A stretch of DNA of 50,898 bases from Agathobacter sp. (lineage in GTDB: Bacteria > Bacillota > Clostridia > Lachnospirales > Lachnospiraceae), in the NCBI GenBank assembly GCA_017481285.1, contig JAFUPI010000009.1, positions 1 to 50,898 of the forward strand, read 5' to 3'. The notes under the pieces are model-generated. The model saw nothing but the letters and a program-made list of their open reading frames with translations, was not told where the DNA came from and did not search any database. The position numbers were made by a program, and so were the translations under genes. Below, piece by piece: positions 1-50,898 of the stretch; position 1 is the stretch's first letter; each line of letters starts with the position of its first letter.

Positions 1-36
1 GCGTTCATCCTGAGCCAGGATCAAACTCTCATGTTA
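1..36 (-). rRNA. 16S ribosomal RNA, 5' end only
   Basis: The reverse strand carries AGAGTTTGATCCTGGCTCAG, the universal start of bacterial 16S rRNA, at positions 10-29. The mature 5' end lies a few bases upstream, placed near 36 by analogy with other 16S genes. The remainder of the gene and operon lies beyond the left edge of the window. Confidence 0.97.
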
Positions 37-163
37 AAAGTTTAATCGGCCAGTCTAAACTGGCTTTTCCGTTAATTCAGAAACAAAATCTGAATTTACT
101 GTTTAAAGGGTTTTAATCTCTCGATTAAAACGTTCGCTGCGAATCTTTCGATTCGCACCTTGA

Positions 164-192
164 ATTATACGATTGACAAAGTCAATCGTCAT
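164..192 (-). promoter_or_regulatory. rRNA operon promoter P2 (candidate)
   Basis: Minus-strand -35 ATGACG (187-192), 17-bp spacer, perfect -10 TATAAT (164-169). It sits 107 bp downstream of P1, so 16S may have tandem promoters. The spacer is itself a small palindrome (GATTGAC/GTCAATC), so a role as leader hairpin is an alternative. Confidence 0.5.
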
Positions 193-270
193 GTTCTCTT
201 TGAATCTTTCAAGGTTTTTCACTGTTTAGTTATCAATGTTCATGACCGTTTTTTCGCGGTCAGCTTGATA

Positions 271-299
271 AATATATCACGTTGTTTTTTCGTTGTCAA
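271..299 (-). promoter_or_regulatory. rRNA operon promoter P1
   Basis: On the minus strand there is a consensus -35 TTGACA (294-299), a 17-bp spacer and a -10 TATATT (271-276). The upstream side (300-330) is very A/T-rich, as expected of an UP-element-like region. This is the strongest promoter match ahead of 16S. Confidence 0.8.
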
Positions 300-338
300 C
301 AACTTTTTACAACTTTTTTAAAAATATTTTTCAAGCAG

Positions 339-428
339 CGGAGAAGGAGGGATTTGAACCCTCGCGCCGCTATTAACGACCTGCACCCTTTCCAGGGGTG
401 TCCCTTCGGCCAGCTTGGGTACTTCTCC
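339..428 (-). tRNA. tRNA-Ser(GGA)
   Basis: A 90-nt class II tRNA with a long variable arm. Acceptor arms GGAGAAG (422-428) and CTTCTCC (340-346) pair perfectly, the T-loop GTTCAAATC is present, and the anticodon loop reads CTGGAAA, giving anticodon GGA (Ser, UCC/UCU codons). The discriminator is G at 339 and CCA is not encoded. It lies directly downstream of the dispersed repeat and upstream of the rRNA promoters on the same strand. Confidence 0.95.
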
Positions 429-432
429 AAAA

Positions 433-571
433 ATAAAATAAGAGTTCGCTTGCGAACTCTTCGTGCGCGAGCGGTGTTGCAAAGCAACTACTCACATTTC
501 CGCGAGCTGCACATCCTCAGCGGAGCGTTTTTTCGCAGAAAAAAAGACCCACAATGTGAATCTTATTTTAT
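433..571. repeat. dispersed structured repeat, copy 1
   Basis: A roughly 140-bp element between the two tRNA-Ser genes. It is bounded by a 10-bp inverted repeat (433-442 with 562-571) and contains a 9-bp-arm hairpin (441-460), the hairpin GTTGC-AAA-GCAAC (476-488), and the pair TCACATT/AATGTGA (492-498, 553-559). Three blocks of 15, 15 and 11 bases (CGAGCGGTGTTGCAA, CATTTCCGCGAGCTG, GCGGAGCGTTT) recur in the same order at 17510-17629. On the minus strand the last hairpin is followed by T-rich sequence and could terminate the upstream tRNA transcript. Family unknown to me. Confidence 0.75.
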
Positions 572-608
572 ATGGTTGTTACTTTTTTGCTTTTGGGCAA
601 AAAAATAA

Positions 609-694
609 CGGAGAGGGTGGGATTCGAACCCACGTGCCCTTGCGGACAAACGGTTTTCAAGACCGCCTCGTTATGACCACTTCGATACCTCTCC
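609..694 (-). tRNA. tRNA-Ser(UGA)
   Basis: An 86-nt class II tRNA. Acceptor arms GGAGAGG (688-694) and CCTCTCC (610-616) pair, the T-loop GTTCGAATC is present, and the anticodon loop CTTGAAA gives anticodon TGA (Ser, UCA/UCG). Discriminator G at 609; CCA not encoded. It is the first gene after a consensus promoter at 731-759. Confidence 0.95.
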
Positions 695-730
695 GTACAC
701 TATGAAGCGCTTCAAATCAGCGCAGAACTT

Positions 731-759
731 ATACTACCATTAAACCAGTCTAATGTCAA
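731..759 (-). promoter_or_regulatory. promoter of the tRNA-Ser genes
   Basis: Minus-strand TTGACA (754-759), 17-bp spacer, TAGTAT (731-736). The same -10 context (ATGGTAGTATAA) recurs in the panT promoter at 41105-41133. Between 760 and 789 only an A/T-only inverted repeat is seen, a poor terminator for ispD. Confidence 0.65.
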
Positions 760-789
760 CAACTTATTTTAAATTTTTTTAAAAAATTT

Positions 790-1491
790 TTATACACGCA
801 AAAATGCCTCTGCAATTACCAAATCTTCCGGTGTGGTAATCTTGATATTCCGGTAATCTGCCTCTACCATCTTAACTTCATGATCTGTTGCATATTCCAA
901 TACCATGGCATCATCAGTAATCTTTGGAAGTGTCCATCCCTCTTCTTCGTCCTGTATGATACTTTTATACGCATCATATATAATAGGAAAAGCAAAACAC
1001 TGCGGAGTCTGCACCTGCCAGACATATTGGCGTTCTGGTGTATCGGTAACGTAAGCTTCCTCGTCTACTATTTTGATGGTATCTTTCGCCAAGACTCCCG
1101 CAATCGCTGCTTCTTCTTTGACAACGGCATCTTTCAAGCGTTTAATAACTTCCTGCGAAATGAGAGGACGAGCTCCATCATGTATAAATACATAATCTGC
1201 ATCCTCCAACACCTTTAAGCCTTCAAACACAGAATGGTAACGCTCTTTTCCACCTGGTACAACTGCAGCTACATTCTTTAATTCGTATTTTTCGACAATG
1301 TTTTTCTGGCAATATTCCACATCATCTTTTCCACATACTAATACTATAGAAGAAAAGCCAGCATCTTCAAATGCTTTTAAACTATAATAAATCACAGGTT
1401 TTCCTGCTAAATCCATATATTGTTTCGGAATATCGCTCTTCATACGACTTCCTACTCCTGCCGATAATACGATTGCCGCATATTTACTCAT
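790..1491 (-). CDS. ispD: 2-C-methyl-D-erythritol 4-phosphate cytidylyltransferase
   Basis: Cytosolic enzyme that transfers CMP from CTP to MEP in the non-mevalonate isoprenoid pathway. The 233-residue product has the nucleotide-binding loop LSAGVGSRM at residues 9-17, the PKQY motif at 22-25, VPGGKERYHSV and HDGARPLI in mid-protein, and ends with the family's ITTPEDL segment. Length matches the family. An in-frame GTG at 1530 overlaps the tsaD stop, but the ATG at 1491 starts exactly at the conserved N-terminus with GGAAAAG ahead of it, so I chose it. It is the last gene of the t6A operon. The idi gene at 46317 acts on the end product of this pathway. Confidence 0.95.
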   Translation of the reverse strand: MSKYAAIVLSAGVGSRMKSDIPKQYMDLAGKPVIYYSLKAFEDAGFSSIVLVCGKDDVEYCQKNIVEKYELKNVAAVVPGGKERYHSVFEGLKVLEDADYVFIHDGARPLISQEVIKRLKDAVVKEEAAIAGVLAKDTIKIVDEEAYVTDTPERQYVWQVQTPQCFAFPIIYDAYKSIIQDEEEGWTLPKITDDAMVLEYATDHEVKMVEADYRNIKITTPEDLVIAEAFLRV

Positions 1492-1526
1492 AGTCTTTTC
1501 CAAACCTTCCTTAATATAAACAACTA

Positions 1527-2564
1527 TCACTCACCAAGTTTTAAATTAGGTACTGCATTCAAATCTAATCCTGCACGTTTGCCTGCCAGATAATCATAAT
1601 ATCCTGCAGCACCAATCATCGCTGCATTGTCTGTACAAAGAATTGGAGATGGGTGATAGAACTTCACACCTTTTTTCGCACAAGCCTCTTCCATCGCCTT
1701 GCGCAAGGTTCCATTGGAAGCAACGCCTCCTGCAATAGCAAATTTATCCATCTGATATTCATCAATCGCATGCATTGCATGTTCTACCAACACGTCTGTC
1801 ACTGATTTCTGGAAAGAGGCTGCTACATTCGCCTGATTGATTTCTTCCCCTTTCATTTTGGCTCCATTTAAATAGTTCAACACTGCTGATTTTAAACCAC
1901 TAAAACTAAAATCATATACTCCATCTGCAACCTTCGCTCTTGGGAATGCGATTGCATCCGGATTTCCTTCATGGGATATTTTTTCAATCTTTGGGCCGCC
2001 TGGATAGCCTAAGCCAATGGCACGTGCCACCTTATCAAAAGCCTCGCCCGCTGCATCGTCTCTGGTCTTTCCAAGAATTTCATATTTGCCATAATCTGCC
2101 ACACGTACTAAATGCGTATGTCCGCCTGATACCACCAGGCATAAAAATGGTGGTTCCAAATCTTTATTCTCTATATAGTTCGCACTAATGTGGCCTTCAA
2201 TATGGTGTACACCAATCAATGGAATATTACGAGCAAAACTGATGGCCTTCGCCTCTGCTACGCCAACCAAAAGTGCCCCTACTAATCCTGGACCATAGGT
2301 AACAGCAATGGCATCAATATCATCCAATGTCATCTCTGCTTTCGCAAGTGCTTCTTCAATCACCTGATTGATTTTCTCAATATGCTTTCTAGAGGCAATC
2401 TCCGGCACGACCCCACCATATAAAGTATGCAGATCTATCTGAGACGAAATTACATTGGAGCGCACATCACGACCATTTACAACAACTGCTGCTGCGGTTT
2501 CATCACAGGAGCTTTCGATTGCCAGTATTTTGATTTCTTTTTCTAAGTTCTGATTATTTGTCAT
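1527..2564 (-). CDS. tsaD: tRNA N6-adenosine threonylcarbamoyltransferase TsaD
   Basis: Catalytic subunit that transfers the threonylcarbamoyl group to A37 of ANN-decoding tRNAs, working with TsaB and TsaE. The 345-residue protein has the ASKHA start [15 protein letters not shown] (residues 13-27), the metal-binding HIEGH (H121 and H125), [23 protein letters not shown] and LCTDNAAM near the C-terminus. It overlaps the upstream 194-residue gene by 11 bp, which suggests translational coupling. tsaB and tsaE lie in the same operon 2-3 kb upstream. Confidence 0.97.
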
Positions 2565-3138
2565 CAGACTCTTCTCCTTCTACCTGGTAAAATGTGATAA
2601 TTTTCCAACGTCCATCTTCATCCTGTCGAAGCACAAATTGTTGATAGGTATATGCAAACTTTCCATCGGTGTTCATAAAATAAGAAGCCTTCACATATGC
2701 CAATTCATCCTTTTCACCATCTTTATCATCCGTCACATATTTTACATCATTACTACCACAAACATCCGTGCTTACCAGCTGTTTTTTCGCCTGCTTATAC
2801 TGCTCAATATCCGACACTACAGAATTATAGTAGGTATCACGAGGATTTACCAACAGCAAATCATCATCCATAATACCAATCATCTGATCCACCAAATCAT
2901 TCAACTGTTTCTCGGTAGGTTCTTCACTTCCATAGTAGCATTTTACAATTCTGTTATAGAATTTCACTACCTCTCGTGGTGTCTTTGGATAATTATTTTT
3001 CAAATCCTTTACAATTACCTTTTCAATTTCTGTTAAATCTTTTTCATTCTCTTTCTGGTCTTGTGTGAAGAAAAAGAATCCTGCACAAAGCACACAAATA
3101 CAAGCAATCGCGATTATTACGTATTTAACATTTTTCAT
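2554..3138 (-). CDS. membrane-anchored extracytoplasmic protein of unknown function
   Basis: 194 residues. Residues 6-27 form one hydrophobic segment (signal anchor; a Cys-containing stretch but no clean lipobox). The rest is a charged, soluble domain predicted to face outward, with a C-terminal beta-rich part ([21 protein letters not shown]) that resembles NTF2-like or DUF-type secreted domains of Lachnospiraceae; I cannot name the family. It lies 3 bp after rnz and overlaps tsaD by 11 bp, so it is co-expressed with the t6A genes, though no functional link is apparent. Confidence 0.8.
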
Positions 3139-3141
3139 AGC

Positions 3142-4053
3142 TTAATCCTCCTGAAATAAGAGTTCTTTGGTTTTGCCATCTTTCCCCAAATGTGAATTTG
3201 AAAAAATATTGCGAACCTCAGGCATATAATCTTCTGCACGCACCAAGGATGGTGAAAAATGAGTCAACCACATTTCCTCTACCTCTGCCTGCTTCGCCAT
3301 CTCAGCAGCTTCATAGAAAGTCATGTGCTTGTACTGTTTCGCCTTTGCCAGCTTATCCTTTTCTGCATACATACCTTCACAGATAAATAAATCAGAGCCT
3401 TGTGCAGCATTTACAATGGATTCTGTCGGACGGCTATCTGTACAGTACGTAACCTTGATACCTTTTCGTGCTGGTCCCAGCACCATATCCGGCGTATATG
3501 TTACACCTTCATGTTCCACAATCGTGCCCTTCTGCAATGGATTCCAAAGTCGCATTGGGATTCCATTTGCCTTGGCACGTTCCACATCGAATTTTCCTGC
3601 ACGTTTGATTTCAAAAGAATATCCATAACAAGGCACATTATGTTTAACTTTAAATCCATGGATATGATACCCATTGATTTCGAAGTACTCATCTGCTTCC
3701 GTCATCTCAATACATTGAATCTGAAATGGAAGTTCTGGTGCAATCGTTCGCATCGCATTTACGACACGTTCCAACCCCTTTGGTCCAATGATGGTAAGAG
3801 GCTCTGTACGGTCGGCATTTCCCATAGTAAGCAAAAGTCCTGGCAAACCACTGATATGATCTGCATGAAAATGCGTCACACATAACACATCAATTGGGTT
3901 AAAGCTAAGTCCAGCTTCTTTGATGGCAATCTGGGTCCCTTCCCCACAGTCCACCAAAAGGCTGCTGCCATTGTAACGCAACATCATGGACGTAAGCCAG
4001 CGATATGGCAGGGGCATCATGCCCGCTGTTCCTAAAAGACATACATCTAACAT
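3142..4053 (-). CDS. rnz: ribonuclease Z
   Basis: Endonuclease that removes 3' trailers from tRNA precursors lacking an encoded CCA, which fits the two CCA-less tRNA-Ser genes nearby. The 303-residue metallo-beta-lactamase fold protein shows the zinc motif HFHADH (H61, H63, D65, H66), the GLPGLLLTMG segment after it, and the C-terminal HFSPS motif. Length is typical of bacterial RNase Z. It abuts rimI with no spacer (4053/4054). Confidence 0.93.
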   Translation of the reverse strand: MLDVCLLGTAGMMPLPYRWLTSMMLRYNGSSLLVDCGEGTQIAIKEAGLSFNPIDVLCVTHFHADHISGLPGLLLTMGNADRTEPLTIIGPKGLERVVNAMRTIAPELPFQIQCIEMTEADEYFEINGYHIHGFKVKHNVPCYGYSFEIKRAGKFDVERAKANGIPMRLWNPLQKGTIVEHEGVTYTPDMVLGPARKGIKVTYCTDSRPTESIVNAAQGSDLFICEGMYAEKDKLAKAKQYKHMTFYEAAEMAKQAEVEEMWLTHFSPSLVRAEDYMPEVRNIFSNSHLGKDGKTKELLFQED

Positions 4054-4488
4054 TTAAATTCCAACTTTCATAATTATTGCATCTTCTACTGGATGCTCGT
4101 AAAATTTCTTGCGGATTCCAAGCTCCTCAAATCCCATTTTCTTATATAAGGAAATGGCTGGTGCATTCGAAACACGCACCTCTAAAAAAATACTTTCTGC
4201 TCCCGCACACTTTGCAGCTTCTTTTGCCGCTGTCACGAGTCGCTCCCCATAACCTCTTTTTCGAAATGCCGGAGAAACTGCAACATTCGTAACGCTCGCC
4301 TCATCAAAGCTGACATACATCCCCATGTAGCCTGTGACAACGGACGCTTCCTCACACACCAGAAAAATCGTATCTTCACGTAAAATGGAGTCCTCGAAAC
4401 TCTTTTCACTCCACGGAAGAGAAAAACATTCCTGTTCTATCTGAACAACTGCTGTTACATCCTCCAAAGCCATCTTACGAATTAACAT
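4054..4488 (-). CDS. rimI: ribosomal protein bS18 alanine N-acetyltransferase
   Basis: A 144-residue GNAT-fold acetyltransferase expected to acetylate the N-terminal Ala of S18. The acetyl-CoA loop motif appears as FRKRGYG (about residues 76-82), preceded by VTNVAVSP and followed by LEVRVSNAPAISLYKKMGF. It overlaps the tsaB stop by 7 bp. The tsaE-tsaB-rimI order is a known arrangement in many Firmicutes, which supports rimI over another GNAT. Confidence 0.88.
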   Translation of the reverse strand: MLIRKMALEDVTAVVQIEQECFSLPWSEKSFEDSILREDTIFLVCEEASVVTGYMGMYVSFDEASVTNVAVSPAFRKRGYGERLVTAAKEAAKCAGAESIFLEVRVSNAPAISLYKKMGFEELGIRKKFYEHPVEDAIIMKVGI

Positions 4489-5198
4489 ATTTTAAAATCT
4501 CTTTCTTTTTCTGCTCTTTCACGTTCCGCCTGAGACAATCTCAAATACTCTGGTTTGTGTTCTCTCGCCGATTCCACAACTCCTTTTTCATAAAGCACTT
4601 CTCCCAAAGCCGCAACACTGGCAGCTCTTTGAATATGACAAGTCGCCGGTGCAAAGCTGTATGGCACTGTCACATTTTCTTCAAGATAGTCTGCAAACAC
4701 TGGTACACCATCTCCCAGGAAAATCACTTCTCTTCCCTGCTTATTTACTTCTGCCACTACCTCGCTGATATCCACCGCACACTGTGGCACAACTGTATGA
4801 AGTTTTCCATTTTCGAAGGTATATAAACCAGTATATGCCTGCTGTCTACGGGCATCCATCAATGGACAAATCAGTTTGTCTGTTCCCCATAGATTGAAAG
4901 CCAACGCATCTACCGTTGGCACGGGGATAATCGGTTTATCTAAAGCAAGACCTAATCCTTTTGCCGTAGCGGAACCAATGCGAAGTCCGGTAAAAGAACC
5001 TGGCCCCTGAGAGACTGCAATCGCATTCAGACTATTCAAATCCAGCTCGATCATCTTTGCCAGTTCATCGAGCATTGGCAATAGTGTCTGCGAATGAGTC
5101 TTCTTATGATTCATGGTATATTCACCCAAAAGGGTATGATTTTCTGTAACTGCAACACTGGCAACCAGGCCAGAGCTTTCAATTGCTAATATCTTCAT
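4482..5198 (-). CDS. tsaB: t6A biosynthesis protein TsaB
   Basis: Non-catalytic ASKHA partner of TsaD required for t6A formation. The product (238 residues from this start) begins [17 protein letters not shown], has SQGPGSFTGLRIG (the family signature) around residues 63-75 and PTVDALAFN. A TTG four codons upstream directly abuts the GAGG, so the ATG at 5198 is preferred. tsaE is 21 bp upstream. Confidence 0.94.
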   Translation of the reverse strand: MKILAIESSGLVASVAVTENHTLLGEYTMNHKKTHSQTLLPMLDELAKMIELDLNSLNAIAVSQGPGSFTGLRIGSATAKGLGLALDKPIIPVPTVDALAFNLWGTDKLICPLMDARRQQAYTGLYTFENGKLHTVVPQCAVDISEVVAEVNKQGREVIFLGDGVPVFADYLEENVTVPYSFAPATCHIQRAASVAALGEVLYEKGVVESAREHKPEYLRLSQAERERAEKERDFKIC

Positions 5199-5219
5199 GA
5201 TTTTAGTCAACCTCTTTAT

Positions 5220-5657
5220 TTAAAATTCTCGAATTGTGATTTTACGATAGTCAAACCCTTTTTCCAAATCTTTTTCAATCGTAATTTCTTTATGGTGTGT
5301 CGGAATGATTTCCTCAATAAGATTCGCCCACTCAATCATGCACAAACCTTCTCCATAAAAATAATCCTCATAACCAATTTCATCCATTTCTTCAATATCT
5401 CCAATGCGATATACATCGAAGTGGTAAAATGGCATGCGTCCTTCTTCATACACCTGCACAATGGTAAAAGTCGGACTGCAAATAGACTCTTCGATTTCCA
5501 AACCTTCCGCAATCCCCTGCGTAAACACAGTTTTTCCCACACCAAGGTCACCAATTAAAGTGTAAACATCGCCCGGCTGCGCTTCTCTTCCCATTTTTCT
5601 ACCCAGTTCCAGGGTTTCTTCTGGCGAAAAGCTTTCTATTATTTGAATTTGTTCCAT
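5220..5657 (-). CDS. tsaE: t6A biosynthesis ATPase TsaE
   Basis: P-loop ATPase that drives turnover of the TsaBD complex. 145 residues with Walker A GDLGVGKT at about 36-43, the SPTFTIVQVY segment, YHFDVYR and the family motif IEWANLI. Length is normal. It lies 19 bp downstream of the YcxB-like gene and probably shares its promoter. Confidence 0.95.
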   Translation of the reverse strand: MEQIQIIESFSPEETLELGRKMGREAQPGDVYTLIGDLGVGKTVFTQGIAEGLEIEESICSPTFTIVQVYEEGRMPFYHFDVYRIGDIEEMDEIGYEDYFYGEGLCMIEWANLIEEIIPTHHKEITIEKDLEKGFDYRKITIREF

Positions 5658-5676
5658 ATTTATTCTAAACTCCTGT

Positions 5677-6177
5677 TTATTTCATTTTGATACGGTATTT
5701 TTCTAATTTCGCATGTGCCAGTTTGGAAAGCTCTGCATATTTATCGCCCACCTGTTCCAATGGCAAAATATAAGCATTGATTCGATTGGTGTAGACCAAA
5801 AGTAATTTTCCGGAGGTTTTCATCTGGAAAATATTTTCCCATTTGAATTCTACGCTTTCCTCTTCTACGGAAACACGAATCACATCTTCTTCAAATTCAT
5901 AATGAAGCATCTTAGAAAGAGCATTGTTCTCGTCCTTCACTACCTTGTTCACACGCATCCATAAGGAACCCGGAACATACACTAAAAACACGATTCCCAT
6001 ACCTACATAAAGGAGCGTGGAACCAATACTTACCTCACCGTAGGAAGTTACCGCATAGGCAAACACCAAAATCGGTAACACAATGGACAAAATTCCCTGC
6101 ATTCCACGATACGCCTGCATCATATTGAATTTGTATAAATCTTTTGCATCTATTTTAATATCAAGTGTTACTTTCAT
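5677..6177 (-). CDS. YcxB-like membrane protein
   Basis: 166 residues. Two transmembrane segments near residues 27-70 (LSIVLPILVFAYAV and LLYVGMGIVFLVYV) are followed by a cytosolic PH-like beta domain (YEFEEDVIRVSVE, FKWENIFQMKTS, LLVYTNRINAYILPLEQV) characteristic of the YcxB-like C-terminal family. Function unknown. GGAG lies 6 bases before the ATG at 6177; an upstream in-frame TTG overlaps this site and was rejected. It is the first gene of the operon running to ispD. Confidence 0.8.
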   Translation of the reverse strand: MKVTLDIKIDAKDLYKFNMMQAYRGMQGILSIVLPILVFAYAVTSYGEVSIGSTLLYVGMGIVFLVYVPGSLWMRVNKVVKDENNALSKMLHYEFEEDVIRVSVEEESVEFKWENIFQMKTSGKLLLVYTNRINAYILPLEQVGDKYAELSKLAHAKLEKYRIKMK

Positions 6178-6229
6178 TTCTTTCTCCAAAATAATTTCTA
6201 GGAAACCACATAGCTTTCCACTTTGATTT

Positions 6230-6238
6230 ATTATAGCA
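6230..6238 (-). promoter_or_regulatory. extended -10 promoter of the t6A operon
   Basis: Minus strand TGCTATAAT, a perfect TGN-TATAAT extended -10 element (6230-6238), about 50 bp before the YcxB-like start. No good -35 box at 17 bp; extended -10 promoters can do without one. Confidence 0.6.
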
Positions 6239-6290
6239 TTAGTTCACAAAAAAAGAAAGATATTCATAGCTTATAGGTGAGGAGAAAAGC

Positions 6291-6320
6291 AAAAAGAGTG
6301 CGATTCACCGAATCGCACTC
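6291..6320 (-). terminator. intrinsic terminator of the kinase/protease/phosphatase operon
   Basis: Minus-strand hairpin with 10-bp arms (GAGTGCGATT / AATCGCACTC, 6296-6320) followed by TTTTT (6291-6295), 27 bp past the PP2C stop. Confidence 0.88.
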
Positions 6321-6346
6321 CAACCGCTAACTTAGGATTTTATTTT

Positions 6347-7048
6347 TTATCTAATAAAAACACAAATAGCACTAATATTATCATAGCATTTTTTCACACG
6401 TTTTTTAACTATATCAAGCATTTGTGCAAACCACTCCTGTGGTGTATTTGATTTGCAAAGACATTTTATCATTTCATCTTCGTATATATATTCCCAGAAT
6501 CCATCGGAACACAACAAAAATGAATCCCCACATTTAATTTCAATGGGATCAAATCTTTGCGAAACACTGATTTCTGATTTAAGTCCCAATGCTTTTGTAA
6601 GCTTGTTCCTATCTTGATGAAACCGAATTTCGTCAGGTTTTATTTCTCCTAAATCAACGCACGCTTGCGTAACTGAGTGGTCTCTTGATTGTATTAGTAC
6701 ATGCTTATCTCTAAAATAATACAGCCTGCTATCCCCAACATTGAAATAATTAAAATATCCATTTCTAACAAACGCTGCCACAATGGTTGTTGCCATATCA
6801 CCCATTCGGTTCGCCACAACAACTTGATTAACATCTGATATTAGCTCATGTAGACCCTTATTATCAATGGAAATCATTTCATCCGCCTGATTGATTATAT
6901 ACTCAACCGCTAATTTTGATGCTGTTTCACCATTCGAATGTCCTCCAAGTCCATCCGCTAAAACAAATGTGTCCTCTGTGATTGCAACAAAGTCCTCATT
7001 ATTTTCTCGACCACCCTTATCGGTATATTTGCAAATAAAACATTCCAT
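6347..7048 (-). CDS. PP2C-family Ser/Thr protein phosphatase
   Basis: 233-residue cytosolic metal-dependent phosphatase, expected to reverse phosphorylation by the kinase two genes upstream. Metal-binding motifs are intact: GGRENNED (residues 12-19), LADGLGGH (31-38), SRDHSVTQ, CSDGFWE and DNISAICV near the C-terminus. Length is normal for a single catalytic domain with no transmembrane segment. It starts 10 bp after the protease gene; a hairpin terminator follows. Confidence 0.92.
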   Translation of the reverse strand: MECFICKYTDKGGRENNEDFVAITEDTFVLADGLGGHSNGETASKLAVEYIINQADEMISIDNKGLHELISDVNQVVVANRMGDMATTIVAAFVRNGYFNYFNVGDSRLYYFRDKHVLIQSRDHSVTQACVDLGEIKPDEIRFHQDRNKLTKALGLKSEISVSQRFDPIEIKCGDSFLLCSDGFWEYIYEDEMIKCLCKSNTPQEWFAQMLDIVKKRVKKCYDNISAICVFIR

Positions 7049-7058
7049 CCTATATTCC

Positions 7059-8318
7059 TTATTGTGCCTTTACTGCGAATTTGTTTTTCTTACTACCAAG
7101 ACAGAATGTATCTCCATCTTTAAGCTCTACCATCGTCTCGGCATCAATTTTCAGCACATCATTGATATATGTTCCGTAGGTACTACCCAAATCCACCAAC
7201 TTAATTTTACCATTATCTAACACCAACTGGCAATGAATCCCTGATACACCTTCTGCATCAAGCGGAAATACAACTTTACACACTTTCGAATCTCTTCCAA
7301 ACATTAGTTTATCTTTCAGGATAAACTCTTTGCCTTCGAGACTTCCACAAATACAGCTTACAATAACCAAGCCATCAGAAACTGCAACCGTCTTAGAAAT
7401 ATCATTTACCATTACGGTTTCAGAAACTTTATCGTTTTTGTTAACTGAATTTGATGCTTCTTTCTTATTTTTAGACTTCTTAGAGAATAACATTACAAAA
7501 ATTACTGCTAATAAAATAATATCAACTATAACAATAGCTACAATAACAATTACTCCCTTAATATTAACATCCGTTGTTAAAGTATATGGTATTTCATCAT
7601 AATCAATCAATCTGGTTAATTCATCTATACATACAGCGTAGTTCGATTCGTCCCCACTTGTATCTGTAATTTTAAATGTATTGATACCTACAACTTCACC
7701 TTTGCTATTAACCAACGGACCGCCTGAGTTTCCTGAAGTAATTTCCAAATCCAGCATATATACATCACGTTCACTAATCATTGTCTGTCTGGAAATCATT
7801 CCACTAGTGGTTACTATTTCTGTCTTATCATATCTTTCATAATCTGTTCCAACTGTAGCTCTTGCAGGATAACCTAACGCATAGAAAGTTTCACTTGTGT
7901 TATTCTCAGAACTTTGTCTTAGCTTTAATGGCTTGACTTCATTAGTTGATTCAGGCAAGCGTAATACAGCTATATCTTTTGATTCATCGTGTCGATAAAT
8001 CTGTGCAACCATATAACGATTTGCCGCTGCTGAGAAACAAACCATTACTGAGTCTGCCTTTTCTCCTGTATAAGTATCAAATACAACATGGTAATTTGTA
8101 ACTATGTACTCAACTGGTTTTCCATTTTCACCAATCGCAAACCCTGTTCCTGTTCCAATATAAGTTCCATGCTGAGAAACGATATATACTACCCCATCCT
8201 TTGCATTTGTATAACTGTCTGGCATTTCATTATGAGGATATACAAATACTGACATACATATTGTAAAGACAACAATAATTGCCGCTAAAACACCAACTAA
8301 AATCTTTTTGTTTTTCAT
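7059..8318 (-). CDS. membrane S1C (HtrA-like) serine protease with cytoplasmic FHA domain
   Basis: 419 residues in three parts. Residues 8-26 are a signal anchor. A trypsin-like protease domain follows, predicted extracytoplasmic, with a complete triad: H77 in TNYHVV, D115 in KDIAVLRL and S198 in TSGNSGGPL. A second transmembrane segment (255-278) leads to a C-terminal FHA domain (about 315-419; FGRD, GIHCQL, LGSTYGTYIND), which binds phosphothreonine. No PDZ domain is present, unlike classical DegP/HtrA. Encoded between a Ser/Thr kinase and a PP2C phosphatase, so FHA binding of a kinase product is the obvious inference. Confidence 0.9.
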   Translation of the reverse strand: MKNKKILVGVLAAIIVVFTICMSVFVYPHNEMPDSYTNAKDGVVYIVSQHGTYIGTGTGFAIGENGKPVEYIVTNYHVVFDTYTGEKADSVMVCFSAAANRYMVAQIYRHDESKDIAVLRLPESTNEVKPLKLRQSSENNTSETFYALGYPARATVGTDYERYDKTEIVTTSGMISRQTMISERDVYMLDLEITSGNSGGPLVNSKGEVVGINTFKITDTSGDESNYAVCIDELTRLIDYDEIPYTLTTDVNIKGVIVIVAIVIVDIILLAVIFVMLFSKKSKNKKEASNSVNKNDKVSETVMVNDISKTVAVSDGLVIVSCICGSLEGKEFILKDKLMFGRDSKVCKVVFPLDAEGVSGIHCQLVLDNGKIKLVDLGSTYGTYINDVLKIDAETMVELKDGDTFCLGSKKNKFAVKAQ

Positions 8319-8342
8319 AGATTTTTTCCTTTCTAGTTTTCC

Positions 8343-10487
8343 TTACCAGTTTCTAGTTTCAAAAACATATTTATAATTCCAACTATACCAATCACAATAA
8401 TTATAATTGAATTGTGGTCCGAACGTTCCTGTTAAATAGTATGGATATGCATCATTCGCTTCTGCATAATATTTTGTCATTGTTCCATATGGATTACCAT
8501 CTGTCCATGAATTGCCTGTTAAAATTATTATCCATTCACGTCCTGCGTTTCCGTATTCATATGCCGGTGGTGCATCTGCTTTGGCAACACCCGTATCACA
8601 CACATATGAACTCCAATCGGTTGTACTAAACGAAGGTGCCTCTTTATATGCAGCACAATCTAATTTTACTACTGTACCCCAGCCATGCAGATATCCATCT
8701 TTCCATTCTCCCTCAACTAGATAATACGTTCTAAAGCCTTCCGTACACACACTCTCTTCCCAAGCTCCGAATCGGCCATAGCCATTTGGCATACCATCTT
8801 TCCATTCTCCTGTATAGTTTACAACATACGACTCAACTTTTGTTCCATAATAACCGCTAGAATGAGTTAAATCCATATGGATTACACATTCCCTATCTGT
8901 AACCCAAGTTTCCTCTTCTGGCTCTTCCTGTGTTTCCGGCTCCTCACTTTCAGATGGCTGAGGTGCTGGCTCTTCACTTGCCGGCGGCTGCGGTGTTGGA
9001 GTTTCGCTTGCAGGTGGCTGCGGTGTTGGAGTTTCACTTACCGGTGGTTGAGGTGTTGACTCAGTTTCTGGCTCTTGACTATCGTCTTCAACATTTCCTT
9101 CTCCAGAATTCTCCGTATTGTACTCTTCTGAATCCTCTTGCACCGATTCACTTGTTGTGTCCTCACTTTCTTCCGGTTGGTGCGTTGAATTATTTACAGT
9201 ATTATTATTGCCACCATTATTAACAACTTGATTATTTCCTCTAGAAGAAGACAGTATTACAATTCCAGCTACAGCTACAACCAGCACTATCAAGACCGCT
9301 GCAATCGTCATAATTCCAGTTCTGCTCTTTAAGAAAAGTAATATAGGCAGTTCTTTTTCTTCTTTATTCTGCACATCCGTACTGCTTATCTGATTCTCCG
9401 TCATTCCCACTGCCACTGTAGCTTGTATTTCATTTGAATTACTATGTACACTATAATCTCCGGACACTGCTACTGTAAGTGGAATTTCTTCTTTCTGAGC
9501 TAAAACAATCGGTGCCGGTATAATATCAATCTCTTTTAATGCCTCCTTAAGTTCTAATACAGATTGATACCTGTCAACCGTTCTAATTGCTAAACATTTC
9601 TCTAATATTGCCCATAATTTCTCATCAATACCATACTCTGTAGCATCGCCTATCTCCGGATTCTCTATACGCTCTGTTGCATCATCTGGAACTTTTCCCG
9701 TTAAAGCATACAGGCAAGTTGCTCCAAGTGCGTATATGTCCGTCCAAGGTCCTTGCTTCCCCTTTCTTTGGTATTGTTCCAATGGCGCAAACCCCTGTTT
9801 CAAAATAACAGATAAGCTCTTTGACTGTTCTGCGATAACCTGTCTCGCCGCACCAAAATCAATCAGCTTAATCTCTCCATTGTTGCTGATATAAATATTA
9901 TCCGGTGAAATATCTCTGTGCATAACATTAAGATTATGTGTTATGAACAATGCATCTGTAATAACATTAAGGATTGTTACGACCTGTTCCTGTGAGATTT
10001 TACCTCCATGTTCTTTTATATAATGCTTGAGATCACACCCCTCTAAATATTCCATTACATAATATACTGTACTATTTTCATAAAAGAACTCATAAACACT
10101 TACAATATTTGGATTTCCATTAAAACGCGAAACGGTCTTTGCTTCTTCAAAAAACTTTTCTGCACCTGTACTGAAATTTTCTTTCTGCGTTGCATCGGCT
10201 AATGTCATTTGCGTAGTTCCAGTATCTCGGTGTGCTATGCCATTTGGATAATACTCTTTAATCGCAACTATCTTTTCCATCTGCATGTCATATGCTTTGT
10301 ATGTTACACCAAAACCACCTCTACCGAGAACCATACCAATATGATAACGCTGTTTTAATACCGTTCCTACCGGCAATATCCCCGCTTCTGGATGATATTG
10401 TGATTTTTTGTATCCACAATTACTACATGGTTCATTTTTCAAATTCCAAAAACAATTATCGCATAGTTTCTTCCCTTTTATATTCAT
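8343..10487 (-). CDS. membrane Ser/Thr protein kinase with zinc ribbon and extracytoplasmic MORN-like repeats
   Basis: 714 residues. N-terminal zinc ribbon with C9, C12, C21 and C24. The Hanks-type kinase domain (about 48-320) has the glycine loop GRGGFG (55-60), K77 in VAIKEYY, HRDISPDN (190-197) and DFG (210-212), all catalytic residues present. A transmembrane helix at 391-413 is followed by an Asn/Glu-rich linker, a Pro/Thr-rich decapeptide repeat (about 478-515) and a C-terminal domain with MORN-like motifs YTGEWKDGMPNGYG and EGEWKDGYLHGWG. MORN domains outside the membrane could sense envelope material (inference). Strong AGGAGG before the ATG; first gene of the operon. Confidence 0.9.
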   Translation of the reverse strand: MNIKGKKLCDNCFWNLKNEPCSNCGYKKSQYHPEAGILPVGTVLKQRYHIGMVLGRGGFGVTYKAYDMQMEKIVAIKEYYPNGIAHRDTGTTQMTLADATQKENFSTGAEKFFEEAKTVSRFNGNPNIVSVYEFFYENSTVYYVMEYLEGCDLKHYIKEHGGKISQEQVVTILNVITDALFITHNLNVMHRDISPDNIYISNNGEIKLIDFGAARQVIAEQSKSLSVILKQGFAPLEQYQRKGKQGPWTDIYALGATCLYALTGKVPDDATERIENPEIGDATEYGIDEKLWAILEKCLAIRTVDRYQSVLELKEALKEIDIIPAPIVLAQKEEIPLTVAVSGDYSVHSNSNEIQATVAVGMTENQISSTDVQNKEEKELPILLFLKSRTGIMTIAAVLIVLVVAVAGIVILSSSRGNNQVVNNGGNNNTVNNSTHQPEESEDTTSESVQEDSEEYNTENSGEGNVEDDSQEPETESTPQPPVSETPTPQPPASETPTPQPPASEEPAPQPSESEEPETQEEPEEETWVTDRECVIHMDLTHSSGYYGTKVESYVVNYTGEWKDGMPNGYGRFGAWEESVCTEGFRTYYLVEGEWKDGYLHGWGTVVKLDCAAYKEAPSFSTTDWSSYVCDTGVAKADAPPAYEYGNAGREWIIILTGNSWTDGNPYGTMTKYYAEANDAYPYYLTGTFGPQFNYNYCDWYSWNYKYVFETRNW
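8951..9070. repeat. 30-bp tandem repeat in the kinase gene, four units
   Basis: Units at 8951, 8981, 9011 and 9041, each 30 bp, the middle two nearly identical. In the kinase reading frame they encode repeats of the type ETPTPQPPAS, forming the linker outside the membrane. Unit number may vary between strains. Confidence 0.85.
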
Positions 10488-10528
10488 AGATTCCTCCTTT
10501 CCGTGTTTGTATCCTAAATTTTGGAAAT

Positions 10529-10537
10529 ATTATAACA
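10529..10537 (-). promoter_or_regulatory. extended -10 promoter of the kinase operon
   Basis: Minus-strand TGTTATAAT (10529-10537), a TGN extended -10, 41 bp before the kinase ATG. The -35 position (GTGTAA at 17 bp) is weak. This is the only promoter-like element in the gap. Confidence 0.55.
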
Positions 10538-10567
10538 TAATCTTCTTTTTTTTACACTAATTTTAAC

Positions 10568-10598
10568 ACAAAAAGCGCAATTCAAAGAATTGCGCTTT
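10568..10598 (-). terminator. intrinsic terminator of ribU
   Basis: Minus-strand hairpin AAAGCGCAATTC / GAATTGCGCTTT (12-bp arms, 10572-10598) running into TTTTTGT, 20 bp after the ribU stop. Confidence 0.88.
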
Positions 10599-10617
10599 AA
10601 CACCTAATTTATAATCT

Positions 10618-11346
10618 CTATTTTCTACCTTTTAATATCGGTGATAGTGGTTTGTACACCCAAATAGTAAGTATAGAAATCATCGTTCCTTTGATGATAT
10701 TTAATGGCCCTACACAAATAATTACAAAAGTAACAATATCCGTAATGGAAGCATTAATCGCACTTCCCATTGCAATAATCGACTCAAGTGGAATTCCATA
10801 TAATTTTGCAAATGCTGGAATTAAATAAATCGCGTTAAACATGGTACCGAAAACTGCCATACATATTGTACCTGCCACGCAGGAAATAATGGCTGAAGTC
10901 TTGCTCTTTTTCAAATGATAAATGATGGTTGCTGGGAGAATCATCGTACATCCAACTGCAAAGTTTGCCAAATCTCCCACAAATGCAGTACTGGTTGATT
11001 TAATGAACAGCTTAATCATTACTTTCAAAAATTCTGTTACAACACCTGCTACTGGTCCAAAGGCAAATCCACAGATGAGAACTGGAAGTTCACTAAAGTC
11101 CAATTCATAAAAAGGTGGGGCAATCATTGGAAGTGGAAATTCAAATAACATCAAAATTCCCGCTACCGCAGAAAACATACCAATCATAGCAATCTTTCTC
11201 GTGGTAATGATTTTTTCTTTTACCCCGCGTTTCTTTTGGATAAGGCGTTCTGCCACATAAGCTAACGCAAAAACGCCAGCAATTACCAGTGCAAAAACCA
11301 GTACGAATCCTACGTTTTCCGCTGCCTGTTTCAATAAATCACTCAT
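10618..11346 (-). CDS. ribU: ECF transporter S component, riboflavin (RibU-type)
   Basis: Membrane substrate-binding subunit of an energy-coupling factor transporter; it needs the shared EcfA/A'/T module encoded elsewhere. 242 residues, about six transmembrane helices, with an extra N-terminal helix (residues 13-31) before the conserved core that starts TRKIAMIGMFSAVAGIL. Motifs PPFYELDFSELPVL and FGPVAGVVTEFLK fit RibU. The FMN riboswitch directly upstream is decisive for substrate assignment. RBS GGAGGAAAA is just upstream. Confidence 0.92.
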   Translation of the reverse strand: MSDLLKQAAENVGFVLVFALVIAGVFALAYVAERLIQKKRGVKEKIITTRKIAMIGMFSAVAGILMLFEFPLPMIAPPFYELDFSELPVLICGFAFGPVAGVVTEFLKVMIKLFIKSTSTAFVGDLANFAVGCTMILPATIIYHLKKSKTSAIISCVAGTICMAVFGTMFNAIYLIPAFAKLYGIPLESIIAMGSAINASITDIVTFVIICVGPLNIIKGTMISILTIWVYKPLSPILKGRK

Positions 11347-11389
11347 TTTTCCTCCTTTTTCTTCAAAGTGGAAAATTTAGGAATCAAAA

Positions 11390-11415
11390 GGCCCTGGGTA
11401 CAATATACCCAGGGC
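11390..11415 (-). terminator. riboswitch-controlled terminator ahead of ribU
   Basis: Minus-strand hairpin GCCCTGGGTA / TACCCAGGGC (11391-11415) then CTTTTGATT, lying between the FMN aptamer and the ribU start. It fits transcription attenuation when FMN is bound. Confidence 0.75.
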
Positions 11416-11430
11416 ACGAAAATCCATAAT

Positions 11431-11550
11431 CTTTTCCTCTCTCATCCAGACTATACTGTCGGTTCTGGAATCTCACCAGATCGGCCTCATGCAATGCATA
11501 AGGTTCGCAGACTTTACTGCCGGTGGGGAATTACACCCCGCCCCGAAGAA
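11431..11550 (-). promoter_or_regulatory. FMN riboswitch (RFN element)
   Basis: The minus strand shows the conserved RFN blocks in order: CTTCGGGGCGGGGTG, AATTCCCCACCGGC, AGTAAAGTCTGCGA, then GCCGATCTGGTGAGATTCCAG, AACCGACAGTATAGTC and TGGATGAGAGAGGA. FMN binding should reduce expression of the transporter downstream through the terminator at 11390-11415. Confidence 0.96.
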
Positions 11551-11614
11551 TTAATATTTATTTTACATAAGTATTTTATGCTACCAATACTGATATGTCA
11601 ACACAAAGCTTCTC

Positions 11615-11854
11615 TTAAGAAATTATTGTATCAATGAATTTCTTATCTATTTTCGTAATTTGATATTCCTTGGCAACTGACACCAGCTTTTTAAAACATT
11701 CTTCCAAATCACGGATTCCATCTCCGCCATTCACAATGATGTATTCCATCATTTCCTTGGAAATATCCCAATCCTGAACTTCGTATTCGACAATCCATTC
11801 TTTTATGTAATTCATACAAACAGATACATATTCTGTGTCCATTCCGTTTATCAT
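11615..11854 (-). CDS. small protein of unknown function
   Basis: 79 residues, acidic, no transmembrane segment. RBS GAGGTGA lies just before the ATG and a near-consensus promoter lies upstream, so it is likely a real gene. The C-terminal half (VNGGDGIRDLEECFKKLV) recalls the helical lid of AAA+ ATPases such as the DnaA/RuvB types, but no ATPase domain is present. It is divergent from the XRE regulator at 11980. No function can be assigned. Confidence 0.65.
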   Translation of the reverse strand: MINGMDTEYVSVCMNYIKEWIVEYEVQDWDISKEMMEYIIVNGGDGIRDLEECFKKLVSVAKEYQITKIDKKFIDTIIS

Positions 11855-11882
11855 AATTATTCACCTCATCTAAATCATTTCC

Positions 11883-11911
11883 ATTTTACTCTTAATAAGA
11901 TTAATAGTCAA
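11883..11911 (-). promoter_or_regulatory. promoter of the 79-residue gene
   Basis: Minus-strand TTGACT (11906-11911), 17-bp spacer, TAAAAT (11883-11888). The divergent XRE gene starts 69 bp away, so the regulator could control both. Confidence 0.7.
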
Positions 11912-11979
11912 CTCTAGGAAAGTTTTATTTTTTATCTTTTTCTCTTGCTAAAATACTGTATGAGGAAGGATGTGATTGT

Positions 11980-12306
11980 ATGAAGAATTTAAAAGAATTA
12001 CGAAAACAAAATAACCTCAGTCAACAAAAACTTGCAGATATTTTGCATGTTAGTCAGCAATCCGTTTACAAGTATGAAAACGACATTACATCCCCTGACA
12101 TTGAGACCTTAATTCGTATGGCGGATTACTTCAATACATCCATTGACTATCTCGTCGAGCACACGGACATTCCACACAAAATTGAACCGGTGAAGGAAAC
12201 CATGTTGAATGAGGATGAATCCAAATTAATTGATAATTATCGCAAACTGTCTTCATCTCAAAAGAAACTCGTGCAAGCAATTACCGAGGAATATATTCGC
12301 GATTAA
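11980..12306 (+). CDS. XRE-family transcriptional regulator
   Basis: 108 residues. An HTH_3 domain fills residues 1-58 (LRKQNNLSQQKLADILHVSQQSVYKYEND), with a Cro/CI-like helix-turn-helix, followed by a short helical tail of unknown role. A TGCTAAAAT extended -10 lies at 11946-11955. Transcribed away from the 79-residue gene, which it may regulate (inference). A bidirectional terminator follows. Confidence 0.88.
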   Translation: MKNLKELRKQNNLSQQKLADILHVSQQSVYKYENDITSPDIETLIRMADYFNTSIDYLVEHTDIPHKIEPVKETMLNEDESKLIDNYRKLSSSQKKLVQAITEEYIRD

Positions 12307-12324
12307 TTTTATTGGGCAAACATA

Positions 12325-12358
12325 AAAGGGATTGCATCCATTTGGACGCAATCCCTTT
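12325..12358. terminator. bidirectional intrinsic terminator
   Basis: Perfect 11-bp stem AAAGGGATTGC / GCAATCCCTTT with a 12-nt loop, between the convergent XRE gene (+) and the membrane gene at 12382 (-). T-rich sequence follows on both sides (CTTAATTT on plus, TTATGTTTG on minus). Confidence 0.8.
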
Positions 12359-12381
12359 CTTAATTTAAAAATCATAATTCA

Positions 12382-12972
12382 TTACTCGCGGAATAATCTG
12401 TGGAAAATACTATAAAAGAAAAATTCTATCAAAAGCATTCCCACTCCAATTACTACATATACCATTGCCAAGCGCTGAATATGATTACCAACGCCCGCTT
12501 GCCATATAATATCGAATGGGCTTCCTGGATTTGCTTTTTCCAAATATTTCTCCTCAGAAATCTTTTCCTCATTCGTTCCTTTTTGGTATAAAACCATTCC
12601 GTCATCTGCAACTGCCATATCCGTAGATTTCATCACATGGAAACGTTTTATAATATCAACTGGAAACCCATCTAAGCATACAATTCTTTTTTCGTTGTCT
12701 TCATTTATATATTTCACATAATAATCATTATGTCCTGCATTATTGATTCCTACAATATCACAATCTTTAAAATATGCTGTGTTTCCTAAATTTTCATAGG
12801 ATAGGTCTTTATCTGAAATTCTATAAATCAAAAAATTCTGCACTAATACAACCAACACAATATTTATAAAAAAAACTGCTACCCATATAAAAATTGACAC
12901 TTGAGATTTTAATGGTTTTGGGAACAAACGACGAAACAAGGTCCCTGAATTCCAATATACAGAATCACTCAT
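12382..12972 (-). CDS. membrane protein of unknown function in SPFH operon
   Basis: 196 residues from the ATG at 12972, chosen because AGGAGGTG lies 6 bases upstream; a longer in-frame start at 13002 would lie inside the preceding gene. Two transmembrane segments, one near residues 26-49 and one near 168-190, flank a roughly 115-residue extracytoplasmic domain (PepSY/DUF-like beta pattern, unrecognised). Third gene of the SPFH/RHH operon, starting 1 bp after the RHH stop. Confidence 0.8.
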   Translation of the reverse strand: MSDSVYWNSGTLFRRLFPKPLKSQVSIFIWVAVFFINIVLVVLVQNFLIYRISDKDLSYENLGNTAYFKDCDIVGINNAGHNDYYVKYINEDNEKRIVCLDGFPVDIIKRFHVMKSTDMAVADDGMVLYQKGTNEEKISEEKYLEKANPGSPFDIIWQAGVGNHIQRLAMVYVVIGVGMLLIEFFFYSIFHRLFRE

Positions 12973-12973
12973 A

Positions 12974-13204
12974 TCATTCACCTCCTTCTTCCAATTCCTC
13001 ATTTAAGAAATCCAAGTCAAAAGGTTTATCTAGTTCGGTGGATACATATCCCCCGTTTTTCTTTCGTTGTTTGACACATTCGGTCAATAAGTATTCTATC
13101 TGGCCGTTCACAGATCGAAAATCATCCTCTGCCCAAGCTGCGATGGCATTGTAAAGCTTAGCAGAAAGACGAAGCGGAACCTGTTTTTTCTGATTATCTG
13201 CCAT
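12974..13204 (-). CDS. ribbon-helix-helix (Arc/MetJ-type) DNA-binding protein
   Basis: 76 residues. The N-terminal strand VPLRLSAKLYNAIAAWA and following VNGQIEYLLTECVKQR match the Arc-like fold: beta ribbon, helix, helix. The tail is Asp/Glu-rich. It sits 3 bp after the SPFH gene, a pairing often seen in Lachnospiraceae and related bacteria. The two TGATATCA palindromes in the operon promoter are good candidate binding sites, which would make it an autoregulator (inference). It is not evidently an antitoxin: no toxin-like partner is present. Confidence 0.87.
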   Translation of the reverse strand: MADNQKKQVPLRLSAKLYNAIAAWAEDDFRSVNGQIEYLLTECVKQRKKNGGYVSTELDKPFDLDFLNEELEEGGE

Positions 13205-13207
13205 AGC

Positions 13208-14200
13208 TTAATACAGACTTCCTGAATTTACAATTGGCTGAGCCTCTTTGTTGCCACAAAGTACAACCAAGAGATTAGAAACCATCGCTGCTTTTCTCTC
13301 TTCATCCAATTCTACTGTATTTTTCTCACTGAGTCTTTCTAATGCCATTTCTACCATGCCCACTGCACCATCCACGATGAGTTTTCTAGCATCTACAACT
13401 GCAGCAGCCTGCTGACGCTGAAGCATTGCTGCTGCAATTTCAGGTGCATATGCTAAGTAGGTAATGCGTGCATCTACGATTTCAAGACCAGCCTCCTGAA
13501 CGCGGGACTGAATTTCTTCTTTGATACGGTTGGCAACAATATCGCTGGAGCCACGAAGGCTGCCATCATCCGCAAGTCCATCACCTGTGGTATCTACGTT
13601 TGGAGCCACATCATAAGGATAAATACGAACAATATTACGAAGTGCACTATCACATTGTAAGGATAAGAACTCTTTATAGTTATCTACATTGAAGGCAGCT
13701 TTGGCAGTATCTACCACACGCCACATAACTGCGATACCAATTTCTACCGGGTTACCTAAGCAGTCATTGATTTTCTGCTTGTTATTGCTCAGAGTCATAA
13801 TCTTAAGGCTCATACGGTTTCCTGTCTCTACTGCAAGCATTTTTTCACTGGTGCTTACATCGCCACTCTGTTTCAACGAAGTATGTGCCGCAGGATTTAC
13901 CGCTGCACAAAGTGGATTTACAAAATAGAAGCCTTCCCCCTTTAATGTGCCGTAATATTCACCAAATAAGGTAAGCACCAATGCTTCCTGTGGTTTTAAA
14001 ACCTTAAGTCCCGCAAAACAGATACAGGAAAGAAAGAACCCTGCAATAGATAAGAGGATAAGCACTACACCTAATGCGCCTTCTGCTGTCTCTGTCATGG
14101 TAATACCACCCACGAAACCTACTATAGATAAAACCAATACCAAAATAAAGAATAGCATCATTGCTAAACCATTCTTTTTATTCGTCAACACTTTTTCCAT
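13208..14200 (-). CDS. SPFH/band-7 domain membrane protein (stomatin/flotillin type)
   Basis: 330 residues. Two hydrophobic segments (about 12-34 and 43-64) precede an SPFH domain (about 66-280) beginning VLKPQEALVLTLFGEYYGTL and including RSSDIVANRIKEEIQSRVQEAGLEIVDARITYLAYAPEIAAAML-type sequence (shown here as the segment around residues 213-262). SPFH proteins form membrane rings that organise microdomains and affect proteases or stress responses. No NfeD partner is nearby. Start has AAGGAGG 9 bases upstream. Confidence 0.9.
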   Translation of the reverse strand: MEKVLTNKKNGLAMMLFFILVLVLSIVGFVGGITMTETAEGALGVVLILLSIAGFFLSCICFAGLKVLKPQEALVLTLFGEYYGTLKGEGFYFVNPLCAAVNPAAHTSLKQSGDVSTSEKMLAVETGNRMSLKIMTLSNNKQKINDCLGNPVEIGIAVMWRVVDTAKAAFNVDNYKEFLSLQCDSALRNIVRIYPYDVAPNVDTTGDGLADDGSLRGSSDIVANRIKEEIQSRVQEAGLEIVDARITYLAYAPEIAAAMLQRQQAAAVVDARKLIVDGAVGMVEMALERLSEKNTVELDEERKAAMVSNLLVVLCGNKEAQPIVNSGSLY

Positions 14201-14237
14201 ATACTCTACCTCCTTGTATATCTCTTTTGATACTTAA

Positions 14238-14266
14238 ATGATATCATTTTGATATCATAATTACAA
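14238..14266 (-). promoter_or_regulatory. SPFH operon promoter with twin-palindrome operator
   Basis: Minus-strand -35 TTGTAA (14261-14266), 17-bp spacer, -10 TATCAT (14238-14243). Two identical 8-bp palindromes TGATATCA at 14239-14246 and 14250-14257 lie 11 bp apart, one covering the -10 and one in the spacer. One-helical-turn spacing of palindromic sites is typical for cooperative ribbon-helix-helix repressors. Confidence 0.75.
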
Positions 14267-14280
14267 GCGTAAAATATAAC

Positions 14281-14327
14281 AAAAAAAGAGTTTGTATATA
14301 GTGCAAATCAACTATATACAAACTCTT
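14281..14327 (-). terminator. intrinsic terminator of the DHH gene
   Basis: Minus-strand perfect 15-bp stem (14288-14302 with 14311-14325), 8-nt loop, then TTTTTTT. It follows the DHH stop by 6 bp. Confidence 0.88.
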
Positions 14328-14333
14328 ATTATT

Positions 14334-15254
14334 TTACATATTGGCTAACTCACAAAGCTCGGTCAGCATCTTTGGCAAATCGGTTGCCATGTTTTCATCA
14401 CTAAACTGGCAAGTACCTACTTTCTTGTGGCCTCCACCATTATAGCGAAGCATCAAGCTTCCAACGTTTACATCAGAAGTACGATTCAAAATGCTGTAAC
14501 CTACTGCTGCAGAACAACCTGCACCGCCGCGTCCGCTTACAATCCATGCAGAAATATTCTGTTCTGGATACATACTGTAAATCATGAAACGGTTACCTGT
14601 GTAGATAGGGTCTACACCACGAAGATCGGTAATGATGACATTACCTTCGGTTCTGGTATGCTTCGTCACCATTTCTTTGAACTTCTCTGTCTGTTCGTTA
14701 TAAACTTCAATACGCTCCTGCACGTCTGGCAATGCAAGGATTTCTTCTGTCGTCATGGTGCGGCATGCTTCCATGAGTTTTTCCATCAGCTGATAATTGG
14801 AAATAGAGAACTGTCTCCATCTTCCAAGACCTGTTCTTGGGTCCATAAGGAAGCCAACCAAAATCCAGCCTGTAGGATTCATCACTTCATCGATGGTTAA
14901 ATTACCAGAGTCTACCTTGTCAACCGCTTCCATCATATCGTCAAACTGTGGGAAACGTTCTTTTCCACCATAATATTCATAAATGATACGTGCACAGGAA
15001 GGAGTGATACGGCTTTCTCCTTTGTATTTGCCTTCTAATTCTAATCTTTCGTGTTCGCTGGAATGATGGTCGAACCACAAACCACAGCCTTCTACAAAAG
15101 GCACGTTTGCAAGAACATCATTTTCATCTACTGGAACAAGACCATCCTGCAAATCCTTTGGATGTGCAAATTTCCAGCTGTCGATGATACCAGCTTCTAA
15201 CAATAATGCACCACATGCAAGTCCATCAAAATCAGAACGTGTTACTAATCTCAT
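14334..15254 (-). CDS. DHH-family phosphoesterase
   Basis: 306 residues from the ATG at 15254, preceded by GGGGG; an in-frame TTG five codons upstream would overlap this site. Metal-binding motifs: RSDFDGLACG (residues 4-13), the signature WFDHHSSEH in mid N-domain, and the C-terminal DHHA1 motif NGGGHKKVGTC. The family includes nanoRNases and cyclic dinucleotide or polyphosphate phosphoesterases; the substrate of this one is unknown. Monocistronic with its own promoter and terminator. Confidence 0.88.
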   Translation of the reverse strand: MRLVTRSDFDGLACGALLLEAGIIDSWKFAHPKDLQDGLVPVDENDVLANVPFVEGCGLWFDHHSSEHERLELEGKYKGESRITPSCARIIYEYYGGKERFPQFDDMMEAVDKVDSGNLTIDEVMNPTGWILVGFLMDPRTGLGRWRQFSISNYQLMEKLMEACRTMTTEEILALPDVQERIEVYNEQTEKFKEMVTKHTRTEGNVIITDLRGVDPIYTGNRFMIYSMYPEQNISAWIVSGRGGAGCSAAVGYSILNRTSDVNVGSLMLRYNGGGHKKVGTCQFSDENMATDLPKMLTELCELANM

Positions 15255-15298
15255 ATGTATTTCCCCCAATCATAGTTCTCCAAAAATGATATAGATAT

Positions 15299-15327
15299 AG
15301 TGTATCATAAAAATGGATTTTTTACAA
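15299..15327 (-). promoter_or_regulatory. promoter of the DHH gene
   Basis: Minus-strand TTGTAA (15322-15327), 17-bp spacer, TACACT (15299-15304), 45 bp before the start codon. It lies 21 bp beyond the tex stop; no terminator is visible for tex, so read-through is possible. Confidence 0.5.
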
Positions 15328-15348
15328 TCTGAATAAATAGGCGAAGCA

Positions 15349-17490
15349 TTAAATATTTCGCATTGTTAACTGAATTCTCTGTTTCTTCAAATCCACACTC
15401 ATAACCTTTACTTCTACGATATCCCCTACGCTAACCGCTTCTAATGGATGCTTAATGTAGCGGTCACAAATCTGTGAAATATGAACGAGACCATCCTGGT
15501 GCACACCGATATCTACGAATGCTCCAAAGTCGATAACATTACGAACTGTACCTTTCAGTACCATGCCTGGTGTTAAGTCCTTCATTTCCAAAACGTCGCT
15601 ACGAAGGATTGGCTTTGGCATGTCTTCACGAGGGTCACGAGCTGGCTTTTCCAATTCTTTTACGATGTCCTGTAACGTAAGTTCACCGATACCAAGCTCT
15701 GCTGCCAGTTTTTTGTAATCGCTGACTTTCTTAGAAATACCTGCTACGGTACGATTGGTTACATCGTCTAAGGTGTAGCCCAGTTTTGCAAGAAGTTCTT
15801 TGGTCGCATCATAGCTTTCTGGATGTACACCTGTGCCATCCAATGGATTCTTCCCACCAGCAATACGCATGAAACCTGCACACTGCTCGTAAGCTTTTGG
15901 TCCGAGTTTCGCCACCTTAAGAAGTTCTGCTCTGGACTTAAATGCACCGTTTTCTTCACGATATGTAACAATATTTTTTGCAATCACTTTTGTGATACCA
16001 GAAATGTATTCTAAGAGAGAAGCGGAGGCGGTGTTTAAGTCTACCCCTACTTTATTTACGCAGTCTTCTACGACTCCACCAAGTGCTTCGCTCAATTTCT
16101 TCTGATTCATATCATGCTGGTACTGACCAACACCGATTGATTTCGGATCAATTTTAACCAATTCTGCAAGTGGGTCCTGCAAACGACGTGCCATAGAGGT
16201 AGCACTACGCTGCCCCACGTCGAAATTTGGAAACTCTTCTGTCGCCAGTTTACTTGCAGAGTAAACCGACGCACCTGCTTCATTTACAATGATATACTGA
16301 ACCTGCACTGGAATCTCTTTCAAAAGGGATACAATTACCTGCTCAGACTCACGGGAAGCGGTTCCATTTCCAAGAGAAATCAATGTAATTTTGTATTTTG
16401 AAATCAATTTCTTTAATACAGTTTTGGCTTCCTCTACCTTATTCTGTGGAGCTGTTGGATAAATAACCGTGGTATCCAAAACTTTACCTGTCGGATCAAC
16501 TACAGCTAATTTACAGCCTGTACGAAAGGCTGGGTCCCATCCAAGCACAACCTGTCCTGCAATCGGTGGCTGCATGAGGAGCTGTTCCAAGTTTTTACCA
16601 AATACTTTGATGGCTCCGTCTTCTGCTTTTTCCGTTAAGTCATTACGAATTTCACGTTCGATGGAAGGTGCAATCAGACGATCATAAGCATCTGCGATGG
16701 CTTCTTTGATAGCATCTGCACATTCTCCTTCATGAACAATAATCTTCTTTTCCAGGTACGCAATAATTTCATCCACTGGTGCTTCGATTTTGACCGTTAA
16801 AATCTTTTCATTTTCCCCACGGTTAATTGCAAGTGTTCTATGACCTGCTACTTTAGATAAAGCTTCGTCAAATTCATAGTACATTTCGTATACAGACTCT
16901 GCTTCTTTATCCTTTGCAGAAGAAATCAGACGTCCTTTTTTCATCGTAAGTTCACGAATTTTCGTACGATAATCTGCGTCGTCCGAAATCATTTCTGCGA
17001 TGATGTCTTTTGCACCAGCAATCGCATCTTCTGCAGTAAGCACTTCTTTTTCTTCGTTGATATACTGTGCTGCCTCATCTGCAAGCGGAGTTTTGAGCAT
17101 CTGAAGCATGATAATATTTGCTAATGGTTCTAAGCCTTTTTCCTTCGCGATGATTGCACTGGTACGACGTTTTGGTCGGTATGGGCGATATAAATCGTCT
17201 ACCGCTACCTGTGTTTCTGCCGCCAGAATCTGTGCCTTTAATTCTTCGGTTAACTTGCCCTGTTCCTCGATGCTGGCAAGCACCGTCTGTTTTTTATCTT
17301 CGAGGTTACGAAGATAAGTCAGTCGGTCAAACAGGTTACGAAGGATTTCGTCACTCAATGCACCTGTTGCTTCTTTACGATAACGTGCGATGAATGGAAT
17401 CGTATTTCCTTCGTCAATCAGCTTTACCGCTGCCTCAGCTTGTCCCTTTTTGATTCCAAGTTCTTCTGATAATTTTAAAATAATATCCAT
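15349..17490 (-). CDS. tex: Tex-family RNA-binding transcription accessory protein
   Basis: 713 residues from the ATG at 17490, which has GAGG 8 bases upstream; the frame stays open through the repeat element upstream, but that extension is not conserved sequence. N-terminal helical domain, YqgF/RNase H-like domain (VVLGWDPAFRTGCKLAV, about residue 315), helix-hairpin-helix region (LNTASASLLEYISGI, about 495), and a C-terminal S1 domain (GMVLKGTVRNVIDFGAFVDI). Binds nucleic acids and acts on transcription elongation complexes. The leader of about 150 nt contains the second dispersed repeat. Confidence 0.95.
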   Translation of the reverse strand: MDIILKLSEELGIKKGQAEAAVKLIDEGNTIPFIARYRKEATGALSDEILRNLFDRLTYLRNLEDKKQTVLASIEEQGKLTEELKAQILAAETQVAVDDLYRPYRPKRRTSAIIAKEKGLEPLANIIMLQMLKTPLADEAAQYINEEKEVLTAEDAIAGAKDIIAEMISDDADYRTKIRELTMKKGRLISSAKDKEAESVYEMYYEFDEALSKVAGHRTLAINRGENEKILTVKIEAPVDEIIAYLEKKIIVHEGECADAIKEAIADAYDRLIAPSIEREIRNDLTEKAEDGAIKVFGKNLEQLLMQPPIAGQVVLGWDPAFRTGCKLAVVDPTGKVLDTTVIYPTAPQNKVEEAKTVLKKLISKYKITLISLGNGTASRESEQVIVSLLKEIPVQVQYIIVNEAGASVYSASKLATEEFPNFDVGQRSATSMARRLQDPLAELVKIDPKSIGVGQYQHDMNQKKLSEALGGVVEDCVNKVGVDLNTASASLLEYISGITKVIAKNIVTYREENGAFKSRAELLKVAKLGPKAYEQCAGFMRIAGGKNPLDGTGVHPESYDATKELLAKLGYTLDDVTNRTVAGISKKVSDYKKLAAELGIGELTLQDIVKELEKPARDPREDMPKPILRSDVLEMKDLTPGMVLKGTVRNVIDFGAFVDIGVHQDGLVHISQICDRYIKHPLEAVSVGDIVEVKVMSVDLKKQRIQLTMRNI

Positions 17491-17509
17491 GTAATACCTC
17501 ACTCTCATT

Positions 17510-17629
17510 AAAGATTGCACTCGTGCAATCTTTTGCACGCGAGCGGTGTTGCAACGCAACAACCTTCATTTCCGCGAGCTGTGCATCCCGCGGAGCGTTT
17601 CATGAGAAAGTTTTTTCTTTCTCATGAAA
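17510..17629. repeat. dispersed structured repeat, copy 2
   Basis: A 120-bp element in the tex leader, homologous to 433-571. Its ends are hairpins: 11-bp arms at 17510-17520/17523-17533 and a perfect 13-bp stem at 17598-17610/17617-17629. Between them lie the same three blocks as in copy 1, in order: CGAGCGGTGTTGCAA, CATTTCCGCGAGCTG and GCGGAGCGTTT. The terminal hairpin sequences differ between copies while pairing is kept, which suggests selection on structure. Confidence 0.8.
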
Positions 17630-17643
17630 AATTTACTTCCTCT

Positions 17644-17673
17644 ATTATAAACGAAGTGGTACAATGATTTCAA
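17644..17673 (-). promoter_or_regulatory. promoter of tex
   Basis: Minus-strand TTGAAA (17668-17673), 18-bp spacer, perfect TATAAT (17644-17649). It overlaps the divergent start region of the gene at 17702. The transcript would carry the repeat element as a 5' leader. Confidence 0.65.
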
Positions 17674-17701
17674 GGAATACTATATTTTTAAGGAATACAA
17701 A

Positions 17702-18124
17702 ATGGATAACAACTTTAACCCATATAGCAATCCACCGGAAAGGGGATTGCCAAACGATTTTCAAAACAATGATGCACCGCAATTTCGACGCGTAATTTTA
17801 AAGCCAAACTATTTCGAATTATTCGCCTTGGGATTTGCGCTTGCAAGCTTGTTTAGCTGCACTATCATTTATACCGCATACCTGTTTGCAGGACTTGCGA
17901 TTCTATTCGCAATGCTCTCACGTGGTGCACAGATGAAATTCAGTCCACGTGCGAAAAAGAGCATTTTCATCGGCATTTGTGGCATCATTCTTGCTACCGT
18001 TATTTTTGTAGCCTCCTTCTTATTCCTGTTAGAGGAATACGGAAGTATCGAAGGCATTCTTCGTGCCGGAAGCGAGATGATGGGAATCGACTTTGAAGAA
18101 GAATTTGGAATCTTATTTGAATAA
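17702..18124 (+). CDS. small membrane protein, DUF4190-like
   Basis: 140 residues. A Pro/Asn-rich cytosolic N-terminus (residues 1-36) is followed by three hydrophobic segments at about 38-57, 58-76 and 86-108, and an acidic tail. The layout resembles DUF4190-type proteins (inference from pattern only). AAGGAATACAAA precedes the ATG. It starts a plus-strand group of three genes; function unknown. Confidence 0.7.
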   Translation: MDNNFNPYSNPPERGLPNDFQNNDAPQFRRVILKPNYFELFALGFALASLFSCTIIYTAYLFAGLAILFAMLSRGAQMKFSPRAKKSIFIGICGIILATVIFVASFLFLLEEYGSIEGILRAGSEMMGIDFEEEFGILFE

Positions 18125-18167
18125 ATAACATTTTATACATAAAGGAAATTGGAAAGGAGGACACAAG

Positions 18168-18707
18168 ATGAACGTAGGTGCAATCGGCGGATATACCCCA
18201 ATTTCATATATCAGCCCATACTCGAACGTAGCTGGTGCTGCTAATATCGGGAATGTAACTGGTGCAGAAAAGGTCTCACCAACGGAAGCTGCTAAGGCTG
18301 TAGATGGTACACAAGCAGTTGACAGTAAAAAAGTTGCTAAGACAGATCCAAGTTATGAATGCGAAACTTGCGCGAATCGTAAGTACCAAGATGGTTCTGA
18401 CGAGAATGTGTCCTTTAAATCTGCTACTAATATTGCCCCAGAGGCAGCTGCATCTGCTGTACGTGGACATGAACAGGAGCACGTGGCCAATGCTTATGAA
18501 AAAGCGAAACAGGATAATGGCAAAGTAATCTCTGCGTCAGTCCAGATTCATACTTCCATCTGTCCAGAATGTGGCAAAACTTATGTATCTGGTGGAACGA
18601 CCCGTACACAGATAAAATATAGCAACGAAGAAAACCCATATCAGAAAAACTTAAAAGATATGCAGGGCGGATTTCTTCGTGGCATAAATTTGGATATGAA
18701 AGCTTAG
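18168..18707 (+). CDS. SprA-related putative metalloprotease
   Basis: 179 residues. It has the motif HEQEH (an HExxH zinc site) in AVRGHEQEHVANAYEKA, preceded by YECETCANRKYQDGSDENV and SFKSATNIAPEAAASAV, the conserved core of the SprA-related family (PF12118 type). Four Cys in two CxxC-type pairs (CETC, CPEC) may bind a second metal. No signal peptide is evident; the N-terminus is Gly/Ala/Ser-rich. Excellent RBS GGAAAGGAGG. Activity for the family is inferred, not shown. The neighbours are membrane proteins of unknown role. Confidence 0.82.
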   Translation: MNVGAIGGYTPISYISPYSNVAGAANIGNVTGAEKVSPTEAAKAVDGTQAVDSKKVAKTDPSYECETCANRKYQDGSDENVSFKSATNIAPEAAASAVRGHEQEHVANAYEKAKQDNGKVISASVQIHTSICPECGKTYVSGGTTRTQIKYSNEENPYQKNLKDMQGGFLRGINLDMKA

Positions 18708-18714
18708 GAGTACT

Positions 18715-19494
18715 ATGAAACGAGAAGTAAAAGAATTGAAACGAATTGCTCGTGGAAATCTCCAGGGAAATTTCTTGGAGCTGATACGAGCATTTGTTTT
18801 TTGTAATTTAATTATATCTCTCATTGAAATGCCATTTTCCATGACGAGAAACGAAATACTATTTTCGACACAAAATATTATTTATTATGTTGCAGTTATT
18901 CTAATCACGGTTGCATCTGTCGTTTTGACCGTTGGACAATATTGTCTGCACCTTGGAGTAGCACGTACTGGGGAACTACATTTATCCGAAATGTTTTATC
19001 CGATTAAATACGATTCCAATCGATTGATTATTGCAGAAGCCATTCTGTTTGTCATCCGACTTGTAGCATTGGCTCCTGTTATAGGTGCTATTGCAATTAT
19101 CTATTTTTATGAAGAAATAAATATGTATCTTGTGGCACTCGGACTTAGCATCATCGGCTGTGTCTTGACTGTTTTGGTAGAAATCACTTTCGGATTAACC
19201 TATTTCGTATTTATTGACGGAGAGGAATTATCTGTCATGGAAGCACTGAAAGCCTCTATCCAACTGGTAAAAAAACAGCGTGGTCGTTTCTTCTATATGC
19301 AGCTAAGCTTTATCGGTATGTATCTTTTGGTTCTGTTAACACTTGGTCTTGGTATTCTTTGGGTACAACCTTATGTGATGCAGACTACTACACTCTTTTA
19401 CCTTGATACAAAAGGGGAGTTAGATGAAGTATTAGAGAATCGTAAGAAAGCCAAACCTACGCCAGAACCAGTAGCATTTGATAGTTATGCATAA
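18715..19494 (+). CDS. DUF975-like integral membrane protein
   Basis: 259 residues with about five to six transmembrane helices (first near 25-45, last near 195-220). The N-terminal amphipathic start VKELKRIARGNLQGNFLELI and the mid-protein VMEALKASIQLVKKQRGRFF are typical of DUF975 family members. Function unknown. It lies 7 bp after the SprA-like gene, so co-transcription is likely. Terminator follows. Confidence 0.8.
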   Translation: MKREVKELKRIARGNLQGNFLELIRAFVFCNLIISLIEMPFSMTRNEILFSTQNIIYYVAVILITVASVVLTVGQYCLHLGVARTGELHLSEMFYPIKYDSNRLIIAEAILFVIRLVALAPVIGAIAIIYFYEEINMYLVALGLSIIGCVLTVLVEITFGLTYFVFIDGEELSVMEALKASIQLVKKQRGRFFYMQLSFIGMYLLVLLTLGLGILWVQPYVMQTTTLFYLDTKGELDEVLENRKKAKPTPEPVAFDSYA

Positions 19495-19514
19495 TGGAAT
19501 ATTAGATAAAATTT

Positions 19515-19540
19515 AAGGGGAGCCTTACGGCTCCCCTAAT
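19515..19540. terminator. bidirectional intrinsic terminator
   Basis: GGGGAGCC / GGCTCCCC stem (19517-19524 with 19529-19536), T-rich on both flanks, between the convergent DUF975-like gene (+) and the short STAND gene (-). Confidence 0.85.
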
Positions 19541-20875
19541 TTATGCATATCTATGTTGTAATCTTTGTAGAATTTCAAAATACTCTTCTTCCGAATACTC
19601 TGTTGGAATCTGCTCCTGCTCTAGCTGTTCTTTTAATTTTAGCAAAGACCAATTATTCTCCCTAACATATTTTGCAAGCTGACGAAGTATTCCTGCATGA
19701 CACCAAAACACATTACTTACAATATCTTCTAGTGCCTGTCTATCTGCTTCTTCCAAATAACCATCATAATTATCACGGAAAATAAGACTTGCTGCATCTT
19801 GGGTAATTGGTCGCAGGTGATAACATTCAAAACCTTCGATTTGACATTCACATGACGTTGCAAGAATTGCCGCCGGAAGATTGCACAAACATTTCAACTC
19901 GTGCTCATCAATGCCCTTATCCATTCCATCCAAAATAACAAGATTTCGTTGTCCTTCTGGCATGGAAACAGTCTCTATTTCCTTCATCTCTTCCTGCAAA
20001 AAGACCGCGATACCATCCACCAAAGCCTCTTCCATACAAATCTTCAAAAACTGTCGAATCAACTCTGTTTTGCCACTTCCACCAATTCCACTGATTAAGT
20101 ATTTCCCGCCCTGTGCTAACATCTCGCGAAGTTCAAAGAGCTCCACCTCTCTTCCAAAGAAATGCCCTTGTTTTAAAGCTGGGGCACTATTCTCTAGAAA
20201 ATTTTCCGTATAGAAGACAACCTGCTTTCTCACAGCATCACAATCTTCCTGATATCGTTTTAACATCTCATGCAGACTGTAGTTCTTATCCGAACGAATC
20301 CTATGTAAGTGTTCCTCACCTTCACCATTACCCATCAACGCATGAATCGTAAACATAGTGAGTATCCATCCACAGCAAAAGGTATCTACCATAAGCCCTT
20401 GGCCTTCCAGCAACCTACGCGCCTCCATTGCATTTCGGAAGAAATCAGATGCCTCTTGTGTAAATGCATCATCCCTTTCTTCATACATTTCAATCATCGC
20501 AGGAATCTTCTTAACGAAGTTTTCCACATTATACTGTCTCTCCAATAAAAAAGACATATATTGTCGAATCTGTCGTATTACGGTATCATAATCTGCTGCC
20601 AGCATGACTTCTTCTGCATATTCTTTGTAAATAGATAAACGTTCACTTCGATTACAGATTTCAGAAATATACCGATTTCTAGAACCTTCCGCACGCCATA
20701 AAATCTTACCTGTCTTACGATTTTTGAAATCAATTAAAAGATTCTCCAAATAAAATTTATTCAGCGTCAAACCTGTTCTGTTGTCTTTTTTGATAATTCC
20801 CTCAGAGTAAACAGGGTAGTCATTTAAAGTTAGAAATTTGTAGATGCTTTTCAGAGATAGCACTTCTCTCGCCAT
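19541..20875 (-). CDS. short STAND-type P-loop ATPase lacking the TPR half
   Basis: 444 residues, colinear without gaps with the first 290 or so residues of the 982-residue paralogue encoded just upstream. N-terminal conserved domain of unknown family (1-235), then an NB-ARC-like ATPase with Walker A GIGGSGKTE (263-271) and Walker B NLVILDGMD (311-319). Compared with the paralogue, about 20 residues before Walker B are missing, the sensor TSR is TSC (340-342), and the protein ends where the paralogue enters its winged-helix/TPR portion. It is not frameshifted: a clean stop and terminator follow. It may act as a dominant partner or decoy of the long form (inference). Own promoter with two direct repeats. 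Confidence 0.8.
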   Translation of the reverse strand: MAREVLSLKSIYKFLTLNDYPVYSEGIIKKDNRTGLTLNKFYLENLLIDFKNRKTGKILWRAEGSRNRYISEICNRSERLSIYKEYAEEVMLAADYDTVIRQIRQYMSFLLERQYNVENFVKKIPAMIEMYEERDDAFTQEASDFFRNAMEARRLLEGQGLMVDTFCCGWILTMFTIHALMGNGEGEEHLHRIRSDKNYSLHEMLKRYQEDCDAVRKQVVFYTENFLENSAPALKQGHFFGREVELFELREMLAQGGKYLISGIGGSGKTELIRQFLKICMEEALVDGIAVFLQEEMKEIETVSMPEGQRNLVILDGMDKGIDEHELKCLCNLPAAILATSCECQIEGFECYHLRPITQDAASLIFRDNYDGYLEEADRQALEDIVSNVFWCHAGILRQLAKYVRENNWSLLKLKEQLEQEQIPTEYSEEEYFEILQRLQHRYA

Positions 20876-20914
20876 TGCTTTTCCATCCTGTCTCGTTTCT
20901 TTGAATCTTGGAAA

Positions 20915-20943
20915 ATTATAGCATTCTAAAATTTTACGAACAA
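20915..20943 (-). promoter_or_regulatory. promoter of the short STAND gene
   Basis: Minus-strand -35 TTGTTC (20938-20943), 17-bp spacer, perfect -10 TATAAT (20915-20920). The poor -35 and the adjacent repeats suggest activator dependence. Confidence 0.75.
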
Positions 20944-20960
20944 TAAAGCCACCTGTTTTC

Positions 20961-20995
20961 GTCCGTTTTGTTCACAAAATAGTCGATTTTGTTCA
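20961..20995 (-). promoter_or_regulatory. activator-type direct repeats upstream of the short STAND gene
   Basis: Two 14-bp direct repeats, minus strand TGAACAAAATCGAC (20982-20995) and TGAACAAAACGGAC (20961-20974), exactly 21 bp apart. From the start of the second repeat to the -35 box there are 31 bp. The same arrangement occurs at 28749-28783. Two-turn spacing is like LytTR-family response regulator sites; no LytTR gene is in this window. Confidence 0.75.
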
Positions 20996-21004
20996 CCACA
21001 AAAG

Positions 21005-23953
21005 TTATACTTCTAATCTCTTTTTGGCATCCACTACTTTCGGATGTGCTTCTCCATAAAATTGCTCTAAAATTGGAGCTGCTTCCTGTAAATACTCCAA
21101 TTCCTTTTCACGATTTCCAATCGCATGATAAGCCTTTGATAAATTATTTGCCGTCTCTCCTAATGCCAAACCTCCTAACAATTTTCCTCTTACATATGCT
21201 TCTGGTAAATACTCTAAAGCTGCCTCTGTCATACCTCGATCCAGATACATAACACTCATATTATTGAGAATACGATGCTTATCAAAATCGTACCCATCCA
21301 AAGACATATAAATCTCAAGAGCTTCCTTGTACATTTCCGCTGCTTCATCAAATTTCTGTGCTTTATTCAGTGCCATGGCTAAATCAACTACCACTACCGC
21401 ATAATTGCTCTTTTCCGTCTCCTGGTACAATTCCTGTGCCAATCTTCTGCTTTCGGTTAATTCCGCAACTCCAAATCCTTCGTCCCCACGATACATTGCC
21501 AAATTTCCGCGACGATGAATCAAGTGCTGTGTAAGGAAATATGATTTGTTTTCGTTTAGATTTTCTAATTCATCTATGAGCTTTTCTGCTTCATCAAACT
21601 GTCGTATTGCCATATAAAGGTCACACAGATTCGAAATCAAGAGCTGCATCTCTTTCCCTTTTTCATATCCATTTTTTCGTCCGATTTCAATTCCCTTTTG
21701 CAGCCATTGCATATAGGCATCATAGTCTCCCTGTTGCACTACTACACAAGCCTTGAGTGAGTATGCACCAATTAGGATTGCATTATAACTACATTTTTCT
21801 AATACGTAATTACTTAAAACCTCTGCCAGCTCCACGCCTCCGGAGTGATAATATCGCATACCTAAGCTTTCCGCAAATGCATACTTCATAGTATCTGGTA
21901 TTTCGCTATTATCCTTTATCAAATCAAACTTCTGCTGCAAATCCTGTAAATGTTCCTTCTTTAGCACACTTTGTAGTGCACTCTGCATGATATACAAACC
22001 TACAAGCGTTATCTCGGTAAGCTCTTCTGATTTTTTTGCAACCTTTGTCAAGACATCTAACCCCGCAGTTGTAATGCCATAATAAATACTTTCTAGCACA
22101 ATCGATACAAGGTATAATTTCACATATTTTTCTGTGAATTTTCCAGATAACTTGCTTATCATTGGGCGTATTAACATCGTTGTCTGCATCAATTCAGTAT
22201 CCAATTCCATATATCTATCGTTTTCATATATGATTTCTGGAATCAATTCTGCACTAACCTTTTTGCCAATGTTTTCCCAAGCCAGTATAACTGTATTGAA
22301 AAATACGGAGCATTCTACTTCTGTTGGCGACGCCGATAATATACACTCTGAAATAAACGGGTGCATTGAGTAACCACTTTCTGATTTTTCCAACCAACCC
22401 TTTTCCCAAAGTTTCTGAAGTACGTTTCCAATCTGCTCCTCTTGGGACAAATCCTGCAGGTATTTTTCCGCCCAAGTCAAATCATAGTTGCGATATGGTA
22501 ATGTCGCAACTATACGAAGCAGTGTCGTCTCAACCTGCGTTCTTTGAGCCGCTGCATACATCTGCAAATACACTTGTCTCATGCATTCGTAACGTTCGGT
22601 CTCCGTATATCCAATTGGTATATTACCAAGTTTTAACTGTTCCTTTAGTTTTTGCAAAGACCAGCCATTATTTCTTGCGGTTCTTGCTAAAAGACGCAAA
22701 CTTAAAGTATGACACCACAAATCTTCGTTTATAATGTCCTGTAAACATCGCTTATCTTCTTCGTTCAAATAACTACCATAATTATCGCGGAAAATTAATC
22801 CTGCAGCCTCTTGCCCAATCGTTCTTAGGCGATAGGTTTTCAACCCTTTCAGCCTCTGATAACGTGATGTAATAAATATCGTTGCAGGAAGCTTGCACAA
22901 CACCTCCAATTCCGCCTCATTGACACCACCATCCATATTGTCAATAATAAGCAATACTTTCTTATCTCCCAGCATTCGAATATGTGTTAAAACTTCTTTA
23001 TAGCTTTCATTCAAATCCGTGCCGTGGATTCCTGGAAATGCCCTTACCATGCTTCGTGCCAAGCCACCTTCATACTGCACAATTCCGATATAATCGGCTG
23101 TTTTTTCTTCTAAACAGATTTTTAAGAATTGTCGCATCAGCTCCGTCTTGCCGCTTCCGCCCATACCGCTAACGAGATACTGTCCTCCTTTTTCTAGCAG
23201 TTCCGATAACTCAAACAACTCTGCCTGTCTACCAAAAAAGTGTCCATTTCCCAAAGCTGGACGACTTAGTTCCGTATTGTTACCTGTGAGGAATTTTACT
23301 TCACGAACTTCATTTTGCTTTTTCTCACTATATCTTTTTAGCATGCAAAGCAAGGTGAATTCCTTGTCATCTTTGATTTTATGAATAAAGCTCTCTGTAT
23401 CTTCCTGTGTAGTGATTGCAAATAAAATGAAGTAGGAAAGAAACCAGCTTATACAAAAAGCATTTGCTTTTACACCTGGTGTCTGCAAATTTGCATACTG
23501 CTGAATTGCTTTCTTAAAGTATTCTGCGACCTCTTCTGTGAATGCTTCATCTTCTTTTTCCATCAAGTCTACGTAAGCATCTACCTTTCTCCAAAAACCT
23601 TCTGAATTATACTCTCTCTCCAAAAGAAAACTCATCAACTGACGAATCTGACGAAGCACTGTCTCCTGATCTGCTGCAGCAAGCACCTCTTTTGCATATT
23701 CTTTATAAATCACCTGTTCTCCACTTCGATTACAAATCTCGGACACATAACGATTTCGACTGCCGTCCATACGCCAAATAACCTTGCCATTTTTACGTTC
23801 TTTGAAATCTAGCAAAATATTTTCATCACAAAAATTATTCAAGGTCAAACCACGTTTACGTTCTTTACGAATGATACCATCGGAATAGACCGGATAGTCA
23901 TTTGTGGTTAGAAATTTGTATATATTTTTTAAAGATAGAATTTCGTTTTTCAT
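21005..23953 (-). CDS. STAND-type ATPase with C-terminal TPR repeats
   Basis: 982 residues, cytosolic. Domain order: conserved N-terminal domain of unknown family (1-235; LTLNN, SRNRYVSEICNRSGEQ, IYKEYAKEVL), NB-ARC-like ATPase with GRQAEL, Walker A GMGGSGKTE (263-271), Walker B VLLIIDNMD (333-341) and sensor TSR (362-364), winged-helix-like section (460-560), then tetratricopeptide-type helical repeats to the end (about 600-982), closing with a kinesin-light-chain-like YGEAHPKVVDAKKRL. Such proteins act as signal-gated switches in regulation or immunity; the effector function of the N-domain is unknown. Good promoter; followed by its truncated paralogue. Confidence 0.87.
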   Translation of the reverse strand: MKNEILSLKNIYKFLTTNDYPVYSDGIIRKERKRGLTLNNFCDENILLDFKERKNGKVIWRMDGSRNRYVSEICNRSGEQVIYKEYAKEVLAAADQETVLRQIRQLMSFLLEREYNSEGFWRKVDAYVDLMEKEDEAFTEEVAEYFKKAIQQYANLQTPGVKANAFCISWFLSYFILFAITTQEDTESFIHKIKDDKEFTLLCMLKRYSEKKQNEVREVKFLTGNNTELSRPALGNGHFFGRQAELFELSELLEKGGQYLVSGMGGSGKTELMRQFLKICLEEKTADYIGIVQYEGGLARSMVRAFPGIHGTDLNESYKEVLTHIRMLGDKKVLLIIDNMDGGVNEAELEVLCKLPATIFITSRYQRLKGLKTYRLRTIGQEAAGLIFRDNYGSYLNEEDKRCLQDIINEDLWCHTLSLRLLARTARNNGWSLQKLKEQLKLGNIPIGYTETERYECMRQVYLQMYAAAQRTQVETTLLRIVATLPYRNYDLTWAEKYLQDLSQEEQIGNVLQKLWEKGWLEKSESGYSMHPFISECILSASPTEVECSVFFNTVILAWENIGKKVSAELIPEIIYENDRYMELDTELMQTTMLIRPMISKLSGKFTEKYVKLYLVSIVLESIYYGITTAGLDVLTKVAKKSEELTEITLVGLYIMQSALQSVLKKEHLQDLQQKFDLIKDNSEIPDTMKYAFAESLGMRYYHSGGVELAEVLSNYVLEKCSYNAILIGAYSLKACVVVQQGDYDAYMQWLQKGIEIGRKNGYEKGKEMQLLISNLCDLYMAIRQFDEAEKLIDELENLNENKSYFLTQHLIHRRGNLAMYRGDEGFGVAELTESRRLAQELYQETEKSNYAVVVVDLAMALNKAQKFDEAAEMYKEALEIYMSLDGYDFDKHRILNNMSVMYLDRGMTEAALEYLPEAYVRGKLLGGLALGETANNLSKAYHAIGNREKELEYLQEAAPILEQFYGEAHPKVVDAKKRLEV

Positions 23954-24004
23954 TCATGAAGCCCCCTGTGTTTTCTATTCATAAAGCTAGTTTAATTCAA
24001 TAAA

Positions 24005-24033
24005 ATTATATTAAACATCTATAAAACCGTCAA
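24005..24033 (-). promoter_or_regulatory. promoter of the long STAND gene
   Basis: Minus-strand TTGACG (24028-24033), 17-bp spacer, TATAAT (24005-24010). Near-consensus, so it may be constitutive or repressed through the inverted repeat upstream. It does not carry the TGAACAAAA repeats of the neighbouring promoters. Confidence 0.8.
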
Positions 24034-24076
24034 TTTTTATTCGGTCATAACCAAGTCGGTGAAAACCGAATAAAAA
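24034..24076. promoter_or_regulatory. perfect 12-bp inverted repeat abutting the -35 box
   Basis: TTTTTATTCGGT (24034-24045) and ACCGAATAAAAA (24065-24076), half-site centres 31 bp apart (three helical turns), directly upstream of the STAND -35. A candidate operator. The right arm shares its A-run with the U-tract of the neighbouring terminator, so part of the symmetry could be incidental. Confidence 0.5.
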
Positions 24077-24099
24077 GCAGGGCAATGTAATTGCCCTGC
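24072..24099 (-). terminator. terminator of the transglutaminase/lipoprotein operon
   Basis: Minus-strand GCAGGGCAAT / ATTGCCCTGC stem (24077-24099), 3-nt loop, then TTTTTATT. It lies 18 bp after the last lipoprotein stop. Confidence 0.9.
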
Positions 24100-24116
24100 C
24101 TAGTTCAAATAGTATT

Positions 24117-25193
24117 TTATTTTACTGGGTAAATATTAAGGAATGCACTTACAATATCTACCTCATCACTCTCATTGGCATTTGGAATTTGTCCTGTTAT
24201 TACATTTCCATCTGGCATTTCGATAAAAAACAATCGACTCTGTTCGCCTCTTCTGTCCATTGCGAACCCAACATAAATATTCTCATCTCCGACTTTTCCG
24301 GCTGTTTTAACAACCTTTCCCTCATTTACTTCATAGCCAACCTTACCCAAAAAACCTTCAAAGTACTCCAATCCCGATGTGTATCTATTCACTTGTATTT
24401 TAATTTCTTGATATGCAAGAGATGCATCCTTGTAATTTAAACTTATATCCTGTCCATCAAGCACATAAACGTCATCTACCACAAAAACCTCTGCATCAAA
24501 TTCCACAACATACAATGGTTCACTTGTCTCTCTATCTGTTAACATATATGCATATCCTGGTGTGTTTGGCTCTTTACCATCGACTGTAACTTTCAGTAAA
24601 GCCTCTTTCAGCAAATTCTCCACCTTATTTAATTCATCAACACTTCCTCTTGAACTCATAACTAAAATGCCTTCGTTGAACTGAAACAGCCATTCTTGCA
24701 TTATATAATCTGCATTATACATTATCGTATAGGTTGCTGCTTCCATAGAACCAATCGTTACATTTTTCAGCTCTGAAAACTCACGTTCTTTTCCGTCTAG
24801 ATAACTTGCTTTTTCTTTCTCATAATAGAGACCTGCACTAAAGTCAGGAGCTTCTGAAGAAAACCTCATGTTAAAATACGCATCTGATTCTACATGCTTA
24901 AAGCGAGGGCCGATTGCTGCCAAATCAGTGACTGGCTCATCCTCCTCTATAGCTAATAGATTCGCATCATAGGTTATTTCACAGGTAACCATATCACTTC
25001 TTATACCTGTTGCATTATATGATACTGTAGTTGCTTTACTCTCTTCTTTATCCTGCACGTTTTCTTCATTTCCATTTGTACCAGAATTACTACCTGCACC
25101 AGAATTATTTCCTGTATTAGAATCACCGCAGCCTACAAGAAGTGATACTCCCATTGCCATGATAAGTAATAAACTTAATAATTTTCTTTTCAT
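24117..25193 (-). CDS. lipoprotein of unknown function (third in operon)
   Basis: 358 residues. Type II signal peptide with lipobox LVGC at about residues 19-22, then an Asn/Gly/Ser-rich spacer (23-45). The mature part appears to hold two beta-rich sections (about 60-205 and 210-358); the first ends in a pattern like the C-terminus of the 198-residue lipoprotein upstream (…NEGILVMSSRGSVDEL), suggesting a shared fold. Anchored to the outer face of the membrane. No family recognised. 7 bp after the preceding gene. Confidence 0.8.
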   Translation of the reverse strand: MKRKLLSLLLIMAMGVSLLVGCGDSNTGNNSGAGSNSGTNGNEENVQDKEESKATTVSYNATGIRSDMVTCEITYDANLLAIEEDEPVTDLAAIGPRFKHVESDAYFNMRFSSEAPDFSAGLYYEKEKASYLDGKEREFSELKNVTIGSMEAATYTIMYNADYIMQEWLFQFNEGILVMSSRGSVDELNKVENLLKEALLKVTVDGKEPNTPGYAYMLTDRETSEPLYVVEFDAEVFVVDDVYVLDGQDISLNYKDASLAYQEIKIQVNRYTSGLEYFEGFLGKVGYEVNEGKVVKTAGKVGDENIYVGFAMDRRGEQSRLFFIEMPDGNVITGQIPNANESDEVDIVSAFLNIYPVK

Positions 25194-25200
25194 ATTTGTA

Positions 25201-25797
25201 TTACTCCTCTACTACAAACTTAATCGCTGCAAGCTCTTTTTCAAGGTCTGAGCCTTCTTCTATGGAACCTTGCATTCTAAAATTTAATGCCACACCAGCA
25301 TCCAATTCTAGTACATATATTTTATCCCAGAATGCCCCTGTTCCTGGTTCAACCAAAGTAAAATAATGTACCGCATAGCCAGAAAGTGAACTTTCTTCAT
25401 GCTTACCAATCTCACCACCCATTACGGAAATTACGTAATTCATAAAATCCTCTGCTGTCGCTGTATGTGTTGCATACACATCCCACATCTCACCTAAGTA
25501 AACCTCTGGCGTTCCATCCTCTTTCTCGCCTGCAACACATTCCACTACTGTTGGATCATAATATGCTACAACTTTCTTTTCACTATCAGATCGTAATTCT
25601 ACTTTTTCAGAATAGATATTTGTATCAATTTCATCCTCTTTTGTAGTTGTATCTTCTTTTTCTGTATCCTTGTTGGTACCAGCCTCTGTTCCCTTACTTG
25701 GCTCTTTGCTATTATCCTTGTCGTTTCCTCCACACCCTACGAGCATTGATACACTCATAGACATAATTAATAATAAACTTAATATTCTTCGTTTCAT
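25201..25797 (-). CDS. lipoprotein of unknown function (second in operon)
   Basis: 198 residues. Signal peptide MKRRILSLLLIMSMSVSMLVGCGG with lipobox LVGC is near-identical to those of its two neighbours (only the start is quoted elsewhere), followed by a Lys/Glu/Thr-rich spacer to about residue 60 and a roughly 135-residue beta-rich domain (EKVELRSDSEKKVVAYYD to the C-terminus). Likely a paralogue of part of the next lipoprotein. Outer-membrane-leaflet location does not apply in a monoderm; it would be tethered to the cell membrane facing out. Confidence 0.8.
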   Translation of the reverse strand: MKRRILSLLLIMSMSVSMLVGCGGNDKDNSKEPSKGTEAGTNKDTEKEDTTTKEDEIDTNIYSEKVELRSDSEKKVVAYYDPTVVECVAGEKEDGTPEVYLGEMWDVYATHTATAEDFMNYVISVMGGEIGKHEESSLSGYAVHYFTLVEPGTGAFWDKIYVLELDAGVALNFRMQGSIEEGSDLEKELAAIKFVVEE

Positions 25798-25809
25798 TTT
25801 TTCCTTCTC

Positions 25810-26769
25810 CTATTCTTCGGTATATTGTTCTCTTGTCAAAGTATAATCAAGATAGTTTATCGTTTCTCCATCATCATTTTCTTTTGCATATTCTGTAAAC
25901 GAAATATATCCACAAGCGGCTGTTTCATCTTCAAAAATGATTGTCAATGAACAATAATCCGCATACTCCTCATTTACGCCGGTTTGATTATCCACTACAA
26001 AGCGAACGTTTCCATACTTTGTATTGTATGTAAATTCACTCTTACTAGCTTCGTTCGCTATGGCTGTGTTATAAGCATCTGATTCAATAGCATCCAATTC
26101 CCATGCTTTCATAATGTCTTCAACCATTTCACACTCGTGTTCAATCAAATATGACATTGCACCTTCCAGCCATTCTGCCTGAACTGGAGCCACTTCATCA
26201 TAGTATGGCTCATCCTTCCAATACGCCCAATCGATATGTGCATGGATGCTGTCTACTACATATTCTGGTTTTTCTAAACGATCCAAGGAATCTACTTTAT
26301 ACGCACCCTTTTCCATTACCATATCGTATCCTGATAATCCATATTGGAAGCTTACATATAACTTATTTCGATTTAAATTTCTTGTTACACCAGATACATA
26401 ATATTCACGTTCTCTTGAAGCATCTTCAAAGAGTTCTTCGTCTTTTACAATATTTCCATAATAGGTATACTGATCCTTTTTCGTAATGGTGTTTGAACTG
26501 CTATATTTGCCCGCTTCGTTAAAATAGTAGCCCATTTTAGCGTCGCCTTTCGCTTCGAGCCAATTCATTCCATCCAGCACTACAGAATCCATGAATTCTT
26601 CTAAATGCAGATTCACTTTCTCCTCATCCGACAGTGATTCCTGCTCGTTATTGGTTCCATTCCCTACATCTGCATTACCTTCAGAATTTGCGTCACCGCT
26701 TCCACCACAGCCTACGAGCATTGATACACTCATCGTCAGGATTAATAAGATTCCGAATATTCTTTTCAT
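25810..26769 (-). CDS. lipoprotein of unknown function (first in operon)
   Basis: 319 residues from the ATG at 26769, chosen because GAGGAG lies just upstream and the signal peptide MKRIFGILLILTMSVSMLVG starts there; a longer frame would begin inside the transglutaminase gene. Lipobox LVGC, acidic linker (NEQESLSDEEK), then a domain rich in Tyr and acidic residues with conserved-looking IDWAYWKDEPYYDEVAPVQ. No recognised family. Its start lies 5 bp before the previous stop, a sign of coupled translation. Confidence 0.8.
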   Translation of the reverse strand: MKRIFGILLILTMSVSMLVGCGGSGDANSEGNADVGNGTNNEQESLSDEEKVNLHLEEFMDSVVLDGMNWLEAKGDAKMGYYFNEAGKYSSSNTITKKDQYTYYGNIVKDEELFEDASREREYYVSGVTRNLNRNKLYVSFQYGLSGYDMVMEKGAYKVDSLDRLEKPEYVVDSIHAHIDWAYWKDEPYYDEVAPVQAEWLEGAMSYLIEHECEMVEDIMKAWELDAIESDAYNTAIANEASKSEFTYNTKYGNVRFVVDNQTGVNEEYADYCSLTIIFEDETAACGYISFTEYAKENDDGETINYLDYTLTREQYTEE

Positions 26770-26773
26770 TCTC

Positions 26774-28669
26774 TTACTCCTCACTCTTCCCTTCATTGTT
26801 CTTACGATACCAAATCACGCCTGCGGCTCCCGCTGCTGCAAGAACAACAACAACTACAAGAATCCCCCAAACATAACCAGGAACACCATCTTTTTCTTCT
26901 TTGTCTGGTTTACTGGTATCATTATTCTCAGTCTCTTCTTCTAAAACATCTTCTGTCACAGCTTCCGTGGATGCATCTTCCACATTTTCCGTTGTAGGTG
27001 CTTTTGCAGCTACATTGATATTCGTACTTGCTTTTCCATCTGTAAAGTTAAAAGTTATGGTATGTTCCCCTTCCGAAAGTGTATCCATAAATTCTTTTGT
27101 AAAAATAACAATCGTAGAACCTTCTTTTACTGTGTAGTATTTCTTATCTACTTCTTTTCCATCTACTTCTACACTTACGAATTTTTCCAGTGCACCTTCC
27201 GCACGAAGTGAAAATTCTTTCATCTCTGGTTCGTATGTACTTTCTGCACCATCAAGCACCTTGTATTCAGATTTTGAATCACTGTTGGTTGTATCATTAT
27301 TTGTTGCATCGCTGTTTGTATTATTATTATTTGATGCATTATCATTATTTGTTGTATTACCGCTTCCAGTGCCTGAATTACCTGAGCCACTTCCTGAAGA
27401 AGGCAATGGATAGTCTGTTGCAGAAAGTTTAGATAAGATATTATTTTTATATCTATCTGTCAAATAGTGAGGTTGTAATTCTGCTGGTTTAAAATTATTT
27501 GTTCCCTTTAAAATAATATCTGTTGTAGATGGGTCAGTATAATAATACTTTCCATCAATTAATACAAGATTATAGGTATGTGCAGCTGCATCCATACCCA
27601 TTACAATACGGTTTGCAATTCCAACCTCACGAAGCATTCGATAAAGTAAAATAGCTTTCCCCTGGCAGGTTGCCTGCCCCTGGCACAATGCACTGTATCC
27701 GGAATGGTCCACCGCATTATACGAACTAATACCTCTTACATTCGCATTTATGTATTTCATGAACTCTACAACAGCTTCTGCTTTACTTAAATTCTTTGTA
27801 TGTGCAAGTGCTCCTCCTGCAGCAAATAACGAAGCAAGCTTTCTTTCAAATTCTGCTTCCTGTGTGCTTGTTGTCATATATCGATGATCATTCAAACAAC
27901 AGATTATCGCCTTATCTCCATCTGCGGATGGAAGGGAGCCTCCCATATAGTTATTGTAATAATAATCGCCTCCACGTGGGTCACTGCCTAATTGGTCACT
28001 GTAAAAATCATAGCCATCATAGGAATCTATTTGCCATACATTGTATCCTTCCGCATAAGTTAGTATTCCTTCGTTCTTTAACTTCGCCGATAAACTATCC
28101 GAAAGTCTGTAGATATGATTTCCCTTTTCTTTGTTCGCTAATACCTTGCTCATATCCGAAAGCAATTTTTCCCATGAATCATAGGTACCGCACTCTATGT
28201 ATTTCTCTTTCAAATAGGCACTCTCCATGCGGGAATTATCATTCAGCCATAAATCAATGTATCTGCCGCTGATACCGGTCACAGCCTCTTCCACTGTTGC
28301 AGAGCCATGCATCGCCACAAGTGACCCTTCATATCCGTCACAGTTCATGTCGAAAAAAACACGGTCATCGGATTGTATCAAGGATTTATCAATCGTTGCC
28401 TTATATGCAGTACTAGAATAGCCTGATTTGTACTCTGTTACTGGATATGTCGCAATGATACTTCCATCTCTTACAATATAAATTTGTCCCGTTGCACCTT
28501 TAATGGCTGTGAAATCGTTATTATTTCTAAGTTCAAAACAGTAATCTGCATTATCGGCAGCAAATACTTTTTCAGGTGGCGTAGCCAATGTCATGAGCAT
28601 GCAGCATACCAGCACCAAAGCAAACAGCGACTTCCAACTATTTACCAAATTGTTTAACTTCATCTTCAT
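26774..28669 (-). CDS. membrane-anchored transglutaminase-like protein
   Basis: 631 residues. Signal peptide 1-37 (cleavage likely after VFA). The transglutaminase/protease-like core has C335 in ATCQGKA, H364 in AAHTYNLV and D379 in YYYTDPS, an intact triad. A Ser/Gly/Asn/Thr-rich linker (about 425-465) leads to a beta-sandwich with IVIFTKEFMDTLSEGEHTIT (X2/Ig-like), an acidic stretch and a C-terminal transmembrane helix (about 600-620) with basic tail. It would sit on the outer face, either cross-linking or cleaving surface proteins (inference). First gene of the operon with three lipoproteins; promoter has the 21-bp repeats. Confidence 0.88.
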   Translation of the reverse strand: MKMKLNNLVNSWKSLFALVLVCCMLMTLATPPEKVFAADNADYCFELRNNNDFTAIKGATGQIYIVRDGSIIATYPVTEYKSGYSSTAYKATIDKSLIQSDDRVFFDMNCDGYEGSLVAMHGSATVEEAVTGISGRYIDLWLNDNSRMESAYLKEKYIECGTYDSWEKLLSDMSKVLANKEKGNHIYRLSDSLSAKLKNEGILTYAEGYNVWQIDSYDGYDFYSDQLGSDPRGGDYYYNNYMGGSLPSADGDKAIICCLNDHRYMTTSTQEAEFERKLASLFAAGGALAHTKNLSKAEAVVEFMKYINANVRGISSYNAVDHSGYSALCQGQATCQGKAILLYRMLREVGIANRIVMGMDAAAHTYNLVLIDGKYYYTDPSTTDIILKGTNNFKPAELQPHYLTDRYKNNILSKLSATDYPLPSSGSGSGNSGTGSGNTTNNDNASNNNNTNSDATNNDTTNSDSKSEYKVLDGAESTYEPEMKEFSLRAEGALEKFVSVEVDGKEVDKKYYTVKEGSTIVIFTKEFMDTLSEGEHTITFNFTDGKASTNINVAAKAPTTENVEDASTEAVTEDVLEEETENNDTSKPDKEEKDGVPGYVWGILVVVVVLAAAGAAGVIWYRKNNEGKSEE

Positions 28670-28702
28670 TCGTATCCTTCTCCCTTTAATTATGATACAT
28701 CC

Positions 28703-28731
28703 ATTTTAGCATTGGGTATTTTTTGAAACAA
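28703..28731 (-). promoter_or_regulatory. promoter of the transglutaminase/lipoprotein operon
   Basis: Minus-strand -35 TTGTTT (28726-28731), 17-bp spacer, -10 TAAAAT (28703-28708). It matches the short STAND promoter in -35 type and spacing. Confidence 0.7.
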
Positions 28732-28748
28732 TGCGAGGAGGCTAGATA

Positions 28749-28783
28749 GTCGTTTTTGTTCATTAAATTGACATTTTTGTTCA
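28749..28783 (-). promoter_or_regulatory. activator-type direct repeats upstream of the transglutaminase operon
   Basis: Minus strand TGAACAAAAATGTC (28770-28783) and TGAACAAAAACGAC (28749-28762), 21 bp apart, with 31 bp from the start of the second repeat to the -35 box. Repeat sequence, period and distance equal those at 20961-20995. Confidence 0.75.
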
Positions 28784-28791
28784 TTTTAAGA

Positions 28792-28836
28792 CATAAAGAA
28801 AGGCCGTCGACAAACGCTTCGTTTGCGACGGCCTTT
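28792..28836. terminator. terminator of the alpha/beta hydrolase gene
   Basis: AAAGGCCGTCG / CGACGGCCTTT stem (28799-28809 with 28826-28836) with an inner CAAAC/GTTTG pair; on the minus strand TTTCTTTATG follows. It is 13 bp after the hydrolase stop. Confidence 0.8.
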
Positions 28837-28848
28837 TGTTCCAAGGAA

Positions 28849-30711
28849 CTAATATGGAAATGAGAATGATGTATTGGCCACGGTTATCATTGTAATCAGT
28901 AATGCGTTTACAAGTCCTGCCAGCCAAATATTTCCAGTCAGTTTCTGTAACTTAATATTCAAGTATCCTGCAATACCAAGAATCGGTACAATTGGAATAA
29001 TCAAAATTGGAATCAGTGCACCAATTGCAACTAACATTCCTGGCAACCCACCAAATATAGTCATCTTCGTGAAGATAACCGGAACATAGGTTACGAGCAA
29101 GAATAATGCTGGTGCCAAAATATTGAATCCTACGGATACCAAAACCTGTTTTCTTTCTGACCAGTTTTCAAAACAGTTGCGACTACAGCTTAAACTGTTG
29201 ATTAAATAAAATACCAAGAAGAATGGTAAGTATTTCAATGCAACGATAATCTTAGAGAAATCGAACACGCGAATATCCAAGGTCCAGATTCTAAAGTCTG
29301 TCATAAATACATAGTCCGCGATAAATACCAGCATAAAGGTCGCTGCTACCACTGCAAGAGCAAGCACTAAGGTGCGGCGACGGGTTCCCTTTGGAACTAC
29401 AACACCGAACTCTTCTCCTCTGCCTTTTAACTTGCCGTTTCCAATGCGAAGCATCCATCTTGCAATAAGTGCACAGCCCAAAGTCCAAAATGCGATTCCG
29501 CCGGTCGTATCCTGTGGCAATACTGGGTTCAGTAATCCTACATATCCGATTAATAATAATGGCAAAATAAGTATCGCACAAATCACACCATTTAGTATAT
29601 TCACGCGAATGTATTTACCTTTTGCTTTTTTGTCTGCTAAAGCTGGAACGACAATTTCCTTTTCTGCTTTGAGCCCTGCGAAATATGGAAGTTCAAGCAT
29701 CAACGCTGCAAGTGGTACGATTGCACCGAAGAAACCGATTAATCCCACCAGATTAAATGCCTCCTTGATCCACCATGTCTGATTGGAACCTGGCATAGGA
29801 TTTGGTGCCCCTAAGGTTTCTTCAAAGAAGTCTACGATATGTCCAACCGTTGCTGGAGAAAAATGATTCAGTGCGTGAAATTCTGCTGGGTTATACAAAG
29901 CCAGCACATAACCATTGGTTTCATTCTTATAGAATTTACCTTCTTCAGCCGCTCCATCCAACTGAATTCCCGTCTGAACTGCAACTAAATTGTTGGTATT
30001 TTCACTCGTAAGAAGTTCATATCCATAATATCCCGACATTCCAGTATAGAATTCATCGAACTGACCTGCTACAATTCCCAAATCACAAAGATATCCTCCA
30101 TTTCCCGTGGTATCTTCCGACTGGGACAATGCTAATGTGTAATTTCCTACAATAAGGCAGGCCGCTACTTTATTCAAAGCCTTTGCCTCCTCTGCTGTTG
30201 CTCCATTTGCCAAAGCATCTTTTTCTAAGCCACTGTAATATGCTGCTGTAGCGTTCGAATAACCACCACCCATGGAATGACCGGTTACACCGATGCGGGT
30301 GTTATCTACAAAATCCAATTCGTACAAATATTCCACTGCATCTACCATACCCGCGGTGCTATGCTGAATATCACTACCTACACCGTCCTGTAACACTCCA
30401 GAATTGCCGTGATTATATGCATCCTGTGCAAAGACTACATATCCTCTACGGGCCAGTTCCACGTAATTCAAATCCTGCATTTCGCGATTATTCAGATACC
30501 CATGACTGGTTACAATCGCTGGTGCTGGATTTTCAGCAGTCGCATTTTCAGGCACAAAGAGATAGCCTGTGTATTCTCCTGCACTCGTTCGAATAACAAC
30601 ATCTGTGATTTCTACACTACCAAAGTTTGACTGAATCAGTGAAGCTCCAAAGGCTCCCACGAGACACAGTACTAAGGCAATTGCAAGAAGTTTTCCCCAA
30701 TTCTTCTTCAT
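28849..30711 (-). CDS. alpha/beta hydrolase fused to a multi-pass membrane domain
   Basis: 620 residues. An N-terminal signal anchor (7-27) is followed by an extracytoplasmic alpha/beta hydrolase domain (about 35-310) with the nucleophile elbow GHSMGGG (S near residue 146), the oxyanion region VTSHGYLNNR and DAYNHGNSG. From about 320 the protein is membrane-embedded with roughly eight helices to the C-terminus (SFPY end). Such fusions are seen in Lachnospiraceae but the substrate is unknown; an ester or acyl group of surface polymers is possible. Monocistronic between two regulated units. Confidence 0.85.
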   Translation of the reverse strand: MKKNWGKLLAIALVLCLVGAFGASLIQSNFGSVEITDVVIRTSAGEYTGYLFVPENATAENPAPAIVTSHGYLNNREMQDLNYVELARRGYVVFAQDAYNHGNSGVLQDGVGSDIQHSTAGMVDAVEYLYELDFVDNTRIGVTGHSMGGGYSNATAAYYSGLEKDALANGATAEEAKALNKVAACLIVGNYTLALSQSEDTTGNGGYLCDLGIVAGQFDEFYTGMSGYYGYELLTSENTNNLVAVQTGIQLDGAAEEGKFYKNETNGYVLALYNPAEFHALNHFSPATVGHIVDFFEETLGAPNPMPGSNQTWWIKEAFNLVGLIGFFGAIVPLAALMLELPYFAGLKAEKEIVVPALADKKAKGKYIRVNILNGVICAILILPLLLIGYVGLLNPVLPQDTTGGIAFWTLGCALIARWMLRIGNGKLKGRGEEFGVVVPKGTRRRTLVLALAVVAATFMLVFIADYVFMTDFRIWTLDIRVFDFSKIIVALKYLPFFLVFYLINSLSCSRNCFENWSERKQVLVSVGFNILAPALFLLVTYVPVIFTKMTIFGGLPGMLVAIGALIPILIIPIVPILGIAGYLNIKLQKLTGNIWLAGLVNALLITMITVANTSFSFPY

Positions 30712-30751
30712 AAAAATCCCCCTTTCACTTTTGTGTCATATTTGTATTCTA

Positions 30752-30780
30752 ATTATACTCCATTTATTATCAAAAGTCAT
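30752..30780 (-). promoter_or_regulatory. promoter of the alpha/beta hydrolase gene
   Basis: Minus-strand ATGACT (30775-30780), 17-bp spacer, TATAAT (30752-30757). RBS AAAGGGGG follows before the ATG. On the plus strand a TATAAT at 30842-30847 probably serves the deacetylase gene; its -35 is weak. Confidence 0.65.
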
Positions 30781-30879
30781 TGTATACAACCTAATCTCTC
30801 CATATTTTAGGCATTGAAATTTTCCGTAAAACGAAGTAACATATAATATATAACTTAAGAAAAATAAGAGGATATGATT

Positions 30880-32298
30880 ATGACAGATTTTAACAACACA
30901 GGGATGTCCAAAAAACATCTCCATCAATTTATCGGAATTGGTGTTGCGGTAGTTGCCCTTTTAATTGTAGTGATTATCGTAATGGCCATTTCTTCTAAGC
31001 CTACTGGCGGTCCTGGAAAGAATCCTACGGAGTCCGAAAGCGAAGCTTCTACAGAAGCACTCCTCGCTGAGAAAAAAACGCAGTTGATTAAAGAAGCGGA
31101 CTATCTTGCTACCACCTATGATTACGACGGTGCTATTGCTCTTATCAAAACATGGGAAGGCTACGCAGAAGACACTGACCTTTCTGCCAAACTTGCAGAA
31201 TACGAAACTACAAAAGCAAGCTGTAAACGAGTAGATATGTCAACTGTTACACATATTTTCTATCACTCACTTGTGGTAGATCCAGAACGTGCCTTTGTTT
31301 TGACTAATTCAGGACGTGGAAATTACGAATGGATGACCACCATCGACGAATTTAACAAAATCACACTGGAAATGTACAACAGAGGTTTTGTCATCGTTGG
31401 AATTCATGATTTGTATCGTTATGAAACCGATGAAAATGGCAATAAGAAAATGGTTGAAAATGACATTTATCTTCCAGAAGGCAAGAAAGTTGTTGTTCTT
31501 TCATTTGACGATTTAAGCTATTACCACAGTTATGATAATTTCGGTTATGCTTCCAAACTTCTTGTTGATGAAAATGGCGATGTTATCAACGAATACATTG
31601 ATGCAGAAGGCAACAAACATTATGGAGCTTACGACTACGTACCTCTTTTAGACCAGTTTATTGAAGAGCATCCAGACGCTTCCTACCATGGAGCAAAAGG
31701 AACCGTTGCATTAACAGGCTACAACGGAATTTTAGGATATCGTACAGATGAAACCTATTCTTTTGATAATTTAGACAATCCTGCTATTGACAAGAACAAA
31801 CGTGACTGGTTAAAAGCACATCCTGAATTCACATTAGAAGCAGAGCGTGCAGCTGCCAAAGAAGTGGCTGATGCAATGAAAGCAAACGGCTGGACTTTCG
31901 CAAGCCATACATGGGGACATTTGAGAGTTGGCGACAAATCCCTCAGCACATTAAAAACTGATAATGAAAAATGGCAGAAAAATATTGCTCCAATCGTTGG
32001 TGAAACCAATGTCATCATCTTTGCACATGGACAGGACTTAGGAAACTGGGGCAAATATGATTTGAACAATGAAAAAGTACAGTACTTCATGTCAGAAGGC
32101 TTCGACGTATTCTGTAACGTAGATAGTAATGAATACCGTACTTACTTCGGTGAAAATTACTTACGTCAGGGACGTCGTAACTTAGACGGCATTCGTTTCT
32201 GGTACAACTTAACCGGCGAGCAGGATAATCTTTCGGATTTATTTGATGTAAAAGAAATCTACGATTCCACTCGACCTGACTATACAGAATTCCCATAA
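30880..32298 (+). CDS. membrane-anchored polysaccharide deacetylase family protein
   Basis: 472 residues from the ATG at 30880 (AGAGG at 8 bases); another ATG two codons upstream is too close to the RBS. One transmembrane helix (about 21-41), Ser/Glu linker, a helical region (60-115), then the NodB-type domain: LSFDDLSYY carries the Asp pair and TFASHTWGH the HxxxH zinc site. Extra inserts between these motifs make it longer than typical deacetylases. Likely N- or O-deacetylation of peptidoglycan or a surface polysaccharide, outside the cell. Confidence 0.87.
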   Translation: MTDFNNTGMSKKHLHQFIGIGVAVVALLIVVIIVMAISSKPTGGPGKNPTESESEASTEALLAEKKTQLIKEADYLATTYDYDGAIALIKTWEGYAEDTDLSAKLAEYETTKASCKRVDMSTVTHIFYHSLVVDPERAFVLTNSGRGNYEWMTTIDEFNKITLEMYNRGFVIVGIHDLYRYETDENGNKKMVENDIYLPEGKKVVVLSFDDLSYYHSYDNFGYASKLLVDENGDVINEYIDAEGNKHYGAYDYVPLLDQFIEEHPDASYHGAKGTVALTGYNGILGYRTDETYSFDNLDNPAIDKNKRDWLKAHPEFTLEAERAAAKEVADAMKANGWTFASHTWGHLRVGDKSLSTLKTDNEKWQKNIAPIVGETNVIIFAHGQDLGNWGKYDLNNEKVQYFMSEGFDVFCNVDSNEYRTYFGENYLRQGRRNLDGIRFWYNLTGEQDNLSDLFDVKEIYDSTRPDYTEFP

Positions 32299-32305
32299 AA
32301 TGAAA

Positions 32306-32352
32306 TGGGCTGTCGCAAAATATAATTTGTCGACAGCCCATTATTTTTTTAT
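32306..32352. terminator. bidirectional intrinsic terminator
   Basis: GGGCTGTCG / CGACAGCCC stem (32308-32316 with 32331-32339) between convergent genes; plus strand continues ATTATTTTTTTATTTTT, and the minus-strand exit is also T-rich. Confidence 0.88.
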
Positions 32353-33569
32353 TTTTGCTTAGTTACATATTGGAAAATGGCTTCATTATCTGAATTATAG
32401 CCCCACAAAATATTTACATCTGCAAAATATTCTTCCAATAAATTATACGCTGCTAATTGCTGTGAACCACTATTAGCCTTGTAACTACCAATGCCTATGA
32501 TTCTTCCATCTCTCGTACCCACATTCAATTCATTGTTATATTCCGTATTTTTTACATACACCCATATAATTTCATCCAAAGGAACAATTGCGGCTGCAAA
32601 ATTGGTAAAAACAAAATCTGGTGTTATTTTTAACTTATCTTCCTTTTTTCCCAGACCTCCCAATGCATATAACTGGTCTGCTGCCAATATCAGCTCTTGT
32701 CTTTGCTTTAATGTCTTTATACTACGCGATTTTGTGTAATCCTGTGCGAGCCAAACTCCGCCCATAATAAGTACGAAAAAACCAAATAGCATTAGCACTG
32801 GCAAGCAGATTTCAGCATAGATAATATGTAACATCCAATAATCTGCCCCACAAATCAAAGTACCGATTACACAAATCCAAGTCAATATCTTTATGGAGCT
32901 ATCTACTACTATCATCTGTTTCAAATACTGCTCCGCGTCTTTCTCCTCTGTGAAATGACGTAGAATTGCACTTGTTGCCTGAACCTTCTCCTTCGATGGA
33001 ACAACGCCCATGGTATTGCCACCATCAAATTCATACCCCCAGTTTTGCTCCAAACTCTCAACAATCTGATTGTCCAGACGTGCACCATTCTTCATTCCCG
33101 TATGAATCGTCAAGACCTCTTCTCCGTTTGCATAATAAACCATTTTCTCCATATACTCATTTTTCCATCTTTCAGTATAGGAAAGCAATTTTACAATTAA
33201 AGCCTTACCCGGAACTCCGCGCAAACCACTCTTTACATATTTTGCATTGTTTTCCTCTGTATATGGAACTGCCATACGACCATTGATTCTTCGCAGGGAA
33301 ATCCTTCTCTTTTTTTTCATGAAATCATATACTACAATCTCATCCCCTCGAACTACCACGCGAGGTCTTGAAGCAAATTGTAAAAAAACAACGCCAAATA
33401 AAACCAATAATACACTTAAACCAAATAGTGCCATAACCGGACCTGTCATTAAAGTTGGATCAAGCCAAAGACCTAGCAAAATAACCGCAAGCATTCCTCC
33501 AAAGAAAAGCATATACAGCCATGCTATGGCTTTCATGATAAAGCCTCTCTTTTTCACCTTGCATTTCAT
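32349..33569 (-). CDS. membrane protein of unknown function, possible PH-like domains
   Basis: 406 residues. Transmembrane pairs at about 13-32/42-62 and 240-258/265-285 each precede a soluble beta-rich section (70-190: VVVRGDEIVVYDFMKKKRRISL; 300-406: LKITPDFVFTNFAAAIVPLDEIIWVY) that resembles bacterial PH-like domains. This looks like an internal duplication. No named family recognised. AAGGGG precedes the ATG. It lies 21 bp after the YfcC-like gene and is probably co-transcribed. Confidence 0.75.
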   Translation of the reverse strand: MKCKVKKRGFIMKAIAWLYMLFFGGMLAVILLGLWLDPTLMTGPVMALFGLSVLLVLFGVVFLQFASRPRVVVRGDEIVVYDFMKKKRRISLRRINGRMAVPYTEENNAKYVKSGLRGVPGKALIVKLLSYTERWKNEYMEKMVYYANGEEVLTIHTGMKNGARLDNQIVESLEQNWGYEFDGGNTMGVVPSKEKVQATSAILRHFTEEKDAEQYLKQMIVVDSSIKILTWICVIGTLICGADYWMLHIIYAEICLPVLMLFGFFVLIMGGVWLAQDYTKSRSIKTLKQRQELILAADQLYALGGLGKKEDKLKITPDFVFTNFAAAIVPLDEIIWVYVKNTEYNNELNVGTRDGRIIGIGSYKANSGSQQLAAYNLLEEYFADVNILWGYNSDNEAIFQYVTKQK

Positions 33570-33590
33570 GTTTTTATCCCCTTTGTAGCT

Positions 33591-34919
33591 TTAGTAACCA
33601 ATTATTAGTCCAAATAATAGTAATCCGCTCGTCAAAATTAGATTTAAAAAATGAAATTTCCAACTCCATTTAAACCACTTGCCATAGTCCACATCTACCA
33701 GTCCCAAACTAATCAAAAGCACTGGATTCGTCGGATAAAACACGTTGGAGAAACCATCTCCAAATGCAAATGCAACAATACATAACTGAGCAGAAATTCC
33801 AAACGTCTCTGCAATCGGGATGATTAAAGGCATAAGCAAAAACGCCTTTGCAGATCCAGATGCAATAAAGAAATTCATAACCAACACAATGAGGTAGATA
33901 AATAAGATTACCGACCATCCCGGAAGTGATGCTGCCGTGTTCACCATTCCCTGCAAAATAGGGTCCAAAATATTCCCCTCTATCATGGTATATTTAATGG
34001 AATTTGCCATAAGTATCATAAATACTGCCGCAAATACACTACCTACACCACGAAAGAATGTCTTTGGAATGTTGCCGCCTCTCCCAGTAGCAATTACTGC
34101 TACAAGTCCTGCTACAAGAAAGGTAACGGCCACAATTATCATCGTAATATCCTGCAAAAATGTAAACACTACCGAACTAAGTACCAAAAGAATTCCGCCG
34201 CACATAATACCTACAAAAAGCTTCAATCCTTTTGCCATCTTTTTGTCATATTTAAAATTATTTTTAAATACATTCGTATCAATTGGCTTTTGTATTTTTT
34301 TAGCGTAAAAATAGAGAAATGCCAAAAGTAATGCATATACCAAAACAAATCCAAGTAATCTGAACCATATTCCCGAAAACATTGGAAGACCTGCTAATTC
34401 CTGTGCAACACCAACCGTAAACGGATTGCATACACCCGCGGAAAATCCACATCCAATAGCAAGAATACTCATCCCTAATCCCACAAGTGGATCCCAGCCT
34501 AATCGAACCGCTAAAGCCACTACGATTGGCACCATAGGAACTGCTTCTTCAAAGGAACCAATCATGGAACCCATTGTCATGAAAAACAATGTAATAAAAG
34601 CTAACAGTTTATATCTTTCTTTTCCAAATCGGTCAGTTATCGTATCCAGCATATACTGCATCAGACCACATTTGTCGAGACAGTTAAATATTCCACCAAT
34701 TACTAACAAGAATATAATAACGGCAATGAGTGATACATTCCCTTCTGCACCAAGGACTAAAATAGGAGATAACGCCCACTTCCAAAAGGGAATTCCACCA
34801 CCTGGAATCACAAAAGTAAGTCCATAGGTTAAAACCATCAAAGCAAAGATAACCACTATCGCTGTGATAAAGGATTTTACACTAATATTAATGCCTGTAT
34901 TTTCTGATTTTTTATTCAA
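33591..34919 (-). CDS. YfcC-family anion/peptide carrier
   Basis: 442 residues, about 11-12 transmembrane helices; secondary carrier of the YfcC/DcuC (PF03606) group. Typical motifs: GSMIGSFEEAVPMVPIVVAL and CGFSAGVCNPFTVGVAQELA, plus a second-half FGDGFSNVFYPTNPVLLISL. Substrate not predictable: family members move C4-dicarboxylates, amino acids or short peptides. Length is a little short of many YfcC proteins (about 460-500). It starts from an ATG following an AT-rich region; promoter unclear. Confidence 0.88.
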   Translation of the reverse strand: MNKKSENTGINISVKSFITAIVVIFALMVLTYGLTFVIPGGGIPFWKWALSPILVLGAEGNVSLIAVIIFLLVIGGIFNCLDKCGLMQYMLDTITDRFGKERYKLLAFITLFFMTMGSMIGSFEEAVPMVPIVVALAVRLGWDPLVGLGMSILAIGCGFSAGVCNPFTVGVAQELAGLPMFSGIWFRLLGFVLVYALLLAFLYFYAKKIQKPIDTNVFKNNFKYDKKMAKGLKLFVGIMCGGILLVLSSVVFTFLQDITMIIVAVTFLVAGLVAVIATGRGGNIPKTFFRGVGSVFAAVFMILMANSIKYTMIEGNILDPILQGMVNTAASLPGWSVILFIYLIVLVMNFFIASGSAKAFLLMPLIIPIAETFGISAQLCIVAFAFGDGFSNVFYPTNPVLLISLGLVDVDYGKWFKWSWKFHFLNLILTSGLLLFGLIIGY

Positions 34920-35087
34920 AATAACACCTCGAATTCTACAAAAAATCTTTTCTAACCACTTTATACCTTGCAGCTAGAAAATGCAAGACCCATTATTGTT
35001 AATTAGGCTATAAATTTTTCAAAATATTTATAGTTGATAGATTTTTTAAAAAACAAAGTGTATTATATACAAAAAGGAGGAAAAACG

Positions 35088-35861
35088 ATGAAAATATCGA
35101 AAGAGAACTACAGAAATTTTTATTTTGGAACTGCGGCCGAAACATATATCCAGAGTGAATTTTATTCTTTTGGTTACGAAGCCTATAAAGCACAACCAGA
35201 TATTGGTTATGACTTATGTGTAACAAATAATAGTTTATTTACATTTGAAAAAAAATCATTTAAACAATACAATGTACAAATTAAATCTAGGTTTATCTGG
35301 GATAAAGGAACCAAAATTTATATATCTCATACTGATTTTGAAATGCTATTAAATGATAAAAACAGTATATTAATTGTTGTATTCCAAAGGCCCCGAATAG
35401 GCGTAGACGGATATGCCTTTTGGGAACCCAGAGATACATATAATGAATACATAATAGATAAAGGACTAGAGCTATCATGGAGCGAGCATCTATTAACGAC
35501 TGGAGAAATTAAAAATGCTACAGATGCTGAACATTCATTATTTATACTTGGATACGATAAAGAATATTTTTGGATTAATAATAGTCAACTAAAACGTTTG
35601 AACAGCGATGGGTTTATATTTGAAGATGACTTTGAAAATGAAAGAGTATATTTGAATGTGGAAAAAAATCTTATAAAAGAATGTTCTTCCGATTCCAGCG
35701 AAAATATCGAATATACACTAATGCAACTTTGCAACAAAGATGGAACAAAATACATACTTTCAAATGTTTTATTTAGTTTAAAATATTTAGTATCAGAAGA
35801 TGGATTGAACCAACCTTTTTTTAATGAAGGAAAAATGTTTACTGAAGATTTTGATTATTAA
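35088..35861 (+). CDS. PD-(D/E)XK/DUF4365-like protein
   Basis: 257 residues from the ATG at 35088, which follows a strong AAAAGGAGG; the open frame extends upstream but has no RBS there. N-terminal nuclease-like pattern: E16 region GTAAETYIQSEFYSFGYEA, then PDIGYDLCV and VQIKSR, the E…D…QxK layout of DUF4365 and related PD-(D/E)XK proteins. The rest (to 257) is unassigned. Base composition is clearly more A/T-rich than the neighbours and it stands alone on the plus strand, so recent acquisition is likely. It might be a restriction or toxin-type nuclease (inference); nothing nearby is a methylase. Confidence 0.7.
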   Translation: MKISKENYRNFYFGTAAETYIQSEFYSFGYEAYKAQPDIGYDLCVTNNSLFTFEKKSFKQYNVQIKSRFIWDKGTKIYISHTDFEMLLNDKNSILIVVFQRPRIGVDGYAFWEPRDTYNEYIIDKGLELSWSEHLLTTGEIKNATDAEHSLFILGYDKEYFWINNSQLKRLNSDGFIFEDDFENERVYLNVEKNLIKECSSDSSENIEYTLMQLCNKDGTKYILSNVLFSLKYLVSEDGLNQPFFNEGKMFTEDFDY

Positions 35862-35863
35862 TC

Positions 35864-35895
35864 AACAGGCTCTGGATAACCAGAGCCTGTTTTAT
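35864..35895 (+). terminator. intrinsic terminator of the DUF4365-like gene
   Basis: AACAGGCTCTGG / CCAGAGCCTGTT stem, 12-bp arms (35864-35875 with 35880-35891), ATAA loop, then TTATATTATTTTTTT. Convergent with the HTH-MotA gene, whose stop it touches. Confidence 0.85.
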
Positions 35896-36638
35896 ATTAT
35901 TTTTTTATATAAACGAACCGCCGTAGGCATCAACAAAATCTCTACTATACAACAATAAAACACAGCTAAAATTGCAACAGCAACATGTGGTCCTAATTTA
36001 TTCAAATCAGACAAAAAAGCTATGACTGCAATTATACCAACAACAAATGTAAAAACACCAGCAATAGGTATTGTACATAGTACCATTTTCATCGCACACC
36101 ATGAAGATTTCATCTGGTCATACGTATAATTCTTTTTTCCATACACGATATTAAATCCTTGCAAAAAGTCCCACAAACTTTCAGACGCAATTAACACAAA
36201 AAATGTAATGCCAAGTGGAATCAAAACAGATGGCATATCGATAAACCAAGCAAGCGATTCTGCTCCTGCTGTGCTTAAAATTACAAAAACACAAGCAATT
36301 ACCAACAGAATAAAGCTAAAAATAGTTCCAAAGATCGTCCAATTTCCCTTTTTTCTGTGATACTCACTCTCCTTTACCAATTCTACCATATTTTCCTCAG
36401 CTCTATTTACATAATTCTCTTCCGAAAATTTTTCTCCGGATAATAACTCATTTACACTGATATTTAAAATAAGGCAGACATCCAAAAGTATTGCATTATC
36501 AGGCATACTTCTTCCCGTTTCCCATTTGGATACGGTTTTATCCGACACGCCAACCTGCTCTGCCAACTGACGTTGCGTTAGATTTTGTTGTCTTCTCATT
36601 TCTGCCATAAATTTCCCTGTCTTTTGCTGATTAAGCAT
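35892..36638 (-). CDS. XRE HTH regulator fused to a MotA-like membrane domain
   Basis: 248 residues. HTH_3 domain at 8-62 (MRRQQNLTQRQLAEQVGVSD). Four transmembrane helices at about 101-122, 134-152, 183-209 and 217-240. Two parts match the adjacent MotA-like protein in order: IDMPSVLIPLGITFF (133-147) with its IHIPSAIVTFGGALF (36-50), and KLGPHVAVAILAVFY (214-228) with its AIGSGMALALITTLY. The peptidoglycan-binding MotB partner is missing; this gene occupies its place. It overlaps the upstream stop by 8 bp. Could be a membrane-bound transcription factor gated by an ion channel (inference). Alternative: an XRE regulator with an unrelated 4-TM domain; the similarity is by eye. Confidence 0.75.
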   Translation of the reverse strand: MLNQQKTGKFMAEMRRQQNLTQRQLAEQVGVSDKTVSKWETGRSMPDNAILLDVCLILNISVNELLSGEKFSEENYVNRAEENMVELVKESEYHRKKGNWTIFGTIFSFILLVIACVFVILSTAGAESLAWFIDMPSVLIPLGITFFVLIASESLWDFLQGFNIVYGKKNYTYDQMKSSWCAMKMVLCTIPIAGVFTFVVGIIAVIAFLSDLNKLGPHVAVAILAVFYCCIVEILLMPTAVRLYKKII

Positions 36639-37419
36639 TGTCTTCCTCCTTACTTTCCATCTCTATTACTGATTTGATTTTTTCACGAATAATTCGCGTA
36701 TTTTCTCCTGCTTGTATAGACAGTACTCCTTCTGTTACCACTTCCATAATAAGCAACTCTTCATTACTAGTTTTTTCTAACTTCCTTCCAATTGGAATAC
36801 AAATCCAATTGGCAAGCATAGAACCATATAATGTGGTGATAAGTGCCAATGCCATCCCTGAACCAATTGCATCTACATTAGTTCCCATAGATTTCATCAT
36901 ATCAATTAATCCTAGTAGTGTTCCCAACATTCCCCACGCTGGACCATAGGCTCCTAAATCCTGCCAGAAATTAATATTCTTCTTGTTCCGTTCTTCCTTG
37001 TGTATCATTTCACTTTCTAAAATATCACGTACTAATTCTGGATCAGAACCATCTACTACTAGTGTAATTGCTTTTTTTAAAAAATCAAACTCAATTTTAT
37101 TTGCTTCTTCTTCCAATGCAAGCAGTCCCTCTTTTCTGCCAGTTTCGGACAACTGAAAAATTTGTTCTGCTAATTCATATACGGACACACTTGACCTTTT
37201 AAATGCTGTGGCAAAACTTGTCAACCCTTCTTGAAAATCCGAGAACGAATCCGCCGTCATCAATGTAGCAAAAAGAGCTCCGCCGAACGTTACAATCGCA
37301 GATGGAATATGTATCAAATTTAAAACGGATGCTATCCCGCCATTGGTTACAATTCCAAAAACAATCGCAACAAAACATAATAAAAAGCCTGTGAACGCTG
37401 CACTGTTTATTTTTCCCAT
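36631..37419 (-). CDS. MotA/TolQ/ExbB-like proton channel protein
   Basis: 262 residues with the MotA layout: two N-terminal helices (8-26, 38-54), a cytoplasmic loop of about 95 residues (60-150), two C-terminal helices (about 155-175 and 185-210) and a cytoplasmic tail. Motifs: GAYGPAWGMLGTLLGLIDMM (with the conserved Pro160) and IGSGMALALITTLYGSMLAN. Flagellar MotA is the closest assignment, yet no MotB or other flagellar gene is present. RBS AAAGAGG precedes the start. A perfect 19-bp palindrome lies 89 bp upstream. Confidence 0.87.
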   Translation of the reverse strand: MGKINSAAFTGFLLCFVAIVFGIVTNGGIASVLNLIHIPSAIVTFGGALFATLMTADSFSDFQEGLTSFATAFKRSSVSVYELAEQIFQLSETGRKEGLLALEEEANKIEFDFLKKAITLVVDGSDPELVRDILESEMIHKEERNKKNINFWQDLGAYGPAWGMLGTLLGLIDMMKSMGTNVDAIGSGMALALITTLYGSMLANWICIPIGRKLEKTSNEELLIMEVVTEGVLSIQAGENTRIIREKIKSVIEMESKEEDNA

Positions 37420-37507
37420 AAAGGTTACCTCTTTTCATATCTTATCTAAAAGATACGAGTAACGGGGAATAGAATAAACTTCTTAGATGGAGAATCCCTC
37501 TCTATCA

Positions 37508-37526
37508 ACTCTCCAAATTGGAGAGT
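37508..37526. promoter_or_regulatory. perfect 19-bp palindrome upstream of the MotA-like operon
   Basis: ACTCTCCAA-A-TTGGAGAGT, 9-bp arms and one central base, 89 bp before the MotA-like start. On the minus strand TTGATG lies directly upstream of it and TTGATA overlaps its end, so it may sit within a promoter. Its length fits an XRE dimer site, and the HTH protein of this operon is the natural candidate (inference). No strong -10 box is evident downstream. Confidence 0.6.
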
Positions 37527-37540
37527 CATCAATTCTATAG

Positions 37541-37577
37541 CAAAAAGAAAACCCATAAGTTCTCTACTTATGGGTTT
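37541..37577 (-). terminator. terminator of the panT-coaBC-ABC-F operon
   Basis: Minus-strand AAACCCATAAGT / ACTTATGGGTTT stem (37549-37560 with 37566-37577), 5-nt loop, then TTCTTTTTG. It follows the ABC-F stop by 38 bp. Confidence 0.88.
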
Positions 37578-37615
37578 AATCATATTCTTTTATTCACGCA
37601 TTACTGCAATTTTAC

Positions 37616-39172
37616 CTACAACACCTTCGTCGTCCACTGTGAACAATCCCAAACCTTATCTACAATATCACCGTAGAATTCTGGTTCGTGGCAAATCAAA
37701 AGAATACTTCCTTTATATTCCTTCAATGCTCTCTTTAATTCATCCTTCGCATCCACGTCCAAGTGGTTCGTAGGTTCGTCGAGAAGAAGGATATTGGTAT
37801 CGCGGTTAATCAATTTGCAAAGACGTACCTTTGCCTGTTCACCACCACTTAATACTCGCACCTGACTTTCGATATGCTTGGTGGTAAGCCCGCATTTTGC
37901 TAAAGCAGAACGCACTTCATACTGTGAGAAGGATGGGAATTCATCCCAAATTTCCTGAATACAGGTATTGGAATTTTCCTCTTTGATTTCCTGTTCAAAG
38001 TAACCGATTTCCAAATTGTCGCCCAATTCTACTTCACCGCTTACAGGTTTATTTAGGCCAAGGATACTGCGGAGCAATGTCGTTTTACCGATACCATTCG
38101 CCCCAACCAGCGCAATCTTTTCTCCACGTTCCATAGAAATGTTCAGTGGCTTGGATAATGGTTCATCATAACCGATTACTAAATCTTTTGTTTCAAACAG
38201 GATCTTACCAGAAGTGCGGCCTACGCGGAAATTGAATTCTGGCTTCGGTCTTTCTGCTGCAAGCTCAATCACATCCATCTTGTCCAGCTTCTTCTGACGA
38301 GACATTGCCATGTTACGGGTCGCAACACGAGCTTTGTTTCTTGCAACGAAATCTTTTAATTCACTAATTTCCTGCTGCTGTTTGCGGTAAGCTGCTTCGA
38401 GCTGTGATTTCTTTACTTCGTAAACTTCCTGGAACTTGTAATAGTCACCTACATAACGATCCAAGTGCTGATTTTCCATATGATAAATGATATTAATTAC
38501 TTCGTTTAAGAATGGAATATCATGAGAAATCAAAATGAAGGCATTCTCATATTCCTGTAAATATCTCTTTAACCATGTAATATGTTCTTCGTCCAAATAG
38601 TTGGTAGGCTCGTCCAAAAGAAGGATATCTGGCTTTTCTAATAAAAGCTTTGCGAGAAGCACCTTCATACGCTGTCCACCACTAAGATCTGTTACATCAT
38701 GGTCTAAGCCCAAATCTAATAAACCAAGTGCTCTGGCAACTTCCTCTACCTTCGCATCAATGATGTAAAAGTCATGGCTGTCTAACATATCCTGAATGGT
38801 TCCTAGTTCTTCCATCATGGATTCCATTTCCTCTGGGCTTGCTTCGCCAAGATTTTCACAGATGTGATTCATGCGGTCTTCCATTTCAAACAGCCATGCA
38901 AAGGCAGACTTCAAAACCGATTCGATAGTCATACCTTTTTCCAAAGAAGCGGTCTGGTCTAAGTAACCAACACGAACATTTTTGGACCATTCTACTTTGC
39001 CTTCGTCTGGCATAAGCTTGCCCGTTACAATATTCATGAAGGTAGATTTTCCTTCGCCATTAGCTCCCACTAAACCAATGTGTTCCCCTTTCAAAAGACG
39101 GAAAGACACATCGTCGAAAATGGCTCTGTCTCCAAAGCCATGGGTTAAGTGTTCTACATTTAAAATACTCAT
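37616..39172 (-). CDS. ABC-F family ATP-binding protein
   Basis: 518 residues, soluble, two ABC domains and no transmembrane part. First domain: Walker A GANGEGKST (36-44), LSGGQ and Walker B LLLDEPTNYLD; second: GANGIGKTT, LSGGEQ and LLLDEPTNHLD. A linker with basic helices (KSQLEAAYRKQQQEISELKD region) connects them, as in YbiT-type ribosome-associated ABC-F proteins. Role is on the ribosome: translation factor or antibiotic protection; no resistance subtype can be claimed. It follows coaBC by 20 bp. Confidence 0.93.
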   Translation of the reverse strand: MSILNVEHLTHGFGDRAIFDDVSFRLLKGEHIGLVGANGEGKSTFMNIVTGKLMPDEGKVEWSKNVRVGYLDQTASLEKGMTIESVLKSAFAWLFEMEDRMNHICENLGEASPEEMESMMEELGTIQDMLDSHDFYIIDAKVEEVARALGLLDLGLDHDVTDLSGGQRMKVLLAKLLLEKPDILLLDEPTNYLDEEHITWLKRYLQEYENAFILISHDIPFLNEVINIIYHMENQHLDRYVGDYYKFQEVYEVKKSQLEAAYRKQQQEISELKDFVARNKARVATRNMAMSRQKKLDKMDVIELAAERPKPEFNFRVGRTSGKILFETKDLVIGYDEPLSKPLNISMERGEKIALVGANGIGKTTLLRSILGLNKPVSGEVELGDNLEIGYFEQEIKEENSNTCIQEIWDEFPSFSQYEVRSALAKCGLTTKHIESQVRVLSGGEQAKVRLCKLINRDTNILLLDEPTNHLDVDAKDELKRALKEYKGSILLICHEPEFYGDIVDKVWDCSQWTTKVL

Positions 39173-39192
39173 AATAAACTCATCTTTCTTTT

Positions 39193-40404
39193 TTATTCAT
39201 TGCCAATCGGCATTATCATCTTCGTAAGAATAAAATCTACGATTGCACCTGCAACCTCTGCTTTTGACATAATTTCGTTCTCAACACATTCTTCTTTTGT
39301 GATAAAGGTTACCACATTGGTGTCTACTCCAAATCCAGCACCGGCAACCTTAAGATTATTGGCAACAATCATGTCTACGTTCTTGCGTTCTAATTTTGCA
39401 CGGGAGTTTTCCAGCATATTTTCGGTTTCCATAGAGAAGCCACAGATAAACTGACCTGGCACGCGATTGGCGCCAAGATACGCAAGAATATCTTCGGTAC
39501 GCTCTAATTCGAGCAGATTATCTCCCTCTTTTTTCTTTATCTTTTCATCGGCTACATGAGCAGGACGATAATCTGCTACTGCTGCAGTTTTGATAATAAT
39601 CTGCTGTTCCTTATAACAGGCTTTCACTGCTTCTGCCATGTCAGCTGCGGATTTTACATTTACCACCTTTACAAATGGTGGTGGTGCGATAGAAACTGGT
39701 CCACTTACCAATGTAACATCAGCTCCACGGCGCATACAGTTTTCTGCAATAGCATATCCCATCTTTCCAGTGGAATGGTTTGTGATAAAACGTACTGGGT
39801 CAAGAGCTTCCTGCGTAGGGCCTGCAGTGATAAGCACCTTTGCCCCTACCATATCCTTTACCAAAGCAATCTCACGAAGAATGTAAGAGAGTAAGGTTTC
39901 TGGCTCGGGCATTTTGCCCGCACCTGTATCTCCGCAAGCAAGGTATCCACAAGCAGGGTCTATAATTTCATATCCATAGTGCTTTAATTTTTTCAAGTTA
40001 TCCTGCACGATTGGATTTTCAAACATATTTGTATTCATGGCTGGTGAAATAAATTTCTTACATTTGCATGCCATGATGGTTGTGGTAAGCATATCATCCG
40101 CAATACCATTTGCAATCTTTCCAATGATATTTGCAGAAGCTGGAGCTACCATAAAAACATCTGCTTTCTTTGCCAATGAAACATGCTCCACATTAAACTG
40201 GAAATTACGGTCAAAGGTATCTACTAAACATTTATTGTTGGTTAAAGTCTCAAAAGTAATTGGATTGATAAAATTCGTAGCATTCTGCGTCATAATCACA
40301 TGCACGTCTGCATGGAGTTTTACCAATGCACTAGCTAAATTTGCAATTTTATAAGCAGCGATACTGCCTGTCACTCCGAGAACGACTGTTTTTCCTTTTA
40401 ACAT
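39193..40404 (-). CDS. coaBC: bifunctional phosphopantothenoylcysteine synthetase/decarboxylase
   Basis: 403 residues, two coenzyme A biosynthesis steps in one protein. The N-terminal flavoprotein decarboxylase CoaC (1-190) has GVTGSIAAYKIA, active His in NVEHVSLAKKAD, PAMNTNMFENP and the Cys lid ACGDTGAGKMPEPE. The C-terminal CoaB synthetase (190-403) has ITAGPTQEALDPVRFITN and GKMGYAIAE. Lies 9 bp after panT, so pantothenate uptake and its conversion to CoA share an operon. Confidence 0.96.
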   Translation of the reverse strand: MLKGKTVVLGVTGSIAAYKIANLASALVKLHADVHVIMTQNATNFINPITFETLTNNKCLVDTFDRNFQFNVEHVSLAKKADVFMVAPASANIIGKIANGIADDMLTTTIMACKCKKFISPAMNTNMFENPIVQDNLKKLKHYGYEIIDPACGYLACGDTGAGKMPEPETLLSYILREIALVKDMVGAKVLITAGPTQEALDPVRFITNHSTGKMGYAIAENCMRRGADVTLVSGPVSIAPPPFVKVVNVKSAADMAEAVKACYKEQQIIIKTAAVADYRPAHVADEKIKKKEGDNLLELERTEDILAYLGANRVPGQFICGFSMETENMLENSRAKLERKNVDMIVANNLKVAGAGFGVDTNVVTFITKEECVENEIMSKAEVAGAIVDFILTKMIMPIGNE

Positions 40405-40413
40405 ATTTTCCTC

Positions 40414-41043
40414 CTATTTCACTGGTTTGATTTTATTCAGCACGATACCTACGGCAGAAACGATTACTCCGGAAAGGATCGCTTCAATCACACCATTAAA
40501 ACCTATGATGCCACCGATCACCCCAAGCACTGTTGCTGGATCAATCCCCTGGGCCGCCGCATAGGCATCCTTGTACAAAACATAAATGGAACCCATTACC
40601 AAAAATGTGTTGGTAAACGCACCTATTACACCTGCCACTGCAAAATTCACCGTTTTCCATTTAGAAAATTTTTTCAAGCCTTTGTATATAAAGTATGGTA
40701 GTACCCCCACCAAAACGCGTGGCACAAAGCAGATAAACGTACTAAACAATACCCCTTTTGCACCAAACATACTGGCTGCTAAAACTGGCGAAAATACAAA
40801 TGCAGATAGTGTCGCTGGCATAATGGTATTTTTCAAAAAACTAGTGAAACCAAATAAAAATCCTAAAAACGCACCCTGTTTAGGTCCACAAAAAAGGGAA
40901 CCGATAATTACAGGAATTTGAATAATCGTAGCATTAATCACACCCAAAGGTATATAGCCCAATGGTGTAAATGCCATGATAATAATAATGGCGGAAAAAA
41001 GTGCTGTCAGCACCATTCCCTGAATTTCTTTTTTACTTTTCAT
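40414..41043 (-). CDS. panT: ECF transporter S component, probably pantothenate
   Basis: 209 residues from the ATG at 41043 (AGGAGG at 7 bases); a longer in-frame start would include the RBS. About six transmembrane helices, with the S-component start VLTALFSAIIIIMAFTPLG and PLGVINATIIQIPVIIGSL. Substrate assignment to pantothenate rests on the adjacent coaBC; the fold itself (PF12822 type) does not fix it. It needs the shared ECF energising module. Confidence 0.85.
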   Translation of the reverse strand: MKSKKEIQGMVLTALFSAIIIIMAFTPLGYIPLGVINATIIQIPVIIGSLFCGPKQGAFLGFLFGFTSFLKNTIMPATLSAFVFSPVLAASMFGAKGVLFSTFICFVPRVLVGVLPYFIYKGLKKFSKWKTVNFAVAGVIGAFTNTFLVMGSIYVLYKDAYAAAQGIDPATVLGVIGGIIGFNGVIEAILSGVIVSAVGIVLNKIKPVK

Positions 41044-41104
41044 TGTACATCCTCCTTTTCTAGTAAAAGCCACTCCTCGTGGTCCCTTCTGAAAAGCCGA
41101 TTTT

Positions 41105-41133
41105 ATACTACCATTTTAAGTTATTACGGTCAA
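41105..41133 (-). promoter_or_regulatory. promoter of the panT-coaBC operon
   Basis: Minus-strand TTGACC (41128-41133), 17-bp spacer, TAGTAT (41105-41110), 61 bp before the panT ATG. A short CCAC-GAGGA-GTGG hairpin lies in the leader; no riboswitch is recognised. Confidence 0.65.
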
Positions 41134-41153
41134 GAAAATTCCCTAATTCAATT

Positions 41154-41459
41154 CTTGCTTTTGTGATTTATTCTGTCTGTCAAAAGTTTTACAATCTGCA
41201 CCTCTTTGTCCGTGTGCAAAAGGACACCCTTGCGAAGATTTCTCAATTTCTCTTATGTGGGCAGGATTATAAAATGTCATGAGCCATGCAAACTGTCTGA
41301 CGCACTGCTTTTGTGCGGAGTTTTTGCATGGCTCATGTAATATCAAGTTTATAAGACTGCCCACATTAGAGAAATAGAAATTTGAGAACGGTGTCTGTTG
41401 CACATCGGACAAAGAGGTGCAAATTGTAAAAGCTATGCCAGACACAAAATTTAAGCAAG
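41154..41459. repeat. 306-bp imperfect palindrome
   Basis: Arms of about 140 bp (41154-41294 and 41319-41459) are inverted copies around an apex hairpin (GCAC…GTGC, 41302-41315). Long matching blocks include GCACCTCTTTGTCCG, ATGTGGGCAG, CATGAGCCATGCAA and TTTTACAAT. Mismatches and small gaps are scattered through both arms. It fills most of the 530-bp gap between panT and the GH3 gene. Open frames across it show no conserved protein. A MITE-like or long-hairpin RNA element is likely; no target-site duplication is apparent. Confidence 0.85.
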
Positions 41460-41574
41460 CAGTGTATTTCAAGAAAATAAACGCGTTTCCCTTAAAGGTT
41501 CAAAATTCGCTAGAAAACACAGCGGCATATTTTATTTCAAAAAGTACATAATACGTCTCTAAATTGAAATCCCA
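41460..41574. other. intergenic remainder with no recognised feature
   Basis: Between the palindrome and the GH3 stop codon I see no promoter, terminator hairpin or coding signal. The GH3 gene thus has no visible intrinsic terminator unless the palindrome's own hairpin serves. Confidence 0.5.
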
Positions 41575-44500
41575 TTAAGAACACTTTGCGAATTTAATCT
41601 TTCTTCTGTTCAAGATTCCTTTCACCCAGAAAAATATCGTCACTGCTGCAAACACATCCCAGCCTAACTGAATCCAAGTTACAAGGGATACCTGTTTCGT
41701 TTCTACTGGACGGATAAATAACGGATTTTCCTCTACTACATCTCTGCTCTGAAGATACTGTGCGTTCTCATAGCCTGCATTTGTCCACATGTAAAGAATA
41801 TTCTTACATGCACGGCGAAGTTCCTGTTTGAAACTATTGGACTCTGTTTCATATGTGAAGTCCCCCATAACGAAACCATCCATCCACAAATCGCCGCCTG
41901 CACGAAGAGCCTGGTCCATAATCATAAAATTCTGATGGTCGGAGTAATCCGTGATAATACAACCCTCGAACCCAAATTCTTCTCGAACCACACCTGTCAT
42001 AAGAGCCTTACTTCCACCTGCCCATACCGCACCAAGACGATTGTAGGAGGTCATAATTCCGGAAAGACCACCTTCCTCAATTGCAATCTGGAATGGTTTC
42101 AAATAGATTTCACGAAGTGCCTGTTCTGTCATCCATGTATAAAGGCTGTCTCGCATCGAATCCTGCTCATAACAAATCAAATGTTTCATGTAACAATAGG
42201 TGCCTGCATCCAACGAACCTTCTACGGTTTTGGCTGCCATCATACCTGAGATAAATTCATCTTCGGAATAATATTCATAATTTCTGCCGCCGAAAGGAGT
42301 ACGATGCATATTGGCAGCTGGTGCATACCAGCCTTCAATACCAAGCTCACCCGCTTGTGCACCTTCGATAAGACCAAATTCATATGCCAGCCCCGTATTC
42401 CATGTCTGTGCAATTACAGTAGCATTTGGAAAACCTGTAGTTTCACCCTGAATGCAGTTTGCAAAACCGCCCATCTGCGCTGGACCATCATAATCCTTGG
42501 TCTGAATCTTTCCTATTGATGCCACTTCCATAGTCTTGGTGTATCCATGAAGCACGAGATTTTTCATTTCTTCCAGAGTCATCTGGTCTAACACGTCCTC
42601 CCATTTTTCATGGTTGTAATCGCCACCTAGCTCTAATCCTAACTGGGTAAATCCAGTTTCATCATAGAGAATTAATCCGTTATCTTTTCCTGTTACGATA
42701 TCGGCATCTTTATCATCGATAAACGCATTCGCATCCTCTTCGCAATAGAGATTCAAATCAGCCACATTTTCTGTCATGGCACGATTTGGTGCAAGGGTTG
42801 TAGGGAAGGTCCCCTCGAAATCTGCACGTGTCAAATACGTAATATTCGCATTGCTGTCACTACCATCTACTGAAACTCCGTCGATGGCGGTTTCACCAGT
42901 AAATTTATTTGTAACTTCTGCACCCGTTTCAGAACTGGTTGGATACTGAATATCCATTGGATTGTGGAAAATTCTGCTGGTATTTTCCCCCGCCAGATCA
43001 TGTGCATTTTTCATTACCTTGATGATATAGTCACCAGCTTCTAATTCATAACCTGCAAAACCATTATGATTTGCATCATAGCAATCATAAGAAGCCATAT
43101 CTTCTACGTCAAAAACAATCGTTACATTCTCACTTTCACCTGGATTCAATACCTTCGTCTTCGCAAAACCACACAGCTCTACATGAGATTTTTCAATTTC
43201 CCCCTTGGTATAAGGCGCTGTGAAATACACTTGTACAACTTCTTTTCCTGCTACACCACCTGTATTCGTAACCTTTACGGTGATTCTTATTTCCCCATCT
43301 TTTGTCAGGAAAAAACGGCCACTATCGGAAGAAGTAATCATATCCTCCTGCGTTGGATTTGTAACTGGATATGTTTCTATAATCTCCTGCGAGAAGGTTG
43401 TATAGGAAAGTCCATAGCCGAATGGGAACTGAACCACACCTTCATAACCTCTGCCATACTTATTGTCCACGGCATCCCAAAAGCCTTCGGCATCCGCAGT
43501 CTCATACCACTTATATCCCACGTAAATTCCTTCTACATAATCTACATAGCTGACACCCTCGTAAAGAGGATTGTCACCGACATTTGGATTCGTCGTCACA
43601 CCATCTGCTGGATAAAGTCCCTCTGCATTTGTGTACATACCCTCACCTTCTTCTCCTGAATTGGTATAGGTCGAAGAAGTCGAAAAATCATAGGCATAGG
43701 TATCTGCCAAACGACCCGATGGATTTACTTCCCCAGTCAAAATCGCTGGAATGGCTGCGGCTGCATTGATACCAGTCGTACCTGTTACCAGACACGCATC
43801 AATGCCATCTATTGTCGCAAGAAAACTAAGATTCATCTGGTTGGTATTATTTACTAAAACGATGACATTTTCGTAGTTCTCCGTTACATACGCAAGCAAT
43901 GCCTCTTCTTCCGTGGAAATATCCAAGTATGTACGGCTTTCATCCGTGATTACATCTGTTTCATCGTATTTTCCCTTTTCTGTCTGGGTAATCTTATACT
44001 GTACTCTAGGACAATCAATGGATTCCCCAGAATATCTTCCCAAAACCACAATCGCTGTGTCGGAAAAGTCTTTTGCACCATCGAGCAAATCCTTTGTGTA
44101 ATAATTCTCATCTGTAATCGATGGCTCATACAAACGACAGGTCTTTTCTACATAATTATGTAATGCATCCTTGTATGGGTTTGCCTCCATAAAGCTCTCA
44201 TACATATCCGCAAGGTCTTTATTGTATGCAAAACCAGATGCATTGAGTGCCTCTAATAAATCCGTTTGAATTGCAAGCGTCTGTGCGGAGCCAGAACCGC
44301 TGGCCAGCCAATTAGTAGATGCCCAGCCAAACACATTTACATTCGAGATTTCTTTTATATCCAAAGGTAAGAGACCGTTATTCTGCACAAGGACAGTTCC
44401 CTCTGCCTGCACATCAAAGGCGATTTCTTCTCCCTCTTCTAAATACTGTTCCATTTTGGCCTTATCGGTCTTCACCGCATAAGTTCCATAATAACCATCC

Positions 44501-44601
44501 AAAGCTTCTCTTCCCCATGGTGCAATGGCATTTACCACAATAGTGAGGATGCACACGATAACCATGAAAATATGAATAACAATTCTCTTCCCCTTCTTCA
44601 T
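41575..44601 (-). CDS. membrane-anchored GH3 glycosidase with permuted domain order
   Basis: 1008 residues. Transmembrane helices at both ends (8-28 and about 975-995) should place the enzyme body outside the cell. Domain order is inverted: the GH3 C-domain comes first (TVLVQNNGLLPLDI, about 68; FPFGYGLSYTTF, about 395), then an FnIII-like domain (VKVTNTGGVAGKEVVQVYF), then the (beta/alpha)8 catalytic domain (EDVLDQMTLEEMKNLV, about 665) with MKH in CYMKHLICYEQD and the nucleophile D885 in IITDYSDH. This order is known from beta-glucosidases of Ruminococcus albus and Butyrivibrio. Substrate specificity unknown. Confidence 0.92.
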   Translation of the reverse strand: MKKGKRIVIHIFMVIVCILTIVVNAIAPWGREALDGYYGTYAVKTDKAKMEQYLEEGEEIAFDVQAEGTVLVQNNGLLPLDIKEISNVNVFGWASTNWLASGSGSAQTLAIQTDLLEALNASGFAYNKDLADMYESFMEANPYKDALHNYVEKTCRLYEPSITDENYYTKDLLDGAKDFSDTAIVVLGRYSGESIDCPRVQYKITQTEKGKYDETDVITDESRTYLDISTEEEALLAYVTENYENVIVLVNNTNQMNLSFLATIDGIDACLVTGTTGINAAAAIPAILTGEVNPSGRLADTYAYDFSTSSTYTNSGEEGEGMYTNAEGLYPADGVTTNPNVGDNPLYEGVSYVDYVEGIYVGYKWYETADAEGFWDAVDNKYGRGYEGVVQFPFGYGLSYTTFSQEIIETYPVTNPTQEDMITSSDSGRFFLTKDGEIRITVKVTNTGGVAGKEVVQVYFTAPYTKGEIEKSHVELCGFAKTKVLNPGESENVTIVFDVEDMASYDCYDANHNGFAGYELEAGDYIIKVMKNAHDLAGENTSRIFHNPMDIQYPTSSETGAEVTNKFTGETAIDGVSVDGSDSNANITYLTRADFEGTFPTTLAPNRAMTENVADLNLYCEEDANAFIDDKDADIVTGKDNGLILYDETGFTQLGLELGGDYNHEKWEDVLDQMTLEEMKNLVLHGYTKTMEVASIGKIQTKDYDGPAQMGGFANCIQGETTGFPNATVIAQTWNTGLAYEFGLIEGAQAGELGIEGWYAPAANMHRTPFGGRNYEYYSEDEFISGMMAAKTVEGSLDAGTYCYMKHLICYEQDSMRDSLYTWMTEQALREIYLKPFQIAIEEGGLSGIMTSYNRLGAVWAGGSKALMTGVVREEFGFEGCIITDYSDHQNFMIMDQALRAGGDLWMDGFVMGDFTYETESNSFKQELRRACKNILYMWTNAGYENAQYLQSRDVVEENPLFIRPVETKQVSLVTWIQLGWDVFAAVTIFFWVKGILNRRKIKFAKCS

Positions 44602-44642
44602 AATACCCTTCTCCTTTGTTTTCTGTACTTAAATCTATCCCC

Positions 44643-44651
44643 ATTATAGCA
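44643..44651 (-). promoter_or_regulatory. extended -10 promoter of the GH3 gene
   Basis: Minus-strand TGCTATAAT (44643-44651), directly after the terminator U-run of the upstream gene; no clear -35. Confidence 0.55.
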
Positions 44652-44652
44652 C

Positions 44653-44683
44653 AAAAAATCACCCGACTAAATATCGGGTGATA
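44653..44683 (-). terminator. terminator of the NlpC/P60-like gene
   Basis: Minus-strand ATCACCCGA / TCGGGTGAT stem (44659-44683) then TTTTTT. The last codons of the gene form the left arm and its TAG stop lies in the loop. Confidence 0.85.
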
Positions 44684-45500
44684 TGTATACAATAATTTCT
44701 TCTCCACTAAACTCCTGCATTTCTTTTGCATCCAGCATAACCTTTGTACTCCAGCGAAAAACAGATACATTTTCCAGATAAGAAGGCGACACATTTCTCC
44801 TTGGATACTTCTCCTGCCACTCGGGATAATAGGAATTCATAAATTCTGTAGCAAGCTGTATCGCAATACTCTCTTCTGTTTCACTCACATTTGGCAAAGT
44901 AGTCCCGCAGACAGATACGCCCGGCGGACTCGAATGTACCAAGAGCACACTTCCATCTGCACAGGTTCCCAGACAAATCCACACATGCCCCTCCATGCTA
45001 ACTATGTCTCCTGGGAGAAACTCCTTTGGATTGTGAATCAATTTGCCCCATCCACGATTTGCTAAACTTTCCGCCAAATCCGTAGAGGCCGTGACATAAC
45101 CCTGCAGTCCATTCTCTGTTTCAAAGGTATTATAAATCACCCAGCCCACATATCCGGAACAGTCCAGACCATTCTCCCTCTCAAAACGATGATCCTCGAA
45201 ATTGTAGCTTGCATCTTGTTCTCTTGCAAAGGTCTCCCACTGCATACTTAGACCCAGATGTGTTGATGTCGCTCCTGCTGTACTATCCTCATTATCCCAA
45301 CCACCACCCCAAATATACATGGTTTTGCCCACCGGCTGTAGAGAAATCTCCAAAAATCGCTGTATACTGGCTGTTTTTTGCATTTGCTGCGGATATTCTT
45401 TTTTCAGCAAAAACAAACCAATCACCGTCAGAAATAAGGACAATACTATCAAAAACAACTTTACTCTGTCTCGCAATCCGTATTTTTCTCTTATTCTCAT
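44667..45500 (-). CDS. membrane-anchored NlpC/P60-like cysteine peptidase
   Basis: 277 residues from the ATG at 45500, which has GGGAG 6 bases upstream; a longer open frame begins at a TTG inside the terminator of the upstream gene and was rejected. Transmembrane anchor at about 14-33. The catalytic domain has C114 in GLDCSGYVGWVIY and H172 in EGHVWICLG, the Cys and His of NlpC/P60 hydrolases. Likely cleaves peptidoglycan stem peptides outside the membrane. Encoded just upstream of the GH3 gene but with its own terminator. Confidence 0.82.
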   Translation of the reverse strand: MRIREKYGLRDRVKLFLIVLSLFLTVIGLFLLKKEYPQQMQKTASIQRFLEISLQPVGKTMYIWGGGWDNEDSTAGATSTHLGLSMQWETFAREQDASYNFEDHRFERENGLDCSGYVGWVIYNTFETENGLQGYVTASTDLAESLANRGWGKLIHNPKEFLPGDIVSMEGHVWICLGTCADGSVLLVHSSPPGVSVCGTTLPNVSETEESIAIQLATEFMNSYYPEWQEKYPRRNVSPSYLENVSVFRWSTKVMLDAKEMQEFSGEEIIVYISPDI

Positions 45501-45545
45501 CCAAATCTCCCAAAACATATTTACTAATTTTATGAAAAATTTGGC

Positions 45546-45583
45546 AAAAAATTCGGTAACTTCCAAATAGAAGTTACCGAATT
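45546..45583 (-). terminator. terminator of the azlC-azlD-idi-alkD operon
   Basis: Minus-strand ATTCGGTAACTTC / GAAGTTACCGAAT stem (arms of 13 bp) followed by TTTTTTG, 5 bp after the alkD stop. Confidence 0.9.
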
Positions 45584-45587
45584 TTTG

Positions 45588-46301
45588 TTATCGTTTCATT
45601 TCTCTAAGCATCCTCTTGTCCTCATCACTGACACGATAGGATTCCAGCATTTTCTGAATAGCTTTATTGTAAGTCCAGTCATCCAGGGTGTTATTGCCCA
45701 CCTGCATGTATTCATACGTCTTATCTCTCTGCTTCGCCCAGGCCGTAGCAATCGCCCAGGCTACTGCCATTTTGCAGTAGTACTTTTCATTTTTCAAAGC
45801 ATCTAAAATCTGCAAGGTCTGGTCGATATATTCATCTGTCAAATAATAATCCATCAGCATAACCGCCACTACACGCTGTTTAAATTCATCGTCTACCTTT
45901 GCATATGGCAAGAGAAATTCTAGGAATGTATCTCTATGCTTTGCAACAATTTTCAAATTGCTGCAAAAACCATCACACAAAGACCAATCATTGATTTTCT
46001 CGATATGATCTGAGATATACGGAAATAAGCTTTCCAAATCTGCCTTCGCATATCCAATTACAAAACCTTTTATATTCACTTCCTCATAGGTATCCTCTGG
46101 TGCCGTCTGAATAAAGGTCTTCCAATCCCCTTTGGAAATATCCTTGGCAATTCGACGAAGGATTGGAATGCGCACACCGAGAATCGGGCGGGAGTCTGGA
46201 ATGAGAGAACTTGTAAAGGTCTTAAATTTTTCATCCACATAGGATTCCAATATTTCTTTTATATTCTCCGCTGTAACCGGCGTAGTATTTTTCTCTATCA
46301 T
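45588..46301 (-). CDS. DNA alkylation repair protein (AlkC/AlkD-type HEAT-repeat)
   Basis: 237 residues of all-helical HEAT-repeat sequence. Segments GVRIPILRRIAKDISKG, NINDWSLCDGFCSNL-type (here INDWSLCDGFCSNLK) and MAVAWAIATAWAKQ match the AlkD family of DNA glycosylases that excise alkylated bases. Length is right for AlkD. It is 15 bp after idi; the operon mixes unrelated housekeeping functions. Confidence 0.88.
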   Translation of the reverse strand: MIEKNTTPVTAENIKEILESYVDEKFKTFTSSLIPDSRPILGVRIPILRRIAKDISKGDWKTFIQTAPEDTYEEVNIKGFVIGYAKADLESLFPYISDHIEKINDWSLCDGFCSNLKIVAKHRDTFLEFLLPYAKVDDEFKQRVVAVMLMDYYLTDEYIDQTLQILDALKNEKYYCKMAVAWAIATAWAKQRDKTYEYMQVGNNTLDDWTYNKAIQKMLESYRVSDEDKRMLREMKR

Positions 46302-46316
46302 AACTGCATCTGCCTC

Positions 46317-46853
46317 TTAATTATGATTCTGCACATATTCCATCACTCGTGGTGCTGCAATCAAAAACCAAGTCGAAAAACTCTGTGGTGCCTCTTCCAG
46401 TTCTCGTTTCAACTCTTCTAACGAAACCCAGCGAAGCTCCATAATTTCATCTGGGTCCACCTGAATATCCCCATGATAATCGGTCAAGAATACGTGGTCG
46501 ATTTCATATTCACTCAAACCATCGTATTGACTGAAATAATTGAATGCAAACAGTTCCTTTGGAACACAAGCGCCCTGTGGAATGCCTAATTCCTCTTCTA
46601 AGCGTTTTTGAACGGCATCTGCAAGAGTTTCTCCCCATCTAGGGTGGGAACAGCAGGAATTCGCCCACAAACCGCCAGAATGGTATTTCTCTAAGGCACG
46701 TTTCTGAATCAGCATTTTTCCATCGTGTACGATGAATACCGAAAAAGCTCTATGTAACTGATTTTTCACATGCGTTTCTAATTTGTCTCCCGAACCAATT
46801 TCGTTATCAAACAAATCTACCCATATTAATTTGTCATTTGCATTCTTTTCCAT
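46317..46853 (-). CDS. idi: isopentenyl-diphosphate delta-isomerase, type I
   Basis: 178 residues, Nudix-type fold, interconverts IPP and DMAPP. Motifs: LHRAFSVFI, QKRALEKYHSGGLWANSCCSHP with the active Cys in NSCCSHP, WGETLADAVQKRLEEELG (Nudix-like helix), and the Glu in YEIDHVF. Type I enzymes are less usual in Firmicutes than type II (fni). The MEP pathway, shown here by ispD, makes both isomers, so this gene is a balancing rather than essential function. 8 bp after azlD. Confidence 0.94.
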   Translation of the reverse strand: MEKNANDKLIWVDLFDNEIGSGDKLETHVKNQLHRAFSVFIVHDGKMLIQKRALEKYHSGGLWANSCCSHPRWGETLADAVQKRLEEELGIPQGACVPKELFAFNYFSQYDGLSEYEIDHVFLTDYHGDIQVDPDEIMELRWVSLEELKRELEEAPQSFSTWFLIAAPRVMEYVQNHN

Positions 46854-46861
46854 AACGCCTC

Positions 46862-47173
46862 CTAAAATCCCAACATACTCACGAAAAATACGGTTGCAGC
46901 TGCACCTAAGGCAACCACCAGCAGACCTCTCTTAAAGTATGCCAAAAGCACTGCTACCACACAACCTGCTACTGCTCCTGCCTGGGAAGCCGTACTGGAA
47001 AAAATTGCAGGAAATGTCATCGCAGCCAGCACCGTATATGGTATGTAATATAAAAATGATTTGATACGATTGTTCTCAATTTTCTTTTGAAAAATCACCA
47101 TTGGCGACACACGGATTATGTATGTCATCAATGCCATAATGGCGATTCCTCCAAGTATATAGAAAGGACTCAT
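46862..47173 (-). CDS. azlD: branched-chain amino acid exporter subunit AzlD
   Basis: 103 residues, four hydrophobic helices. The start LGGIAIMALMTYIIRVSPMVIF and the segment FLYYIPYTVLAAMTFPAIF are typical of AzlD. It pairs with AzlC encoded 30 bp upstream to export branched-chain amino acids or analogues. Confidence 0.92.
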   Translation of the reverse strand: MSPFYILGGIAIMALMTYIIRVSPMVIFQKKIENNRIKSFLYYIPYTVLAAMTFPAIFSSTASQAGAVAGCVVAVLLAYFKRGLLVVALGAAATVFFVSMLGF

Positions 47174-47203
47174 TCTCTTCTCCTTCTTTTCTCCAGCCTA
47201 AAT

Positions 47204-47905
47204 CTATTGTTCTTCAGGTATCGGAAATAGCCATGCTGCAAATGCACTGACTACTACTGTAATAATAATAACCGACCATCCGCCTGATACTACCGACAAA
47301 AACGGAAGATATGTAAATGCATAACTTGCCGCAATCGCAAGTATCACTGCTATCAGCACACTTCGATTCTCTCTTGCTGGCGGTACAATAATAGCAATAA
47401 ACATCCCATAAAGTGCGATTCCCATCGCATCTGTTAAACTCGCAGGCAAAAGCGAGGTAGCCACTGCACCGATAATCGTTCCGCCTGTCCAACCTAAAAT
47501 CGGAGTCAGGATAAGACCCAGCATATAAGAAAAAGTCAGTTCACTTCTTCTTTGCATAGATACTGCAAATACTTCATCCGTAACGCCAAAAGATGCAATT
47601 AGTCGCTCCTTTAGTCCAAATTCCTTGTCCACCTTCTGGGATACCGAAAGGGACATCAGAAAATAGCGAATATTTATGATAAAGGTTGTTATTATAAGTT
47701 CCATATACGAGCTCTGTGCCAATAAAAGATTCGTTCCTGCAAACTGCCCCGCGCTGGTTAAATTGGTAAGGGAAATCAGTATCGCAGACCAAATTGGCAT
47801 TCCCGATTTTACCGCAGTCAGTCCGAATGCCATGGATACCGATATGTAACCAAGGCAGATTGGAAAGCCGTCGCGAATTCCTTCTTTGAATTCCTGTTTA
47901 TTCAT
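47204..47905 (-). CDS. azlC: branched-chain amino acid exporter subunit AzlC
   Basis: 233 residues, seven or eight transmembrane helices. Family motifs: GIRDGFPICLGYISVSMAFG at the N-terminus, TNLTSAGQFAGTNLL, the helix IINIRYFLMSLSVSQK, and FGVTDEVFAVS. First gene of the azlC-azlD-idi-alkD operon. Confidence 0.94.
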   Translation of the reverse strand: MNKQEFKEGIRDGFPICLGYISVSMAFGLTAVKSGMPIWSAILISLTNLTSAGQFAGTNLLLAQSSYMELIITTFIINIRYFLMSLSVSQKVDKEFGLKERLIASFGVTDEVFAVSMQRRSELTFSYMLGLILTPILGWTGGTIIGAVATSLLPASLTDAMGIALYGMFIAIIVPPARENRSVLIAVILAIAASYAFTYLPFLSVVSGGWSVIIITVVVSAFAAWLFPIPEEQ

Positions 47906-47937
47906 AACGTTTACTTCTTTCTACATTTATGCCCCCT

Positions 47938-47946
47938 ATTATAACA
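47938..47946 (-). promoter_or_regulatory. extended -10 promoter of azlC
   Basis: Minus-strand TGTTATAAT (47938-47946), 33 bp before the azlC ATG; -35 weak. It overlaps the U-run of the DUF2804 terminator. Confidence 0.55.
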
Positions 47947-47971
47947 AAATGGAGTGACATTAGCCACTCCA
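47944..47971 (-). terminator. terminator of the DUF2804 gene
   Basis: Minus-strand TGGAGTG / CACTCCA stem (47949-47971) then TTTTGTTAT, 12 bp after the stop. Confidence 0.75.
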
Positions 47972-47983
47972 CTTTTCATAAAA

Positions 47984-49000
47984 TTAATACTTATTATGTA
48001 CTTTTTCTGCAAAACAAAGGAAATCCTTCAGTTCTACCTTCGTTCCGTCGTCCAAAATCATCGTTCCAGTCATCTTACCAAATACCTGGTGCTGTTCACT
48101 TACCAGCCATTTCATATCCGTAAAACTATTTCTATCAATGATTGGTTCAAAATCCATTTCAAATCTTCCATCACTGGAAGTGAACTTCCATGGTTTCAAA
48201 TAGTCATCTTCTGGAATCACAAAAGTCACATCATCTATCTTATGTCCCACACCATTATAGAAAATGATATTTTCGGTAGCTGCTTTCGTATTTCCAAATC
48301 CATATCCAATATTGAATCCTACCGGAATACCGTCTACGTAACCACTGCCAGAGCCCCAGTACCACCAGTTGTCATAGGTCCATACGCCACGTCCCCAGTC
48401 TAAAATACCAAAATCGGTTTCTGGATTAAATTCATAACGCTGTCCATCGTATTCTGCCCAACCTACAGCCTGCATACAGTTTATTTTGTGGTTATAGTAG
48501 AAACGTCCTTTTTTGTCAAATGGTGTAGCAATTACTAAACTATCCTGTTCAGGTTCATTTAAAGCGATATCGCAACGGAAATCTTTTTCTCCATCAAATC
48601 CCTTAAATTCACACATAAGATGTCTTACACTGCCATCTGTTACAAACTCAAAGGATGACTTTTCAGCCTTCTGGGAAACCACACTATCTCTTGTATGAGG
48701 TGGCATGTTGAATTTTCCCATAGGTGCCAAAGTAAGCTCTGTTTCTGTGTGCTCCCACTTCTTTGTAAAATCAATAAAGGATGCGGATAACATACCCATA
48801 TATCCCATATCATTTACTGTAAGAGCCACTGCAAAATCCTTGTTCATAATCAGATAATAGTCCCATTCTTTGATACGAAACTTTGGTGCCTTAATATCCC
48901 CTCTATCATATTCCTGCACCATTTTTCTGGACCAGCCTGGTTCTGCAATCTGGCCATTTTTTAATAATTTCTGTCTTTCGGTAACCTCATGATTTCGCAT
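47984..49000 (-). CDS. DUF2804 family protein
   Basis: 338 residues, no signal peptide or transmembrane segment. Family features: opening HEVTERQKLLKNGQIAEPGW, DWGRGVWTYDNWWYWGSGSG (Trp-rich core, about 215-235) and GFNIGYGFGN. Possibly a lipocalin/carotenoid-hydratase-like beta fold; function unknown. RBS GGGGGAG at 5 bases. It follows the partial GH3 gene by 62 bp with a weak terminator between, so some co-transcription is likely. Confidence 0.9.
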   Translation of the reverse strand: MRNHEVTERQKLLKNGQIAEPGWSRKMVQEYDRGDIKAPKFRIKEWDYYLIMNKDFAVALTVNDMGYMGMLSASFIDFTKKWEHTETELTLAPMGKFNMPPHTRDSVVSQKAEKSSFEFVTDGSVRHLMCEFKGFDGEKDFRCDIALNEPEQDSLVIATPFDKKGRFYYNHKINCMQAVGWAEYDGQRYEFNPETDFGILDWGRGVWTYDNWWYWGSGSGYVDGIPVGFNIGYGFGNTKAATENIIFYNGVGHKIDDVTFVIPEDDYLKPWKFTSSDGRFEMDFEPIIDRNSFTDMKWLVSEQHQVFGKMTGTMILDDGTKVELKDFLCFAEKVHNKY

Positions 49001-49018
49001 ATTAACTCCCCCTAATAC

Positions 49019-49051
49019 AAAGATACCGCACCGTAAAAGTGCGGTATCTTT
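49019..49051 (-). terminator. terminator after the second GH3 gene
   Basis: AAAGATACCGCAC / GTGCGGTATCTTT stem (49019-49031 with 49039-49051). The U-tract on the minus strand is poor (TTTGTATT) and no promoter separates it from the DUF2804 gene, so it may terminate only partially. Confidence 0.75.
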
Positions 49052-49062
49052 CGTTTTAAAGA

Positions 49063-50898
49063 CTATTTATTTTTTAAGGATTTTCTAAATTCTTTGTAAG
49101 AAACAGCTGCTTCTGATTTCATGAATTTGCTTCTGTTTACAACCCAAAGAACTAATGATACTGCAAAGAGTACCCAAAGAACGATTGCTGCTGTTCTACA
49201 GTTTGTAATAACAGCTGGTTCTGTTGCTTTGATTGTAGTATCTTTACCAATACCGTTCATAGCCTGAGAGTTTGCAATTGCGTATAAGTTGTGGTGAGCA
49301 GCTTCTTTCATAGCAGCTACTACAACTGGATCATCTTCGTATTTTGCTAAACCATTATCTGTAACCATGAATGCAAGCATTGAGTCGAATGTAGTAGTTC
49401 CGTTTAATACACCGTCAACAGCATTAACCATTGTGTTAAGTACGTTGTCAGTAATCTGGAGACCATTACAATTCCACTCACCGTTTAAGATACCCTTTAA
49501 GAGTCCTGCGTTAGCACCTGACCAAGTTGTACCCCAACGTGTGTAAGCCATCATTACACCATTACCGCCAGCCTGTGAATCTTCCAAACCACCCTGGAAT
49601 GCTCTTAAGTAGATTTCACGAGCTGCCTGTTCGTTTAACCATACACCAAGACCGATACGATCCTGTTCACAGTCATTTAATGCAAAGTGTTTGTAAACTA
49701 CGAATACACCCTTTTCTTCAATACCTTTTACTTCATAATGAGCCATTTCTGAAGAAAGTACAGAGTCTTCTGAATAGTATTCAAAGTTACGTCCTGAATA
49801 TGGAGAACGGTGTGTATTTGCACCAGGTCCATAGAGGAATGTTACTCTTGCGTCTAAACAGTCATTACCTACGATGTTACCAATCTTGTATGCTAATTCT
49901 TTATTGAATGTAGCCGCAAGTACGTCTTCTGATGTAAGAGCTGTTGTTTCTACACCAAGCTGGCTACCAAATAACGCTACTGTTAAGCCCTGAGGACCGT
50001 TTTCATCACGAGTACCTGGAGACTGAACAGATTCTACTGGCATATGCCAATGGAAAGCATCAGCGATGAATGTAACCATTTCATCAAATGTAAGCTGGTC
50101 TAATAATTTATCCCAAGCTGGATCGTTATAATCTTTACCGATCATGTCGTAAAGTTTCATACCATTGTCAGCACCAAGTGTTGGCATTTCTACGGTAGAG
50201 TTAGGATCTGTTACATACTGCTGATCCTGTAATCCCTGAATTAAGTATTCGTTAAGAACGAATTTAACTGTCTTTTCAAGACTTGGCATTGTGCCTGTCC
50301 AGTCGTTACGTGTTAAGTAAACGATATCTTCTACTTCGTCATTCATGTTAGGGTCAGAAGCATTTAACTGATTTTCGATTTTTACGCCAGCATCAGATGT
50401 AGCGTATGTTGTAGTATCAAGCTTATCATTAGTCCATTTGCATACTAATGTCTTGTTACCATCAGCATCCATACCATTTTCTTTGGTATAGCCTTTTGCT
50501 GCTAATACGTTGTTTACAGCATTGTGTGAGTCTGTAGCTGCTGTGAAGTAGTAATCACCAGCATCCATGATATATGTACCTGCGCCATATGCGTCATAGC
50601 TTGCTACATAATCGCCATCTACTACGATAGTTAATGTTTCAGATTCTTTTGGCTGAAGAATCTGAGTCTTTTCAAAGCCTACTAACTGAACAGAAGCTTT
50701 TTCTACTTTGTTTTCAATGTCATACTGTGTGTATGGGCTCCGTACATAAATCTGTACAGTTTCTTTACCATCTCTATCACCAGTATTAGTTACCTTAACA
50801 GTAATTGTGTATTCCTGTGTATCTTCGTTATAGTTTAAAGTCATATCGCTATATTCAAATGTTGTATAGCTTAAACCATAACCGAATGGGAATGCTAC
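49063..50898 (-). CDS. GH3 glycosidase with permuted domain order, 5' end outside the window
   Basis: The frame is open to the window edge (first visible residues VAFPFGYGLSYTTFEYSD), so the start is missing; 611 residues are seen. Order: end of the GH3 C-domain, FnIII-like domain (VKVTNTGDRDGKETVQIYV), then the catalytic domain with YKHFALNDCEQD, GPGANTHRSPYSGRNFEYYSED and the nucleophile Asp in LQITDNV (codon near 49449-49447). A C-terminal transmembrane helix (AAIVLWVLFAVSLVLWVV) and basic tail follow. It is a paralogue of the GH3 gene at 41575 with the same permuted order and membrane anchor. Confidence 0.92.
   Translation of the reverse strand, partial: VAFPFGYGLSYTTFEYSDMTLNYNEDTQEYTITVKVTNTGDRDGKETVQIYVRSPYTQYDIENKVEKASVQLVGFEKTQILQPKESETLTIVVDGDYVASYDAYGAGTYIMDAGDYYFTAATDSHNAVNNVLAAKGYTKENGMDADGNKTLVCKWTNDKLDTTTYATSDAGVKIENQLNASDPNMNDEVEDIVYLTRNDWTGTMPSLEKTVKFVLNEYLIQGLQDQQYVTDPNSTVEMPTLGADNGMKLYDMIGKDYNDPAWDKLLDQLTFDEMVTFIADAFHWHMPVESVQSPGTRDENGPQGLTVALFGSQLGVETTALTSEDVLAATFNKELAYKIGNIVGNDCLDARVTFLYGPGANTHRSPYSGRNFEYYSEDSVLSSEMAHYEVKGIEEKGVFVVYKHFALNDCEQDRIGLGVWLNEQAAREIYLRAFQGGLEDSQAGGNGVMMAYTRWGTTWSGANAGLLKGILNGEWNCNGLQITDNVLNTMVNAVDGVLNGTTTFDSMLAFMVTDNGLAKYEDDPVVVAAMKEAAHHNLYAIANSQAMNGIGKDTTIKATEPAVITNCRTAAIVLWVLFAVSLVLWVVNRSKFMKSEAAVSYKEFRKSLKNK

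Follow-up and report, generated by a model that had tools for sequence, protein, structure and literature searches.

Within the 50,898 nucleotides analysed here (the window), the minus strand carries a surface operon followed by two co-directional STAND genes (Table 1). The operon encodes a probably secreted transglutaminase-like protein, which also has a CBM_X2 match below the Pfam cut-off, and three putative lipoproteins. The shorter STAND protein, STAND444, is 55% identical to STAND982 over the region of residues 1-292, its Pfam matches lying below the curated cut-offs. The N-terminal domain of the STAND proteins corresponds to no DNA-binding family in Pfam, and a PDB sequence search returned two weak matches only (E 0.061 and 0.9). 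A search of 39 further genomes of the genus yielded no STAND444 orthologue. Terminator-like stems lie after the surface operon and after STAND444; none was found between STAND982 and STAND444, and so the promoter-like site P1, which precedes STAND444, is internal to a probable 982-444 operon, and STAND444 could be transcribed by read-through from STAND982. The promoter-like site before STAND982 rests on its score and place, given that such sites number 33 in this region against 31 expected.

Table 1. Features of the STAND genes, the surface operon and their upstream regions (site centres refer to the 9-mer, relative to the presumed start point)
Feature	Position	Strand	Remarks
Terminator-like stem	19516..19537	-	After STAND444
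STAND444	19541..20875	-	444 aa; N-terminal domain of unknown fold and NTPase with P-loop, without TPR part
P1 -10 box	20915..20920	-	TATAAT
P1 -35 box	20938..20943	-	TTGTTC, 3/6 to consensus
P1 proximal site	20961..20974	-	TGAACAAAACGGAC; centre ~-62
P1 distal site	20982..20995	-	TGAACAAAATCGAC; centre ~-83
STAND982	21005..23953	-	N-terminal domain as in STAND444, NTPase and TPR repeats
Promoter-like site before STAND982	24005..24033	-	TTGACG-17-TATAAT (11/12), without repeats
Terminator-like stem	24075..24101	-	12 pairs; after surface operon, before STAND982
Putative lipoprotein 3	24117..25193	-	Lipobox by eye; no Pfam match
Putative lipoprotein 2	25201..25797	-	Lipobox by eye; no Pfam match
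Putative lipoprotein 1	25810..26796	-	Lipobox by eye; no Pfam match
Transglutaminase-like protein	26774..28669	-	Operon gene 1; Transglut_core; signal peptide by eye
P2 -10 box	28703..28708	-	TAAAAT; same in G340
P2 -35 box	28726..28731	-	TTGTTT, 3/6 to consensus; same in G340
P2 proximal site	28749..28762	-	TGAACAAAAACGAC; centre ~-62; kept in G340
P2 distal site	28770..28783	-	TGAACAAAAATGTC; centre ~-83; missing in G340

The 9-mer TGAACAAAA occurs exactly four times in the window, always on the minus strand (20966-20974, 20987-20995, 28754-28762 and 28775-28783), as one pair at P1 and one at P2, the promoter-like site of the surface operon. The base-exact agreement claimed in the original prediction was verified for both promoters: the period within each pair is 21 bp, the proximal copy starts 31 bp from a TTGTTY -35 box (22 bp counted from the 9-mer itself), and the -35/-10 spacer is 17 bp. 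The extended 14-mers end in GAC, GAC, GTC and GAC. In a promoter scan both P1 and P2 fell below the threshold, each having a weak -35.

As a bare count, four copies are unimpressive, since 4/100 shuffles of the window reach four (mean 1.3). The arrangement is far rarer. When 44 upstream regions of 200 bp each were cut from the window and searched at spacings of 9-60 bp, TGAACAAAA was the only 9-mer found twice at equal spacing in two regions, and any comparable shared pair arose in 1 of 3000 dinucleotide shuffles of these regions, a figure that takes no account of the other two matching distances. With up to 3 mismatches allowed, the composite of pair and promoter occurs among 62 genomes of the genus in the source genome only, twice, with 2 control matches. 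Chance is therefore an improbable source of the agreement, as had been claimed. Nor does the pair recur at random positions genome-wide, which would have spoken against a regulatory role: the source genome (71% complete) holds no further pair below 2 mismatches, and at up to 3 mismatches it yields 12 matches, against 15 for the reversed control pattern. Tandem TGAACAAAA arrays at 10 unrelated loci elsewhere have a 22-bp period and are not matches to the 21-bp pair.

Among 397 genomes of the family, the two-site composite was found with zero mismatches in the source genome and in one genome of another genus (G156), and with 2-3 mismatches in 5 others, alongside 2 control matches. The G156 site (C22:8283), which follows a gene that looks DegV-like by eye and has no evident ORF after it, has zero mismatches under TTG / TANNAT, a pattern loosened once this site had been seen, and 2 mismatches under TTGTT / TANAAT; with a rough, uncomputed estimate of a few in a thousand, it is suggestive only. 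A single site with promoter gave 11 matches in the source genome against 2 controls, an excess attributable no further than to A+T-rich promoter make-up. Besides P1 and P2, one such match had zero mismatches (C96:422); it falls within the 3' end of a gene judged by eye to be dusB-like, and has no distal copy. Two matches in a viral scan were one coding stretch in two contigs and were set aside as chance. No genus- or family-wide regulon was found in the 62 and 397 genomes with these strict patterns, which would overlook a regulon with more varied sites; the expectation of further members was not borne out, promoter-context matches amounting to two in the source genome and one in a syntenic relative, G340 (96% complete). 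Among the matches listed, the motif description was not found in the open-licence literature.

The P2 orthologue of G340 was reached through protein match and synteny and not through the motif. It has one site, TGAACAAAAAAGAC, 31 bp from TTGTTT-17-TAAAAT. The 9-mer (9/9), the GAC, the 31-bp distance, the -35 (6/6) and the -10 (6/6) are all kept, the stretch from GAC to the -35 is 4/17 identical, and longer aligned DNA blocks around the promoter are about 80-87% identical. The constrained part of the promoter is evident from this comparison. G340 lacks the distal repeat and therefore does not need two sites; conservation upstream of orthologues holds for the proximal site with its promoter and fails for the distal repeat, and a need for both repeats is not upheld. 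Both STAND genes are absent from the G340 syntenic stretch that was examined. Because the site is nevertheless kept there, a STAND protein is unlikely to be the P2 regulator.

Taken together, these observations support an activator-site architecture shared by P1 and P2, and we put the probability of one activator-dependent control of both promoters, as judged from sequence, at about 70%. P1 and P2 would be activator-dependent sigma-A promoters, at which a trans-acting activator would bind TGAACAAAA(NNGAC), with the proximal site centred at about -62, and would recruit RNA polymerase to a weak -35 (TTGTTY) accompanied by a good -10. We infer that one and the same protein acts at both promoters and that the second copy, two helical turns upstream, would add strength in this genome. 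Activation would turn on the fast-evolving surface operon together, in this lineage, with STAND444, which lacks TPRs, full-length STAND982 having a stronger promoter-like site without repeats. Given that the same spaced pair stands before both starts, it is probable that a single candidate regulator turns on the two gene groups together. The proposal that the STAND gene and the surface set form one regulon thus stands as co-regulation suggested by the shared architecture, with G340 supporting P2, and does not extend to a wider regulon.

The base-exact, testable prediction is that the surface operon and the shortened STAND protein are co-expressed; if this link is real, the STAND switch would be set by the same signal as surface display. 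A more specific version is speculative and unlikely: a dedicated regulator with few targets (perhaps one) per genome would control the surface operon, and in this lineage an internal promoter would have gained its site, so that the sensor-less STAND protein would rise above its full-length paralogue only during production of the surface proteins. On that reading, a transcriptional link would tune an intracellular STAND switch to the surface state of its own cell; the switch might, for example, be held back or armed during display of a surface structure accessible to phage.

As to the family of the regulator, an AraC/XylS-type activator, such as a YesN-like response regulator, recognising bipartite 14-15-bp half-sites TGAAC...GAC with a 21-bp period, is a tentative possibility. 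PMC4514859 gives the XylS site as TGCA-N6-GGNTA-N6-TGCA-N6-GGNTA and the AraC half-site as TAGC-N7-(6 bp); by our arithmetic the XylS formula implies a 21-bp repeat, the period seen in the window, where the motif consists of two parts 7 bp apart, 14 bp in all (TGAACAAAANNGWC + 7 bp). P1 and P2 share with the family bipartite units of 14-17 bp and the 21-bp period, a likeness of geometry alone, in which such half-sites appear to match about as well as LytTR sites. A Pfam scan of 46 window proteins detected no AraC family member. Known sites of the AraC/XylS family tend to lie directly against the -35, whereas the unit in the window ends 17 bp from it.

The original prediction had likened the 21-bp period to the sites of LytTR response regulators. 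We consider a LytTR-domain regulator of the AgrA/VirR type, acting on the two direct repeats, unlikely. The geometry agrees in part: 9-bp repeats separated by 12 bp, within the 11-13 bp of LytTR sites, are the usual arrangement in PMC6193735 and PMC4227749, which also place AgrA sites near -60, close to the -62 of P1 and P2. In the source genome, moreover, a LytTR regulator gene (L042) has ACAAGAAAAACGAC, which agrees with the extended site at 9/12 positions and lies 31 bp ahead of TTGTAC-17-TATGAT; L042 has no matching distal repeat and amounts to at most one degenerate proximal site. The repeat, read in reverse orientation, scores 6/8 to the broad LytTR consensus in P2 and G340 and 5/8 in P1, a level (at least 6/8) that about 6.7% of random AT-rich 9-mers reach, and other 9-mers near the sites score 7/8 in P1 and G340 at differing places; some true sites do depart from the consensus, according to PMC6193735. 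L041, a canonical LytTR operon of the source genome, carries different repeats that lie 10 bp from its -35 (ACCACTTAG-12-ACCTCTTGG-10-TTTACA-17-TATAAT). In G340, the best identity to the LytTR domain of L042 is 32%, with no close counterpart, although the site is kept there, and the two LytTR loci matched in G340 by that comparison lack a site even when 1 mismatch is allowed. The pair is missing from both LytTR genes detected in the source genome, where others may be missing at 71% completeness, contrary to the idea of a LytTR regulator with the repeats in its own promoter.

P1 might instead be a copy of P2 carried along with the STAND insertion, with no present role. A single 7.8-kb region contains both promoters, which occur at no other place in the 62 genus genomes, and G340 lacks the STAND genes at the corresponding position. 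P1 and P2 are 10/17 identical in the -35/-10 spacer, for which some common descent may account. They are not recent copies of each other, since the stretch from GAC to the -35 is only 3/17 identical; the two gaps are 6/12 and 6/22 identical, P2 features common to G340 (TTGTTTCAAAAAA and TATCATAATT) are missing in P1, and the likeness is confined mainly to the motif parts. Copying without function is thus a distinctly improbable account. Still less probable is that the activator is the small HTH_3 (Cro/C1-type) protein encoded at 11980-12306 (E 6.2e-20). G340, which retains the site, also has this gene in its syntenic stretch, with 96% identity across 107 residues; its near neighbours there are equally conserved, so this does not single the gene out, and it lies about 16 kb from P2 with no site at up to 2 mismatches within the 300 bp before it. 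HTH_3 proteins usually bind inverted repeats. An origin of the repeats as ends of an IS21-like mobile element that brought the promoter in, to which the 22-bp arrays and 7 copies of a repeat in another genome (G207) might be linked, is highly unlikely and is rejected: no istA/istB lies beside the repeats, six loci around IstB matches lack such a pair, Pfam detected no transposase family in the 46 window proteins scanned, the two pairs point the same way and lack an exact inverted partner anywhere in the window, and the sequence between the motif parts differs between P1 and P2.

Compared with known systems, P1 and P2 are ordinary in kind and interesting in detail. The operator of Bacillus subtilis DeoR (SorC family), ATTGAACAAAATTTCAAT, contains TGAACAAAA; according to PMC11229326 it is a palindrome ending in TTTCAAT. 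The window sites lack that half, and this reading is rejected. LytTR systems of the HdrRM/BrsRM type and AgrA promoters (PMC6193735 and PMC4227749) resemble P1 and P2 in having paired 9-bp direct repeats, separated by 12 bp, before a promoter, those of AgrA at a similar distance. They differ in repeat sequence. LRS-type LytTR sites most often lie 10 bp from the -35, against 22 bp here; the spacers of the two agr promoters given there are 18 and 20, against 17 bp, and the G340 orthologue of P2 has one site where LytTR systems have paired repeats. AraC/XylS sites differ in box sequence, and for the family also in distance to the -35, and resemble P1 and P2 in having two-part units, about 14-15 bp long, that recur at 21-bp intervals.

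P1 and P2, the putative promoters of STAND444 (a 444-aa STAND gene) and of the transglutaminase/three-lipoprotein (surface) operon, share one architecture, and these two transcription units probably answer to one activator. The window holds four copies of TGAACAAAA, all on the minus strand, forming two pairs with 21-bp spacing in each. At both promoters the proximal copy, the one nearer to the -35, begins 31 bp before that box (TTGTTC at P1, TTGTTT at P2), and a 17-bp spacer leads to the -10 (TATAAT and TAAAAT, respectively). If transcription is assumed to start 7 nt past the -10 box, each promoter has one 9-mer centred at -62 and another at -83. The site measures of the original prediction (repeat, 21 bp, 31 bp, -35 and 17-bp spacer) are all correct at both places.

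Features of the window discussed in the text (STAND982, full-length 982-aa paralogue adjoining STAND444)
Feature	Position	Strand	Remark
P1	between STAND982 and STAND444 genes		one TGAACAAAA pair
P2	before transglutaminase operon		one TGAACAAAA pair
Terminator-like stem, end of surface operon	24101-24075	minus	
HTH_3	35892-36638		Pfam; missing from G340 syntenic stretch
HTH_3	11980-12306		Pfam; 96% identical in G340

The arrangement of TGAACAAAA, unlike its mere copy number, is remarkable against chance. Four copies are also reached in 4 of 100 shuffles of the window, whereas of all 9-mers in the 44 upstream regions (200 bp) of the window, TGAACAAAA alone forms a pair with the same spacing in two regions; any such shared-spacing pair arose in 1 of 3000 dinucleotide shuffles of these regions. 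In the source genome (1.96 Mb, 100 contigs, 71% complete), the runner-up pair after P1 and P2 has 2 mismatches, and at ≤3 mismatches there are 12 pair matches versus 15 for the reversed control pattern. When pair and promoter were sought together at ≤3 mismatches in 62 genus genomes, the source genome alone was matched, twice (control, 2 matches).

A search with the 631-aa transglutaminase protein (E ≤0.001) matched 25 of 60 genus genomes, the source included. By far the best match beyond the latter was in G340, a 96% complete relative (E 1.1e-49), the others being mostly single domains. G340 has a syntenic stretch with neighbour proteins 84-99% identical, while the transglutaminase (41-44%) and the lipoproteins (29-48%) are less so, each over parts. 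As this locus was reached through protein match and synteny, and not through the motif, it is a real test of the promoter architecture. Its promoter reads TGAACAAAAAAGAC-N17-TTGTTT-N17-TAAAAT; compared with P2, the site (9/9), the -35 (6/6) and the -10 (6/6) are identical, and the GAC that ends the extended repeat is kept, yet the interval from GAC to -35, equal in length at 17 bp, is identical at just 4 of 17 positions. The distal repeat is absent in G340, where the position 21 bp upstream of the site reads GGGGCTTTTGTTGT.

Both STAND genes are absent from the G340 syntenic stretch. In common with STAND982, STAND444 has an N-terminal domain and an NTPase (identity, 55% for residues 1-292 and 47% for residues 292-439), but it lacks a TPR part; three of 40 genus genomes matched it, the source included, and the two other matches span just 128 and 57 residues of proteins about 27-28% identical to STAND982. 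The tandem paralogues, one full-length and one TPR-less (19541-23953), give a weak PADLOC match to mad8. More genes without a full counterpart in that stretch lie at 12382-14200, 32349-33569 and 35034-36638, among them those of a Band_7 and an HTH_3 protein. STAND982 comes next after the surface operon and has a promoter-like site without repeats (TTGACG-17-TATAAT, 11/12). Since promoter-like sites (33 versus 31.0) and terminator-like stems (7 versus 4.7) are no commoner in the scanned region than in shuffles, the STAND982 promoter and the terminator are called by their score and position. Between STAND982 and STAND444 the search gave no terminator, so that STAND444 could be reached from both promoters; P1 would boost STAND444 alone.

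With ≤1 mismatch allowed, the pair had 31 matches beyond the source genome in 299 family genomes, near chance when set against 18 for the control; seven of the 31 are copies of one G207 repeat. This repeat (L015, L038-L040), with seven copies in one genome, contains TGAACATAA-N12-TGAACAAAA. The sole exact pair among the 31, in G156, is likewise followed at 31 bp by TTGCTT and, past a 17-bp spacer, by TATCAT. The composite pattern had six matches beyond the source in 397 family genomes (control, 2): G156 with 0 mismatches, a second match with 2 and the other four with 3. Because this pattern was loosened once the G156 site had been seen, that match is counted as suggestive; the one further genome of its genus that was searched (70% complete) has no match. 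Past the G156 pair, at about 8380-8630 (G156:C22; L108), lies a ~90-bp tandem repeat; judged by eye it has a terminator-like stem, no ORF is evident there, and it may represent a small RNA. Tandem TGAACAAAA arrays with a 22-bp period, three copies in some, occur in unrelated bacteria (L048-L057); that of L054 precedes a gene resembling a plasmid replication initiator, and, judged by eye, these are possibly iterons. The single-site promoter had three zero-mismatch matches in 62 genus genomes, namely P1, P2 and G340, and eight more at 3 mismatches (control, 14); as the pattern includes G340 by construction, its informative part is the lack of others. The architecture is truly shared by P1 and P2, probably with one activator for the two transcription units; a wider regulon was not found with the pair, composite or single-site patterns across genus and family genomes.

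What is established is that the sites exist with this spacing, that they are rare, and that the proximal site and the promoter are conserved. The -35 match is only 3/6 at P1 and P2, a weak box, and the -10 boxes are good; together with upstream sites two helical turns apart, this is the layout that an activator in contact with RNA polymerase would require. A protein may bind the TGAACAAAA sites, contact the polymerase and activate P1 and P2; we infer a single regulator for both, to which the second site would add strength.

A Pfam scan of 46 window proteins gave the two HTH_3 entries in the table as DNA-binding families, and no AraC or LytTR family. The HTH_3 protein at 11980-12306 is a possible regulator, but no feature sets its gene apart as a candidate. 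The LytTR-type regulator suggested originally is not supported. AgrA sites are centred near -60 (PMC4227749), and in most LRS-type operons 12 bp separate the 9-bp repeats, the -35 lying most often 10 bp on (PMC6193735). One of the two LytTR genes of the source genome, L041 (G000:C39), has its own repeats, ACCACTTAG-12-ACCTCTTGG-10-TTTACA-17-TATAAT, and so serves as a within-genome control; the window sites differ from these in both repeat sequence and distance to the -35. L041 is a canonical LytTR regulatory operon, its LytTR gene being followed by an ORF resembling a membrane protein. In reverse orientation the window sites score low against the LytTR consensus, 6/8 (P2, G340) and 5/8 (P1), and stray 9-mers near P1 and G340 score 7/8 at non-shared places. 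Before the other gene, L042, a single degenerate copy of the proximal site stands at the right distance, with no distal site, and the LytTR domain of L042 reaches at best 32% identity in G340; the two LytTR loci matched in G340 have no site at ≤1 mismatch. An AraC/XylS-type activator is a possible regulator: half-sites of this family, in the formulas quoted in PMC4514859, recur at a 21-bp period, the same as that of the window pairs.
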